64,000 nt of DNA, taken from the NCBI GenBank assembly GCA_928724745.1, contig CAKMXJ010000007.1:726501-790500 (forward strand). The letters run 5' to 3'. The notes beneath the pieces were generated by a model. It ran no database searches. It was given only the letters and a program-made list of their open reading frames with translations, and was not told the origin of the DNA. The DNA is from Anthracocystis setariae (Eukaryota; Basidiomycota; Ustilaginomycetes; Ustilaginales; Ustilaginaceae). The position numbers and the translations under genes were made by a program. Of this stretch, positions 1-64,000 are shown one piece after another; position 1 is the stretch's first letter; the number at the start of each line of letters is the position of its first letter.

Positions 1-1688
1 AGGGAGACGCGGATGTTCTCGGAGAATGCGTGTCCTTGCCATCACACTGATGTCGGTTGCACGCGTCTCTGCGGACGAAAGAGCGGCCACACTTGTGACA
101 ACGGAACTTTTTGCCTGGCGTGCCAAGCCCCAACGAGACCAGCCCACCAGTTTCACCGCCCACGACTTGTTCGGGATCTCCATGGATGCCCGGTTCTGCT
201 TCGTTCTCGTGAATGCTGGCCACGTGGCGCTGGAGATCGTGCTTGCGGCTGAAGGAGCGTCCGCCCTCCGATTTGCAGCTTGGGTACGGGCATGCAAATG
301 GCTTGGAACGATTCGGATCAGGGTCGTGGGTAGAAAGATGCGTGTTGAGATTGTACGCGCGAGCGAACGCCTTTTCGCATTTAGGACATGGGAAGCGTTT
401 GACGGGGCCCGAGCCCCTCGATGCAGAAGAGGTTGCCGAAGGGGGTGTCGATGGACCGGCGATGGCGCCCGTACTTGCTGAGTGATGGCTCTGCTCCTTT
501 GCTGCTGCTCTCGCTAACTCTTGAGATGCTCGCGCAGCTGCGGCAGCTGCGGCAGCGGCAGCGGCTTGCTGGATTGCTTTTTGAGCAGCTTGGCTGTGCT
601 CAGCGCCAAGACGTCTGATTGCGATGGCGAGGGCGCGTTGATCTTCGCTCATGCCGTCGAGCAAGTCAGGATCAGCTTCGAGTCCAATGGCCTTAGCAGC
701 TGCAGCGAGATCAGCTCCTGAGATTGGCTTGGATTTGGGCTGTTGAGCCACTCCATCAGCCACGATATCCTGGTCAACAATGTCGGCGATTAAAGCGTCG
801 GTCACTCGATCCTCTTCCTCCTTGGTCATGGTAATAGACGCTGATGCGTCCTGTTGACGCGGGGTATCATTAGCGCTTGAAGTGGGCGGTGATGGAAGCT
901 GCAGCCGAGACGCCTGCCTGAGTGCTTGATCTTGATTCTGCGGGAACTGATACTGTGCAAACGTGTTATGAAAGCTCGAACCAGACGCGCAAGTAGGATC
1001 AACAGGTGGATCTGGAGGGGCTGGGTATATCGAGGTCAGACCGCCTGCGACGGTTGTCTCGTCTTTCGTCTGAGATTGTGGGAAGACAGCCAGGCCAGTT
1101 CCAACGCTGGCTGATGCAAGATTGCTTTGATCACCAGTCACAAGGGCTGCACTACTCGCTGGGGGAGCTGGAACGGCAGGTGTTGCTGCAAGATTTGCGA
1201 CTGGTTGCTGGCCGCCGGTGGAAGCGAGGCTAGCGACGGAGGTGGAGGTAGACTTGATGAGGGCCTCTACTTGAGCTTGAATAGCCCGGGAGTCGAGCAT
1301 TGGAACAACTGGAGGAACTGGTCCAGTCTGATTTGCTTCTGTCGAGTCGGAAGTAGTAAGCCCAGGAGCAGGAAGGACGTGGTTGGTCGAGAGGGCGGCC
1401 GAGACGGCGGGTACCGCTGCTGTCCCGTCGGATGTCATCGGGAGAGTTGGTATGCGTAGTATACTGCCGGACACACCTGCAGAAGCTGTTGCAAGACCAT
1501 CTTGGCTGTACGGGTTGAAAAGCGGAGCGGAGATAGGAGCTGATGGTAGTTGGATAGGGTTATCGACAAGTGCAACGGCGGACACAGCTGGGAGCTGGGA
1601 TGACGAGGACGTGGCCGTTAGGGACGGACCACGTCCTGTAGAGTGTTGCTTCCGAGCAATGGTGAGCAAGTGTACCCGTCGGCCCAAG
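1..1688 (-). CDS. C2H2 zinc-finger transcription factor, partial (C-terminus beyond left edge)
   Basis: Reading the minus strand leftwards from about 1688, one frame stays open to position 1 without a stop, so the C-terminus lies outside the window. The first part is rich in Ser, Pro, Ala and Thr; an Ala-rich stretch follows, then three fingers between about 400 and 45: a CPKC finger with ARAYNLNTHLSTH, a CPYPSC finger with SRKHDLQRHVASIH, and after a Gly-rich spacer a CHKC finger with RRDACNRH. The NL-H, DLQRH and DACNRH recognition segments recall calcineurin-responsive Crz1-type regulators, but this is only a resemblance. The frame has no upstream ATG and meets a stop near 1784, so a 5' exon is needed. 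A pyrimidine tract ending in CAG sits just before 1688, and another AG precedes 1648; I could not match either to an upstream ATG exon. Likely a nuclear DNA-binding regulator. Confidence 0.75.
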
Positions 1689-4297
1689 CTGCGACAATCG
1701 AAAAGAAAAGAGCATGAGTATGTCAGCGGTTGTTTCAGCAAGCTCGGTTGGGAATCAGAGAGTGAACAGCGAGCAAGCAATCAATGCTGGCTGCGATAGA
1801 GTCACGGGATGTATGCCGTCATGACGAGGGCGCATCAAAAGGAGTTGCGTCGCTTCAAGAGGAAGAGGTGCGTGCCAATGTGGAGTAGCTGCGGCGTGAC
1901 TGCGGCAAGCAGGGTCCAAATCGGCGGGGCGGGACTTGCAAGATTGACAGCTCGGGTACTGCGAATCGAAGGCTTGAATTGGTGGAGCACGTACCTTGTG
2001 CGAAGACAAGCACTCTACAAGGCCGCTCGTCGTGTGCGTGGATGATAGGATGCTGGTTTTGGTGAACGTGGTCGCGATGCTGTTGGTGATCAACGGCTAC
2101 GCAATGTTGGCCAAGTCGGCCGCAGCAACTGTTCTTCACAGGCTGGATCTGTTAGACTGAGACGCGGCTGCAAAATTTGGACGACAAAATTCGGAGCTGC
2201 ACATCAGTCACGTGACTATTTTCTCGCACGAAAGCGAGACTAAAGCATTTGCATGTTGCTTCTTCAGCATATCCTGCAACTGCAAGGCCACATGAGAAAC
2301 GGAGACGAGCTTTGAATGCCTTTGGAGCATATTCAATGGCCGAGTCGGGATCTCGGATACTATGGCAAGATGTTGCAGGCATGCGCTGAGGGGATGGCAG
2401 AAGGTCTTTGCGGCTTGTGGCAAGGCAGAGAAGGCGGAGAACGGTGGCGATGGCATTGACAGCCAGAAGATACGCGAGACGACGGCGTTGGGCGCTAAAC
2501 TTTGCCTTTTATCTTCTTGTTTTAACGCAGGCAACAGCCGGTTCGTTGTGCTTGAAACTGATCTTCCACAGACGCAACTCGAATGGACGATGTGATTTGT
2601 TCTTGATTTATTAATATGTGTGCCGTGGCAACGATCGACGAACGGACATCTGCCTTCCACGCCATCGAATGCTTCAGGAGATTCACAAAGCGATCTGAGC
2701 TGGAACCGAACACGAACCAAGGAATACACGCAGCCTTCAAGGCGCTGAGGATCGGCACTGGATTCCGGCGTCGAGTTGTGGTGGGGCGTTGCTCCCGACA
2801 TTTATATTGTTGCCGCGAAGAAAACAGAAGCTATGCTAATGAAACTATCGACCGAAGCCCGCCACTTTTCAGGGCTGTCACAGTATCCGAGGGTGGGGGC
2901 ATGCTTGTTTGCAGAAATCGCGGCGCAACTTCATCACTAGATTACTACACTACTACTTACTACTCCACTTGCGTTCTGTTGAAACCATGTACCGGACAAA
3001 CTCGTCTTTGATACCAACACGGCGCTGTGGAAAGGCATCGGATTCAAGGCATTGCAGCAACCAGCACACGCAGGTTGTCCTGGATCAGCCATTTTGGCGC
3101 AAGCCCAAAGCGCATTCAGGGTACACGTGAAGACGCGATAAGCGAGCAATGCCCACTTCTTTCGACAGTGGGGCTTACCGTCCACCCGGCTCTACTTTAG
3201 CAAGTGCCACCGAAAGCGTCTTGCGTGAGCTTTGTTGCTATCACCTGAAACTGGCTGTCTCAATCCTTTAGGGCACAATGCACCGGCATCGACTGCCACG
3301 AGCATTGCGGATGACCCGATAAGTACCAAAAGTCCTGCCAATCACATACTGTAGGTTGCAAGCTTGAATGCAGCGAGGCACATGGGCCGCGCCTCGATCA
3401 TGTGCTTTTTGGTGGGTTTATGCTGTATAACCCACGTCCTCTTGCGCACTTTTCGAATGCAGTAGAAATGCGGTTCGATTCATTCGTTTCTTGACAGTCT
3501 CAATTAGTGCACCGCAATTTACGGTTCAGGACAAGTGCGCTCTTTGGCTCTCGGCCTGCAAGGCACTCGTCTCAGTATCAAGCTAGTCAGAGTACGCACT
3601 CTGGGCCTCTTGGACTACATTAGGCTCTCTGGAAAGCTGTTGCTTGCCTCAATTGTGACAAACAACGGCGCTGACTCTGGTTGCTCTATCGTCAACTCGC
3701 ATGCGTTAACGTCGACCCGTCTAGACTTGAACATATCGCACCCGCTTGCTGTCAATTGCAAGCCGCGCCGCAATATGGGTCTTGCGCTTCGCGCACCGGG
3801 TCCAATGCTGGGTCTTGTCATGTTCACAAACGTGTGTTCACAGACTTTGGAATGGACAGGAGGAGCATTCGCTCCTCTGCCCCGTCGAGTCTTCCAAGGC
3901 GGCATGGCTCGAGCTTTGCCACCGCCTCGTATATAACCTCTTCCTTTTCTGCAAGCCTGTCTAACCTTGAGCTTCTTCCGCATCACTTTCTCCTTGCGTC
4001 TCGCGCTCATCATCCTCAAACTCCTTGGTTCGATCCATCGACTGGCTTCTTCGACCGAATTGCTTCACTCCAGTCACGCACCTCAAACTTTCCTCCCGCC
4101 CACACAAGCTCCAAACCTTATTCCACACCAAGTCACTCACTCGGCTCAGCAGAAGACCTGCTATCCGATTCGTCTGATCGGCGAGCGCTCCAAACTTTGA
4201 CTTGATTGCTTATCAGAACAGAATCCATGGTCCTTGGCAAGAGAACCGCACTGTGATCTCAACTGCTTTCAGACGTTTACTGCACTGGTCGAGTGCA
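1689..4297. other. Long intergenic region between divergent genes
   Basis: About 2.6 kb separate the minus-strand C2H2 gene from the plus-strand KRE6/SKN1-like gene. It should hold the 5' exon and intron of the C2H2 gene (roughly 1650-2100) and both promoters. Open frames here are short, overlap on both strands and match no family I recognise. The stretch 3940-4200 is pyrimidine-rich, like a fungal 5' leader. Confidence 0.5.
3930..3936 (+). promoter_or_regulatory. TATA-like box upstream of the KRE6/SKN1-like gene
   Basis: TATATAA is followed by a CT-rich stretch and lies about 360 nt before the chosen ATG. This fits a promoter with a long leader, but position is the only support. Confidence 0.3.
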
Positions 4298-6637
4298 ATG
4301 ATGCCCCCTTCCCCTTCCTCTCCACCGATGGCGCAACGAGCCCAGTCTGCCTCTTCTGGGCAATCACACTCTCCTGTCACCTCGGTGGCATCCCTCTCCC
4401 GTGCGCCGTCCGCAGATAAAAGAAAAGGCCCCCTCATCTCCTCAAGCTCATGCGACTCTCGCTACAGTACAGACGCTCCTGAAGCTCAACGAACTGGCAC
4501 TTTTGTTCGCACACTGTCCACCAGCTCAAGCATTATCAGCGACGACCAAGGCGGCAAGAGTCTACCTTCTTCTTCTTCTTTTATCCTTCACGATACCGGG
4601 TCAGTAGATATGCAGCTCAGGGAAGGTACCGAAATGGACGCCTCAGTACAACACCAGAGCGTGGATTCACAAGATCATACCACTCTCTCGTTCACTGTTG
4701 AAGCGGGTGATCCCACTCATATCACCAGATATGTCAATCTCGGCATGACCAGGCCACTGTCGAGCATTCCCAGCGATCAGAAGGTCAATCCAAGGGGGAT
4801 CCGAGATCCCTTCAATTTGCCGCCCTCGCTCGTCAGCTCAATCGCTAGTACGCATGCCTCCACTCAATCTTCGGATGCCCCAAACTTCTTCTCCAATCCC
4901 TACTCTTGGGACACTATGGATGGCAAGAAGGAGCCAGATGACGATCTTCATGACCCTGACGCATGTACCGACGAGACTGCAGGCTGTTTCGGAAGCTCAA
5001 TTGGCAAGCGTGGGCTGCTCAACATTGGCGTTCTCGTTCTTCTTGCCCTCAGTCTCGTGGCTTTGTTTGTTGCGTTCCCTATCATCTCGTACTTCCAACG
5101 TCATCGCGAAAGCCTCAAAGGCGGTTACAACATTGGCGGTGTTAACGCCTCGGGCCAAATCGCCAGCTTTTCCGGTCTCCGCTCATCCCTCATTGACCCA
5201 GACACTCCTCAACAGGCTTACTCCAGCCTCAGCCCAGACGGCACCAAGAACATGAAGCTCGTCTTTTCCGACGAGTTCAACACCCCTGGTCGCTCCTTTT
5301 ACCCTGGGGATGACCCCTTCTGGGAGGCCTCGGATCTGCATTACTGGGCGACGAACAACTACGAATGGTACTCTCCTGATGCTGTCACCACCGCCAACGG
5401 CTCGCTACGCATCACGCTGGATCAAGTGCCGACCCACAATCTCAATTTCCGCGGAGGCTTTCTAAGTTCATGGAACAAGTTCTGCTTCACTGGCGGATAC
5501 CTTGTGGCCAGTGTTCAGCTGCCCGGATCCCCCCAGGTGGCCGGATTGTGGCCTGCTTTCTGGACCATGGGAAATCTAGGAAGGGCAGGCTATGGTGCGA
5601 CTACCGATGGCACCTGGCCATATTCGTATAATGCATGTGATGTGGGGACGTTGATGAACCAGACTGATGCAAATGGCCACCCTGCTGCAGCAGCTGTGGG
5701 CGGCAACGTCATCTGGAACAGGAAGGCAGGGTCCACTGCTCTGTCGTTCTTGCCTGGCCAGCGACTCTCAGCCTGCACTTGTGCCGGCGAGGACCATCCT
5801 GGACCCATTCAGAAGGATGGAAGTCTGCGTGGACGAAGCGCCCCCGAGATTGACGTCTTCGAAGCTCAAGTTGATGGCTCTCTTGGGCTGACCGTTTCTC
5901 AGTCGATGCAGACGGCGCCATTCAACATGTACTACAATCTCACCAACTCCACGGGCCCTGCATACGAATTCTTCCAACCCGACTCGCATCTGAATTCATA
6001 CAATGGACAGAACGATCAACAGGCTCTCAGTGGAGTCTCCGTCGCTTCGCAAACTGCGGTTCAGCACGATGGGAATGGTTCCTATGCTGACTACGGGTTC
6101 GAATACATCCCAGGAACTAAAGGTCACATCCAATGGGTCTCCAATGGTCAGCGCTCGTGGAGGGTCAATGCTGCCGCGCTCGAAGCCGATCCTGTCTCTC
6201 GGATCAGCGACCGTCCCATCCCTGAAGAGCCCATGTACATCATCTTCAATCTTGGCATTTCGGAGAATTTTGGTGCCCCGGATTGGACGCATCTGAAGTT
6301 CCCTGCGATCATGCAGGTCGATTGGGTCAGGTTGTACCAGGACCCTGACCAGGAAAACATTGGTTGCGATCCCGAAGACTTCCCTACGGCAGACTATATT
6401 CAACGACACCAGGCGGCTTATGAAAACGCCAACTACACCGTTTGGGGAGGAAGCGTCGAGCAAGGCGGCTATGGTGCTTTGTGGCCAAGGAACAGGTTGT
6501 ATCCAGAAGGTTGCGCTGCACCCACAAGCACCCAACCTGGTTCTCCGGTGAAGCCGTATCCTCAGGCGAGTGCCGTTCCTTCCAGCCAGATTGCGGCTGG
6601 TCAGAAATTTGTTAAATTCGTCAACCAAACCTATTAA
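4298..6637 (+). CDS. KRE6/SKN1-family beta-glucan synthesis protein (GH16-like, type II membrane)
   Basis: A 779-aa protein of the SKN1/KRE6 family, needed for beta-1,6-glucan assembly in fungal walls and acting in the ER/Golgi or at the plasma membrane. Residues 1 to ~235 are a Ser/Pro-rich cytosolic tail; ~239-262 is one strongly hydrophobic segment (LLNIGVLVLLALSLVALF), giving a type II topology. The lumenal part carries the family hallmarks: KLVFSDEFN, a YWATNNYEWYSPD block, and the GH16 catalytic motif EIDVFE at 517-522 with Glu517, Asp519 and Glu522 kept. N-glycosylation sequons are frequent. The open frame extends 32 codons further upstream but only from a TTG; the first ATGs are the adjacent pair at 4298 and 4301. 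Convergent with the next gene, 266 bp apart. The family assignment is firm; which yeast paralogue it matches is not. Confidence 0.93.
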   Translation: MMPPSPSSPPMAQRAQSASSGQSHSPVTSVASLSRAPSADKRKGPLISSSSCDSRYSTDAPEAQRTGTFVRTLSTSSSIISDDQGGKSLPSSSSFILHDTGSVDMQLREGTEMDASVQHQSVDSQDHTTLSFTVEAGDPTHITRYVNLGMTRPLSSIPSDQKVNPRGIRDPFNLPPSLVSSIASTHASTQSSDAPNFFSNPYSWDTMDGKKEPDDDLHDPDACTDETAGCFGSSIGKRGLLNIGVLVLLALSLVALFVAFPIISYFQRHRESLKGGYNIGGVNASGQIASFSGLRSSLIDPDTPQQAYSSLSPDGTKNMKLVFSDEFNTPGRSFYPGDDPFWEASDLHYWATNNYEWYSPDAVTTANGSLRITLDQVPTHNLNFRGGFLSSWNKFCFTGGYLVASVQLPGSPQVAGLWPAFWTMGNLGRAGYGATTDGTWPYSYNACDVGTLMNQTDANGHPAAAAVGGNVIWNRKAGSTALSFLPGQRLSACTCAGEDHPGPIQKDGSLRGRSAPEIDVFEAQVDGSLGLTVSQSMQTAPFNMYYNLTNSTGPAYEFFQPDSHLNSYNGQNDQQALSGVSVASQTAVQHDGNGSYADYGFEYIPGTKGHIQWVSNGQRSWRVNAAALEADPVSRISDRPIPEEPMYIIFNLGISENFGAPDWTHLKFPAIMQVDWVRLYQDPDQENIGCDPEDFPTADYIQRHQAAYENANYTVWGGSVEQGGYGALWPRNRLYPEGCAAPTSTQPGSPVKPYPQASAVPSSQIAAGQKFVKFVNQTY

Positions 6638-6903
6638 CTAGCTCAGCGATTCACCCAGGCTGCAGCCGAGCCCCTTGATCTTCATGGTCATCTTGCAAAG
6701 CTTCCCTTCTGTACATAAGCTCGTTCCTAAGTAGGCAGTGGGCCGATCATTTCTAGGTCTTCGGCCCCCCTCTCACCGCGAGCTCGAATCACACACCACA
6801 CCCCATGTCTGTCTGTAAAGAAAACCGCGAACAAGCACTTTTTGAGTGATGGGCGCTTACTCTGCCAAAAAATACATCTTGGAGCACAGAACGGTAAAGT
6901 ACA

Positions 6904-9900
6904 TCAGGAAAAAGGGACTGCATCGGATCCGGCGCTCGGCGGCTGCGCAAAGGCGAAGTGAGATGCTGTGACATCGTTGGCTTCGTTTCCTTCATCGCGG
7001 TTGCGCTTTCGTTTGAGTTCTGCCCTATAGCTGACAAGCTCGTCGTCGTCATCGTCCCCATATAGATCATCGTGACGGCGATGCGCGGCAGCCTGGAGAG
7101 GAACTGACACATAGCGCTGGGATATTGAATATTCCGATAAGCTGACCGCCGAAGCGGCTGGATGCTGACGATGGCTGGAGCTAGTATGAACGGGGCCATA
7201 CGCTTTGCAATTGAATTGCAAAGGTGATGCTGAAGTGGCATGCGTTTTGTGTCGGACTTTCTTTAAAGGCGGGCAAGACAGGTACTTGTCGGGCTCGCTG
7301 TCGCTGCAACTGGTGACACTGGTGGCAGAACCTGATTTTGCTACAGCCGCTGATTGGCTTGAAGCGACAAAGTCGACATCGACATGTCCAGCTGCACGTG
7401 GCACTAAGGAAGCCCCAAGGTGCCAGTTGGCAGAATCAAGCGAGAAAGAAGTCTCCACTGAGCTCGATGATGAGTCAGATCCGAGGCAGAAGGCTTCGCG
7501 CATGGGCTGTTGGGTTAGCTGAGCTAGAGTCTCGAGGATCGACATTGGCTCGTTTGACAGCTTCTCAACGCCCATTTTTACGTCGAGGTCGCCAACGAGT
7601 TGGTCAGACATCATGGATGATGAGGTCGGTGCGCCTGCATGTTCAAGTCGCATTGGAGCTGCTTGGTCAAGCATGTGCAATAGCTGGAGATAATCGACCT
7701 GGGGCGCATGGTGGCCAGGGTCCATCGATGTCTCGGGAACGTTGGGATGGGCGATAGGTCCAAGGCTGGTTGGAGTTGCATTCGACGTCAAGTACGAGTT
7801 TATCGTAGACTCCAATGGATCTTGTCCAGTCACCTTTGTGCCTTCAAACCCCGCCGCTGGCACGTCCCCTCCCGCCGTGGAACTGCCGAGACAGGAAGCT
7901 CCATTGCTGTCCACATCGCTTGACGGGCTCGGTCCCTGACCTGGCCAAGTGACTTCCGCGTCTCTGTGCAGCGGGGGGCTGGCCATTGGAATCTGCTCGA
8001 AAGCAAAGTTGCCTTGCCTCCTTACCTTGGTAAGCTTCTCCATCTGCTCGTGCGCCATTTGCGCCGAGGGAGATCTATCCGACAACTGTTCCAATGCCCA
8101 CAGACACTTTTCAATTCTTTGATGGCTCTCCTCCAACTCTCGCCATTTGAACAGCGAGCAATACCCATCATGCAGCTTGAGTTCGGTCTTGACGACTGTG
8201 GTGATGCTGTGCACAAGGATTTCGGACCAGGGTTCGGTGAGGAGGAGATTTGCTCCCGAGTCGCGCACGTATTCAAAGGTGGGCTCGAGGTGGTCGAAAG
8301 ATGTTGACTGGATGGCAGTGATGAGGAGGGCGAGGTCGGAGCATGCACGGTCGCGCAGTCGTGGGAAAATGCCGGATCGAGCCCGTTCGAAGCGCGCTTG
8401 CTTGTCGGAAGCGCCTGCCATATCAACGGTCTGCACCATCTCAACAAAGAGGAGGACGGCGAGATACCAGGGAAAAGCGATCAGCACGTACCAGGATTGA
8501 ATGGATACGGGCAGAGAAGCGTGAGCTTGGCGACAGCTGTCGATAAGGCGACCATAAATCTGGTTCCAATGGTAGATGATGGCCAGGCCGTTTTGAATGT
8601 TCTGCTCCACCGACTGTGTCGAAGCACGACGCCAGAACGACATTTGAAGTCGGCTGATCTGCCGGAACATGACGACTTTGACGGGAGTGGAGAAGACCAG
8701 TGTGGCAGCAGCTTTGCGCTCGTCGCAAGGCCAGGAAGTTGCAAACTCGTGCTGTTGCTTGCGCTTGCTGATATCGAGGATGTAGTCGTCCCAGATCCCT
8801 TTGCGGCTTGCCGGAGCAGCGGATGGGTCTGCGCATGCGACCTCGTGAGCCAGATCGGCTTGCGATTCCACGCCCGGGACCGACGACATGACTTCACTGT
8901 CCTCGTCGCAAACCACGGGTGGATACTTACGCAGCACACTAGTTTCGGTGTCGATAACGACGCAGAGCCAGTAGAGCATGTGATATGTGCCCTCCATGCG
9001 CGCAGCTTCAGCGGGCGTAGCGACGGTTCTGGTGGGCGAGGCGGTGCTAGCATAGGCGACCATGGCTTCAGAGCGTGGTGCTCTGTTCTCAAGGTTGGAT
9101 TGGATCTGGCTAGCCATGGTGAGAGCTTCAGGAGGATGCTCTTCGTCTGCATGAGAGGATCGAGGTAGAGAGCTTGGATGGTGGCCGAGAGGGTGTGAAG
9201 GAGAGGATGCGGAGGCCGACGCAGTGTTTCTGATGTCTCCCTTTTCCTTGACATTCGGCGCGTTCCAAGGGCTGATGCCGCGGCGCTTGCTTCCCTCGAT
9301 CTTGAACTTTATGCTGAGCAACTTGCGCATGGCAGCCACGAGGAGAAAGGTGCTGCCCTCTGCAGGCGACTGCCATGAGCTGGTATCGAGTGCGCAGTTA
9401 TCGCTGTTGAGATCTACATCAGCATGGTTGGCACGGTCGAGCACTTCCCTTGGCTTCTCGGTCCATGCAAAGATGATGAGTGCAAAGATGACACGGAACG
9501 AGTCGACGTTGGCCACCTTTTGCAGCTTGTCTCTGGCCCTTTCCCAAAGCGCCAGCCTGATCTTGTTCTCGGAAGATTTGCTGACTCGGCCAGAGGCGTC
9601 AACACTGGGCTTTCCAGCGAGTGTACCGATCCACTGGGGTCTCCACTGCGCTGCGAAGGCGAGGACGACAGAATGGAAAGCATCCATGACTTGCTTTTCA
9701 CGGGCTGCGCGACCAGAAACATGACCGAGAAGGCTGCTGGCGCCGCGATCAAGTTCGCAGATGCGCCAGTAGACGAGTTGCTCGCTGCACGCCGAAGAAG
9801 AGGCAGGTTGGTTGTGTTCGAGGAGCATGTATGGTGTGTTGGAAGAGGTGATCCAGCATCGAAGCGCCTGCTCTGCAGCACCTTCGTAGACCCTGATGAG

Positions 9901-10464
9901 ACCGTCATTGAGGTAGATGCGATCGACGGTAGTGGTGATGCGATTGGCAGATGAGGTAGGAGAGATCAAGACGGCGTTCTTGTAGGCGACTGCTGCAGCG
10001 CGCATTGCCTCGATGGCAGGGGCAGTGGGAGTTGGACACTGGGCAACATTAGGCTGAGATGTCGAGAGTGGCCATTGTGATTTGATTGCATGGAGATGGG
10101 TCAAGCTGACTAGCTTTGTGCTTTCAGCAAGTGGTGCATTGGGAGAGTTGACGTGATCATCTTGTGAGCTCGAGCATTTGGATGTGCCGCTGTGAGAAGA
10201 CTGGGAGGGATCTTGTAGCGGGACTACAGCTGTGTTTGTTGTTTGGTCGTGTGTTGCGGTGGCAGGGATGCCGCCGAGGATTGAGAGTACGTACTGAAAT
10301 GTGCAGGACTTTCCTTTCTTGCGACAATTGGAGCATGCGACTTTGTTGTTGATGGCCTCTGCAACCGAGTCATAGACGGCATCGCAGGCGCGCTTACCTA
10401 CGCGACATCGGTCGCAAGAGCGGTACTGACGCCGACGAGACTCTTTGGAGATTGTTGCGGGCAT
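6904..10464 (-). CDS. Zn(II)2Cys6 fungal transcription factor
   Basis: A 1186-aa regulator. The N-terminus has a binuclear zinc cluster with Cys at 17, 20, 27, 44, 47 and 54; the loop between the third and fourth Cys is 16 residues, longer than the usual 5-12. Basic residues (SRRRQYRSCDRCRVGKRAC) precede and fill the first half, as in Gal4-type domains. The middle, with many Trp and Leu (for example SWYVLIAFPWYLAVLLFVEM), looks like the fungal-specific regulatory domain. The C-terminal third is Ser/Asp/Glu-rich, typical of an activation region, and ends in a basic stretch (AELKRKRNRDEGN). The frame extends 13 codons upstream from a TTG; the ATG at 10464 directly precedes the cluster and is preferred. 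Target genes cannot be told from the sequence. Confidence 0.9.
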   Translation of the reverse strand: MPATISKESRRRQYRSCDRCRVGKRACDAVYDSVAEAINNKVACSNCRKKGKSCTFQYVLSILGGIPATATHDQTTNTAVVPLQDPSQSSHSGTSKCSSSQDDHVNSPNAPLAESTKLVSLTHLHAIKSQWPLSTSQPNVAQCPTPTAPAIEAMRAAAVAYKNAVLISPTSSANRITTTVDRIYLNDGLIRVYEGAAEQALRCWITSSNTPYMLLEHNQPASSSACSEQLVYWRICELDRGASSLLGHVSGRAAREKQVMDAFHSVVLAFAAQWRPQWIGTLAGKPSVDASGRVSKSSENKIRLALWERARDKLQKVANVDSFRVIFALIIFAWTEKPREVLDRANHADVDLNSDNCALDTSSWQSPAEGSTFLLVAAMRKLLSIKFKIEGSKRRGISPWNAPNVKEKGDIRNTASASASSPSHPLGHHPSSLPRSSHADEEHPPEALTMASQIQSNLENRAPRSEAMVAYASTASPTRTVATPAEAARMEGTYHMLYWLCVVIDTETSVLRKYPPVVCDEDSEVMSSVPGVESQADLAHEVACADPSAAPASRKGIWDDYILDISKRKQQHEFATSWPCDERKAAATLVFSTPVKVVMFRQISRLQMSFWRRASTQSVEQNIQNGLAIIYHWNQIYGRLIDSCRQAHASLPVSIQSWYVLIAFPWYLAVLLFVEMVQTVDMAGASDKQARFERARSGIFPRLRDRACSDLALLITAIQSTSFDHLEPTFEYVRDSGANLLLTEPWSEILVHSITTVVKTELKLHDGYCSLFKWRELEESHQRIEKCLWALEQLSDRSPSAQMAHEQMEKLTKVRRQGNFAFEQIPMASPPLHRDAEVTWPGQGPSPSSDVDSNGASCLGSSTAGGDVPAAGFEGTKVTGQDPLESTINSYLTSNATPTSLGPIAHPNVPETSMDPGHHAPQVDYLQLLHMLDQAAPMRLEHAGAPTSSSMMSDQLVGDLDVKMGVEKLSNEPMSILETLAQLTQQPMREAFCLGSDSSSSSVETSFSLDSANWHLGASLVPRAAGHVDVDFVASSQSAAVAKSGSATSVTSCSDSEPDKYLSCPPLKKVRHKTHATSASPLQFNCKAYGPVHTSSSHRQHPAASAVSLSEYSISQRYVSVPLQAAAHRRHDDLYGDDDDDELVSYRAELKRKRNRDEGNEANDVTASHFAFAQPPSAGSDAVPFS

Positions 10465-11602
10465 GGTGAGGGCGGCATAAAGATGATGATGGTGAGGTAG
10501 CAAAGAGAATGCGACATAGATACGCAGACATCAGATCACGGGTGTGGACCCTTGCAGCCCAGGTCTACATGAACGGACCGACGCTGCACAGAAGAGCCAA
10601 GGCATGAGCCGACTGAACGCTTTACCCCGCGTGTCAGCATTTCCCCACAGCGAGCGGCCAACTCGGCGGGGAAGAAGGGATGGCATGTGGGGCAGTGCAG
10701 CAGTAGACACACCAGCACGGACAGTGTTGGGATAGAGGGTTGGCCCCAAGAAGTGCGGCCACGGTGTGGGGAAAAGCGACCAAAAAGCGGCGCATAAACG
10801 CACCGAGCACCGAAACATGGCAGCAGAGCGCTCAAGCAGAACCGATATCGGGTTGTGAGGCAAACTGCACAGTACAGTACTGTAGTACCGAACTGGTGCA
10901 TGGATGCATGTCTTGTTGCGGAGTTGGATTCGGCACTAATAGGAACAGGCTTTTCCATGCTGTTGTTTTTCCACGTCGCACCAATCACAGAATGAGCTGG
11001 TCAACGTGCGACTCAAACGTGACCGACCTCTCGCAAACCTCCAAAGGCACTTCTAGTCGACATCCACAAGCAAGCAAGGGACTCATAAAAGACCAAGCAA
11101 ACATAACCCTCATTCCGGCTGTTCGCTCGTATCCTGGCGGCGGAACGCATTGACTCCGGTAGTGTGTTTTCTTGCCTCTATAATGTCGCTGCCTGTTCTT
11201 TCTCGTCCAAAGCTATTTTCCCAGATCAGATGGCTTACCCGAGCTCAATCGAAACAAGCCGGGTGGATCAATCTTGACAAGCGTTCTCGTCTTGGCTCTA
11301 TAAATGTTAGATTTTGTTGTGAGAGCGCTATTTCGTACATTTCGAAAATCAGACGCGCAATAATTTCGGAAGACGGACGAGGCAGTCCGGTCGAATTTTT
11401 TGTTTGGGTTTGGCGAGAAAGCGACCCTTCTGCAAGATACTTTACTCGATACTTTTGTCCCTCTGCAGTAACAACGCTTCCTCCGATGCTTGTGCACACT
11501 CCGTGAACGCAACCATCATCTATCTTGTCAGCTTCAACCTGAACCCGGAGCTTACCACCAAGCACAGCATCCTCCTCGTCCAAGCTCTCATTCGTCACCA
11601 TC
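10465..11602. other. Intergenic region between divergent genes
   Basis: About 1.1 kb containing the promoters of the Zn2Cys6 gene (left) and the LCP5-like gene (right). The short open frames seen match no family. A TATAAAT at 11299-11305 lies about 300 nt before the LCP5-like ATG. Confidence 0.5.
11299..11305 (+). promoter_or_regulatory. TATA-like box upstream of the LCP5-like gene
   Basis: TATAAAT inside an AT-rich patch about 300 nt upstream of the start codon. It is supported only by motif and position. Confidence 0.25.
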
Positions 11603-12874
11603 ATGGCCGCAGCTACTAAAGCGCCCCCTGTGGTGGCTTCATCCGACCTAGCCAATCTCTTTTCCACCGTACAAATGTCAGTCACCACTCTCAGCACAGC
11701 AGTCAAGGCGTTCGATACCGACGTTTCAGAAGCAGCATCCAATGATGCCATAAACAACCCTTTCGCATATCCTGATGGCATTTCGCTCCTTGCTGTCAAG
11801 AACGATGTCATGCTCGACTACCTTCACCATGTCGTAGCTGTCTGCATCACCAAGCTCTCTGGACGATCTCTGGCAACTAGCGGCAGCAGCAGCAGCAGCA
11901 GCAGCCGTGCCGCTGACCTGCAGTCACCTGCATCGCTTGTTCAGAACCTCGTCAAGCTTCGTCTCATGCTTGAGAAGCTGCGACCTTTGGAAAACCGACT
12001 CAAGTACCAGATGGACAAGCTTCTCCGCGCTGCCGCAGACGCTGACAAGGACGCACTCCTCGGTCGTACCAAGCCTGCACTTGTCGAACAAGACGTTCAC
12101 GGCATCGACGACGATCTCGCTTTTCGACCCAATCCATCCGCCTTCATGCAGGACAAGGCCCGCACTCTCTCCAAATCATCAAGAGCCAATTCGTCGGCAA
12201 GAACAAAGGCCCATGGCTCCTCCGACGAGTCTGAGTCGGACAACGAGCAAGGCGGAAAGACGGCCGTCTACCGTCCACCCAAGCTTGTGCCCATGTCATA
12301 CGACCCAGATGCGCGCACCAACAAAAAGGATCCACGATTTGCAGACCGCCCATCATCCATCACTCGAAACTCTGCCCTCCTCGCCGATCTCACCGCCGGC
12401 ATGTCCTCAAATCCCTACGAAGCTTCTTCGGCCGGTGTCGGGGTTGGCGGCCGTGGTCGTCTCGCGGTCAACACCTCTGCGCGTGCCAAGGCGCTTGCTC
12501 GAATGGAGGAGTTTGAAGAAGACAATTTCACTCGTCTGGTGATGTCCAAGAAAGATGCTCGCAAGCGCAGGAGGGACGAGGCCGACGTCGCGCTGGGCGG
12601 AGCCGGTCTCAGCTCGGGCCGCGATGGCAGGAGAAGAATTGGAGGTGGTATGGAGGAGGAGTTCGGAGATCTGCTCAGAGGTGCAGGTTTGGACGGCAGA
12701 AATGGCAAGAAGGCCAAGAAGGCTCAGGACGCCTACCACGCCCTTAGGACCAACAGCAAGGCTGGCTCAACACTGCACAGATCAAGGAACTCGGCAGCAG
12801 GCGCCCCCTCGGCTGCGGGTGCCAAAACCAACAAGTTCAAGAATCAGGTCAACCGCCAGTCACGCCGAGCCTAG
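11603..12874 (+). CDS. LCP5: LCP5/neuroguidin-like protein (Sas10/Utp3 family)
   Basis: A 423-aa nucleolar protein resembling yeast Lcp5 and animal neuroguidin, which belong to the U3 snoRNP (SSU processome) and act in 18S rRNA maturation. The Sas10/Utp3 domain lies in about residues 50-150: SLLAVKNDVMLDYLHHVV, then a serine run from CAG-type codons, then LVQNLVKLRLMLEKLRPLEN and RLKYQMDKLLRAA. The middle has the conserved FRPNPSAF and YRPPKLVPMSYD motifs. The C-terminus is basic (KKDARKRRRDE, GRNGKKAKKA, NRQSRRA) as expected for a nucleolar protein. The start is a clear ATG with no in-frame alternative close upstream. Convergent with the Rab escort gene, 94 bp apart. Confidence 0.88.
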   Translation: MAAATKAPPVVASSDLANLFSTVQMSVTTLSTAVKAFDTDVSEAASNDAINNPFAYPDGISLLAVKNDVMLDYLHHVVAVCITKLSGRSLATSGSSSSSSSRAADLQSPASLVQNLVKLRLMLEKLRPLENRLKYQMDKLLRAAADADKDALLGRTKPALVEQDVHGIDDDLAFRPNPSAFMQDKARTLSKSSRANSSARTKAHGSSDESESDNEQGGKTAVYRPPKLVPMSYDPDARTNKKDPRFADRPSSITRNSALLADLTAGMSSNPYEASSAGVGVGGRGRLAVNTSARAKALARMEEFEEDNFTRLVMSKKDARKRRRDEADVALGGAGLSSGRDGRRRIGGGMEEEFGDLLRGAGLDGRNGKKAKKAQDAYHALRTNSKAGSTLHRSRNSAAGAPSAAGAKTNKFKNQVNRQSRRA

Positions 12875-12968
12875 CTCATTGACAACACCCTCCAACACAA
12901 TGCCGCAATTCAACCGCAGCTCGCAATTGAAGAAAATCACTCGCCCTTATGTAATAGTGTGTAGTGCG

Positions 12969-14971
12969 CTAACGACCATCTGCGTCTTCATCAGCATCGT
13001 TTGCGTCCCCATCTGCCGCAAAGAATCCTACTACTGCCTCTGTATCCTCTTTGGTTTCGTCATCATTTGTTTGACTTTCCTGTGTCACTCCATCATCAGC
13101 GCCACGTCCTCCTCGGCCCTGGTACTCGGCTGGATCCCGACCTCTTCTTCGCTTCTTGTCCCTGACCTGCCGCTCAACTGTCTGCTTGACCCACTCTAGC
13201 CTATCTTTGTGACAAGTTCCAGCTGATGAAGGAGCTCGAGTTGCGAGAAAGTCGTAATACACCTTTTCGGCGAGGTGTACTGCAGCATCGGTCAGACCGC
13301 AAATCGAAGTTACCGGTTGGTCTTGCGCTGAAACGTTGGCTGTGGAAGGCGGGGGAAACGGCATGCTGAACACGTCCGATTGTGCAACTTGGAGCGGTGT
13401 CGTTGGAATGAGTTGGCGATACGTCAGTTGGAGCAACGGCTTGATGGCTGGCCCCGCGCCTTCTCCTGGTGGTTGCGTCGAGGTTAGAGCCAAAATTTGG
13501 TCAAGAGCTGGTTGCAGAACTTCGAGCGCTGATCGTTGCGCGTCCGAGTCGGATGACTCTGTCTGTATGTAGTAAACATCTACGAGCAAGGAAAAGAAAG
13601 GTAACAGAGAAGAAGATGAGCAGCTCAGTCAACTACACATAGTAGACACTAGATATTGACTTTTTTCCATCAGTACTCACATTGTCCCTTGGGGCAAGAG
13701 AAAGTACCTTCGCCCATCATGAGCACCGTGACGGTATTGGCATTGCCACTCACCGAGTCAGGTGGGAAGACGACGAGACCTGTTTCTGGTGGCAAGGATG
13801 CTGTCGCGGCTTCTGCCTGAGACGAGGCGCTCTCAGCAATCGTCCCGTTGGCGGTCGGCTTCTGAGTATAGCTCGGCGTAAATTGGATAGGTCTGTCGAG
13901 AACCACGACCGCTTTGTGCAGTACAACAGGCGTTGCGACGTAATGTTGCTTCTCCCTGTCAAGGATCCCCAGCTCTTCGAACATTTCGTCACTCGAGATA
14001 ACACAGTCAGCAGTAACCGTATCTTGGATTCTGTCCACTTGGATCTCCCACTTGGTATCGCTCTGGGAGCGCTTGACCGACCGAATCTGGTGGTCGAGGA
14101 TGAACATGCCTCCCTTCACCGCCGAGGCGCGGCAGTATCCCTGCGCAAGTTCACCCGCTCCGCCGTATTGACCCACCAGATATGCCGAATTCCCGTACCT
14201 GCCGACACTAAGCATGTGGCTTTTGGCTCTTGTCATGGCAGCCTGCGTGGTGTCGTTGGGTGAGGCGCAGAGACAGACGCCGTAAGCGACCGCATCGATA
14301 AGATCTGCCGACATTTTATGCACGTCTGCAAGGTATTCGACGAAGGGCCGTCGTGCTTTGGTTGGGTCTTGGACAAGCTCCGCTTGCCAATCCTCAGTGC
14401 CGATATACATGAGAAGCTTCATCAGCTTCCGTTTGTCGATCAGAGACAGTGTTTTCGTTTTGAAGATGTCTTCTTTACTGGCAGGCACGCTCGTCAACGT
14501 GATCTTGCCGTCATCGGAACTTGAAGCCACGCAGGTGCGTTCGAGAAGTCGGAAGGTGGCATACGACGATACCTTGGAGTTGATGAGGCAGTCGATCGAG
14601 GGTCCTGTGGCAGGGAGCAATGTTGGTGCGAGCGAGATGGCGTAGTGTCGATCTAGAGACACCAGGGACTCAGGCAGCTGTGTTGGCTGTCCGGATGCCT
14701 TCGATTCCGATGGATCACTCGATGGGAACGAGAGCTGAGCGTCATCGACACGCCTCGTCTTCTGAGCAGCTTCGGACGAAGTTCGGACACCACCGTTTGC
14801 CCACTTGAGCAGTTCTGACAGCGTGAGACTCGCCCACTGATCTGCGTAGTAGTCGTTCTTGTCGATGTGAATCACCGAGAAGCCGGCCGATGCAAGGGCA
14901 GCAGAGACGATACTCTGCGTGAGACCTGTGCTCAATATCGCCACATCGTAGTGGGTCTGGTCCAGTGACAT
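12969..14971 (-). CDS. MRS6: Rab escort protein (Rab geranylgeranyltransferase component A), two exons
   Basis: Exon 1 is 14971-13681 and exon 2 is 13579-12969, giving 633 aa. The 101-nt intron begins GTGAGT and ends after a pyrimidine tract in TAG; splicing joins a one-base phase and continues as YVYYIQTESSDSDAQ. Without splicing the frame stops a few codons past the donor. The protein belongs to the GDI/REP family: it presents newly made Rab GTPases to the prenyltransferase and delivers them to membranes. Seen: the FAD-like N-terminal motif YDVAILSTGLTQSIVSAALA, the IDKNDYYADQWASL segment, the SIDCLINSKVSSYATFR segment, and GNSAYLVGQYGGAGELAQGY. The acidic C-terminal extension (DANDADEDADGR) is Rab-escort rather than GDI-like. 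It shares a 165-bp divergent promoter with the AFG2-like gene. Confidence 0.88.
13580..13680 (-). other. Spliceosomal intron of the Rab escort gene
   Basis: 101 nt, donor GTGAGT at 13680, acceptor TAG at 13580 after TTTCTTTTCCTTGCTCG. Splicing restores one frame between the two halves of the protein. Confidence 0.85.
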
Positions 14972-15136
14972 GGCGTTGCGATGTACCCACGATCGCAGCT
15001 TCCTACAGAAAACGAAAGCGGATCCTAATCAGGTGTTAGGGAAACGAGGTGGTGTGGTGGTTTGAATCCAGGGTCCATAGCAACTCGAGTGCAGCGTGGC
15101 CACAGTTCCGATTTCCGACTTTGAAGCACTGAAAAA
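14972..15136. promoter_or_regulatory. Short bidirectional promoter
   Basis: Only 165 bp separate the divergent start codons of the Rab escort gene and the AFG2-like gene, so both promoters must lie here or overlap the coding regions. No clear TATA box is visible. Confidence 0.5.
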
Positions 15137-17899
15137 ATGTCCTTCACCTCCACTGTCACAATTTCACTCGATCCTTCCAGACTATCACCAAGGTCAACAT
15201 CTTCAACACCCTCCAGTCGCAGTCAGCCAGGCCAGATGAGCGGCGGTCAGCAGCAGAACGCTGTGCACAAATGTGCCAAGGCGTGTGTCGCTGATGCAAC
15301 CAAGGTCGCAAGCAGCTCGGCTCGCGGTAAGGTGTTACTCCCCGTCGATGTGATTCGCACGCTCAAGATGCAAACGGGCGATGCAGTACTTGTGGCCACC
15401 GAAAATGCACCTGAACCCCATTTCACGTTCGGAACGGTATGGCCCTCACTCGCACTGGAATCGGGCATGATCCGGCTTCCAGCTGCAGCACGACTTTCGA
15501 CCCTCATGCAAACAGGCCAGACTGTCTCCATCACCCCACTGCAAGCCACACAGTCGAGCGCTTCACTCAGAAATCCTCCCACAGCGGCGATCATCCAGCT
15601 CAGCTTTTCCTCGGACCATATGACCTCTGCGGCTGCCTTTCCGGGACTCGGTCGATCTGATCGTCAAATGCTCCTCGTCCACGCCAAGGAGTCTCTTACA
15701 GAACTTGAGTGCGTCTATCTCGGCCAGCAAGTCTCATTAAACTTTCAAGGAGGTCTTTACCACTTTACCATCACACATTTTTCCGATGTCGACGGACAGC
15801 AAGGATGGTCCGTGTCGCCCTTCTCCTTCTCCTTGAGCCAGACAGGTAATAAGGACCAGGCCGTGCAAGTGTGCCTCGTCGGCCGCCTTACCGAGGTCAC
15901 ACTGTCTGCTGATGCCGAAACCACAAAGAGCAAAGGCGACCCATCCACAGATGCAAAAGCAGCCGTGAAAGAAGACCCTTACTCAAAGCTTGGAGGTTTA
16001 GACCGCCAGATTGCAGAAATCAAGACGCTGATCGAGATGCCTCTCATGTCTCCCGAGATCTTCGTACAGTACGGTCTCAAGCCTCCGAAGGGAGTTTTGC
16101 TTTACGGTCCTCCTGGAACAGGAAAGACCTCGCTTGCGCGAGCGGTCGCTGCTGCGACCGGCTCTTCTTACCTGACCATCAATGGTCCAGAACTCTCTTC
16201 GGCATTTCACGGAGAAACCGAGTCCAAGCTTCGCAACATCTTCAGAGAGGCGAGACGCAAAAGCCCCTGCATCATCATCATTGATGAGATCGATGCTCTA
16301 GCTCCTAGAAGGGACGGCGGCTCAGGAGAAGGCACCAATGTGGATGGTGCGGGCGAGGTGGAGCGTAGAGTGGTCGCGCAGCTGCTAACGCTTCTCGATG
16401 GCATGGAAGAGGTAGATGCCGATGAAGACGATGATCTGCAGCAGGACGTCAACGGCAATGATGTTGCCTCGACTCGAAGATCGCAGAGCACAAAACCGAC
16501 CCCACGAGTCGTTGTTCTTGCTGCCACAAATAGACCCAACTCTATCGACCCAGCTCTGCGCCGACCAGGCCGTCTCGACCGCGAAATCGAGATCGGAATC
16601 CCCACAGCCGCTGCGCGGGCGGAGATCATTCGGACCCTCATCAGGCTTGTGCCGCACGAACTTGCATCAGAACAGATCGACCAACTTGCTGGTCGCACTC
16701 ATGGCTACGTCGGCGCAGACCTCTCTGCTCTGATCCGCGAAGCAGGAATGCGTGCCGTCCGTCGTACATTCGCTCGTCGTCAAAATGCTCACACGCAGCT
16801 CGAGGCCAACATGCAATCGCTCTCACTCAAATCTTCCGGCGCCGCACGCGTGTCCGAACATGAGCTCCTTGACAAAGTCACGGTAGCAGACTTACACGCG
16901 GCAATGTCTTTGGTCCGACCCTCTGCGATGCGCGAGGTCTTCCTGGAACCACCCAAGGTCTACTGGTCAGACATCGCCGGATCTTCCACCCCTTGTGTCG
17001 GTGGGTCTGGCGTCCTATCTGCAAAGTCAGTCCAGGCACAGATCCGCGAGCTGGTCGAATGGCCCATCAAGCACGCCGCTACCTTTTTTCGCCTCGGCGT
17101 CTCGCCCCCTCGCGGCGTCCTCCTGTACGGACCACCGGGATGCTCCAAGACTTTGATCGCTCGAGCTCTCGCCACAGAATCCGGCCTCAACTTCTTGGCC
17201 GTCAAAGGACCCGAGCTGTATTCCAAGTATGTAGGCGAGTCAGAGCGTGCTATCCGCGATACATTCAAAAAAGCAAGAGCCGCGGCGCCGAGCATCATTT
17301 TCTTCGATGAGATCGACGCGCTTTCCTCAAGCCGTGACGGCGAATCCTCTGGTGGCGATGCGCTCAACAGCCGCATCATCGCAACAATGCTCAACGAGAT
17401 GGATGGCATCGAAGCCATGTCTGATGTCATTGTCATTGGTGCAACCAATAGGCCTCAGTCCCTCGATCCAGCTTTGCTTCGTCCAGGAAGGCTCGATCGA
17501 CTCGTTTATGTCGGCCCACCCGACAACGAAGCGAGGAAGCAGATCCTTCGTTCAAGAATGTCCACGATGGCAGTGAACGTGGACGCCATCGATCTAGGTA
17601 TCCTCAGTCGTATGACAGATGGATGCTCGGGCGCCGAAGTGGTCTCAGTTTGTCAAGAAGCCGGCTTGTTAGCGATGGACGAAGATATCAACTGTCAAAA
17701 TGTAAGTCTAGCTTCTCCAACCGTTGCAGGTCGCAGTCATGATTCCTCTAACCTTTCCGGATCTCGATCTCATCCTCTGCTCACCTTTTCGCAGATCGAG
17801 CAACGTCATTTCGAAAGCGCTGCTTCTTCGGTCAAGCGCCGCATCACATCCTTGATGATTCGTCAGTACGAGACTTGGCGAGACACTCTTATCGTCTGA
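15137..17899 (+). CDS. AFG2: AFG2/DRG1-type AAA ATPase (60S ribosome maturation)
   Basis: A type II AAA ATPase with two ATPase modules. In yeast, Afg2/Drg1 releases shuttling factors such as Rlp24 from cytoplasmic pre-60S particles; the animal relative is SPATA5. The N-domain (1 to ~270) is Cdc48-like. D1 has Walker A GPPGTGKTS at ~324 and Walker B IIIIDEIDA with Asp383. D2 has Walker A GPPGCSKT at ~665, a variant typical of this subfamily, and Walker B FFDEIDAL with Asp724, then GATNRPQSLDPALLRPGRLDR. The full open frame is 920 aa, but 17702-17794 looks like a 93-nt intron (GTAAGT...TTTTCGCAG) whose length keeps the frame; removal gives 889 aa and joins DEDINCQN directly to IEQRHFESAA, as expected for the conserved C-terminal helix. 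Last core gene before the mobile DNA. Confidence 0.92.
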   Translation: MSFTSTVTISLDPSRLSPRSTSSTPSSRSQPGQMSGGQQQNAVHKCAKACVADATKVASSSARGKVLLPVDVIRTLKMQTGDAVLVATENAPEPHFTFGTVWPSLALESGMIRLPAAARLSTLMQTGQTVSITPLQATQSSASLRNPPTAAIIQLSFSSDHMTSAAAFPGLGRSDRQMLLVHAKESLTELECVYLGQQVSLNFQGGLYHFTITHFSDVDGQQGWSVSPFSFSLSQTGNKDQAVQVCLVGRLTEVTLSADAETTKSKGDPSTDAKAAVKEDPYSKLGGLDRQIAEIKTLIEMPLMSPEIFVQYGLKPPKGVLLYGPPGTGKTSLARAVAAATGSSYLTINGPELSSAFHGETESKLRNIFREARRKSPCIIIIDEIDALAPRRDGGSGEGTNVDGAGEVERRVVAQLLTLLDGMEEVDADEDDDLQQDVNGNDVASTRRSQSTKPTPRVVVLAATNRPNSIDPALRRPGRLDREIEIGIPTAAARAEIIRTLIRLVPHELASEQIDQLAGRTHGYVGADLSALIREAGMRAVRRTFARRQNAHTQLEANMQSLSLKSSGAARVSEHELLDKVTVADLHAAMSLVRPSAMREVFLEPPKVYWSDIAGSSTPCVGGSGVLSAKSVQAQIRELVEWPIKHAATFFRLGVSPPRGVLLYGPPGCSKTLIARALATESGLNFLAVKGPELYSKYVGESERAIRDTFKKARAAAPSIIFFDEIDALSSSRDGESSGGDALNSRIIATMLNEMDGIEAMSDVIVIGATNRPQSLDPALLRPGRLDRLVYVGPPDNEARKQILRSRMSTMAVNVDAIDLGILSRMTDGCSGAEVVSVCQEAGLLAMDEDINCQNVSLASPTVAGRSHDSSNLSGSRSHPLLTFSQIEQRHFESAASSVKRRITSLMIRQYETWRDTLIV
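17702..17794 (+). other. Probable 93-nt intron in the AFG2-like gene
   Basis: Consensus donor GTAAGT, acceptor TTTTCGCAG, length divisible by three and no stop inside. Its 31-residue translation is Ser-rich and unlike the surrounding conserved sequence. Confidence 0.75.
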
Positions 17900-18444
17900 C
17901 CCACACTGCATGCAATTATATGGTTTATAATCAAGAATTATCGAGTAAGAATGGCGTGCCGTGACCGTGACAGATAGGACGGGATTGTCATGTATCTCAC
18001 TGGCTCTGCCTGAGAGGACGCTTTGGCGCATGGTTTGACCCTCAGAAATAGAAAGTTGATTCCGCAGCTTCGCAGGTCCCGACTTCTGAAGGACAAGACC
18101 AAGAAGGAAGACTTGCTGACAAACTTTAATTATCGGGTTCTATTGGGTTTGATGGGCAAAACATCTTTGTTTGGACGCATCACTGAGAAAATAGAGAAGT
18201 TTTGGTTGTCAACGGAGGGTGGTCAGTCAGCAACCATCATCCCAACCCGGTAGCGACCCCCAAGGTCGGCTTGCTGGTTAACCCTCCCCCCTCCTCCCAA
18301 TCCGTACCTGCCCTTCACCACCACTCTCGTTCTACACCATCCCCGAGCAATACGTCAGTGAAACAACCACGCATACAATCGAATTTTCCGCGCATCTAAC
18401 GCGCATTTAATTTAAAAAAGAGGAAAACCATAAAAAAGTAAACA
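17900..18444. other. Core-to-subtelomere transition and probable LINE 5' leader
   Basis: No gene is recognised. The first ~100 bp are the AFG2 3' flank. From about 18260 the text becomes C-rich, then A-rich before the LINE ORF1 ATG, consistent with a LINE 5' untranslated region. The exact LINE 5' boundary cannot be set because no target-site duplication or second copy is available. Confidence 0.4.
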
Positions 18445-19758
18445 ATGCCCAACCCCAACCCCGACCCCGGCATGCTCCCTTCCGAAGCTGCTACGCCACC
18501 TGAGACAGTCAAGCGACCCGAAGCTAACGCCAGAGCCGAGCCTGCGGCCCAAGTCACCGACAATCACGACCCCGCCACCCCGGAGACCATTGTGACTGAG
18601 CTACGTAAGGTCGCAGAGGCCTTACGAGCCATGCACACCTCGCCGGGCAAGTGCTCTTGCGCTCAAGCCGCCTCCATGGCCTCGACCATCAGCTCCCTGG
18701 CGCTCTGCCTGGAGCGCGAGCTCTTGCTTGATCGCAAGCTGGATGACCTCATCCACGAGGTTCGCCAAACGGCGGCTAAGTCCATGTCAGGAATAGGCGC
18801 CATTATCAAAGGCAACACCCGCAGTTACGCACAAATTGCCAAGACTGGCCTGACTGAATCACCGGGCTCTCAGACAACTCGCGCCAACACCCGCCCTGCC
18901 AAGCCGAGGCAGCACAGGGTGGTCATCAATTGCCGTAACCTCGGCAACGAGCATCCCGCCATCAACCTCTCCAATCCTAGGCTTAAAGAAGCCATCGCCC
19001 CCGCGATCAAGACCAAGCTGAACCTGGAGGTTGCCGAAACTCTGCGCCTCGCCAGCAAAGATATCGCCGTTATCTTCAAGAACGGGAAAGACGCCGACAC
19101 CGTCCTTATGGCCGACGACAAGTGGATCTCCACCGCTTTTCCAGAGGGCGACCCCGCCCCAACCCTCTACAGGCCTTCACTGCTAGCCAACCACTCTCTG
19201 GTCGTGCACGGCGTCCCAGCGCCGGCTAAGCCTGAGGACCTCGACACGCAGCTTAAGCAGATCTGCACCGATCTTGAGTCGGATAACGAGATGCGCGTTC
19301 AAGCCTCTAGGTGGCTAGTCGGTAACAAGCGGGTCACCTCACGCCAATTCACGAGCGTGGTGGTCCAAGTCGAATCCAGCGATCAGCGTGACTACCTTCT
19401 CAAACGGGGCACGCTACGCCACAACAACCGGCTTCTGGACGTCGAACCCTACCGAGCTCCTGAGGCCCGCCCCCAGCAATGTGCTAAGTGCCAGCGCCAT
19501 GGCCACATTGAGCGTAACTGCCGAGCCCTCGCTGTCTGCGGAGTGTGCGCCAAGAACCACCAGACGACGGATCACCGCCCCTGCGATCCATGCAAGGCCC
19601 GCGGCAAGCCCAACGGCACTACCTGTGTCCACCAGCGCCCGAAGTGCGCAAACTGCGGCGATGCTCACGAAGCCAAGTCTGAGTACTGCGATGAGCGTAC
19701 AGCGTACCTCTCTTGCTTCGACCACCGAGACCACTTGCGCCTCCGCAGCCAAAAATAA
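18445..19758 (+). CDS. LINE ORF1 protein (gag-like, CCHC zinc knuckles)
   Basis: A 437-aa protein, presumably the RNA-binding partner of ORF2. The C-terminal part has a zinc-knuckle cluster: CAKCQRHGHIERNC (C-x2-C-x4-H-x4-C), then CGVCAKNHQTTDHRPC and CANCGDAHEAKSEYC. Upstream lies a region resembling the RRM-like fold of LINE gag proteins (LVVHGVPAPAKPEDLDTQLK, then FTSVVVQVESSDQRDYLLKR). Good ATG start. Its last 46 bases overlap the ORF2 frame, a common LINE arrangement implying reinitiation or frameshifting for ORF2. Confidence 0.85.
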   Translation: MPNPNPDPGMLPSEAATPPETVKRPEANARAEPAAQVTDNHDPATPETIVTELRKVAEALRAMHTSPGKCSCAQAASMASTISSLALCLERELLLDRKLDDLIHEVRQTAAKSMSGIGAIIKGNTRSYAQIAKTGLTESPGSQTTRANTRPAKPRQHRVVINCRNLGNEHPAINLSNPRLKEAIAPAIKTKLNLEVAETLRLASKDIAVIFKNGKDADTVLMADDKWISTAFPEGDPAPTLYRPSLLANHSLVVHGVPAPAKPEDLDTQLKQICTDLESDNEMRVQASRWLVGNKRVTSRQFTSVVVQVESSDQRDYLLKRGTLRHNNRLLDVEPYRAPEARPQQCAKCQRHGHIERNCRALAVCGVCAKNHQTTDHRPCDPCKARGKPNGTTCVHQRPKCANCGDAHEAKSEYCDERTAYLSCFDHRDHLRLRSQK

Positions 19759-21763
19759 GAGTCCTCCAGTACAACACACATCGCTCACCGGAAGTGATGC
19801 ACAGCCTCCTCAATGACGACCACACACACAGCTTCGACATCCTCTGTATTCAAGAACCCTTTGCCAGCCTCCCCAACACCGTCTCCCACCCCCGCTGGCT
19901 TTTAATTGGCAACCCCGCCGACACTGACTGGACCTGGGTGGACGAGACTGCTGACGCCAGCGCCCTTCCAAACCGCCGCCGCACGCTGCTCTACATCAAC
20001 CGCAACATCTGCGCGACGGCCATACAGCCTTCTCCTCTCAACCACCCCGACATCATCGCCATCCGCATCTCTTTCCCAGCGCCCAGCCCCCCTCTCCATG
20101 TCGTCTCCATCTACAACCCTCCAAACACCGCCCTGGCAGAGGCGCCTCTCCGTGCGGTGCTCCACAACGTCGCCCGCGAGCCATGCCTCGTCATCGGCGA
20201 CTTCAACCTACATCACCCTGCCTGGGAAAGCGACACAGCTTCTGCTTCCCAACATGCCAACGCTTTCCTTTCAGCTCTCTCCGTCTCAGACCTACACCTG
20301 CTGACGCCTAAGGACCTTGGTACCTTCCTAGGCCCGTCAGGCAGATGCACAACCATCAATCTGGCCTTTGGCAGCCCCTACGTCGCCGACCACCTGACCA
20401 GCATCAAACGGCTCAAAGAGGATCATGGTTCCGACCATTTCGCGATCGGACTTGACCTTGACTGGGCCGCGCCCTCACCACCCACCACCAAGCCACTCCT
20501 CCGCGAAAAAGACGCCCCGGCCTTCGCCGAAGCAGTACAACGGGCCTGGCAGTCAGCTGCAAGGGAGCGCACGGTTGGTCGGGACCCTAATAGCTTGAAC
20601 GCACGAGCACTCGCCCTGACTGAAGCTATTCAGGAAGGCCTCGCTCGCACAGCTACGACCCCTTGACCCAGCCCAAGGGCCAAGCCCTGGTTCACGCCGG
20701 AGATTCAACATATGCGAGCTTCGTCCGACCGGGCACGCCGTTCATTCCAGCGTGGCCTCATTAGCCACGAGAGGTGGAAGGAATGCCAGCGTTCTTACAA
20801 GACCGCGCTGCGAGCAGCCAAACGAGCTCATTTCAGAAACCTCTTCAACGACATATCCAGCCCTCAAGACCTTTGGAAATTGGCCAAGTTGGGTTCTAAC
20901 CGAGCAGCCGGCAGCAAGATTTCGCCACTCAGGACCGCAGACGGACAACAGGCCTCAACGCTGGAAGACAAGGAACTCGCCCTAGCAGCCGAATTTCTTC
21001 CTAGGGGCAATCCGCCCCCCGCAACAGCGCCGACCACTCGAACTGAGCACCCTCAAGGAAACGGCAAGGACACCAGCTGGGACCGCATCACCATTCAAGA
21101 AATTGCGGCCCGGATCAGGTCGGCTAGCAAGCGCTTGGCCCCTGGTCCCGACAACATCTCATGGCGACTGCTCCAACACCTGGCTGATCTCTGGCCCAAA
21201 TTCTTGCACATCCTAGCAGATCTTTACAATGCCTGCACGACCGATTGGGGCCACCACCCTGACTGCTTTAAGATCGCCACCATCACAGTGATTAGGAAGC
21301 CGGGGAAGGCAGATTATGGCACACCGGGCGCCTACCGCCCTATCAGCTTACTACCGGTCCTAGGCAAACTGCTCAAGGGTATCATCGCTGGCCGCATCCT
21401 CTCTGCCGCTGAGTCTAATCACCGCATCCTAGCTCAGGAGCACTACGGCGGCCGCCCTGGTCGCAGCACCGAGGACGCCCTCCTTCAAATCCATGAGTTC
21501 ATTCGCCACGCACAGCGGAACAACCTGCACTGTGCCCTCATCGCCATGGATGTCAAAGGAGCGTATAACGCCGTTCAGCCCGAATACCTTAAAGCAGCCA
21601 TGCACCAAGCGGGGCTGTCGCCCGTGCTTGTGGCTTGGGCTATCTCCTTCATGTCCAATCGCAAAGCTCAACTGCGTCTGGAAGGCGGCTTCCTCGGCCC
21701 TATCAGGGATGTCGACGTTGGACTCCCGCAGGGCTCACCCATTTCACAGCTGCTATGGCTCAT
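19713..21763 (+). pseudogene. LINE ORF2 (endonuclease-reverse transcriptase), nonsense codon and 3' truncation
   Basis: The frame begins inside ORF1 with no nearby ATG before the endonuclease, so translation probably depends on ORF1. Endonuclease motifs are visible: RVLQYNTHRS, DILCIQEPF, VIGDFNLHHPAWES and GSDHFAI. A single TGA at 20664-20666 interrupts the frame at the endonuclease-RT linker; the same frame then continues through PWFTPEIQHMRASSDRARR into the RT. RT motifs seen are APGPDNISW, GTPGAYRPISLLPVLGKLLK, HYGGRPGRSTEDALL, CALIAMDVKGAYNAV and GLPQGSPIS. Everything past the last motif, including the catalytic YxDD, is missing, so this copy cannot be active. Confidence 0.88.
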
Positions 21764-21969
21764 TGTTACGGCTGGATGGGGGGCCCCAGCCAGCGCGCCA
21801 CGGGAGTGCCGCCAGGCGCGTGCCGCGCGATGTGTGGCCACTAGGGCGCGCCGCGCGGTACGCCGTGAAGGAGGGGGCGCGCCACGCGTGACATGACAAG
21901 GTCCACCCCGCGATTCAGGACCGCGCGCGGCCTACGTTCCGTTGCGCGCCGCGCGGTACGCGTGATGCT

Positions 21970-21976
21970 TTATAAG
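21970..21976 (+). promoter_or_regulatory. TATA-like box in the presumed 5' LTR
   Basis: TTATAAG in an otherwise very GC-rich region, about 268 bp before the gag ATG and in the expected place for a U3 promoter. Confidence 0.4.
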
Positions 21977-22237
21977 TGAGCAGCCGCGCGTCACCTCCCT
22001 GTCGTCCGCTCGTCGAATGTATTCTTAGTTACCTTGAGTAATAGCGAATATCAGACCCAACGGTAGAACCGTTAACCTCAGGATCGTGCTCGGTGACTCT
22101 CGTGGCCACCACTCCCGCCACGCGCTCTCAAGCCCAAGCCTCGCGCACCGCGTGCCACGCCACACAGTCAGGAGGTTGTCAGACCCTTGGCGCTTAACAT
22201 TACATTCGACCTTCCCGTCACCCCGCACGCTCAAACA

Positions 22238-25200
22238 ATGCTCCCCATGCCGGTGACTCGCAGCCAGGTCGCCAACCAAAACCCCTTGGACGACTGGTCC
22301 TCCGCCGGGGAAGACCCTCCCATGGTCGTCGCACCCTCCTCGGCGAGCGCGACCACCACCAACTCTCCCGCGCCCACCCCGGAGGCCGCTGTCCCGCTGA
22401 TGGCGGTGCTCCAGGAGCAAATGGCCGTCCTGCAGGAATTGGTCCTGGAGATGCGCGCGTTGCGCCGCGAGCAAAGGGGCCAACCACCCCCCGCGGCTAC
22501 CCCCTCCCAGCGCTCGCCCAGGGCCGCCGAAGCGGCGCCCCCCAGAGAGGCTCCCAACCCGGCGACGGATCGCAAGACATCCGAGCAGCGCTACGAGCGC
22601 GCCACCCGCCGGATGGAGCAGGACCCCCACCACGCCCGCGAGCCGCAGCCCGGGTACTCCCTCCCGGTTCCCCCTCTGGTGCCGTGGACCGCTCCCCTGG
22701 ACGCGAGCCTCGACAAAGCTCCCGAACTCCGCATCGCTGCCCCCGACTGGGACGGTAAGCGGGAAGAGCTGGAGGCCTACATTGAGCAGTGCGAGCTGCA
22801 CTTCGACCTCAACCCGGCACGCTTTGCCACAGACAACCGCCGGGTCCTCTGGGCCCTGGCACACGTGGGTGGCGCGCCTCGCGACCACCTGCGCAACATG
22901 CGCCAGGCGAGCCCCCACAACCCAATCTTCCACGACTGGCCGCGCTACTGCGGGTCCCTACGCCGCACGTACGGCGATCCTCACCCAGGACATACGGCCA
23001 GGATGCAGCTACAGAAGCTGCGTCAAACCGGGAGCGTCAGCCGCTTCGCTGCCGAGTTCCAGGCGCTGGCCACGCGAGCCAACGCTACCGACAAGCAGCA
23101 GCTGCTCACTACGTTCCAGCTGGGACTCCGTGAGACGTTCCGGCGTCACCTCCTACATGTACAGACCCACGACCTGCAGGAGTACATCAACGCTGCTGTA
23201 CGCACCGAGCAGCAGATGCTCGAAACTGGCCTCGACTCAGCCGGAACCGCCCACATTCCGGGCCGCGCGACGGGCCGCAATGACGAGCGCCCCCGACCGG
23301 AGCCCGGTACGACCCCGACGGGAGCCCCGACTGGTGGGCTGAACGCCGCCCGCCCCGCCGCCGCCCCGGCCGCCGCGCGCCCAATTTTCCATGCTCCGGC
23401 CCGCGCCAACACGGCTTTGCAGAAGCTCACGGAGGACACACGCCGCTACCGGCGCAAGAACAACCTGTGCTACACCTGTGGCGAGAAGCACCTTGCGCGC
23501 GATTGTCCACAGGCCACACAGGAGCGCGCGCTGCGCGCTAATGTCATTACGGTGGAGCCCACTACAGGCAACTACCTCCTGCCGCCCGAGGGAGAAGACC
23601 CCGCTTCAGACCACGCGCCTACCAAGTGCGACCCCCCGGCCGAAAGGGATGCCTACGACGAAGCGGTCTACGACCCCACCCTCAACCCCCTGGGTTTTGA
23701 AGACGCCCTTTTCCCTCCGCGCGCGGCCGTGGCTCAACTACTGACTCACCCCGATTGGTTCCCACTCCGCACGCATGTCGCCGCACTGGAACCCATCGCG
23801 GAGCCATCCGTTCAGAGCGACCACATCCGTGTGAGTCGTCACCCCAGCATCCCGGCCTACGAGTGCTGGGTCACCATTGACCACCTGCGGGCGCGCGCTC
23901 TCATCGACGGCGGCGCTACCGCGTCCTTCGTGGCGAAGGATCTCCTCGAGGGCGCGGGCATTGACCTGCACGGGTTGGCCACTCCGGTTAAGACAGCGAC
24001 GTTCGACGCAGCCTCGGAGCCCATCACTCATACCTGCAGGGCAGCCGTGGGGCTGGCGGGCCTCACTGTCGCCCCCCACCACCGCTTCTTCGTGGCCCCG
24101 CGCATATCGAGCTACGACGTCATCTTAGGCTTGGACTGGATCGAGGCCACGCGCCCCGTCCTCGACTACGAGGCTCGCGCCATGCAATTTCCCCTGCCCG
24201 GGCAAGGCGAGCCCGAGCCCGCGACGCCCCCGGCCGGGGCCATCCCCCCGCTGCCGTTTACCGACAATGCCGCCGAACACTGCGTCCTTGCCCAGGCGCA
24301 CGCGGATGAGCTCGCCGCCGTACCGTCGACTAAGGACATCCCCGCCGCGTACCAGGAGTTTGCGGAGGTATTCAACGAGGCCAACGCCGACATCCTGCCG
24401 CGCCCGCGCCCCCAGGACCACGAGATCAACCTCCTGCCGGGAGCCAAGATCCCACACGGGCCACTATACTCCCTGTCCGCATGCGAGCTCGATGAGCTCA
24501 AGAAGTACATTGACAAGATGCTTGCTATTGGGTTCATTCGGGAATCGCAGAGCCCCGCCGCGGCCCCTATCATCTTTGTACCTAAAAAAGACGGTCGCCT
24601 CCGACCATGTGTAGACTACCGCGCGCTCAACAGCGTGACCATCAAAGACAAGTACCCCATACCCCTCATTGCCGAACACTTGGACTGCCTCGCGCGAGCG
24701 CGCGTCTTCACCAAACTCGACCTGAAGGGGGCGTACAACCTCCTCCGTATCAAGGAGGGGCACGAATGGAAAACGGCATTCCGCACGCGCTACGGTAGCT
24801 TCGAATACATGGTAATGCCATTCGGGTTGTGCAACGCGCCATCTACGTTCCAGCGCTTAATGAACCACATCCTGCACGACCTGCTCGACGTGTCCGTGGT
24901 GGTGTACCTGGACGACATCCTCGTGTTCTCCCGCGATCCCGCCGAGCACGACACACACGTGCGCGAGGTACTCCGCCGTTTGCGCCATAACCAGCTATAT
25001 TGCGCTGCCGACAAGTGCAAATTTGGGGTCACCTCGGTGGAGTTCCTGGGCTACCGAGTCAGCCCGGCCGGCATCTCCATGGACCCGGCGAAGGTCGAGG
25101 CCGTAACTACCTGGCCCGCACCCACGACCATTCGTGACATCCAGGTATTCCTTGGCTTTGCCAACTTCTACCGACGATTCATCAAGCACTATTCGCGCGT

Positions 25201-27236
25201 GGCTCGCCCGCTCACAGACCGCCTCAAGGGCAAAGCAAGCGGGCGCATCTCCTTAGAGCCCGCCGAGCTGGCCGCATTCGAGACCCTCAAGCGCGCATTC
25301 ACCACGGCTCCTATCCTGCAGCATTTTGACCCAGCGCTGCCCACAGTAGTGGAAACCGACGCCAGCGACTACGTCGTGGCGGCCGTCCTGTCCCAATGGT
25401 ACCCAATCAACCCCGCCACTACGACAGCGCCGCGCCCGAGCACGCACCGTCTCCACCCAGTGGCGTATTGGTCACGGAAGATGCAGCCTGCCGAGCGCAA
25501 CTACGAGATCCACGATAAGGAGCTCCTGGCCATCGTCGACTCCCTTCAAGCGTGGCGCCACTACTTACACGGGCTGCACGCACCGTTTGATGTCCTCACA
25601 GACCACCAAGCTCTCCAGTACTTCCAAACCAAGCGCCAGCTCAATCGCCGTCAGGCCCGTTGGGGCATTGCCCTGGCGGAGTTCGCATTCTCCATCACCT
25701 ACCGCCCGGGCACAGAGGCCGCGCGGCCGGACGCCCTGTCACGCCGATCCGATGGCCACCCAAACCTCGCGGATGCCCAACGCCATGGCGACCCCGCTAA
25801 TGTAGCTACCCTCTTGCCGCCCTCCCTGTTCATCCACCCCGAGACAACCGGCGCCGACCCCGTCAACTTCCCGGCCCCGGCCGCGCGCCGCGCGGCTCTC
25901 CTCCCGGCGACCGCCTTTCCGGCCACCCCGTCCAGCGCGGCTGACATCGCCGCCATTCTGTCCCGCTATCATGACCACCCCACCGCGGGGCACCCCGGCG
26001 TGGCTACTACCACTGCGCTCGTCCGCCGCCACCACAACTGGCCCACCCTCGCGCAAGATGTTGTCACCTACGTCGCCACCTGCTCTGCCTGCAAGCGCGC
26101 CAAAGCCCCGCGCCATAAACCTTATGGGCTGCTACTTCCGTTGGGCGCGCCCGACCGTCCGTTCGGGTCCATCTCCATGGATCACATCGAGGGCCTCCCG
26201 CGCTCGCGCGTGGGCGGCACACTCTTCGATTCCATCCTTGTAGTCGTAGACCGCCTCACCAAGTTTGTGATTTTTATCCCAGCGCGGCAATCCGACACCG
26301 TTCCCGACCTCGCACGCATGCTCTTTACAAGTGTGTTCTGTTATTTTGGGTTGCCTGACCAGATTGTCTCCGACCGCGGGCGCACTTTCATCGCCTCCCT
26401 CTGGCGAGCGGTGCTACAGCAACTCCAGGTCCGCCCGGCACTATCCACGGCCTATCACCCTCAAACTGACGGCCAAACCGAGCGCACCAATCAAACCCTG
26501 GAGGTCTTTTTTGCGCTTCTACGTCAACTACCAGCAGGATGACTGGGCCGCGTGGCTCCCGCACGCGCAGCTTGCCATCAACAACCGCCCCGCTGGCGCC
26601 ACCGGCCTCCCATCCACCCTCCCCCTTTTTGGTTTTACGCCCAAAACGCTCCCGGGTTCCCCCGCGCTCGCCCCCGATGGTGCGCCACCCTCCCCGGCTT
26701 CCCTGCAGGTGCTCATCGCGTCCTGCCAGGACAACATCGCGCGTGCCGCGCGCGCCATGGCGAGCCTCGCAAACCGATCCAGGACGGATCGGTCTTACAC
26801 CGGGGGTGACCAAGTACTGCTGCGCACCAGACACCTGCGCCAGGACAGACCGTCCAAGAAGCTGTCCAACCCCCTCGCCGGACCATTTACGGTTCTAGAG
26901 GCCGTGGGGCAGCGCGCGTACAGGTTGGATCTGCCAGCAGGCTCCCGCGTTCACCCGGTATTCCATGTGAGCTTGCTCGAGCCATACCCAGCGGGCGCGC
27001 GCCCCACGGAGCACGCGCCACAAGCCACCAACCTCCAAGACGACCGCCAAGACTTCGAGGTGGAACGACTGCTGGAGGCACGAACGAGCAGACGGGGCCT
27101 CGAGTACCAGGTCAAGTGGGCCGGTTATGACGAGCCCACATGGGAGCCAGCGCATCACCTCGCCAATAGCCAAGAGCTGGTGGACGAGTTCCACAGGTCA
27201 CACCCAGGAGCGCCCACGGGACGAAGTCAGGCCTGA
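22238..27236 (+). pseudogene. Gypsy gag-pol with one frameshift and C-terminal chromodomain
   Basis: The first frame (ATG at 22238; the open frame begins earlier only with a TTG) runs to 26542. Gag ends in a zinc knuckle CYTCGEKHLARDC. The protease site reads ALIDGGATASFV, so the usual D-S/T-G is D-G-G. RT has KKDGRLRPCVDYRALN and YLDDILVFSRD. RNase H starts VVETDASDYVV. Integrase has the HHCC zinc region (HPGVATTTALVRRHH...CSACKRAK) and DDE landmarks SMDHIEGLP, VSDRGRTF and YHPQTDGQTERTNQ. At the T6 run 26507-26512 the frame shifts; the neighbouring frame continues integrase (INNRPAGATGLPS) and ends in a chromodomain (FEVERLLEARTSRRGLEYQV, then KWAGYDEPTWEP) with stop at 27236. One extra T is the simplest cause. 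Confidence 0.88.
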
Positions 27237-28124
27237 CGGCGGCCGGGGGCAAGCGGCAACCTCCTAAGGCCGCGCGCTCCCTCAGGGCAAACCCCTAACC
27301 CGTCTCGCGTCGTCCTGCTCTTGGCGCGCTCGCCACCGTCGTTGGCGCGCGCACCCCCAGGACGAGCTTCCAGCCCGCCTCGCGTCAGCCCGCGCGCACC
27401 CCCAGGACGAGCTCCCAGCCCGCCTCGCGCCGGCTTACTCACGGCGTGCTCGTCACCCTTACGGGCGTGCCCGCTGCCCTCACACAGCCCCCCACTACCG
27501 CGCGGCATGCCAGAGGTCCTGGAACCCCGCGCGCCACAGCACTCGCGGAACCTCGCCACGCTCACTCCTCACTTTAATTCAGACACAAACGCTACAACAC
27601 AAGCACAACAGCACGGAAAGCATTTTGGATTTCACGGCCGGCCACGGGGTCACCGGAGCCGGCCAGCAGACGTTGGGGAAACAGAGCAAGGGGCGCGCGG
27701 TACAGTTGAGGACTCAGGCCGGAGCCGCGCCCGCTCCACCATCAAGAAGCGCTTGCCGGCGCGGACGCTTTGGCGTGCAAGGAGCCTCCGCCGCCAAGGG
27801 AGACGAGGGCGACGCGCGGCGCGCGGGTACCGCAGCGACGGGAGAGTCAGCAGCCGGGTGCGGGACGCCAGCCGGTGGCGCGCGATCCAGAAGGCGCCCA
27901 ACACGCTCGCGAGCAGCGGCAACATGGGACGCGCTGTCCAAGTCCGACGAGTCCGAGGCAATCAGATACGCGGGACCGCTCACCCGCCAGTAGTCTACAA
28001 GCTCGTGCAGCGTCGTTCGCAGGGCGGCGGGCGTAGACTCCAGCATCATCAGGTGCCGCTTCATGGTGGAAGACTGCACGTCCATACCCTCCAGCAGGCC
28101 AGCGGCGGCGCACTGCCGAATCTT
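27237..28124. other. Gypsy 3' tail of unclear content
   Basis: GC-rich, with two near-identical copies of a ~45-bp segment (about 27352-27450: CGCGCACCCCCAGGACGAGC then CAGCCCGCCTCGCG). An antisense open frame with an ATG start, 28085-27714, encodes 123 aa starting MDVQSSTMKRHLMMLEST and rich in Ala, Pro and Arg; it matches nothing I know and may be chance in GC-rich DNA. No LTR copy or tRNA-like sequence is visible. Confidence 0.4.
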
Positions 28125-28215
28125 AGGGTTCTAATGCTTATCCCCAGGTGGGCAGCTCGCGTCTGGCCCTCTGGAAGACGGTCCATTTGAAAATTGGAAC
28201 ACGGTCCAATTGAAT
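28125..28215 (+). repeat. Leader repeat, copy 1
   Basis: Matches 33865-33935 apart from an ~18-bp insertion (in GCTCGCGTCTGGCC) and scattered changes. In this copy the preceding bases make TTAGGGTT, so the element head abuts telomere-like sequence. Confidence 0.75.
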
Positions 28216-28866
28216 TGTGAGACGCGTCTGTATTCATCTGGCAAGACGGTCCAATACAAATTGGAAGACGGTCCAATACAAATTCAACTTTTTTGAGCGT
28301 GCTGAGCAGGGAAGACGGTCTACTACAAATCCAAGACGGTCCACTACAAGTCCAAGACGGTCTACTACAAGTCCAAGACGGTCTACTACAATTTCCAAGA
28401 CGGTCTACTACAATTTCCAAGACGGTCTACTACAAATGGAAGACGGTCTACTACAACTCCAAGACAGTCTACTACAAATGGAAGACGGTCCACTACAAAT
28501 CCAAGACGGTCTGCTACAAATGGAAGACGGTCCACTACAAATGGAAGACGGTCCACTACAAATCCAAGACGGTCTGCTACAAATCCAAGACGGTCCACTA
28601 CAAATCCAAGACGGTCCACTACAAATCCAAGACGGTCCACTACAAATCCAAGACGGTCTGCTACAAATCCAAGACGGTCAACTACAAGTCCAAGACGGTC
28701 TGCTACAACTGGAAGACGGTCCACTACAAATCCAAGACGGTCTGCTACAATTGGAAGACGGTCAACTACAACACTACAATTTGGAGACGGTCCACTACAA
28801 TTGCAAGGCGGTCTACTAGAACTGGAAGACGGTCAGCTTCAACAGCAAGACGGTCCACTACAAAAG
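28172..28866 (+). repeat. 21-bp minisatellite (AAGACGGTCYACTACAAATCC type)
   Basis: Some thirty tandem units, mostly 21 bp, keep the core GACGGTC-Y-ACTACAA and vary in the four to six bases that follow. The first few units are longer and degenerate. The array ends about 60 bp before the ATG of the 945-aa gene, so it probably forms its promoter or leader. Because 21 is divisible by three, several frames are open through it; the repeated peptides (for example KTVYYKS) are an artefact, not a protein domain. A degenerate short array of the same type follows the second leader copy (33897-33985). Confidence 0.93.
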
Positions 28867-28928
28867 CTTTGATATTTGCAACACCGTTGCATTCCTTTTT
28901 TGACAACCGCTCATCATACTCAATCAAC

Positions 28929-31766
28929 ATGTCGCAGATCACCTGCCCCGTATGCAACTATGCCTATGCCGCAAGCAACATCACCAACCACTTGCGCAAG
29001 GCTCACAGCGGTGTGCCTGTCAGTCCAGAGGCAGCAGCAGCTGCTGGACTTGTAGCATGTACTTGCGGACAAGTTGTGATGAATGCAGCAGCACTCCTCA
29101 AGCATCAAGGCATCCGCAAATGTCAAGGTGCAGCAACTCAATCAAGTCAGGCTCAACCTACGCCTGCATCAGCACCGGCAGCATCAGCACCAGCAGCAAC
29201 GACAACAACAACAACAGCAGCAGCAGCAGTCTCTCAAGATGCGGTAACTCAAGATGCGGTGAGTCCAGAGCTTGCAACTGCGCCTGCGGCAGAAGAGCAA
29301 CCTGCCGACCCTTTCCTTGCCGTGTTGGATCCAGCAATTCTGGCAGAGGAGGATTCAATTGAATTGAATTCCAATTCAAATTCAGAGGCTAGCGTGGAGA
29401 GCTCAGAGGATTTTCCCCTGACGCTTGTGGAGGACAACTTGGATGTGGTCTTTGCAGAGGCAGAGGCTGAGGCTGAGGTGGAAGCGGCAGCAGAATTGGG
29501 AGAGGAGGCAGACGGAGAGACTGAGCTAGTGCTGGCACTGGAGCCAGAGGCTGAGGAAATGGAAAATAGTTTCCAGCCTGACGCGTCCTCTGGTGAAGTG
29601 CCAGATCCTTTCCCCATTCCGTCTCTGGAGCAGCAGGTGGAGGAATTGGAGGACCCGTCAGATGAAGAGGCAGAGGGGGAGACACTGCCGCAGCTGCCAG
29701 CACCTGTGCCAGAGCAGCCGGAGCAACAGCAACAGCAGCCAGAGTTGCGGTTGGAGGAAGTGGAGGACATGCCGGTGGACGGCATTGTGGTCTTGCTCCC
29801 AGCAATGGATCTGGATGACATGGAGCCAGCAGCACCACCGCCTGTAAGCCTGCTTGACAGTGCTAGGCAGCAGGAGCGGGCAACCTTGCCGCCCATTCCA
29901 GCTCTCAACCCGGTGACTGACTGGAATGGCTGTGTGGAGTACGATGTGGACTCATTTGCGGTGACCATCTCTCCCGCAGACCTGCTGCGCATCTACCCTG
30001 CTGGCTGCTACCTGAGCTTGTGCAGCTACTCCCCTGATTTCAAGGACGCTGAGCTGTTCAATCATTGGGTGTACTTTGCCGAGCTCAAGGTTAATTTCCG
30101 CTTTGAGCCACGCTTCAAGCTGCCGCTCATTGCACACCTGCAGCAGCCTCCACAGCGTGCCATCCTCATTCCCTCTGAGCACGCCACAGTGCTCACCTAT
30201 GGAGAGCTGCGTGTGGATGTGGGCATCATGGTGGAAGCATTGCAGGACATTGGCTGCCAGAGCATCCGCATGGGAGCTTACGGCATCAAGGTGCCCATTG
30301 ACCGCTTCCTGGATCCAGCCATGCTCAGTGAGCACCCTTTGCGTAATGCCAATGTCTTTGACATTGGCTGCACAGTGGACACAGGCTGCATCACGCTCAT
30401 TGCGCCCAAGTCCAAAAAGGGGAAATACAAGCAGTACCCTATGGCGCTGCGCGTGGGCAGAGGCTTTGGCAGCGTGGAATTGAAGTGGAAATCCAGACCG
30501 GATGGGATTTCTCATTTCAAAGGGTATCCCAAGCTCACGCATCTGCTCAAAGCAGGAGCTGCAGGCGCTGGACAGGCAGGCCAGCCTATGAGCATCAAGA
30601 TTGTGCAGGACCGCATTGCCAGGCTGCAGAGCTGGAGGGACCGCATTGTCAACACAGCTCCAGAGGTGGGAAGTGGAGTACGCCTGGAGGTTACGGTACA
30701 GGCCCCCACCATGCAGGCAGCCAGGGACATTGCTGTGGCCAGCAAATTCTTGGACCACCGGCACTTGTTCACTGCAGCAGCAGGGGATCAGCAGCTCCTC
30801 ACGCACACAATCACCAAGGCAGCCATGTTTGCAGACCTGAATGCGTTGCTTGCGTTGGCAGAGGAGAAGCAGATCTTCCGTGGTTGCCACTCAAAGGCAT
30901 CCTCTCAGCTGCAGCGGCAGGCCGTCATTGACCTGTACAATGCCATGGGCTGGCATCCTGGCAGGAGACCTACGGCATTGGACAGTCCAACTGCGTGGTG
31001 GGCTAGCTCTGATGCAGCTCTGGACATTGCACAGGAGCTGGAGCACTTCAACACTACGATTGGCACACGTAGCCTGTTCACACATGTGCAGCTTCATGTG
31101 CAGTGCCAAGGCTGCCACCGTGTGGGCACCTACACGCTGTGTGGAGGTGCAAATCAATTCCGTGTCCGGTGCAGCCAATGCCAGAATTCACTTGGTGCTC
31201 AGAAATTCCGTTCCCACATTGCCACGCTGGCAACACGCAATCAGCTGGGAGTCAACATCCGTGCACTGGTGGTGGATCCTGCACGCATGGTCTTTGCACC
31301 AGTAGCGGAGGATAATCCTGTGCGGCAGCTCAGTCAACGCAGGGAGCTGGCAGGTCTCTGCCGTACCACTGGCTTTGCAGAACTACGGGACTCACTGATG
31401 GAGTGCCTCACTTTCCTGCTGGAGGACCGGCGTGGTAATCCAGACCCGGTGGAGATCAGGGAGCAAGCAGTGGCATGGCTGGCAGAGAACAGGCAGGCGG
31501 TGGAGAACCACTTGGGCACACGGAGCAGAGTTGCGGGAAACACGCTACTGGAGAAGCTGGCAGAACGGTATGGAGAGTTGACCAAGCAGGAGGAGGTGCT
31601 GCTGCTGCACGGTGTAGCTGGAGCATTCAATGTCAGCATCGGACACATTCAGCTGTCACGGAAGTTGTATTCTTGCCAGGTCATCCCGGTTGGCAGCTCT
31701 GGCCCGTACCTTGGTGTAGTCAAGTTGGATAGCGGTGCCTATGAAATTGTAGTCCATTCACGTTGA
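28929..31766 (+). CDS. Zinc-finger protein with acidic region and C-terminal OTU-like domain (unknown function)
   Basis: A 945-aa protein; the ATG at 28929 directly follows the minisatellite, and the longer open frame before it is repeat translation. The N-terminus has a C2H2-like finger (Cys6, Cys9, His21, His26) and a second Cys/His cluster (Cys44, Cys46, His59, Cys65), recalling the OrsD-type fingers of fungal telomere-linked helicases. Residues ~90-300 are acidic and Gln/Ala-rich. A central region (~325-700) matches no family I know. A zinc ribbon follows (Cys726, Cys729, Cys748, Cys751). The end (~810-945) has the layout of an OTU cysteine protease, including EIREQAVAWLAENRQAVEN and the final YEIVV strand, but the positions expected for catalytic Cys and His read Ala817 (TGFAEL) and Ala937 (SGAYEIV). 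The OTU call is a fold-level inference. CDS quality (long, clean frame) is good. Confidence 0.8.
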   Translation: MSQITCPVCNYAYAASNITNHLRKAHSGVPVSPEAAAAAGLVACTCGQVVMNAAALLKHQGIRKCQGAATQSSQAQPTPASAPAASAPAATTTTTTAAAAVSQDAVTQDAVSPELATAPAAEEQPADPFLAVLDPAILAEEDSIELNSNSNSEASVESSEDFPLTLVEDNLDVVFAEAEAEAEVEAAAELGEEADGETELVLALEPEAEEMENSFQPDASSGEVPDPFPIPSLEQQVEELEDPSDEEAEGETLPQLPAPVPEQPEQQQQQPELRLEEVEDMPVDGIVVLLPAMDLDDMEPAAPPPVSLLDSARQQERATLPPIPALNPVTDWNGCVEYDVDSFAVTISPADLLRIYPAGCYLSLCSYSPDFKDAELFNHWVYFAELKVNFRFEPRFKLPLIAHLQQPPQRAILIPSEHATVLTYGELRVDVGIMVEALQDIGCQSIRMGAYGIKVPIDRFLDPAMLSEHPLRNANVFDIGCTVDTGCITLIAPKSKKGKYKQYPMALRVGRGFGSVELKWKSRPDGISHFKGYPKLTHLLKAGAAGAGQAGQPMSIKIVQDRIARLQSWRDRIVNTAPEVGSGVRLEVTVQAPTMQAARDIAVASKFLDHRHLFTAAAGDQQLLTHTITKAAMFADLNALLALAEEKQIFRGCHSKASSQLQRQAVIDLYNAMGWHPGRRPTALDSPTAWWASSDAALDIAQELEHFNTTIGTRSLFTHVQLHVQCQGCHRVGTYTLCGGANQFRVRCSQCQNSLGAQKFRSHIATLATRNQLGVNIRALVVDPARMVFAPVAEDNPVRQLSQRRELAGLCRTTGFAELRDSLMECLTFLLEDRRGNPDPVEIREQAVAWLAENRQAVENHLGTRSRVAGNTLLEKLAERYGELTKQEEVLLLHGVAGAFNVSIGHIQLSRKLYSCQVIPVGSSGPYLGVVKLDSGAYEIVVHSR

Positions 31767-31933
31767 TTTTGTGTTCCCAATTTGTGCTGTGATTTTGGGA
31801 TGTGATTTTGGATTCCTTTTCTTGAATGCGGTGAAGGAGTTAAGTACGTGTGGTGAGCTGAATGGGTTAGCGGTGAGCAATGGTGAGAGAAATTGGTTGA
31901 TGTACGGTAAAGGAGACCAGACCGGCAACAAGA

Positions 31934-32085
31934 GTGCTATTAGCTCAGTGGTTGATCTCCTCGGAGTCATTGAGAACCATTTATGGAAAAGGGGCTGGCC
32001 TTGACGGGCTGGGCACCAGGTTCGAATCCCAAGGGGGGTTTGAATTTCTGGTGTTGCCGCATTGTACGCAATGTTAATCCTCCGC
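31934..32085 (+). other. tRNA-like module with Pol III A and B boxes, copy 1
   Basis: TAGCTCAGTGG at 31941-31951 fits the A box and GGTTCGAATCC at 32019-32029 fits the B box exactly, but the acceptor and T stems do not pair, so it is not a normal tRNA gene. Between and after the boxes it shares ATTGAGAACC, GGAAAAGGGGC and GTTAATCCTCCG with the module at 40285-40430. It begins about 170 bp after the stop codon of the 945-aa gene. Confidence 0.45.
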
Positions 32086-32195
32086 CACACCGAGCTATAA
32101 CAGTCAGCAATTTGACCTGGGCGGATGTGCGCTCTCACTAAATGTTGATGCATTCCTTGTTTTTTGCTTGTCAGAGACACATCACCAGGCTTTGA

Positions 32196-32375
32196 ACACG
32201 TGCCACCAGACTTTGAACACGTGCCACTCCACTTTGGAAAACACAGGACACTAGACTCTGAGATCAAATTGGGAACACGGGATTAAGTAAGAGATCAAGT
32301 TGAGACACGGGATTAACACTGAGACACGGAATGAACACTGAGACACGGAATGAACGCTGAGACATGGAATGAACT
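32196..32375. repeat. Short direct repeats at the end of the dioxygenase gene
   Basis: Two copies of a ~22-bp segment containing TTTGAACACGTGCCAC (about 32196-32240), then four copies with exact 19-bp spacing of GAGACACGG-type units at 32302, 32321, 32340 and 32359. They fill the 3' flank of the minus-strand dioxygenase gene. Confidence 0.8.
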
Positions 32376-32377
32376 AA

Positions 32378-33643
32378 CTACTGAGGCAGTGGCTGGAACA
32401 GCTGCCAGGCATCCAGGCACTGTTGACGGTAGGCCTGCTTGACCTCTTCAGGTGTGTCACAGGCCCGGCCGCCATAGCCATCCCACTTGGCCACATCACT
32501 GGACATGAACATGGTCATGCTTCCCCGAGTCTCTCCTTCCAGAATAGGAGAGTTGAAGTGGTGCAGCACATGGGAGGGGAAGAAGCAGAGCGCACCGGGG
32601 GGAAAGTCAAGGCTGACCTTGGCCTCTGCAAAGCTGATCTGCAGCTTGGTGTAGTCACCGTAGCTAAAGACACCGGCAAGCCCTTGCAGGTAGTCACGCC
32701 TGTCCCTGTGTGGCAAGCTGTACGCCTGGCCTTCCTGGTTGATGGCAAGGGAAGGGAAGCAGGGCGCCCACAGGAAGGCACCGTGGGGCCTGTAGTGGTG
32801 GGAGGCTCCAATGTGCATGTGGTGGCTTGCGTGCTCAGGGAAGCACTCGAAGAACTTGGTGTTGCAGTACTCCTGTAGCGCTTTGATGTGCCTATTCCTG
32901 AGGAACTTGATCATAGGCCTGTAGTTCCTTACAAAGCGTTCATTAAAGTAGGGCTTGTCCATGTGGGCCGTGTCTTGTCCGCTGAGCATGAGATGAAATG
33001 TGAAGAAGTCTCCACGCAGAGACTCTACTGGCGCTCCGGCTGACTTGGGCAGCGCTGCTTGAAGGCGTCTGAACTCCTGGTACATGGCGTCAAACTCTGG
33101 CGAGTCTGGCTTCTTGATGATGCTGGCGTAATGGAGTCCGTTGCAGTCGACAAGGTGGACCGTGTCTTCCTGACCCTCGAAGGTGACCGATTGGAATCCT
33201 GTGGTGTCTGCAGGGACGCTGAGCTTGGGCAGCTGGTATTCCTTGTTGAAGAAGGCCTTGAGATCGAGCTGATTGGTAGCTACAACTCTGGCGGTGTGGT
33301 TGTGGAGCTTTGCCTGCTTTGCCGCTCTTCCTTGGTCTCTTGCTTGGTCCCAACCTATGAAGAGATCAGACTGAGGAGTGTACTGGCTAACAAGGCACTT
33401 GGATTGCTTTTTAGGGGCCTTTGAAGCGTCAAGCTTGGCTACATCTTTGGCTAACTTGAGTGTGTCAGCACTGGGGGTGTACTGAGGCAAATTGGGGGCG
33501 TGGTACTTTGCCAAATTTTCTCTAAGTTTGCTGAGATCTCCCTTGACCATTTCTTCTGCTTTCTTCCTTTCCTTCTCGCTTCCAAAGCCTCTAGAGCGTG
33601 TGCTGTGGTCCTTAGGCCTCCACTGGCTGGTCAGGAGCACCAT
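32378..33643 (-). CDS. 2-oxoglutarate/Fe(II) dioxygenase, TET/JBP-like candidate (paralogue 1)
   Basis: A 421-aa protein. The C-terminal part has the double-stranded beta-helix signature of 2OG-Fe(II) oxygenases: His312 and Asp314 in PHRDRRDYLQGL, a strand KLQISFAEAKVSLDFPPGAL, the distal His in FFPSHVLHHFNSP (358, 361 or 362) and the 2OG-binding Arg373 in RGSMTMF. An HRD followed by D/N four residues later is also typical of TET enzymes, and fungi carry expanded TET/JBP families in transposons; substrate (5-methylcytosine or other) is not shown by the sequence. The N-terminus (to ~110) is Lys-rich and probably DNA-contacting or disordered. ATG at 33643 follows a TATA box by 115 nt. Tail-to-tail with the 945-aa gene. 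It is only distantly related to the two dioxygenases at 41 and 45 kb. Confidence 0.8.
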   Translation of the reverse strand: MVLLTSQWRPKDHSTRSRGFGSEKERKKAEEMVKGDLSKLRENLAKYHAPNLPQYTPSADTLKLAKDVAKLDASKAPKKQSKCLVSQYTPQSDLFIGWDQARDQGRAAKQAKLHNHTARVVATNQLDLKAFFNKEYQLPKLSVPADTTGFQSVTFEGQEDTVHLVDCNGLHYASIIKKPDSPEFDAMYQEFRRLQAALPKSAGAPVESLRGDFFTFHLMLSGQDTAHMDKPYFNERFVRNYRPMIKFLRNRHIKALQEYCNTKFFECFPEHASHHMHIGASHHYRPHGAFLWAPCFPSLAINQEGQAYSLPHRDRRDYLQGLAGVFSYGDYTKLQISFAEAKVSLDFPPGALCFFPSHVLHHFNSPILEGETRGSMTMFMSSDVAKWDGYGGRACDTPEEVKQAYRQQCLDAWQLFQPLPQ

Positions 33644-33757
33644 AATGATGGAAAAACCAAGAAAATTGGTAAAAAAACCACCAAAGTGAAAACAAAAATG
33701 ACAACACTGCGGATTCTTGATGTGCTACAGCTCCGTCGATTTCAGGCGTTGTAGGGC

Positions 33758-33763
33758 TATATA
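33758..33763 (-). promoter_or_regulatory. TATA box of dioxygenase paralogue 1
   Basis: Reads CTGGTATATAGCCC on the minus strand, 115 nt before the ATG. The helicase gene has a near-identical GTGGTATATAGATG 107 nt before its ATG, which supports both. Confidence 0.55.
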
Positions 33764-33864
33764 CCAGCAGTGTGTACCCGGAGTCTCGTGTCTGTAGAGC
33801 TCTCCAGTGATGAGCAACAAGTGGGTAAAGTTAAAAATCAGCAACAAATCCAAAAAATTAGCAA

Positions 33865-33985
33865 AGGGTTCTAATGCTTATCCCCAGCTAGGCAGCTCTG
33901 GAAGACGGTCCATTTGAAAATTGGAAGACGGTCCAATACAAATAAGACGGTCCAATACAAATTAAGACGGTCCAATACAAATTAG
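33865..33985 (+). repeat. Leader repeat, copy 2, with short GACGGTCC array
   Basis: Direct repeat of 28125-28215, here preceded by ATTAGCAAAGGG and followed by only four or five degenerate GACGGTCCAATACAAAT units instead of the large minisatellite. Confidence 0.75.
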
Positions 33986-33992
33986 ACCGGAC

Positions 33993-34143
33993 GCGTCCAA
34001 AATTCCTGCTTTTTCCGCTTAGTCAGCATGTGTCACAACACGTGTTCTAACACGTCCGGAGACGTCGGAAATTCCTGCTTTTTTCTGCTTGTTCAGAACG
34101 TGTCACAACACGTGTTCTAACACGTCCGAAGGCGTCCGAAATT
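33993..34143. repeat. Two 70-bp tandem copies containing an ACACGTGT palindrome
   Basis: Both copies contain AAATTCCTGC followed by GTGTCACAACACGTGTTCTA, 70 bp apart (34031 and 34101). The palindrome ACACGTGT and nearby repeated ACGTGT/ACACGT half-sites make dyad-rich sequence suited to protein binding. Confidence 0.7.
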
Positions 34144-34567
34144 CCTAGCCCTAGGCCGTGGTGCGCCGGCTGCACGCGACGGTCAAATCCGTCGCCCATT
34201 TCCCTGCCAAATGGCGGGGCCTGCCATTTGTACGTCACCCCAATGGACAGCCAAATTTACACTGCTCCAGTGCAGCGACGTCAAATGCCAGATTTTAGCA
34301 GGAGCAACGGGCAACGGGCAACGGACGCGTCAAAATTACAAGGAAATTGGCTGGGCAATGGTCAAAGTGGAGGACTGGTCCAGTGCCTGATGTACAGATC
34401 CAACTTTGACACTGGAGCTGTGCCCAAAGTACAGATCCGGTGAGCGTGTCCGTTGATCCATCAACTATGGGTCAGCACGCAATCCTTTTTCCTGTCTGTC
34501 AGACCGCCAGCATGTCAATTGACCAGCACATTCATTTTCTTTGACTGTCAGACCGCCATCAAGTCTA
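34144..34567. repeat. Block duplicated at 60659-61077
   Basis: Nearly identical to 60659-61077 from CCTAGCCCTAGGCCGTGG onward, ending in AAGTCTA. It marks the left part of unit II that survives in the deletion derivative. The + strand ORF across it is not convincing as a gene. Confidence 0.88.
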
Positions 34568-34578
34568 TTGATCAGCAT

Positions 34579-34631
34579 GTCAGCTTTTCAGCGCGTCAGC
34601 TTTCCAGCGCGTCAGCTTTTCAGCGGGTCAG
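34579..34631 (+). repeat. 16-bp tandem repeat (GTCAGCTTTTCAGCGC)
   Basis: Three copies and a partial fourth, starting at 34579, 34595, 34611 and 34627. Confidence 0.8.
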
Positions 34632-34941
34632 TTGAAATGTCCGGACTGGATCCCTTTGTTCACCACCACACAATGCCATTGCCAACACCATCTCCCTTTG
34701 TCCTTCTCCAAGGCGTGACATGCCTATCCAACCTATCAGCATGCGTCCAGTCAAGGATCCCCTTTGTTCCCACGCTCAGCCATTGTTTGGGCTGGGGCAA
34801 GTACAGCCGTTGTGTGCAAAAATTTTCACTGCGCTTGCCTGGCAGACTGTCCTGCCATGTGCATGCTCTGTCTGTACTACATTGTCTGTGAGTCATGCAC
34901 ACTGAATGGCGTCGCTGAGCTGGCTGGACGGGCCTCAGTGG

Positions 34942-34947
34942 TATATA
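34942..34947 (+). promoter_or_regulatory. TATA box of the recombinase-like/RecQ gene
   Basis: GTGGTATATAGATG, 107 nt before the exon-1 ATG. Its context resembles the TATA box of dioxygenase paralogue 1. Confidence 0.55.
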
Positions 34948-35054
34948 GATGGGAGCCTGTTCTGCAGAGGACATCACATCCTCATCCTCTCTGTACCAAT
35001 CTCACTCAAATCTCTACGCCCATCATCAACGCAGACTGCTCAACGTCTCCAATC

Positions 35055-38000
35055 ATGACTCCACAGTCACCGCCTCCTGCCAACAACAGCCAGGCTGATG
35101 GCAACATCATTGCAGCACTTGACAACAAGTCAGTGGAAACTCCCTTGCTTGAAACGTAAGCTATTTGTGTCCTGTCCCCACGCATCACCAGCAATTAGCG
35201 TGTTTCTGATACATGTGTCTTTCTCCAACACAGTCCTGTCTTACCTGCTGCAAACCAGCTGGCCGCCAATGCTGCTGCTGTTCCTGACATTGCAGCTGCT
35301 GACAGCCGTGCAGCTGCTGCTGCCCAAGGCGCTGACTTTGGCCGCTTCTATCTCCGCTTGGTCAATCACCCGCAGTTGCTCGTCTGCACGCGCATTGGCT
35401 GTACTCTTGGAGTCCCGCTGACACCCTTGTTCAAAGATGTTACTGCTCACCTGCAGCGTTTCCATCACCAGCCTCTTGGTGATGCTTCACGCCGCGCTAT
35501 CCAGGCCATGCTTGATCAGCTTGACCTGCCGCTTCCCAAGGATGTCACTGTGGACCAAGATCAGCTGCCTGTGCCCAAGATCAAGGAGCTGCCGGTGGTC
35601 ACAGACGGTTACCAGTGCAACCACTGCTCCTACGCCATCTTTGCCAGGAATGCCATGTACGCTCACCTCAAGGACAAACACGCAGACCTGAAGGTCAAAG
35701 CCAAGTCTACGCACCCTGTCCTGCTGCAGGTCATCCAGGAACATGGCAAGAACAAGCGCTACATCTATGTGCAGGACAAGGAGCTGGACCCCACGCCTCC
35801 ACAAGCCATCCTCAACCCCAACTTGGATGCACGCCAGCTGGACAATGCCATCAAAGCCAAGGCTGCTGCATTCATCCAGCAGGATCAAGATGCTCTCCGT
35901 GATGCAGGTCTGCTCAACCCTGTTGTGGACACGTCCATGCGCACCGGCAACATTGGTCCCTGGGCCAAGCAGCTCAAGTGGCGCTCCTACTGGGCAGGAA
36001 AGCCGCTGACTGCCATTGGCGCCTTGGGCACAGACATGTCAAGCTGGCCTGGCGCTCACAGTGACTTTGTTCACTGGCTGGCTAGAATGACCAAAGCCTT
36101 TGCTCTGCATTGGATGCAGGCCTTTATGGACTCTGGCCGCTACATGCAGCAGACATTCCGCGCCTACAGTGATGAGCCGTCCGAGCCCTACAACCTCCAG
36201 CCTCCCACCATCAAGAAGCGGGCTGACATGTGGGGCAATGTCCTTGCTCTACTTGCACACCTTGCCTTGGATGGTGAGGCCCTCCACTATCACGGCAGCA
36301 GGACAGAGGAGCAGCATCTGGTGGTCACAGAAGAGGCCACAGAGGCCATTCTACACCTGCGTGACTTGTCAACGCTCTTTGACAATGACAATGATGCCAG
36401 CGCCAACACCAGTGCACTTGCAGCTGCAGAGCACCAGCAACACATTCATGAGGTCACCCTTGCAGTGGAAGAAGCGCTGCTCAGCCTGTCCCACCAGCTC
36501 ATCACGCAGCGGCCAGCAAAGCACGGTCAGACAGATGAGCTGATGCTGGTGCGTCTCTTCATGCACATGTGTGTGGACAGGGAAGGCATGCCCAAAGCCG
36601 TCAGCGCTGCCACCTCCATCATCGCCAGCCTGGAGTTCTGCATGCGTGCTGTGTTGCACCACTACCTCTTCAATGACACCAATGGTCAGCTCTTGAAGAT
36701 GTCTCCATCTCAGACGGACAAGGCCATGCGCAAGCACCTCAAGGAGAACGTCTACCACAACAGCAACTCTGCCAGCGCCCACCTCCAGTCTCTCCACCGC
36801 TACGGCAAGGTGCTTGCTCAGGATGAAGTCACGCCATTCATCTGTTCTTGGGCGCACGACCTCAGCCACATCAAGTACGGAACAGAGGAGATCCAGATCA
36901 CACGCCTCCAAGCTCTGATGCAGGGTGCACAGGAACAGGCAGAGCGTCACCTGCGTCAGCTGTGTCTGCTCCCAGAGGACGCCACGCTGGCCATCAACCT
37001 CAAACACATCCAAGATGATCACCGCAACACGCAACCAGGCTTCAACTTTGTCACCGCCTCCCCAGAGCTCAGCAACCTCAGCACCGTCCTCTGCTGTGCC
37101 GTTGCTGGCAACGCCCCACCAGCGCAACCGCTGCTGGATGCCTACAGTGAGGAGCTGGAGTTTGATGCAGAAGCAGCACAGTCCTACTTCAGCACGCACA
37201 ACGAGTTCATCAAGCTGCTTGCTGTTCTCATTGAACTGGGCAGCGGTCTGCCAGCAAGAGGTACGGAACTGATGCAGCTTCAGCACACCAACACGCTCAT
37301 GGGTCCACGCAACATCTTTGTCCATGATGGCAGCGTCTTCACAGCACTGCCCACCAACAAGGGCTCAGGGCGGCAAAGGATCATCCCACGCTTCCTGCCT
37401 CATGCAGTTGGCTGCATGGTGGTCTACTACGTCTCTCAGGTGGCGCCCTTTGTCCATCTGCTTCACAATGCCATCATTAAGCCCCGCCCAGCCTGCCACA
37501 TGCTTCTTTCTATGCACAGTGGGCAGCCGCTGGACACCAACACCGTCAGCAAGATGCTGCAGGCGCTCCATCAGCAGCACATCAGCTCTGTCTCCAGCGG
37601 CATGACCATGCGCATGTGGCGCCAGGTTGCGGTAGCCATTGACCGCAAGCTCATCCGTCCAGGCTCTGCAAGCATGTCCAGCAAGGAAACAGATCAAGAC
37701 AACGAGCATGATCTCCAAGCAGGTCACTTGACCAGCACTGCAGAGCAGCACTACGGCCTGGATGCAAGCATGCTCTACCAGCTCACGCAGGAAAGCATGG
37801 ACCGCATGCTGGCGGTGTCAGAGCGCTGGCACACATTCTGGAGGATGCGCACGCGCTTTCAAGAGGACACACAGCCGTTCAACCAACTTGTTGAGCTTGG
37901 AAGCGGTGCTGACCACGCACAGGAGCTCAGAGGCATCAAGCGCAAGTTGGAGCTGGTAGAAGAGAGCGTGCTCACCATCAGATGCAAGCTGGAACACCAC

Positions 38001-40058
38001 ACTCCACCATCAGCGCACAGCACTGGCGGCAGCCTGCAGCTCAGCGGTGCTTCACGCTCTGCTGTGCTCCCACCAGCGGTCAGCAGGGCCCTCTTCCAGA
38101 TTACCGGCAGCCACCGCACCAAGACACTGGAGCAGGCATACGCACTCAATGCCATTCACGCCAAGGAGTCTCCACTGATCATCATCATGGCCACTGGATC
38201 CGGCAAGTCTGCACTCTTCATGGCTCCACTGCACTGGCTGCCAGAGCGGTCTGTCATCATTGTGGTGGTGCCCTTCATTGCGCTGACAGATGACCTCCTG
38301 CAAGACTGTCGCCGTGTTGGTGTCACTGCCAAGCGGTGGGCCAGCCACCAACCGTCAAGAACAGTAGCAGGTGTGGGAGCCCAGCTGGTCTTTGTTGCAG
38401 TGGAGAACTGCCACAGTGTGGAGTTTGCCAACTGGGCACGCATCTTGCAAGAAGAAAAGCAGCTGGCGGCCATCTTCTTTGATGAGTGTCACGTCTGCCT
38501 CACTCAGAGCAACTTCCGACCTGCCATGGACAAGATCAAGGCGTTGCTGTCTTCTGTGCATGTGCAGCAGTACTTCCTCACTGCCACGCTACCACCTGCG
38601 CTGGTGTCCACCCTCAAGACAGCGCTCCAGCTCCCGCATGACGGCACAGGCATGATACGTGCCAGCACCAACCGCAAGAACATCTCCTATGCGGTGCAAC
38701 GGCTGAAGTCAGAGGACAGCATGTTGCTCTGCTTGGAAGAGCTCCTTGCAGCGCATCCAACAGGAGCAGTGATGGTCTTTTGCATCTCCAAGTCGGCCAC
38801 AGCATTCACCGCAACAGCGCTTGGCTGCCCCTTCATCACATCAGACATGGATGAGGCATACAAGCAGACCACCATCTCAGCCTGGTTGCGGTGCTCCACC
38901 ACAGAGACTGACAACAGCAAGCGCATCCTGGCAGGCACCACCGCCATTGGAACCGGCATCAACCCGCAGCACGTCAAGCTGGTAGTGCACTGCAGCAACA
39001 CGTTTGACATGATCAGCTATGTCCAAGAGTCTGGCCGTGCAGGCCGCAGCGGAGCACCAGCAACAGCAGTGCTGCTTGCAGTGAACAACACATCGGTCCA
39101 GCAGTACGTGGAGGAGCAGACATGCCGGCGCTTGATCATCTCCACCTACATTGATGGCATGCCGGTCACCTGCCTCAGCCAGCCAGACTTTGCGCTCTGT
39201 GACCTTTGCCATCAAGCAGTTGGGGAAGAACCTGGCACGCCACCCAGAACAACCATTGCAGTGGAGTCTCCTCCTGTCCACCAGCCCCGTCATGCCAGCA
39301 GCAGCTCACGTCAGACACTGCAGCGCACACCCACCACCCCACAGCATCACAATGCAAGCGCTAGCAGCAGCAGGCTGCAGCAGATTACCAGCACCAGCGC
39401 CTTGCGCTCACCAGCAGCACCGTACACGCCCACTCCACGCACGCTACACAGGGTCAATCAGCAGCCCAGTCCATCGGCCATGTTCTCTCACCGCTTGATG
39501 CCAGCACCACCTGACTTTGGCTCACCAGTGCGCGCAGCTGATCCCAATGTCTCCCACATACGCTCATTGCTGGAGCCGCTGGTGGACCGCTGCTCCCTCT
39601 GCTATCTCTTCAGCCGCAGTCACACATGCAGTGGAGAGCATGGTCTCAGCCACCGCTTCAAAGACTGTGCATGCTGGAACCAGATAGAGGCGCTGCTGCC
39701 GGAGACAGAGGATCCAGAACGCATCAATGGCACGCACATTGGCAAGATCAAGAACTGCATGCGGAAGGACAAGGGAAGTACGTGCTGGACATGCCTGGTG
39801 CCAACAAAGGTGTGCTTGACCAGCAACGTCTCGGTGGCCACACCTTGCTCAAGGCGGTATGCAGATATAGTGTTGCCAGTGGTAGCTGCCATGCTCAGAG
39901 ATGAGCCGTCTTGTATTGATGTGTTTCAGCAGCTTGGCCGTCCCTTTGTGGACTTGGAGATGGTGGAGGCAGAGCTAGGAACCACAGTGCTGTATCATGG
40001 TGAGCGTGTCTTCCTAGCGTTTGCCATCTTTGCCACCGCTGTTCAGCTGGCAGGTTAG
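35055..40058 (+). CDS. Zinc-finger / tyrosine-recombinase-like / RecQ-type helicase fusion (telomere-linked helicase type)
   Basis: Exon 1 is 35055-35155, the intron 35156-35233 (GTAAGC...CAACACAG, 78 nt), exon 2 35234-40058, giving 1641 aa; the frame is open upstream of 35358 and joins exon 1 in phase. The N-terminus has OrsD-type Cys/His fingers (LVCTRIGCTLGV...HLQRFHH and YQCNHCSYAIFARNAMYAHL...KH). The middle (~690-890) resembles a tyrosine recombinase: Arg709 in LPARGTELMQL, a Lys/Arg strand after it, RMWRQVAVAI (827-830) in the place of HxxR, and His865 plus Tyr874 in GHLTSTAEQHYG. The C-terminal helicase has ATGSGKS (~1020), DECH (1117-1120), LTATLPP, GTTAIGTGIN and QESGRAGRSG (~1297). 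A Cys-rich tail ends it. RecQ helicases of this type sit next to telomeres in smuts and other fungi. The recombinase call is an inference from motif order. Confidence 0.85.
35156..35233 (+). other. 78-nt intron in the helicase gene
   Basis: Donor GTAAGC, acceptor TTCTCCAACACAG. Exon 1 encodes MTPQSPPPANNSQADG and about 17 more residues; the spliced phase matches the open frame that continues upstream of 35358. Confidence 0.75.
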
Positions 40059-40284
40059 TTGTCAACAGCAGCTCAGCAATGTGATGTGAGGAATACAGGT
40101 TTGCATAGCAGAGATTGGAACAGCATGATCAGCAAGTGAAAGTGCTGCTTGCAAAGCATGACTGTCAGCGTACATGCAATGGTTGATATACGCCGTGAAT
40201 GGTAATCTACGTCAAGGCTGCCCTATACAGAAGACAATGGGGCATCACATGTGTTATTGGGGAAAACACCTCAGGAACGTAACA
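40059..40284. other. Spacer after the helicase gene
   Basis: AT-rich 3' flank of the helicase gene; no coding or structural feature seen. Confidence 0.4.
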
Positions 40285-40430
40285 AGTACACTTAGCCTAG
40301 GTGATTGATGTCTGCATTTTATGTGGATTATTGAGAACCCGCAAGGGAAAAGGGGCCTTTCAGGAATCGAAGGGGCGTGGGTTCAATCCACGTTGTCGCA
40401 CTGTTACCGTGTTAATCCTCCGTCACAAGC
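40285..40430 (+). other. tRNA-like module with Pol III A and B boxes, copy 2
   Basis: TAGCCTAGGTG at 40293-40303 fits the A box; GGTTCAATCC at 40380-40389 is one base short of the usual B box. The B box is the loop of a good hairpin (CGTGG...CCACG). It shares ATTGAGAACC, GGAAAAGGGGCC and GTTAATCCTCCG with copy 1 and likewise follows the large gene of its unit, about 235 bp past the stop codon. Confidence 0.45.
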
Positions 40431-40646
40431 GCTAGAAGTCTACGGTCAAATCTGTTTTCTATGGATAGCCGTGAACTGACAGCGCTTGTGACGTGACTTT
40501 GTTTTTTGCTGTTGTACTGACATTGTTCTGTGTCTAGCAGACGGGAAAGCATGGGAACCACAGGACAAGTACAAAGCAGTCTGTGTTGAAGATGGAGAGT
40601 CAAATCACGGAGAGCCTTCTTTCCTTTGCGGTAATTGAATTTTCCA

Positions 40647-41045
40647 AGGCAGCACAGCACAGAGGGGGACGTGTCTCTGAGAATCAGATTTTTGCTCGGA
40701 GAGGAAAGTCCCCCTTTGCCAGAAGTTCGAAGGCAAATTACTTGGATTTTTCAAGGCAGCCCAGCACAGTGGGGGGACGTGTCTCTGAGAATCAGATTTT
40801 TGCTTGGAGAGACAAGTCCCCCTTTGCCAGAAGTTCGAAGCCAAATTGCTTGAAATTATTTTTCAGGCAGCACAGCACAGTAGGGGGACGTGTCTCTGAG
40901 ATTCAGATTTTTGCTCAGAGAGACAAGTCCCCCTTTCCTGGAAGTTCGAAGCCAAATTGCTTGGAAATATTTTTCAGGCAGCACAGCACAGTGGGGGACT
41001 TGTCTCTTCGATCTACTTTTTGAATCTGAGAGACAAGTCCCCCTC
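40647..41045. repeat. Four ~111-bp repeats, each with a GGGGGAC...GTCCCCC hairpin
   Basis: Units start near 40647, 40754, 40865 and 40976 with AGGCAGCACAGCACAG. Each holds inverted arms; in the last unit the 15-nt arms 40993-41007 and 41029-41043 are perfectly complementary with a 21-nt loop, in the others nearly so. The array ends ~50 bp before the ATG of dioxygenase 2, so it lies in that gene's promoter or leader. The deletion derivative keeps two units (61187-61375). Confidence 0.88.
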
Positions 41046-41094
41046 CTTCTCGATGCTGAACTGTTGCAATCACCCCAGACCTCTTAATACATCC

Positions 41095-42117
41095 ATGCCA
41101 GCCAAGTCTCAAGCAGCTTTGGATCGAAAGAAGGAGGCCACAGCAGTCAGGGATGCAGAGAGAAGGAGAAGCTATCGAGACTTACAAAAGGAGACCTACA
41201 AGATCCATCTTTCTCGAAGGCATCATATCAACAAGGCCTCAGCCCTATCCAGCTTCGATGATCTTGAGCTCAAACCACTTGGAGAGGTCAATGACAAGTA
41301 TCCAACTCGAAGAAACCTCACTCTAGTGGACAGACAGAGCAAACAGATCGTGCTTCAGAGGATTTCACCTACCAGTTACACCAAAATGCTCGAAGCTAGA
41401 GCATCCTCCATCAAAGGTCGAGACTACCTGAATGCATACCTATCCAAGAAGGCCTCAGCATGGCATATCAAGAGGTCAGACATTGAGTCTAGCAAGCAGC
41501 AGCTCAAGTTCAAGCTCACAAGAAGGAAAGTTGTCGAACATCATCTTGGCATCTGGCATTCTCGAGGCAAAACCAGCCTAGACTTCACCAAAGAGACCTC
41601 CAATCATCAATACAAGGATCAAGCACTCGATCTTCTCCTCTGGGCAAAGCAGCACATGGCCAGCACAATGCAATCTTCGAAGAAATTGATGGATTCCAGC
41701 TTCAGACACAACCTCAAGACTCGAAGCAAAAGTACCAAGTGGCTAGCCTCGATCTTTGAACCATCCAATGTCGACCTTCTCCACCCCTACTGGACCACTA
41801 TAGCCTTCTTCTCCAACTTTGCAGGGGGTCTACATCGAGATGAGCAGGATTGTATCCCTTCTTTCCTATTCAACTTCGAAGAAGCTGCTTGGCTGGAGCT
41901 GCCAGAGTTCTCGGTCAAGATCCTTATCAATCCTCTCGACATGGTCATACTCAACTCTCACACCTACTGGCATCGAACCAAACCTGTGGATTCTGAGTCT
42001 ACAGCTGGAAAGAGATGGGCATTCAGTGGTTTCTATCGAGAGTCCATCTACAATCAAGAACCTATCACTAGCATTGCACATAAGAGACTCGAGGCTATCA
42101 ATGAGAAGCACAAGTAA
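41095..42117 (+). CDS. 2-oxoglutarate/Fe(II) dioxygenase, TET/JBP-like candidate (paralogue 2)
   Basis: A 340-aa protein. Iron and cosubstrate residues: His247 and Asp249 in LHRDEQDCIPSFLFNF, distal His (289 or 293) in LNSHTYWHRTKP, and Arg307 in KRWAFSGF. The N-terminus is highly basic (KSQAALDRKKEATAVRDAER), suggesting nucleic-acid contact. It shares with paralogue 3 the order LQR-x-PTSY, HLGIW, LLWAKxH, YWTT-FF, H-x-D-x2-D-x-IPS-FNF and RWAFS, so the two are true paralogues. The open frame starts earlier at a TTG; ATGs exist at 41053 and 41095, and 41095 is preferred because the basic N-terminus starts there and the derivative copy keeps that ATG with MPATSQA. It lies between two sets of hairpin repeats. 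A function in DNA base oxidation is only inferred. Confidence 0.82.
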   Translation: MPAKSQAALDRKKEATAVRDAERRRSYRDLQKETYKIHLSRRHHINKASALSSFDDLELKPLGEVNDKYPTRRNLTLVDRQSKQIVLQRISPTSYTKMLEARASSIKGRDYLNAYLSKKASAWHIKRSDIESSKQQLKFKLTRRKVVEHHLGIWHSRGKTSLDFTKETSNHQYKDQALDLLLWAKQHMASTMQSSKKLMDSSFRHNLKTRSKSTKWLASIFEPSNVDLLHPYWTTIAFFSNFAGGLHRDEQDCIPSFLFNFEEAAWLELPEFSVKILINPLDMVILNSHTYWHRTKPVDSESTAGKRWAFSGFYRESIYNQEPITSIAHKRLEAINEKHK

Positions 42118-42387
42118 TTCCATTCCAGACTCGAAGAGAAAAAGGGGGGATTCTGAATGACCAGCTCCAAAAAGGCTCGAGACCCCCAAAATCTGACCTG
42201 GCTGAAAATTTTTGCCGAGTTTCCCCTATTTTGATCCTGCCACCCAAGTCTGATTTCCGAGTTCCATAATTTCCCTGACGTGTTTTTTGCATTCTGAGTG
42301 TTAGTTCATACCGAGTGTTGGTCCAATTGATGATTTTGGTCAGGTATTCCTCATTGGCACGTGTTCTTGACCTTCTGCGTGGTCTGG

Positions 42388-42393
42388 TATATA
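42388..42393 (+). promoter_or_regulatory. TATA-like box before the 323-bp hairpin repeats
   Basis: GGTCTGGTATATACCCTTGC, preserved exactly in the derivative copy at ~61757-61776. It may drive transcription through the hairpin repeats; no ORF of note follows. Confidence 0.3.
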
Positions 42394-42509
42394 CCCTTGC
42401 TGATACAGAGCCTCAACAAGAACACGCTTTACTGGATCTCTGCCATATGTAGGAAGTAGCACCAGTCCAAGACGTACACAGTGCACAAAAAGACAGGTCA
42501 AAAAGCTTG

Positions 42510-43862
42510 CATTTTCAGGTACTTACCTTTGACATGCCTTTATCTGTCCAAAATCAGCCAATAAAGGCATGTCAAAGTGAAGTCACGCATAGGTGAAGCT
42601 ATCAAGGCGCAACTTGGTGTTCCAAACTCAGGATGAGCCTGTGCAATGTCCTATAGCATAGAGCCAGCAAGAAACAAACCTTTGCATTCACGCGTGTTTC
42701 CTTGCGGATCAGTAGCAGCACCCAGTTTCCGCATGGATAGCCAGAACACCTCTGAGAGACAAATGGCTGTCATAGGCAGCTGCAGTAGGTTGAGAGGAGT
42801 CCAGAACACTATTTTGCGTGGAAGATTTCTTGCGTTTTCAGGTACTTACCTTTGGCATGCCTTTATCTGTCCAAAATCAGCCAATAAAGGCATGTCAAAG
42901 TGAAGTCACGCATAGGTGAAGCTATCAAGGTGTGACTTTGTGTTCCATACTCAGGATGAGCCTGCGCAATGTCCTATGGGGTAGAGAAGTCAATATATGA
43001 GCCTTTGTGTTGACGCGTTTTTCCTTGCGGATCAGTAGCAGCACCCGGTTTCTGCGTGGATAGCTGGAACACCTCTGAGAGACAAATAGCTGTGATAGGC
43101 AGCTGCAGCAGGTTGAGAGGAGCCCAGAACACTATTTTGCGTGGAAGATTTCTTGCATTTTCAGGTACTTACCTTTGACATGCCTTTATCTGTCCAAAAT
43201 CAGCTAATAAAGGCATGTCAAAGTGAAGTCACGCATAGGTGAAGCTATCAAGGCGCAACTTGGTGTTCCAAACTCAGGATGAGCCTGTGCAATGTCCTAT
43301 AGCATAGAGCCAGCAAGAAACAAACCTTTGCATTCACGCGTGTTTCCTTGCGGATCAGTAGCAGCACCCAGTTTCCGCATGGATAGCCAGAACACCTCTG
43401 AGAGACAAATGGCTGTCATAGGCAGCTGCAGTAGGTTGAGAGGAGTCCAGAACACTATTTTGCGTGGAAGATTTCTTGCGTTTTCAGGTACTTACCTTTG
43501 ACATGCCTTTATCTGTCCAAAATCAGCCAATAAAGGCATGTCAAGGTAAAGTCCCCGGTCTTGGGTCCATTTTGGATCTGCCTTTTGTGTACACACTCAG
43601 AAGAGGTTGCTCCAGTGTCCTATAGGCTAGAAAGTGGGACAGCTACACTTTAGCTTTCACGCTGTTGCCTACCCCAGCACCTCCTCCAGCAGTCAATTAT
43701 GCAAAGTGCTCAGGGAGCAAATCCTATGCTATAGGACACTGCATGATGCTGAAGGGACCTCAGAACACTCATTTGCGTGGAGAATATCTTGCGTTTTATG
43801 GTACCTGCCTTTGACATGCCTTTAATCATCTGAAATCAGCAACTAAAGGCATGTCAAGGTAA
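42510..43862. repeat. Tandem ~323-bp repeats each carrying a 16-bp-stem hairpin
   Basis: Hairpins at 42527, 42850, 43173, 43496 and 43809 (spacings 323, 323, 323, 313). The stem is CTTTGACATGCCTTTA / TAAAGGCATGTCAAAG with a loop of about 19 nt; only the second and the last two hairpins have small departures. Each unit also carries AGGTACTTACC before the stem and a CCTATAG motif. The short open frames inside repeat with the unit and are not likely genes. Confidence 0.92.
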
Positions 43863-44411
43863 AGTTGGTGGGAACAAGTCCACTTTGAGTCTGTCTTTTG
43901 TGTACAAGCTCAGAATTAGCTGGTACAGTCTCCTATAGTATAGGATGAGTGAGACCTGTGCCACTAACCCCCACCGCATCTCCTAGTCATTGCCCAACTC
44001 AGTTCAGTGTCACACAGTCAAGACATGTCAGGATAGGTGAAGAGCTGCCTTGCTTTGAGCCATGCTTCTCAGTCATCAGACATATCCAACAGCACCAACA
44101 TTGTATCTGCATCAAGGTCCAACTCTAGCTACATCAGCCCCCCAGGCTCAGCAAGAGTCCTGTACTAGCAACCAAGTTTGTCTTTTCCAGGAGCGCCTTG
44201 ACAATGTTATCAGTATATCTTATCAATCTTATCAGGCAGCTCCTTCTATCCCATGAAGGAGAAAATGTCATCCTATCTAACAAATAGATTATACCTGCAA
44301 ACAAACAAAACCCACACCATGTGGCTGTTCCTGACTGTTTGGTTCTGTCCCAGATGCAGGTACCTTCTGTGCATGTCCCTGCATGGAAGCAGAGCTGCAG
44401 GAAGGTAGATA
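43863..44411. other. Right end of unit II and spacer
   Basis: Up to ~44060 it matches 62911-63110 of the derivative, including ACTAACCCCCACCGCATCTC-type sequence; after that the two diverge, so unit II probably ends here. No gene seen. Confidence 0.5.
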
Positions 44412-44506
44412 TGTGGAGGTGGAGGTGGAGGTCTGGTTGGTAGTGGAGGTGGAGGTCTAGTCAGCTGTGGAGGTGGAGGTGGAGGTCCAGTCAGTTGTCG
44501 AGGTGG
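44412..44506. repeat. GGTGGA-type microsatellite
   Basis: Runs of GGAGGTGGAGGTGGAGGT with interspersed GTCTRGTCAG blocks, G-rich on the + strand and lying ~220 bp before the TATA box of dioxygenase 3. Confidence 0.85.
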
Positions 44507-44725
44507 AGATTTTTGGCTCTGAGAGAGTCCAAGGTTGTCTCCACTCCATCCTTCTTCCTTACTACCACCATCTCCATCTAGCTTCGCTTCCACAGCCCTC
44601 TTCACCTGCCCACAGCCTGCTGATCCTTGGTCTTTCCTGAAGAGTCACTCAAGTGCACCCCTGGCCTTAGTTTGCTGGTTGACATAGCACCTCTGATACC
44701 TCACCAGCTGCCTGCTCTTTAGCAA

Positions 44726-44732
44726 TATATAG
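44726..44732 (+). promoter_or_regulatory. TATA box of dioxygenase paralogue 3
   Basis: CAATATATAGCAAG, 179 nt before the ATG; the leader between them is pyrimidine-rich with two TTTCAAG-C-CTTTGTTCTCTGC copies. Confidence 0.45.
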
Positions 44733-44904
44733 CAAGCTGGTCGAAGGGAAAGATCTTGGAAGGAGCAGTAAAGGCCAAACCCACTCCCTGCCAGCCTTCT
44801 TGTTGTCCCTCTGCCACTGCCACTGCCTTGCTTTCAAGGCTTTGTTCTCTGCTCAACCTGCTCTGTTTCTGCTTCGCTTTCAAGCCTTTGTTCTCTGCCC
44901 AATC

Positions 44905-45846
44905 ATGGTGTCAAAAAAGAACAAAGCTAAGAACAACCTGGAGAAGAAGAAGAGGGAGTCTTTTAATCTTGCAAAGGCTCATGCTCAGATTCTCTCCCTG
45001 CCCAACTTGGAATATGGAAAGACCACTCCAGACTCATCTTTCTCTGTTGTTGGTGCTCCCATTCTTGTTTCTGACTTCCCTGATCCTGTCAGCACCAATC
45101 TGACCATCTTGGACTCAGCCACTTCTGCTCCAGTTCTTCAGAGGTTCAGACCTACCAGCTACAACAAGAGATCTGCTGCCAACTCGTCTGCAGCCAAGGG
45201 GTATCCACTCTACAAGCTAGCCCTCACCTCCAGACCAAAAGGAACAGAGGGCAGAGGCACCATGCATCTTGGAATCTGGCCTGAGCAGGGCAACTTCAAG
45301 TACAACCACAGCAGAGACACCACACACAATCCCAATGCTGCAAATCTTCTCAAGTGGGCTAGGGATCACTCCAATGATCACTTTAACCACATCATCCCTT
45401 TCTTGCATCCAACTTGGAGAGAGAACTACCAGCAGAGGCCTTCTTCGTTGCAGTGGCTTAGGGACTTCTTCAAGGAGCAAGCAGAGCCACTTCCTGACTA
45501 CTGGAGCACCTGCACATTCTTCAACACCTTCACCAACAACATTCACCCTGATCCTCTTGATACTGTGCCTTCCCTCCTCTTCAATTTTGGTGCTCCAACC
45601 ATGGTCAGGATCATCCCATATGGCATTGATGTGCAGATGGATCACCTGGACATCATGGTCTTCAACACCAGACTGTTGCACAAGACTTGGGACCCACAAC
45701 CAGACAGCAATCAGGAGAGGTGGGCCTTCTCAGCATTTCTCAGGCAGACCATCTTTGATAAAGTCCCTCCCAGCAACCTCTCTGCTGAAAAGCTCAAGCC
45801 TGGAGAACAGCCCCCCAAGAAAAGGTTCAGATCTGCTGCACCCTAG
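44905..45846 (+). CDS. 2-oxoglutarate/Fe(II) dioxygenase, TET/JBP-like candidate (paralogue 3)
   Basis: A 313-aa protein with a Lys-rich start (VSKKNKAKNNLEKKKRESF) and a basic tail (PPKKRFR) that could be a nuclear signal. Catalytic residues: His214 and Asp216 in NIHPDPLDTVPSLLFNFG, distal His259 in FNTRLLHKTW, Arg272 in ERWAFSAF. It aligns along its length with paralogue 2 through LQRFRPTSYNKR, HLGIW, LLKWARDH and DYWSTCTFFNTF. The open frame extends 35 codons upstream from a TTG; the ATG at 44905 matches the basic start seen in paralogue 2. It lies outside the part duplicated at 60.7-63.1 kb. Nuclear, DNA-directed activity is inferred. Confidence 0.8.
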   Translation: MVSKKNKAKNNLEKKKRESFNLAKAHAQILSLPNLEYGKTTPDSSFSVVGAPILVSDFPDPVSTNLTILDSATSAPVLQRFRPTSYNKRSAANSSAAKGYPLYKLALTSRPKGTEGRGTMHLGIWPEQGNFKYNHSRDTTHNPNAANLLKWARDHSNDHFNHIIPFLHPTWRENYQQRPSSLQWLRDFFKEQAEPLPDYWSTCTFFNTFTNNIHPDPLDTVPSLLFNFGAPTMVRIIPYGIDVQMDHLDIMVFNTRLLHKTWDPQPDSNQERWAFSAFLRQTIFDKVPPSNLSAEKLKPGEQPPKKRFRSAAP

Positions 45847-46359
45847 TGTCAATGCACTCCTTTAGCTTCGCTTCCAGAGCCCTTGTGTGTGCTGTGCAAA
45901 CAAAGCAGCTCATGAGCCTTGCATTCAATGCTTTGTCTGTGGACACAATGCAACCAACACCATGCACTCCTTTACCTTTGCTTCCAAGGCCCTTGTGTAT
46001 CTAACAAAAGTAGCTCCTGAGCCTTGCACTCAATATTCTGTCTTGTACACAAAGCAGCGCTTTAGCTTGGCTTCCAAGGCTATATCCGTGATCACAGACA
46101 CCCTCCTCTAGGTTGGCTTCCAGAGTTTTCATATGATAGCAATGCAAGCAACATACTGACACATGACACCTCTTGAATTGAGCAAAGGTTGAGACAGAGC
46201 TGTGCTTGCAAGATGCCTGGTGGTATCAACCATGTTTTCAGTGCCATACAGGAGGATGACACATCTGGTGACACATTCAGTGCGCAGCTGAACTTGCATC
46301 AAGTGCGGCTTGCTGGCTCAATAACCTCTTTCTAGATCCTGAAGCTGTTGGATCCTATA
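45847..46359. repeat. Imperfect ~110-bp repeats between dioxygenase 3 and the satellite
   Basis: Two copies with ATGCACTCCTTTA-C-TTYGCTTCC and GAGCCTTGCA (about 45853 and 45962), and a weaker third near 46060, show internal duplication. They resemble the leader of dioxygenase 3. No gene seen. Confidence 0.55.
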
Positions 46360-49300
46360 ACCAAGGTGTGGAGCTTGCTGACTGCTGCTGCAGCGCTCCG
46401 ATAGGACCAACAAGCATGTCAACATGCACACACAGGGTGTAGACTGTCCAAAAAGGCGTTACGCAAGGCAAAACAATCGTCGTACGTGTGACACCAAAAA
46501 CACGCAAGCTTCAAAGATGGAAAGCAGGAGCTGTCTGTGTGCTTCCACAGTGTTGCCAACCGTCTGAAAAGGGTGTCTGCAGGTCATTGCAGCTGCATAC
46601 GGAGAGTGGAACATCAAAACGCAAGGCAAAACAATCATCATACGTGCAGAACCGTAAACACGCTCATCTCCGATGGCAGGTCCAGGACCATGCTCCAGTG
46701 CTTCCAACAAGTGTATACAGGTGTGCGACAATGTGGAACACAGTGAGCCAGCATCACAGAGGAGGATCGGTGTCTGCTGTGTACCATCACGGTCAAAGAC
46801 GGTGGGATCACATGTCACACGGTAGAGCTTCCGACACCATTTCAACAGCATTGTAGCAGCACCAGAGCGGCCAGGCATTGTGTTGGTCACTGTACAGGCT
46901 GTAGATACCATACCGATGCTGCCAATACATCCATTCCAGCTGCCACCGCACACCACCAGCGCTCCAAGTGTCCAGCTGCAAACACGTGAAAACATAGACT
47001 CACCGTTCTTGTCTCCCGCTTCCAACGATGGCGTTCCCAGGGTATGGCAAACATCCAGCAGCTAGATCATATGCACCAGCAATGCTACATGTCAAATCAT
47101 GCTCAAAAACAGGGCCACAAAAAGAACATGGATCCAACGCAACCAGTGTAAACATGCGTAAACGCACACATGAAAACTATGTAGAGACACCACAGGAGGC
47201 CGTGTAGGGTTGGGGTTAGAGTTAAGGTTGGGGTTAGCGTTAGAGGTTGGGATATATATATCACACAGGCCAGGATCAGTGTCCATCACAATCTCCAGGT
47301 GCAATGTATCTTTGTCGGTACAACTACGATCACGTGCTTGCGTCAGCAAGCTGTGTGTGTCAACAAGAGTGTCAGCAAAGGTTATCAACATGCAACAGCA
47401 GTGTACAAAGCAGTGTCTGCGTGTCTGCCACCCAGTTCTCCATGTCGCTACACACCATCACCGTGTCGGCTGTATCAGAGGTATGTGAACTTGTGTTTCA
47501 GGTGTTGGACACCGTAACCAAGGTGTGGAGCTTGCTGACTGCTGCTGCAGCGCTCCAATAGGACCAACAAGCATGTCAACATGCACACACAGGGTGTAGA
47601 CTGTCCAAAAAGGCGTCACGCAAGGCAAAACAATCGTCGTACGTGTGACACCGAAAACACGCAAGCTTCAAAGATGGAAAGCAGGAGCTGTCTGTGTGCT
47701 TCCACAGTGTTGCCAACCGTCTGAAAAGGGTGTCTGCAGGTCATTGCAGCTGCATCGGAGAGTGGAACATCAAAACGCAAGGCAAAACAATCATCATACG
47801 TGCAGAACCGTAAACACGCTCATCTCCGATGGCAGGTCCAGGACCATGCTCCAGTGCTTCCAACAAGTGTATACAGGTGTGCGACAATGTGGAACACAGT
47901 GAGCCAGCATCACAGAGGAGGATCGGTGTCTGCTGTGTACCATCACGGTCAAAGACGGTGGGATCACATGTCACACGGTAGAGCTTCCGACACCATTTCA
48001 ACAGCATTGTAGCAGCACCAGAGCGGCCAGGCATTGTGTTGGTCACTGTACAGGCTGTAGATACCATACCGATGCTGCCAATACATCCATTCCAGCTGCC
48101 ACCGCACACCACCAGCGCTCCAAGTGTCCAGCTGCAAACACGTGAAAACATAGACTCACCGTTCTTGTCTCCCGCTTCCAACGATGGCGTTCCCAGGGTA
48201 TGGCAAACATCCAGCAGCTAGATCATATGCACCAGCAATGCTACATGTCAAATCATGCTCAAAAACAGGGCCACAAAAAGAACATGGATCCAACGCAACC
48301 AGTGTAAACATGCGTAAACGCACACATGAAAACTATGTAGAGACACCACAGGAGGCCGTGTAGGGTTGGGGTTAGAGTTAAGGTTGGGGTTAGCGTTAGA
48401 GGTTGGGATATATATATCACACAGGCCAGGATCAGTGTCCATCACAATCTCCAGGTGCAATGTATCTTTGTCGGTACAACTACGATCACGTGCTTGCGTC
48501 AGCAAGCTGTGTGTGTCAACAAGAGTGTCAGCAAAGGTTATCAACATGCAACAGCAGTGTACAAAGCAGTGTCTGCGTGTCTGCCACCCAGTTCTCCATG
48601 TCGCTACACACCATCACCGTGTCGGCTGTATCAGAGGTATGTGAACTTGTGTTTCAGGTGTTGGACACCGTAACCAAGGTGTGGAGCTTGCTGACTGCTG
48701 CTGCAGCGCTCCAATAGGACCAACAAGCATGTCAACATGCACACACAGGGTGTAGACTGTCCAAAAAGGCGTCACGCAAGGCAAAACAATCGTCGTACGT
48801 GTGACACCGAAAACACGCAAGCTTCAAAGATGGAAAGCAGGAGCTGTCTGTGTGCTTCCACAGTGTTGCCAACCGTCTGAAAAGGGTGTCTGCAGGTCAT
48901 TGCAGCTGCATCGGAGAGTGGAACATCAAAACGCAAGGCAAAACAATCATCATACGTGCAGAACCGTAAACACGCTCATCTCCGATGGCAGGTCCAGGAC
49001 CATGCTCCAGTGCTTCCAACAAGTGTATACAGGTGTGCGACAATGTGGAACACAGTGAGCCAGCATCACAGAGGAGGATCGGTGTCTGCTGTGTACCATC
49101 ACGGTCAAAGACGGTGGGATCACATGTCACACGGTAGAGCTTCCGACACCATTTCAACAGCATTGTAGCAGCACCAGAGCGGCCAGACATTGTGTCGGTC
49201 ACTGTACAGGCTGTAGATACCATACCGATGCTGCCAATACATCCATTCCAGCTGCCACCGCACACCACCAGCGCTCCAAGTGTCCAGCTGCAAACACGTG

Positions 49301-52300
49301 AAAACATAGACTCACCATTCTTGTCTCCCGCTTCCAGCGATGGCGTTCCCAGGGTATGGCAAACATCCAGCAGCTAGATCACATGCACCAGCAATGCTAC
49401 ATGTCAAATCATGCTCAAAAACAGGGCCACAAAAAGAACATGGATCCAACGCAACCAGTGTAAACATGCGTAAACGCACACATGAAAACTATGTAGAGAC
49501 ACCACAGGAGGCCGTGTAGGGTTGGGGTTAGAGTTAAGGTTGGGGTTAGCGTTAGAGGTTGGGATATATATATCACACAGGCCAGGATCAGTGTCCATCA
49601 CAATCTCCAGGTGCAATGTATCTTTGTCGGTACAACTACGATCACGTGCTTGCGTCAGCAAGCTGTGTGTGTCAACAAGAGTGTCAGCAAAGGTTATCAA
49701 CATGCAACAGCAGTGTACAAAGCAGTGTCTGCGTGTCTGCCACCCAGTTCTCCATGTCGCTACACACCATCACCGTGTCGGCTGTATCAGAGGTATGTGA
49801 ACTTGTGTTTCAGGTGTTGGACACCGTAACCAAGGTGTGGAGCTTGCTGACTGCTGCTGCAGCGCTCCAATAGGACCAACAAGCATGTCAACATGCACAC
49901 ACAGGGTGTAGACTGTCCAAAAAGGCGTCACGCAAGGCAAAACAATCGTCGTACGTGTGACACCGAAAACACGCAAGCTTCAAAGATGGAAAGCAGGAGC
50001 TGTCTGTGTGCTTCCACAGTGTTGCCAACCGTCTGAAAAGGGTGTCTGCAGGTCATTGCAGCTGCATCGGAGAGTGGAACATCAAAACGCAAGGCAAAAC
50101 AATCATCATACGTGCAGAACCGTAAACACGCTCATCTCCGATGGCAGGTCCAGGACCATGCTCCAGTGCTTCCAACAAGTGTATACAGGTGTGCGACAAT
50201 GTGGAACACAGTGAGCCAGCATCACAGAGGAGGATCGGTGTCTGCTGTGTACCATCACGGTCAAAGACGGTGGGATCACATGTCACACGGTAGAGCTTCC
50301 GACACCATTTCAACAGCATTGTAGCAGCACCAGAGCGGCCAGGCATTGTGTTGGTCACTGTACAGGCTGTAGATACCATACCGATGCTGCCAATACATCC
50401 ATTCCAGCTGCCACCGCACACCACCAGCGCTCCAAGTGTCCAGCTGCAAACACGTGAAAACATAGACTCACCGTTCTTGTCTCCCGCTTCCAACGATGGC
50501 GTTCCCAGGGTATGGCAAACATCCAGCAGCTAGATCATATGCACCAGCAATGCTACATGTCAAATCATGCTCAAAAACAGGGCCACAAAAAGAACATGGA
50601 TCCAACGCAACCAGTGTAAACATGCGTAAACGCACACATGAAAACTATGTAGAGACACCACAGGAGGCCGTGTAGGGTTGGGGTTAGAGTTAAGGTTGGG
50701 GTTAGCGTTAGAGGTTGGGATATATATATCACACAGGCCAGGATCAGTGTCCATCACAATCTCCAGGTGCAATGTATCTTTGTCGGTACAACTACGATCA
50801 CGTGCTTGCGTCAGCAAGCTGTGTGTGTCAACAAGAGTGTCAGCAAAGGTTATCAACATGCAACAGCAGTGTACAAAGCAGTGTCTGCGTGTCTGCCACC
50901 CAGTTCTCCATGTCGCTACACACCATCACCGTGTCGGCTGTATCAGAGGTATGTGAACTTGTGTTTCAGGTGTTGGACACCGTAACCAAGGTGTGGAGCT
51001 TGCTGACTGCTGCTGCAGCGCTCCAATAGGACCAACAAGCATGTCAACATGCACACACAGGGTGTAGACTGTCCAAAAAGGCGTCACGCAAGGCAAAACA
51101 ATCGTCGTACGTGTGACACCGAAAACACGCAAGCTTCAAAGATGGAAAGCAGGAGCTGTCTGTGTGCTTCCACAGTGTTGCCAACCGTCTGAAAAGGGTG
51201 TCTGCAGGTCATTGCAGCTGCATCGGAGAGTGGAACATCAAAACGCAAGGCAAAACAATCATCATACGTGCAGAACCGTAAACACGCTCATCTCCGATGG
51301 CAGGTCCAGGACCATGCTCCAGTGCTTCCAACAAGTGTATACAGGTGTGCGACAATGTGGAACACAGTGAGCCAGCATCACAGAGGAGGATCGGTGTCTG
51401 CTGTGTACCATCACGGTCAAAGACGGTGGGATCACATGTCACACGGTAGAGCTTCCGACACCATTTCAACAGCATTGTAGCAGCACCAGAGCGGCCAGGC
51501 ATTGTGTTGGTCACTGTACAGGCTGTAGATACCATACCGATGCTGCCAATACATCCATTCCAGCTGCCACCGCACACCACCAGCGCTCCAAGTGTCCAGC
51601 TGCAAACACGTGAAAACATAGACTCACCATTCTTGTCTCCCGCTTCCAACGATGGCGTTCCCAGGGTATGGCAAACATCCAGCAGCTAGATCATATGCAC
51701 CAGCAATGCTACATGTCAAATCATGCTCAAAAACAGGGCCACAAAAAGAACATGGATCCAACGCAACCAGTGTAAACATGCGTAAACGCACACATGAAAA
51801 CTATGTAGAGACACCACAGGAGGCCGTGTAGGGTTGGGGTTAGAGTTAAGGTTGGGGTTAGCGTTAGAGGTTGGGATATATATATCACACAGGCCAGGAT
51901 CAGTGTCCATCACAATCTCCAGGTGCAATGTATCTTTGTCGGTACAACTACGATCACGTGCTTGCGTCAGCAAGCTGTGTGTGTCAACAAGAGTGTCAGC
52001 AAAGGTTATCAACATGCAACAGCAGTGTACAAAGCAGTGTCTGCGTGTCTGCCACCCAGTTCTCCATGTCGCTACACACCATCACCGTGTCGGCTGTATC
52101 AGAGGTATGTGAACTTGTGTTTCAGGTGTTGGACACCGTAACCAAGGTGTGGAGCTTGCTGACTGCTGCTGCAGCGCTCCAATAGGACCAACAAGCATGT
52201 CAACATGCACACACAGGGTGTAGACTGTCCAAAAAGGCGTCACGCAAGGCAAAACAATCGTCGTACGTGTGACACCGAAAACACGCAAGCTTCAAAGATG

Positions 52301-55300
52301 GAAAGCAGGAGCTGTCTGTGTGCTTCCACAGTGTTGCCAACCGTCTGAAAAGGGTGTCTGCAGGTCATTGCAGCTGCATCGGAGAGTGGAACATCAAAAC
52401 GCAAGGCAAAACAATCATCATACGTGCAGAACCGTAAACACGCTCATCTCCGATGGCAGGTCCAGGACCATGCTCCAGTGCTTCCAACAAGTGTATACAG
52501 GTGTGCGACAATGTGGAACACAGTGAGCCAGCATCACAGAGGAGGATCGGTGTCTGCTGTGTACCATCACGGTCAAAGACGGTGGGATCACATGTCACAC
52601 GGTAGAGCTTCCGACACCATTTCAACAGCATTGTAGCAGCACCAGAGCGGCCAGACATTGTGTTGGTCACTGTACAGGCTGTAGATACCATACCGATGCT
52701 GCCAATACATCCATTCCAGCTGCCACCGCACACCACCAGCGCTCCAAGTGTCCAGCTGCAAACACGTGAAAACATAGACTCACCATTCTTGTCTCCCGCT
52801 TCCAGCGATGGCGTTCCCAGGGTATGGCAAACATCCAGCAGCTAGATCATATGCACCAGCAATGCTACATGTCAAATCATGCTCAAAAACAGGGCCACAA
52901 AAAGAACATGGATCCAACGCAACCAGTGTAAACATGCGTAAACGCACACATGAAAACTATGTAGAGACACCACAGGAGGCCGTGTAGGGTTGGGGTTAGA
53001 GTTAAGGTTGGGGTTAGCGTTAGAGGTTGGGATATATATATCACACAGGCCAGGATCAGTGTCCATCACAATCTCCAGGTGCAATGTATCTTTGTCGGTA
53101 CAACTACGATCACGTGCTTGCGTCAGCAAGCTGTGTGTGTCAACAAGAGTGTCAGCAAAGGTTATCAACATGCAACAGCAGTGTACAAAGCAGTGTCTGC
53201 GTGTCTGCCACCCAGTTCTCCATGTCGCTACACACCATCACCGTGTCGGCTGTATCAGAGGTATGTGAACTTGTGTTTCAGGTGTTGGACACCGTAACCA
53301 AGGTGTGGAGCTTGCTGACTGCTGCTGCAGCGCTCCAATAGGACCAACAAGCATGTCAACATGCACACACAGGGTGTAGACTGTCCAAAAAGGCGTCACG
53401 CAAGGCAAAACAATCGTCGTACGTGTGACACCGAAAACACGCAAGCTTCAAAGATGGAAAGCAGGAGCTGTCTGTGTGCTTCCACAGTGTTGCCAACCGT
53501 CTGAAAAGGGTGTCTGCAGGTCATTGCAGCTGCATCGGAGAGTGGAACATCAAAACGCAAGGCAAAACAATCATCATACGTGCAGAACCGTAAACACGCT
53601 CATCTCCGATGGCAGGTCCAGGACCATGCTCCAGTGCTTCCAACAAGTGTATACAGGTGTGCGACAATGTGGAACACAGTGAGCCAGCATCACAGAGGAG
53701 GATCGGTGTCTGCTGTGTACCATCACGGTCAAAGACGGTGGGATCACATGTCACACGGTAGAGCTTCCGACACCATTTCAACAGCATTGTAGCAGCACCA
53801 GAGCGGCCAGACATTGTGTCGGTCACTGTACAGGCTGTAGATACCATACCGATGCTGCCAATACATCCATTCCAGCTGCCACCGCACACCACCAGCGCTC
53901 CAAGTGTCCAGCTGCAAACACGTGAAAACATAGACTCACCATTCTTGTCTCCCGCTTCCAGCGATGGCGTTCCCAGGGTATGGCAAACATCCAGCAGCTA
54001 GATCACATGCACCAGCAATGCTACATGTCAAATCATGCTCAAAAACAGGGCCACAAAAAGAACATGGATCCAACGCAACCAGTGTAAACATGCGTAAACG
54101 CACACATGAAAACTATGTAGAGACACCACAGGAGGCCGTGTAGGGTTGGGGTTAGAGTTAAGGTTGGGGTTAGCGTTAGAGGTTGGGATATATATATCAC
54201 ACAGGCCAGGATCAGTGTCCATCACAATCTCCAGGTGCAATGTATCTTTGTCGGTACAACTACGATCACGTGCTTGCGTCAGCAAGCTGTGTGTGTCAAC
54301 AAGAGTGTCAGCAAAGGTTATCAACATGCAACAGCAGTGTACAAAGCAGTGTCTGCGTGTCTGCCACCCAGTTCTCCATGTCGCTACACACCATCACCGT
54401 GTCGGCTGTATCAGAGGTATGTGAACTTGTGTTTCAGGTGTTGGACACCGTAACCAAGGTGTGGAGCTTGCTGACTGCTGCTGCAGCGCTCCAATAGGAC
54501 CAACAAGCATGTCAACATGCACACACAGGGTGTAGACTGTCCAAAAAGGCGTCACGCAAGGCAAAACAATCGTCGTACGTGTGACACCGAAAACACGCAA
54601 GCTTCAAAGATGGAAAGCAGGAGCTGTCTGTGTGCTTCCACAGTGTTGCCAACCGTCTGAAAAGGGTGTCTGCAGGTCATTGCAGCTGCATCGGAGAGTG
54701 GAACATCAAAACGCAAGGCAAAACAATCATCATACGTGCAGAACCGTAAACACGCTCATCTCCGATGGCAGGTCCAGGACCATGCTCCAGTGCTTCCAAC
54801 AAGTGTATACAGGTGTGCGACAATGTGGAACACAGTGAGCCAGCATCACAGAGGAGGATCGGTGTCTGCTGTGTACCATCACGGTCAAAGACGGTGGGAT
54901 CACATGTCACACGGTAGAGCTTCCGACACCATTTCAACAGCATTGTAGCAGCACCAGAGCGGCCAGGCATTGTGTTGGTCACTGTACAGGCTGTAGATAC
55001 CATACCGATGCTGCCAATACATCCATTCCAGCTGCCACCGCACACCACCAGCGCTCCAAGTGTCCAGCTGCAAACACGTGAAAACATAGACTCACCGTTC
55101 TTGTCTCCCGCTTCCAACGATGGCGTTCCCAGGGTATGGCAAACATCCAGCAGCTAGATCATATGCACCAGCAATGCTACATGTCAAATCATGCTCAAAA
55201 ACAGGGCCACAAAAAGAACATGGATCCAACGCAACCAGTGTAAACATGCGTAAACGCACACATGAAAACTATGTAGAGACACCACAGGAGGCCGTGTAGG

Positions 55301-58300
55301 GTTGGGGTTAGAGTTAAGGTTGGGGTTAGCGTTAGAGGTTGGGATATATATATCACACAGGCCAGGATCAGTGTCCATCACAATCTCCAGGTGCAATGTA
55401 TCTTTGTCGGTACAACTACGATCACGTGCTTGCGTCAGCAAGCTGTGTGTGTCAACAAGAGTGTCAGCAAAGGTTATCAACATGCAACAGCAGTGTACAA
55501 AGCAGTGTCTGCGTGTCTGCCACCCAGTTCTCCATGTCGCTACACACCATCACCGTGTCGGCTGTATCAGAGGTATGTGAACTTGTGTTTCAGGTGTTGG
55601 ACACCGTAACCAAGGTGTGGAGCTTGCTGACTGCTGCTGCAGCGCTCCAATAGGACCAACAAGCATGTCAACATGCACACACAGGGTGTAGACTGTCCAA
55701 AAAGGCGTCACGCAAGGCAAAACAATCGTCGTACGTGTGACACCGAAAACACGCAAGCTTCAAAGATGGAAAGCAGGAGCTGTCTGTGTGCTTCCACAGT
55801 GTTGCCAACCGTCTGAAAAGGGTGTCTGCAGGTCATTGCAGCTGCATCGGAGAGTGGAACATCAAAACGCAAGGCAAAACAATCATCATACGTGCAGAAC
55901 CGTAAACACGCTCATCTCCGATGGCAGGTCCAGGACCATGCTCCAGTGCTTCCAACAAGTGTATACAGGTGTGCGACAATGTGGAACACAGTGAGCCAGC
56001 ATCACAGAGGAGGATCGGTGTCTGCTGTGTACCATCACGGTCAAAGACGGTGGGATCACATGTCACACGGTAGAGCTTCCGACACCATTTCAACAGCATT
56101 GTAGCAGCACCAGAGCGGCCAGACATTGTGTTGGTCACTGTACAGGCTGTAGATACCATACCGATGCTGCCAATACATCCATTCCAGCTGCCACCGCACA
56201 CCACCAGCGCTCCAAGTGTCCAGCTGCAAACACGTGAAAACATAGACTCACCATTCTTGTCTCCCGCTTCCAGCGATGGCGTTCCCAGGGTATGGCAAAC
56301 ATCCAGCAGCTAGATCATATGCACCAGCAATGCTACATGTCAAATCATGCTCAAAAACAGGGCCACAAAAAGAACATGGATCCAACGCAACCAGTGTAAA
56401 CATGCGTAAACGCACACATGAAAACTATGTAGAGACACCACAGGAGGCCGTGTAGGGTTGGGGTTAGAGTTAAGGTTGGGGTTAGCGTTAGAGGTTGGGA
56501 TATATATATCACACAGGCCAGGATCAGTGTCCATCACAATCTCCAGGTGCAATGTATCTTTGTCGGTACAACTACGATCACGTGCTTGCGTCAGCAAGCT
56601 GTGTGTGTCAACAAGAGTGTCAGCAAAGGTTATCAACATGCAACAGCAGTGTACAAAGCAGTGTCTGCGTGTCTGCCACCCAGTTCTCCATGTCGCTACA
56701 CACCATCACCGTGTCGGCTGTATCAGAGGTATGTGAACTTGTGTTTCAGGTGTTGGACACCGTAACCAAGGTGTGGAGCTTGCTGACTGCTGCTGCAGCG
56801 CTCCAATAGGACCAACAAGCATGTCAACATGCACACACAGGGTGTAGACTGTCCAAAAAGGCGTCACGCAAGGCAAAACAATCGTCGTACGTGTGACACC
56901 GAAAACACGCAAGCTTCAAAGATGGAAAGCAGGAGCTGTCTGTGTGCTTCCACAGTGTTGCCAACCGTCTGAAAAGGGTGTCTGCAGGTCATTGCAGCTG
57001 CATCGGAGAGTGGAACATCAAAACGCAAGGCAAAACAATCATCATACGTGCAGAACCGTAAACACGCTCATCTCCGATGGCAGGTCCAGGACCATGCTCC
57101 AGTGCTTCCAACAAGTGTATACAGGTGTGCGACAATGTGGAACACAGTGAGCCAGCATCACAGAGGAGGATCGGTGTCTGCTGTGTACCATCACGGTCAA
57201 AGACGGTGGGATCACATGTCACACGGTAGAGCTTCCGACACCATTTCAACAGCATTGTAGCAGCACCAGAGTGGCCAGACATTGTGTCGGTCACTGTACA
57301 GGCTGTAGATACCATACCGATGCTGCCAATACATCCATTCCAGCTGCCACCGCACACCACCAGCGCTCCAAGTGTCCAGCTGCAAACACGTGAAAACATA
57401 GACTCACCATTCTTGTCTCCCGCTTCCAGCGATGGCGTTCCCAGGGTATGGCAAACATCCAGCAGCTAGATCACATGCACCAGCAATGCTACATGTCAAA
57501 TCATGCTCAAAAACAGGGCCACAAAAAGAACATGGATCCAACGCAACCAGTGTAAACATGCGTAAACGCACACATGAAAACTATGTAGAGACACCACAGG
57601 AGGCCGTGTAGGGTTGGGGTTAGAGTTAAGGTTGGGGTTAGCGTTAGAGGTTGGGATATATATATCACACAGGCCAGGATCAGTGTCCATCACAATCTCC
57701 AGGTGCAATGTATCTTTGTCGGTACAACTACGATCACGTGCTTGCGTCAGCAAGCTGTGTGTGTCAACAAGAGTGTCAGCAAAGGTTATCAACATGCAAC
57801 AGCAGTGTACAAAGCAGTGTCTGCGTGTCTGCCACCCAGTTCTCCATGTCGCTACACACCATCACCGTGTCGGCTGTATCAGAGGTATGTGAACTTGTGT
57901 TTCAGGTGTTGGACACCGTAACCAAGGTGTGGAGCTTGCTGACTGCTGCTGCAGCGCTCCAATAGGACCAACAAGCATGTCAACATGCACACACAGGGTG
58001 TAGACTGTCCAAAAAGGCGTCACGCAAGGCAAAACAATCGTCGTACGTGTGACACCGAAAACACGCAAGCTTCAAAGATGGAAAGCAGGAGCTGTCTGTG
58101 TGCTTCCACAGTGTTGCCAACCGTCTGAAAAGGGTGTCTGCAGGTCATTGCAGCTGCATCGGAGAGTGGAACATCAAAACGCAAGGCAAAACAATCATCA
58201 TACGTGCAGAACCGTAAACACGCTCATCTCCGATGGCAGGTCCAGGACCATGCTCCAGTGCTTCCAACAAGTGTATACAGGTGTGCGACAATGTGGAACA

Positions 58301-59957
58301 CAGTGAGCCAGCATCACAGAGGAGGATCGGTGTCTGCTGTGTACCATCACGGTCAAAGACGGTGGGATCACATGTCACACGGTAGAGCTTCCGACACCAT
58401 TTCAACAGCATTGTAGCAGCACCAGAGTGGCCAGACATTGTGTCGGTCACTGTACAGGCTGTAGATACCATACCGATGCTGCCAATACATCCATTCCAGC
58501 TGCCACCGCACACCACCAGCGCTCCAAGTGTCCAGCTGCAAACACGTGAAAACATAGACTCACCATTCTTGTCTCCCGCTTCCAGCGATGGCGTTCCCAG
58601 GGTATGGCAAACATCCAGCAGCTAGATCACATGCACCAGCAATGCTACATGTCAAATCATGCTCAAAAACAGGGCCACAAAAAGAACATGGATCCAACGC
58701 AACCAGTGTAAACATGCGTAAACGCACACATGAAAACTATGTAGAGACACCACAGGAGGCCGTGTAGGGTTGGGGTTAGAGTTAAGGTTGGGGTTAGCGT
58801 TAGAGGTTGGGATATATATATCACACAGGCCAGGATCAGTGTCCATCACAATCTCCAGGTGCAATGTATCTTTGTCGGTACAACTACGATCACGTGCTTG
58901 CGTCAGCAAGCTGTGTGTGTCAACAAGAGTGTCAGCAAAGGTTATCAACATGCAACAGCAGTGTACAAAGCAGTGTCTGCGTGTCTGCCACCCAGTTCTC
59001 CATGTCGCTACACACCATCACCGTGTCGGCTGTATCAGAGGTATGTGAACTTGTGTTTCAGGTGTTGGACACCGTAACCAAGGTGTGGAGCTTGCTGACT
59101 GCTGCTGCAGCGCTCCAATAGGACCAACAAGCATGTCAACATGCACACACAGGGTGTAGACTGTCCAAAAAGGCGTCACGCAAGGCAAAACAATCGTCGT
59201 ACGTGTGACACCGAAAACACGCAAGCTTCAAAGATGGAAAGCAGGAGCTGTCTGTGTGCTTCCACAGTGTTGCCAACCGTCTGAAAAGGGTGTCTGCAGG
59301 TCATTGCAGCTGCATCGGAGAGTGGAACATCAAAACGCAAGGCAAAACAATCATCATACGTGCAGAACCGTAAACACGCTCATCTCCGATGGCAGGTCCA
59401 GGACCATGCTCCAGTGCTTCCAACAAGTGTATACAGGTGTGCGACAATGTGGAACACAGTGAGCCAGCATCACAGAGGAGGATCGGTGTCTGCTGTGTAC
59501 CATCACGGTCAAAGACGGTGGGATCACATGTCACACGGTAGAGCTTCCGACACCATTTCAACAGCATTGTAGCAGCACCAGAGCGGCCAGGCATTGTGTT
59601 GGTCACTGTACAGGCTGTAGATACCATACCGATGCTGCCAATACATCCATTCCAGCTGCCACCGCACACCACCAGCGCTCCAAGTGTCCAGCTGCAAACA
59701 CGTGAAAACATAGACTCACCGTTCTTGTCTCCCGCTTCCAACGATGGCGTTCCCAGGGTATGGCAAACATCCAGCAGCTAGATCACATGCACCAGCAATG
59801 CTACATGTCAAATCATGCTCAAAAACAGGGCCACAAAAAGAACATGGATCCAACGCAACCAGTGTAAACATGCGTAAACGCACACATGAAAACTATGTAG
59901 AGACACCACAGGAGGCCGTGTAGGGTTGGGGTTAGAGTTAAGGTTGGGGTTAGCGTT
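46360..59957. repeat. Subtelomeric satellite: 11.8 tandem copies of a 1156-bp unit
   Basis: Unit starts (at ACCAAGGTGTGGAGC) lie at 46360, 47517, 48673, 49829, 50985, 52141, 53297, 54453, 55609, 56765, 57921 and 59077; the last is cut at 59957. The first unit is 1157 bp (an extra base in GCATACGGAG, versus GCATCGGAG) and has GCTCCGATAGG and GGCGTTACG, whereas all others are 1156 bp, so the amplified form derives from a one-base-shorter variant. Copies differ at a handful of sites. Several short frames recur in every copy on both strands, none with recognisable domains or a convincing start. Each unit contains a TATATATA run, a degenerate telomere-like tract and an ATCACGTG site. Confidence 0.97.
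47205..47251 (+). repeat. Degenerate telomere-like tract (one per satellite unit)
   Basis: TAGGG TTGGGG TTAGAG TTAAGG TTGGGG TTAGCG TTAGAG G TTGGG: eight hexamer-like steps of TTAGGG type. The same tract recurs in every 1156-bp unit (next at 48361) and in the decayed copy near 63567. Confidence 0.85.
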
Positions 59958-59958
59958 A

Positions 59959-60051
59959 CAAGGGTGTCCCTTTTACAAATCGAGTAGGGTTGCTTAAGCA
60001 AAGTTGTAGAGAAAGGTCAAAAATACATGTTTGATTAGTCAACCCTACTCA
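59959..60051 (+). repeat. ~92-bp telomere-junction module, copy 1
   Basis: Starts CAAGGGTGTCCC and ends CAACCCTACTC; GTAGGGTTG and CAACCCTAC form inverted arms inside. It begins directly after the truncated satellite tract (GTTAGCGTTA). Confidence 0.85.
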
Positions 60052-60380
60052 AGTTGAGTAATAATATTTGCGGTGACGGGTCGGTGAAGTTGGGCCCGAG
60101 ACGTGTCGGACCGGCAAAAATGCAAGATTTTGGACACGCACCCATAAGTAACTATTGGGCAAATGGTGTGAAAGGAGTACCCTAGAAGTTTCATGGAAGT
60201 GCTATGCATGGTGACAGAGCTACAGACACTTTGACTTTTTTTGGTGATTTTGGCCAGAGCTCCAAGGGTCCCCCCTTTGAAAGGTGAAAAATGGACCCCC
60301 CTTGGATTGTCTTGCTGTCTTATTAGAACTTGTTCAGACATGTCAGGTGAGGATAGTAGCCAAGTTGCAGACAAGGGTTA
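60052..60380. other. Unique spacer between junction modules
   Basis: About 330 bp with no repeat partner in the window and no gene; short frames only. Confidence 0.4.
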
Positions 60381-60472
60381 CAAGGGTGTCCCTTTTACAA
60401 ATCGAGTAGGGTTGCTTAAGCAAAGTTGTAGAGAAAGGTCAAAAATACATGTTTGATTAGTCAACCCTACTC
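60381..60472 (+). repeat. ~92-bp telomere-junction module, copy 2
   Basis: Matches copy 1 with a one-base difference in an A run and is followed immediately by perfect TTAGGG repeats. Confidence 0.88.
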
Positions 60473-60505
60473 TTAGGGTTAGGGTTAGGGTTAGGGTTAG
60501 GGTTA
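60473..60505 (+). repeat. Interstitial telomere repeat, (TTAGGG)5
   Basis: Five perfect TTAGGG units plus TTA on the + strand, oriented as at a right chromosome end but buried in the sequence. Confidence 0.97.
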
Positions 60506-60598
60506 CAAGGGGGTGTGCTTTTACAAACAGGGTAGGGTTGCTTAATAAAAGTTGTTCATCTACCCAAAATAGGTATATTTGATTACTTAACCCTACGC
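60506..60598 (+). repeat. ~92-bp telomere-junction module, diverged copy 3
   Basis: CAAGGGGGTGTGCTTTTACA...GGGTAGGGTTGCTTAA...TTAACCCTACGC: same layout and inverted arms as copies 1 and 2 but many substitutions. Confidence 0.7.
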
Positions 60599-60615
60599 AA
60601 GTTGCATAATAAGGG

Positions 60616-60648
60616 TTAGGGTTAGGGTTAGGGTTAGGGTTAGGGTTA
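60616..60648 (+). repeat. Interstitial telomere repeat, second (TTAGGG)5
   Basis: Five perfect TTAGGG units plus TTA, then CACTGGGTTTCC and the deletion derivative of unit II. Confidence 0.97.
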
Positions 60649-61186
60649 CACTGGGTTTCCCTAGCCCTAGGCCGTGGTGCGCCGGCTGCACGCGACGGTC
60701 AAATCCGTCGCCCATTTCCCTGCCAAATGGCGGGGCCTGCCATTTGTACGTCACCCCAATGGACAGCCAAATTTACACTGCTCCAGTGCAGCGACGTCAA
60801 ATGCCAGATTTTAGCAGGAGCAACGGGCAACGGGCAACGGACGCGTCAAAATTGCCAGGAAATTGGCTGGGCAATGGTCAAAGTGGAGGACTGGTCCAGT
60901 GCCTGATGTACAGATCCAACTTTGTTACTGGCGCCGTGCCCAAAGTACAGATCCGGTGAGCATGTCTGTGGGAGCATCAACTCCAGGTCAGCACCTGTTT
61001 TCCATCTGTCAGACCGCCAGCACATCAATTGACCAGCGCATCCATTTTCTTTGACTGTCAGACCACCATCAAGTCTAGCAGACGGGAAAGCATGGGAACC
61101 ACAGAAGGAGTACAAAGCGGTCTGTGTGGAAGATGGAGAGTCAAATCACGGAGAGCCTTCTTTCCTCTGCGGTAGTTGTATTTTCC

Positions 61187-61375
61187 AAGGCAGCACAGCA
61201 CAGAGGGGGACGTGTCTCTGAGAATCAGGTTTTTTCTCAGAGAGGCAAGTCCCCCTTTGCTGGAAGTCCGAAGCCAAATTGCTTGAAATTATTTTTCAGG
61301 CAGCACAGCACAGTGGGGGACTTGTCTCTTCGATCTACTTTTTGAATCTGAGAGACAAGTCCCCCTCCCTTCTCG
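61187..61375. repeat. Two GGGGGAC hairpin repeats in the derivative
   Basis: Units at about 61187 and 61299 match two of the four units before dioxygenase 2; the second keeps the perfect 15-nt arms. Confidence 0.85.
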
Positions 61376-61417
61376 ATGCTGAACTGTTGCAATCACCCCA
61401 GACTTCTTAATACAATC

Positions 61418-61492
61418 ATGCCAGCCACTTCTCAGGCTATCAATACCATTGCACATAAGAGACTTGAGGCTATCAATGAGAAGCACAAGTAA
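61418..61492 (+). pseudogene. Remnant of dioxygenase 2 with in-frame internal deletion
   Basis: The copy keeps the start (MPATSQA) and the last codons (IAHKRLEAINEKHK) of dioxygenase 2, joined in frame as 24 codons plus stop. All catalytic residues are gone. Confidence 0.8.
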
Positions 61493-61894
61493 TTCCATTC
61501 CAGACTCGAAGAGAAAAGGGGGGATTCTGAATGACCAGCTCCAAAAAGGCTCGAGACCCCCAAAATCTGACCTGGCTGAAAATTTTTGCCGAGTTTCCCC
61601 TATTTTGATCCTGCCACCCAAGTCTGATTTCCGAGTTCCATAATTTCCCTGACGTGTTTTTTGCATTCTGAGTGTTAGTTCATACCGAGTGTTGGTCCAA
61701 TTGATGATTTTGGTCAGGTATTCCTCATTGGCACGTGTTCTTGACCTTCTGCGTGGTCTGGTATATACCCTTGCTGATACAGAGCCTCAACAAGAACACG
61801 CTTTACTGGATCTCTGCCATATGTAGGAAGTAGCACCAGTCCAAGACGTACACAGTGCACAAAAAGACAGGTCAAAAAGCTTGCATTTTCAGGT

Positions 61895-62911
61895 ACTTAC
61901 CTTTGACATGCCTTTATCTGTCCAAAATCAGCCAATAAAGGCATGTCAAAGTGAAGTCACGCATAGGTGAAGCTATCAAGGTGTGACTTAGTGTTCCATA
62001 CTCAGGAAGAGCCTGTGCAATGTCCTATGGGGTAGAGAAGTCAATATATGAGCCTTTGTGTTGACGCGTGTTTCCTTGCGGATCAGTAGCAGCACCTGGT
62101 TTCTGCATGGATAGCCAGAACACCTCTGAGAGACAAATGGCTGTCATAGGCAGCTGCAGCAGGCTGAGAGGAGTCCAGAACACTATTTTGCGTGGAAGAT
62201 TTCTTGCGTTTTCAGGTACTTACCTTTGACATGCCTTTATCTGTCCAAAATCAGCCAATAAAGGCATGTCAAAGTGAAGTCACGCATAGGTGAAGCTACA
62301 AAGGCGCAACTTGGTGTTCTGTACTCAGGATGAGCCTGCGCAATGTCCTATAGGGTAGAGAAGTCAATATATGAGCCTTTGTGTTGACGCTTGTTTCCTT
62401 GCGGGCCAGTAGCAGCACCCGGTTTCTGCGTGGATAGCCAGAACACCTCTGAGAGACAAATGGCTGTCATAGGCAGCTGCAGCAGGCTGAGAGGAGTCCA
62501 GAACACTATTTTGCGTGGAAGATTTCTTGCGTTTTCAGGTACTTACCTTTGACATGCCTTTATCTGTCCAAAATCAGCCAATAAAGGCATGTCAAGGTAA
62601 AGTCCCCGGTCTTGGGTCCATTTTGGATCTGCCTTTTGTGTACACACTCAGAAGAGGTTGCTCCAGTGTCCTATAGGCTAGAAAGTGGGACAGCTACACT
62701 TTAGCTTTCACGCTGTTGCCTACCCCAGCACCTCCTCCAGCAGTCAATTATGCAAAGTGCTCAGAGAGCAAATCCTATGCTATAGGACGCTGCAGAATGC
62801 TGAAGGGACCTCAGAACACTCATTTGCGTGGAAGATATCTTGCGTTTTATGGTACCTGCCTTTGACATGCCTTTAATCATCTGAAATCAGCAACTAAAGG
62901 CATGTCAAGGT
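61895..62911. repeat. Four ~323-bp hairpin repeats in the derivative
   Basis: Hairpins at 61911, 62224, 62547 and 62860 (spacings 313, 323, 313) with the same CTTTGACATGCCTTTA stem as at 42.5-43.9 kb. Confidence 0.9.
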
Positions 62912-63146
62912 AAGATTGGTGGGAACAAGTCCACTTTGAGTCTGTCTTTTGTGGACAAGCTCAGAAGAGGCTGGTACAGTGCTCTATAGTATAGGAAAAT
63001 TGATATCTATGCCCCTAACCCCCACCGCATCTCCTAGTCATTGCCCAATTCAGTTGAGTGTCACATAGTCAAGATGTGTCAAGGTAAGGTGAGCTGCTAC
63101 CTTGCATTAAAGCCTTCTTCAAGCCAGCCAACTCTAGCCCAACCAT

Positions 63147-64000
63147 GATCATGTGCTAGGTCAGCAAGCTGTGCGCGTCAACACAAAAACAGTGGTTGTA
63201 CGTGTGACACCGAAAACACGCAAGCTTCAAAGATGGAAAGCAGGAGCTGTCTGTGTGCTTCCACAGTGTTGCCAACCTTGCTGCCAATACATCCATTCCA
63301 GCTGCCACCGCACACCACCAGCGCTCCAAGTGTCCAGCTGCAAACACGTGAAAACATAGACTCACCGTTCTTGTCTCCCGCTTCCAACGATGGCGTTCCC
63401 AGGGTATGGCAAACATCCAGCAGCTAGATCATATGCACCAGCAATGCTACATGTCAAATCATGCTCAAAAACAGGGCCACAAAAAGAACATGGATCCAAC
63501 GCAACCAGTGTAAACATGCGTAAACGCACACATGAGAACTATGTAGAGACACCACAGGAGGCCATGTAGGGTTGGGGTTAGAGTTAAGGTTGGGGTTAGT
63601 GTTAGAGGTTGGGATATATATATCACACAGGCCAGGATCAGTGTCCATCACAATCTCCAGGTGCAATGTATCTTTCTCGGTACAACTACGATCACGTGCT
63701 TGCGTCAGCAAGCTGTGTGTGTCAACAAGAGTGTCAGCAAAGCGTGTCAACATGCAACAGCAGTGTACAAAGCAGTGTCTGCGTGTCTGCCACCCAGTTC
63801 TCCATGTCGCTACACACCATCACCGTGTCGGCTGTATCGGAGGTATGTGAACTTGTGTTTCAGGTGTTGGACACCGTAACCAAGGTGTGGAGCTTGCTGA
63901 CTGCTGCTGCAGCGCTCCGATAGGACCAACAAGCATGTCAACATGCACACACAGGGTGTAGACTGTCCAAAAGGCGTTACGCAAGGCAAAACAATCTTAG
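63147..64000. repeat. Decayed 1156-bp satellite copy, running off the right edge
   Basis: Similarity starts near 63147 with a rearranged segment, then lacks about 355 bp of the unit (join at 63277, GCCAACC to TTGCTGCCAAT), then follows the unit to 63878 and into the next unit up to the window end. It shares GCTCCGATAGG and GGCGTTACG with the first array unit, so it belongs to the older variant. Confidence 0.9.

Follow-up and report, generated by a model that had tools for sequence, protein, structure and literature searches.

A chromosome-end element of the smut Anthracocystis setariae with one exact terminus at CCT and a candidate tyrosine recombinase-RecQ helicase fusion

Reports of RecQ-like genes at the chromosome ends of fungi go back to 1998 (cited in PMC10532341), and what these genes do is still debated in terms of telomere maintenance. 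A stretch of 64,000 nucleotides from Anthracocystis setariae (the window) raises the question of whether such a gene can belong to an element that moves. A sequence-only reading had proposed that a two-ended unit of about 10 kb, from 33865 to 44060, joins a recombinase-helicase fusion to a TET/JBP-like dioxygenase and is mobile at chromosome ends. The host reads as a yeast-like smut (93% to Kalmanozyma). All features of the window described below lie on the forward strand.

The helicase gene and its central domain

The helicase gene (35055..40058) has two exons, 35055-35155 and 35234-40055, around a 78-bp GT..AG intron (35156-35233), and these translate into exactly 1641 aa. Its fingers and RecQ-type helicase, both proposed beforehand, were borne out by Pfam matches above cut-offs to the OrsD zinc-finger domain (PF12013, 35370..35681; E 5e-9), DEAD (3e-14) and Helicase_C (2e-11). 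GSGKS, DECH and QESGRAGR are in place in the helicase core (38130..39053), and RecQ helicases are the top solved-structure matches of the protein. Purifying selection acts on the type A helicase genes: frames are open in all six full-length copies, with pairwise dN/dS of 0.12-0.20 (15 pairs); pairs of the type B helicase give 0.30-0.54.

We infer from its sequence signature that the central domain (37122..37859, residues about 664-909) is a tyrosine recombinase. Translation placed R709, RMWRQ at 827, H865 and Y874 exactly where they had been claimed, and the catalytic order R, K, R, H/W, Y is represented by R709 (37257-37259), K743 (37359-37361), R830 (37620-37622), H865 (37725-37727) and Y874 (37752-37754), with an H-Y spacing of 9, the same in XerD; the first position of box II in this protein is R instead of H. 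In an alignment of 23 sequences, among which several are closely related, R709, K743 and Y874 are kept throughout, R830 in 21 and H865 in 18 (R in the other five). When 12 members were scanned individually, Pfam, PHROGs and NCBIfam yielded no recombinase family, the only matches being those of single members (best 0.0083, to NCBIfam SAV_2336_NTERM, and 0.048, to an unnamed PHROG), and the domain profile found no recombinase in the PDB. Comparison with five E. coli/lambda recombinases (hhalign) was weak, E 0.21 in one case, with the R-box and RxxR in register.

One terminus at CCT, and a chromosome end beyond it

Nucleotide homology among copies begins at 34144, which is the true left end; the proposed start at 33865 turned out to mark the border, at 33868, of another subtelomeric repeat. 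The terminus CCTAGCCCTAGG (34144..34155) is an imperfect palindrome, CCTAG-CC-CTAGG, that opens the promoter-side 5' region of the element (34144..35054). This terminus is common to two element types, A and B, whose helicases have about 50% identity, and the first 13 nt (the terminus and the following C) are identical in elements of the two types. A genome-wide scan allowing up to 2 mismatches gave 31 type A termini and no match for a reversed control pattern, and six type B termini were found in the retrieved sequence. By our own grouping, the termini have 30 distinct left flanks. C stands at -1 in 21 of these (background before CCT in the retrieved sequence 0.18, p 7e-10) and AC directly before CCT in 11 (background 0.044, p 3e-8). 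At 14 of the 19 target sites that could be tested, relatives of the target have CCT where the junction lies, so that the junction falls in a short core common to element and target; two sites are mixed (contig C10 at position 813483, hereafter in the form C10:813483, with CCT in 1/4 relatives, and C5:8062, with CCT in one of the two best), and three, resting on short or partial matches, are without it (C7:7822, C8:919346 and C9:61694). Five retrieved deletion derivatives have a single common structure and different flanks. The element thus has one base-exact, centromere-facing terminus, at CCT, that is scattered over many unrelated sites.

The other side could not be bounded in the same way. 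Three other copies (C6, C9 and C7-left) diverge at 44056, close to the proposed right boundary of 44060, but in the window the unit runs on past it, across another dioxygenase gene and an array of 1156-bp subtelomeric repeats (46343..59958), up to interstitial TTAGGG arrays at 60.5-60.65 kb (60473..60648; 60473-60505 and 60612-60648). A second, internally deleted type A copy (60660..64000) begins 11 bases past these arrays and reaches the contig end; the copies at C8:912329, C8:919346 and C9:61694 also begin within about 20 bases of TTAGGG repeats. We found no second boundary carrying this core, and on the right the copies part from one another at several different places, so that the two-ended unit gives way to one defined only at its centromere-proximal end and continuing towards the telomere.

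None of the 37 termini found is more than 65 kb away from the end of its contig. They point to the nearer end in 30/30 cases on contigs of at least 100 kb and in 5/7 on smaller ones (type A, 29/31 overall and 26/26 on the larger contigs; type B, 6/6 and 4/4), the two exceptions, C26:17374 and C30:24400, both being on small contigs and facing away. When two interrupted target genes were tested, their distal halves were absent from C9, which terminates in telomere, and from C10, and were found at uninterrupted copies elsewhere. At C6 and C8-left the telomere lies on or near sequence judged by eye to be a retrotransposon, which indicates that chromosome ends were remodelled. No reciprocal exchange product was found. 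With its exact terminus, CCT targets, orientation and deletion derivatives, the proposal of a mobile element at chromosome ends stands.

With somewhat more confidence than doubt, we favor a reading in which a tyrosine-recombinase element swaps the ends of chromosomes and brings along an enzyme against methylation. The recombinase-like domain would swap strands between the CCT of the element end and a CCT on another chromosome, while the fused RecQ helicase may open or process the junction. With the element reaching as far as the telomere, a single crossover would transfer the whole end (element, repeats and telomere) to the new site and remove the old distal sequence; copy number would then rise through segregation or copying.

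It is also conceivable, but we think unlikely, that this is an ordinary tyrosine-recombinase transposon of the Crypton or Starship kind, whose circle inserts whole at CCT, the bias in position and orientation coming from selection or assembly. The R-K-RxxR-H-Y signature and the identity of a short junction core are what it shares with such elements, and the latter is what tyrosine-recombinase elements leave behind. Against this reading stand the uniform orientation on the larger contigs, the distal target halves missing at both sites tested and the divergent right sides; Cryptons and Starships have two defined ends, whereas here the chromosome end appears to be the second. To our knowledge, no helicase fusion occurs among them. 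The Starship captain, at the 5' end, carries DUF3435, and Helitrons target AT. Neither DUF3435 nor an HUH Rep family is among the matches of the helicase protein at E<=1 (eight Pfam families), and CCT is unlike AT; on these points the element does not fit the definition of a Starship or of a Helitron. In Starships, direct repeats of 2-12 bp are described as reflecting part of the target (PMC12153272).

The linked dioxygenases and CpG decay

Downstream of the helicase gene, past 111-bp tandem repeats (40639..41044), lies DO1 (41095..42117, ATG at 41095), a TET/JBP-like 2OG-Fe(II) dioxygenase gene of 340 aa; 323-bp tandem repeats follow (42506..43955; repeat call to 43553, with similarity further on), and then DO3 (44905..45846), 26% identical to DO1 over 274 positions. 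The HxD-H-R set was rightly read as intact: it consists of H247xD249, H293 and R307, the first three residues being invariant in 14/14 dioxygenase sequences and R307 nearly so. Linkage to the helicase holds in other copies as well, since a dioxygenase gene, intact or not, lies within about 1.2 kb of all ten helicase copies that have a 3' end (C-terminus), a lower bound from 29 of 40 helicase candidates scored; it probably also extends to Ustilago trichophora.

The assignment of DO1 closest to TET/JBP was upheld by a profile search in which entries for the Naegleria Tet-like dioxygenase (NgTET) were the sole matches at E<0.001 (E 5e-4, over 50 of 339 profile positions). DO1 does not match the Pfam Tet_JBP model, and the P3-type relatives match it below cut-off (best 0.0013). 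We infer that the linked enzyme would keep the element expressed by oxidising the 5-methylcytosine that host methylases place on it. Type A helicase genes do show CpG-to-TpG decay: CpG o/e is 0.49 in the helicase CDS versus 0.97 in positions 1-27000 of the window, and C>T/G>A singletons occur at 63/494 CpG sites versus 49/2866 other sites (p 2e-25). The host carries predicted cytosine-methylase genes, with DNA_methylase matches at three places.

Alternatively, the dioxygenase may be a passenger or act on a substrate other than DNA, which we regard as rather improbable. Its TET/JBP-like role is assigned from sequence, short of the Pfam model; DO1 is interrupted in two of six copies (C10:820378 and C36); and its dN/dS, measured over a frame that takes in 65 codons upstream of the ATG, is noisy and above that of the helicase (0.17-0.64 in nine pairs, 2.35 in one and 0.68-0.81 in the five C36 pairs). 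Relatives also occur inside chromosomes, four weaker ones lying more than 100 kb from contig ends. What argues against a passenger is the exclusiveness of the NgTET matches, the location of the DO1/DO2, DO3 and P3 types, each within elements, and the dN/dS of DO2, which two pairs put at 0.06 and 0.09 (the third has two differences only).

Relation to known chromosome-end repeats and transposons

Yeast Y' elements are stacked with telomere sequence between copies and spread via homologous recombination; we know of no recombinase in them and of no fixed terminus at CCT. They share with the present element a helicase gene in a telomere-associated repeat (PMC4522978). An immobile telomere-linked helicase repeat spread in their manner, by homologous recombination or break-induced replication, would account for the confinement of all termini to contig ends and for the left flanks that some copies have in common (C36/C16, C28/C30, C33/C34, C7/C11/C21-left and three tandem C5 copies), which shows that ectopic exchange or duplication does occur. 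Homologous exchange would not be expected to place one constant left end in unrelated sequence, however, and the same terminal base at 30 distinct flanks, together with CCT in the targets, already speaks against it as the only process; we hold it to be very unlikely. End healing or target-primed copying, in which a telomere-like end is joined to breaks by CCT microhomology without a recombinase, fits the resemblance of the terminus to the telomere repeat (CTAGGG CTAGG, lower strand), the leaning of targets to AC before CCT and a Mycosphaerella telomeric element whose telomere-repeat end also points away from the telomere (PMC4522978), but is barely credible given that the constant end is the one 5' to the genes, that joins made through microhomology should fall at varying positions in the element, that terminus and recombinase-like domain are common to types A and B, and that the helicase, DO1 and DO3 frames, those of the unit that were scanned, hold no reverse transcriptase domain.

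The element also resembles the telomere-linked RecQ helicase (TLH) genes, such as UTASa/UTASb of Ustilago maydis, which form RecQ-type helicase families near telomeres in smuts, and it is likewise many-copy and near telomeres. All 12 chromosomal TLH copies in U. maydis lie very near telomeres (PMC7593156), OrsD has been noted with UTASb (PMC10532341), and Sporisorium scitamineum has a RecQ-related family of 61 members, some near telomeres (PMC4466345). In the descriptions consulted these figure as genes or repeats, and a recombinase domain, an exact terminus, a target site and a dioxygenase linked to them go unmentioned; for subtelomeric RecQ proteins of Agaricus bisporus var. burnettii and other fungi, the helicase core is given as the only domain found (PMC7473861). 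TET/JBP genes, in turn, are carried by DNA transposons (KDZ, Plavaka, hAT, EnSpm, Helitron and others), for which escape from methylation was proposed (Kojima 2025, PMC12730594). These too are mobile elements with a TET/JBP-like gene of their own, but they use DDE enzymes, or HUH in Helitrons, and are described from rusts, mushrooms and morels/truffles (PMC12730594), whereas the enzyme here is tyrosine-recombinase-like and the host a smut; the terms RecQ, Crypton, tyrosine recombinase and Ustilag are absent from the consulted text of that paper.

We tentatively suggest, with slightly less than even credence, that this is a new kind of mobile element, in which a tyrosine recombinase-RecQ fusion trades entire chromosome ends at CCT, in a site (ACCCT) that resembles telomere repeat; that the element owns a single terminus and relies on the telomere for the second; that its TET/JBP-like enzymes counter CpG methylation; and that many fungal telomere-linked RecQ helicases belong to such elements as their recombinases. 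End replacement at CCT could explain why helicase genes sit at so many fungal telomeres. If recombinase-helicase fusions do replace ends, the spread, position and between-strain variability of RecQ-like genes would follow, a third enzyme type would join the transposons with TET/JBP genes, and fungi would have a site-specific route to new chromosome ends.

The helicase protein and its linked dioxygenases

In the genome that holds the window (21.5 Mb in 36 contigs, each denoted by C and a number, the window lying at the right end of C7, 726501-790500), the helicase gene at 35055-40058 has one 78-bp intron and encodes a product of 1641 aa. The sequence-only reading had described a 1641-aa protein with fingers, a recombinase-like core and a RecQ-type helicase, and translation and a domain scan bear out its length, the fingers and the helicase: a central domain lies between an OrsD zinc-finger domain and a RecQ-type helicase core, and the protein ends in a tail with cysteines. 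The central-domain residues R709, K743, R830, H865 and Y874 match XerD in their order and in the H-to-Y spacing of 9. In an alignment of the window protein with 22 of the 24 relatives found (P0001 and P0007 were excluded), R709, K743 and Y874 are invariant in 23/23 sequences, with R830 retained by 21 of them and H865 by 18 (R in the other five); the rows are not independent, as P0018 looks like a piece of P0019, and P0011/P0013/P0015 and P0021/P0023 form close sets or pairs. Of the protein relatives found, the nearest belongs to Kalmanozyma brasiliensis (93% identity over frame residues 560-960), which places the host among, or near to, the yeast-like smuts. The relatives also include Suillus proteins, so the architecture extends beyond the smuts.

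Profile comparison of the central domain with Pfam, PHROGs, NCBIfam and PDB gave no recombinase match; hhalign comparison with five recombinases gave weak similarity (E 0.21), and an unrelated-profile control was weaker (0.43). Since no profile library calls the domain a recombinase, the label depends on the arrangement of these residues and on the element's genetics, namely its termini and targets, from which we infer that the domain is probably tyrosine-recombinase-like.

Ten helicase copies, some broken, were found to extend to the C-terminal end, and beside each of them, no further than about 1.2 kb away, lies a dioxygenase gene; the helicase-dioxygenase linkage proposed for the window thus recurs in other copies. 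The linked gene is of the DO1 type on C7, C6, C10 (814548), C18, C36 and C16, interrupted on C10 and C36, of the DO2 type at C10:767420 and on C26 and C15, and of the P3 type at C10:14298. Ustilago trichophora has a helicase, UTRI_02570, and a dioxygenase, UTRI_02572, with near-neighbour locus tags, and the longest contig given for both is 910607 bases. Elements of types A and B, distinguished by their helicase, can carry one and the same dioxygenase module downstream (homologous from 40151 on C16, C18 and C36), so modules are exchanged.

In the window, DO1 (41095-42117) has H247xD249, H293 and R307, the intact HxD-H-R set claimed for a dioxygenase following the helicase, and its predicted model has a mean pLDDT of 82. 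The suggested TET/JBP likeness also received support, in that a DO1 profile (14 relatives) found two Naegleria Tet-like dioxygenases as its nearest matches (E 5.4e-4 and 5.7e-4, over 50/339 positions), the next match being at 0.38. DO3 (44905-45846), the second such gene, is related to DO1 at 26% identity, and P3 (minus strand, 32378-33643), of a third type, lies just outside the element and has a weak Tet_JBP match (E 0.037). Genome-wide, Tet_JBP matches at E ≤ 0.01 are confined to three P3-like genes, each of them inside one of these elements and scoring under the cut-off. A P3-type profile gave no relevant match in PDB, and BLASTP no match between P3 and DO1; hhalign of the two is weak, yet in register. 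The P3 gene has five near-identical full copies (C7, C19, C14, C22, C10) towards contig ends, and its relatives at 46-74% sit inside type A elements. Relatives of DO1 (34-36%; loci L024, L025, L026 and L030) are also chromosome-internal, over 100 kb away from any contig end.

Boundaries, terminus and target site

The element had been placed at 33865-44060. This span is ruled out: 33865 is the edge of a different repeat, and the copies are homologous only from 34144, where the sequence is CCTAGCCCTAGGCCGTGGTGCGC and the terminus carries CCTAGCCCTAGG. To the left, most copies differ in neighbouring sequence, a common flank being seen in a few groups (C7/C11/C21-left, C28/C30, C33/C34, C36/C16 and three tandem C5 copies); BLAST pieces below 150 or 250 bases were excluded from this comparison. 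At no more than two mismatches, the genome contains 31 instances of the terminus, against 0 for a reversed control pattern. Type B elements, whose helicases share about 50% identity with those of type A, start with the same CCTAGCCCTAGGC and then diverge, their termini being counted in fetched sequence only. Internally deleted derivatives of one common structure have unrelated flanks on C21, C7-left, C8 (twice) and C9, and the window copy at 60660 is internally deleted as well. Two of the 30 distinct flanks (C8:912329 and C7:787160) are alike over 22 bases.

We also note another subtelomeric repeat family, whose left edge, GTTCTAATGCTTATCCCCAG, is sharply defined; it is represented by 12 copies in fetched sequence (window 33868 and 28128; C8:909797, 910541 and 919256; C10:8595; C25 and others), several of which start directly after TTAGG or TTAGGG. 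The helicase copy at C20:412474-422165 is in two parts, which lie about 9.7 kb apart and overlap by 5 bases at the point of interruption, in the manner of a retrotransposon insertion.

A target relative, counted if its alignment reached no less than 3 bases' distance from the junction and if the element did not follow it, was found for 19 of the 30 distinct junctions, and the junction letters CCT are present in the relatives at 14 of these (for instance 62/66 at C7:760644 and 7/8 at C21:450633). Two sites are mixed: C10:813483, with CCT in 1/4 relatives, and C5:8062, with CCT in 1/71, the two best there being CTT and CCT. The three without CCT (C7:7822, C8:919346, C9:61694) are all short or partial matches. 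C21:450633 and C33/C34 represent two positions in one repeat, each at CCT. The base before CCT is C in 21/30 junctions (background 0.18), and AC precedes it in 11/30 (background 0.044), so that the target leans to telomeric ACCCT.

Chromosome ends and proposed mode of movement

The claimed position near chromosome ends holds for all 37 termini found, none of which is further than 65 kb from a contig end; the termini are oriented to the nearer end in 30/30 cases where the contig measures 100 kb or more and in 5/7 on smaller contigs. On C9, a type B element begins 14 bases after TTAGGG telomere repeats, a type A derivative cuts the type B helicase gene at CCT, and beyond the derivative come 1156-bp subtelomeric repeats and then a TTAGGG telomere at the contig end. 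The second copy in the window starts 11 bases after a TTAGGG array. Genome-wide, the distal half of the helicase gene interrupted on C9 is found only in copies on C18 and C23, and that of the dioxygenase gene interrupted on C10 only on C5, C8, C12 and C32. For seven other targets, distal halves sought in fetched stretches were on other contigs or absent; because these stretches are short, only the two genome-wide tests are counted.

We suggest that, with two sites tested genome-wide, a single crossover replacing the chromosome end fits better than insertion of a circle. One such crossover would swap in a chromosome end and remove the distal target sequence; no reciprocal exchange product was seen. 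We assign a low probability to the alternative that a retroelement added these sequences to the ends. Membership of the Helitrons or the Starships was rejected, as the domain scan of the helicase protein gave neither HUH nor DUF3435.

By eye, the telomeres at C6:876606-878605 and C8:1-1500 lie on or near retrotransposon pol-like sequence, with the appearance of broken ends healed there, which indicates that ends are remodelled in other ways too. Sequence beyond the telomere repeats at C8:1-50 and C9:67790-67822 resembles, and is presumably, leftover sequencing adaptor in the assembly.

As far as the accessible text of the source goes, TET-bearing transposons use DDE enzymes or, in Helitrons, HUH (Kojima 2025, PMC12730594), and telomere-linked helicases are treated as genes or repeats in the accessible portions of the reports on them (PMC10532341, PMC7593156, PMC4466345, PMC7473861, PMC12857005, PMC4522978). 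The parts are thus known; among the literature matches listed, whose coverage is limited and leaves out most subscription papers, we found no RecQ-tyrosine-recombinase fusion or TET gene linked to one, nor any account of the combination, of a CCT terminus or of end replacement. One paper examined for both enzyme names had them in its reference list only.

Activity, mutation and probable methylation

An open frame is retained by 6/6 full-length type A helicase copies, whose pairwise dN/dS is 0.12-0.20 (15 pairs). Type B helicase pairs, with few differences, give 0.30-0.54. The values for DO1 are higher and show more noise: nine pairs range over 0.17-0.64, another gives 2.35, and those with the broken C36 copy 0.68-0.81. 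The helicase gene and DO1 present opposite regimes within one element: TCGA occurs 0 times in the former (18.4 expected) and 20 times in the latter (3.8 expected), where 91% of CpGs are TCGA. One C5 DNA-methylase match, at C22:426197-426604, lies about 430 bases from the contig end and is hence apparently subtelomeric.

The CpG observed/expected ratio drops from 0.97 over the window's first 27 kb to 0.49 in the helicase gene. Among six copies, C>T/G>A singletons fall at 63/494 CpG sites and at 49/2866 others (p 2e-25), TCG being the most often mutated (6/16 sites) and the most depleted in the helicase gene. Taken with C5-methylase matches at three places in the genome, the CpG deficit and the CpG-biased mutation make methylation-linked mutation of the elements likely; a TET-like enzyme would then have a substrate, and we posit that it would act on the methylation of the elements themselves.
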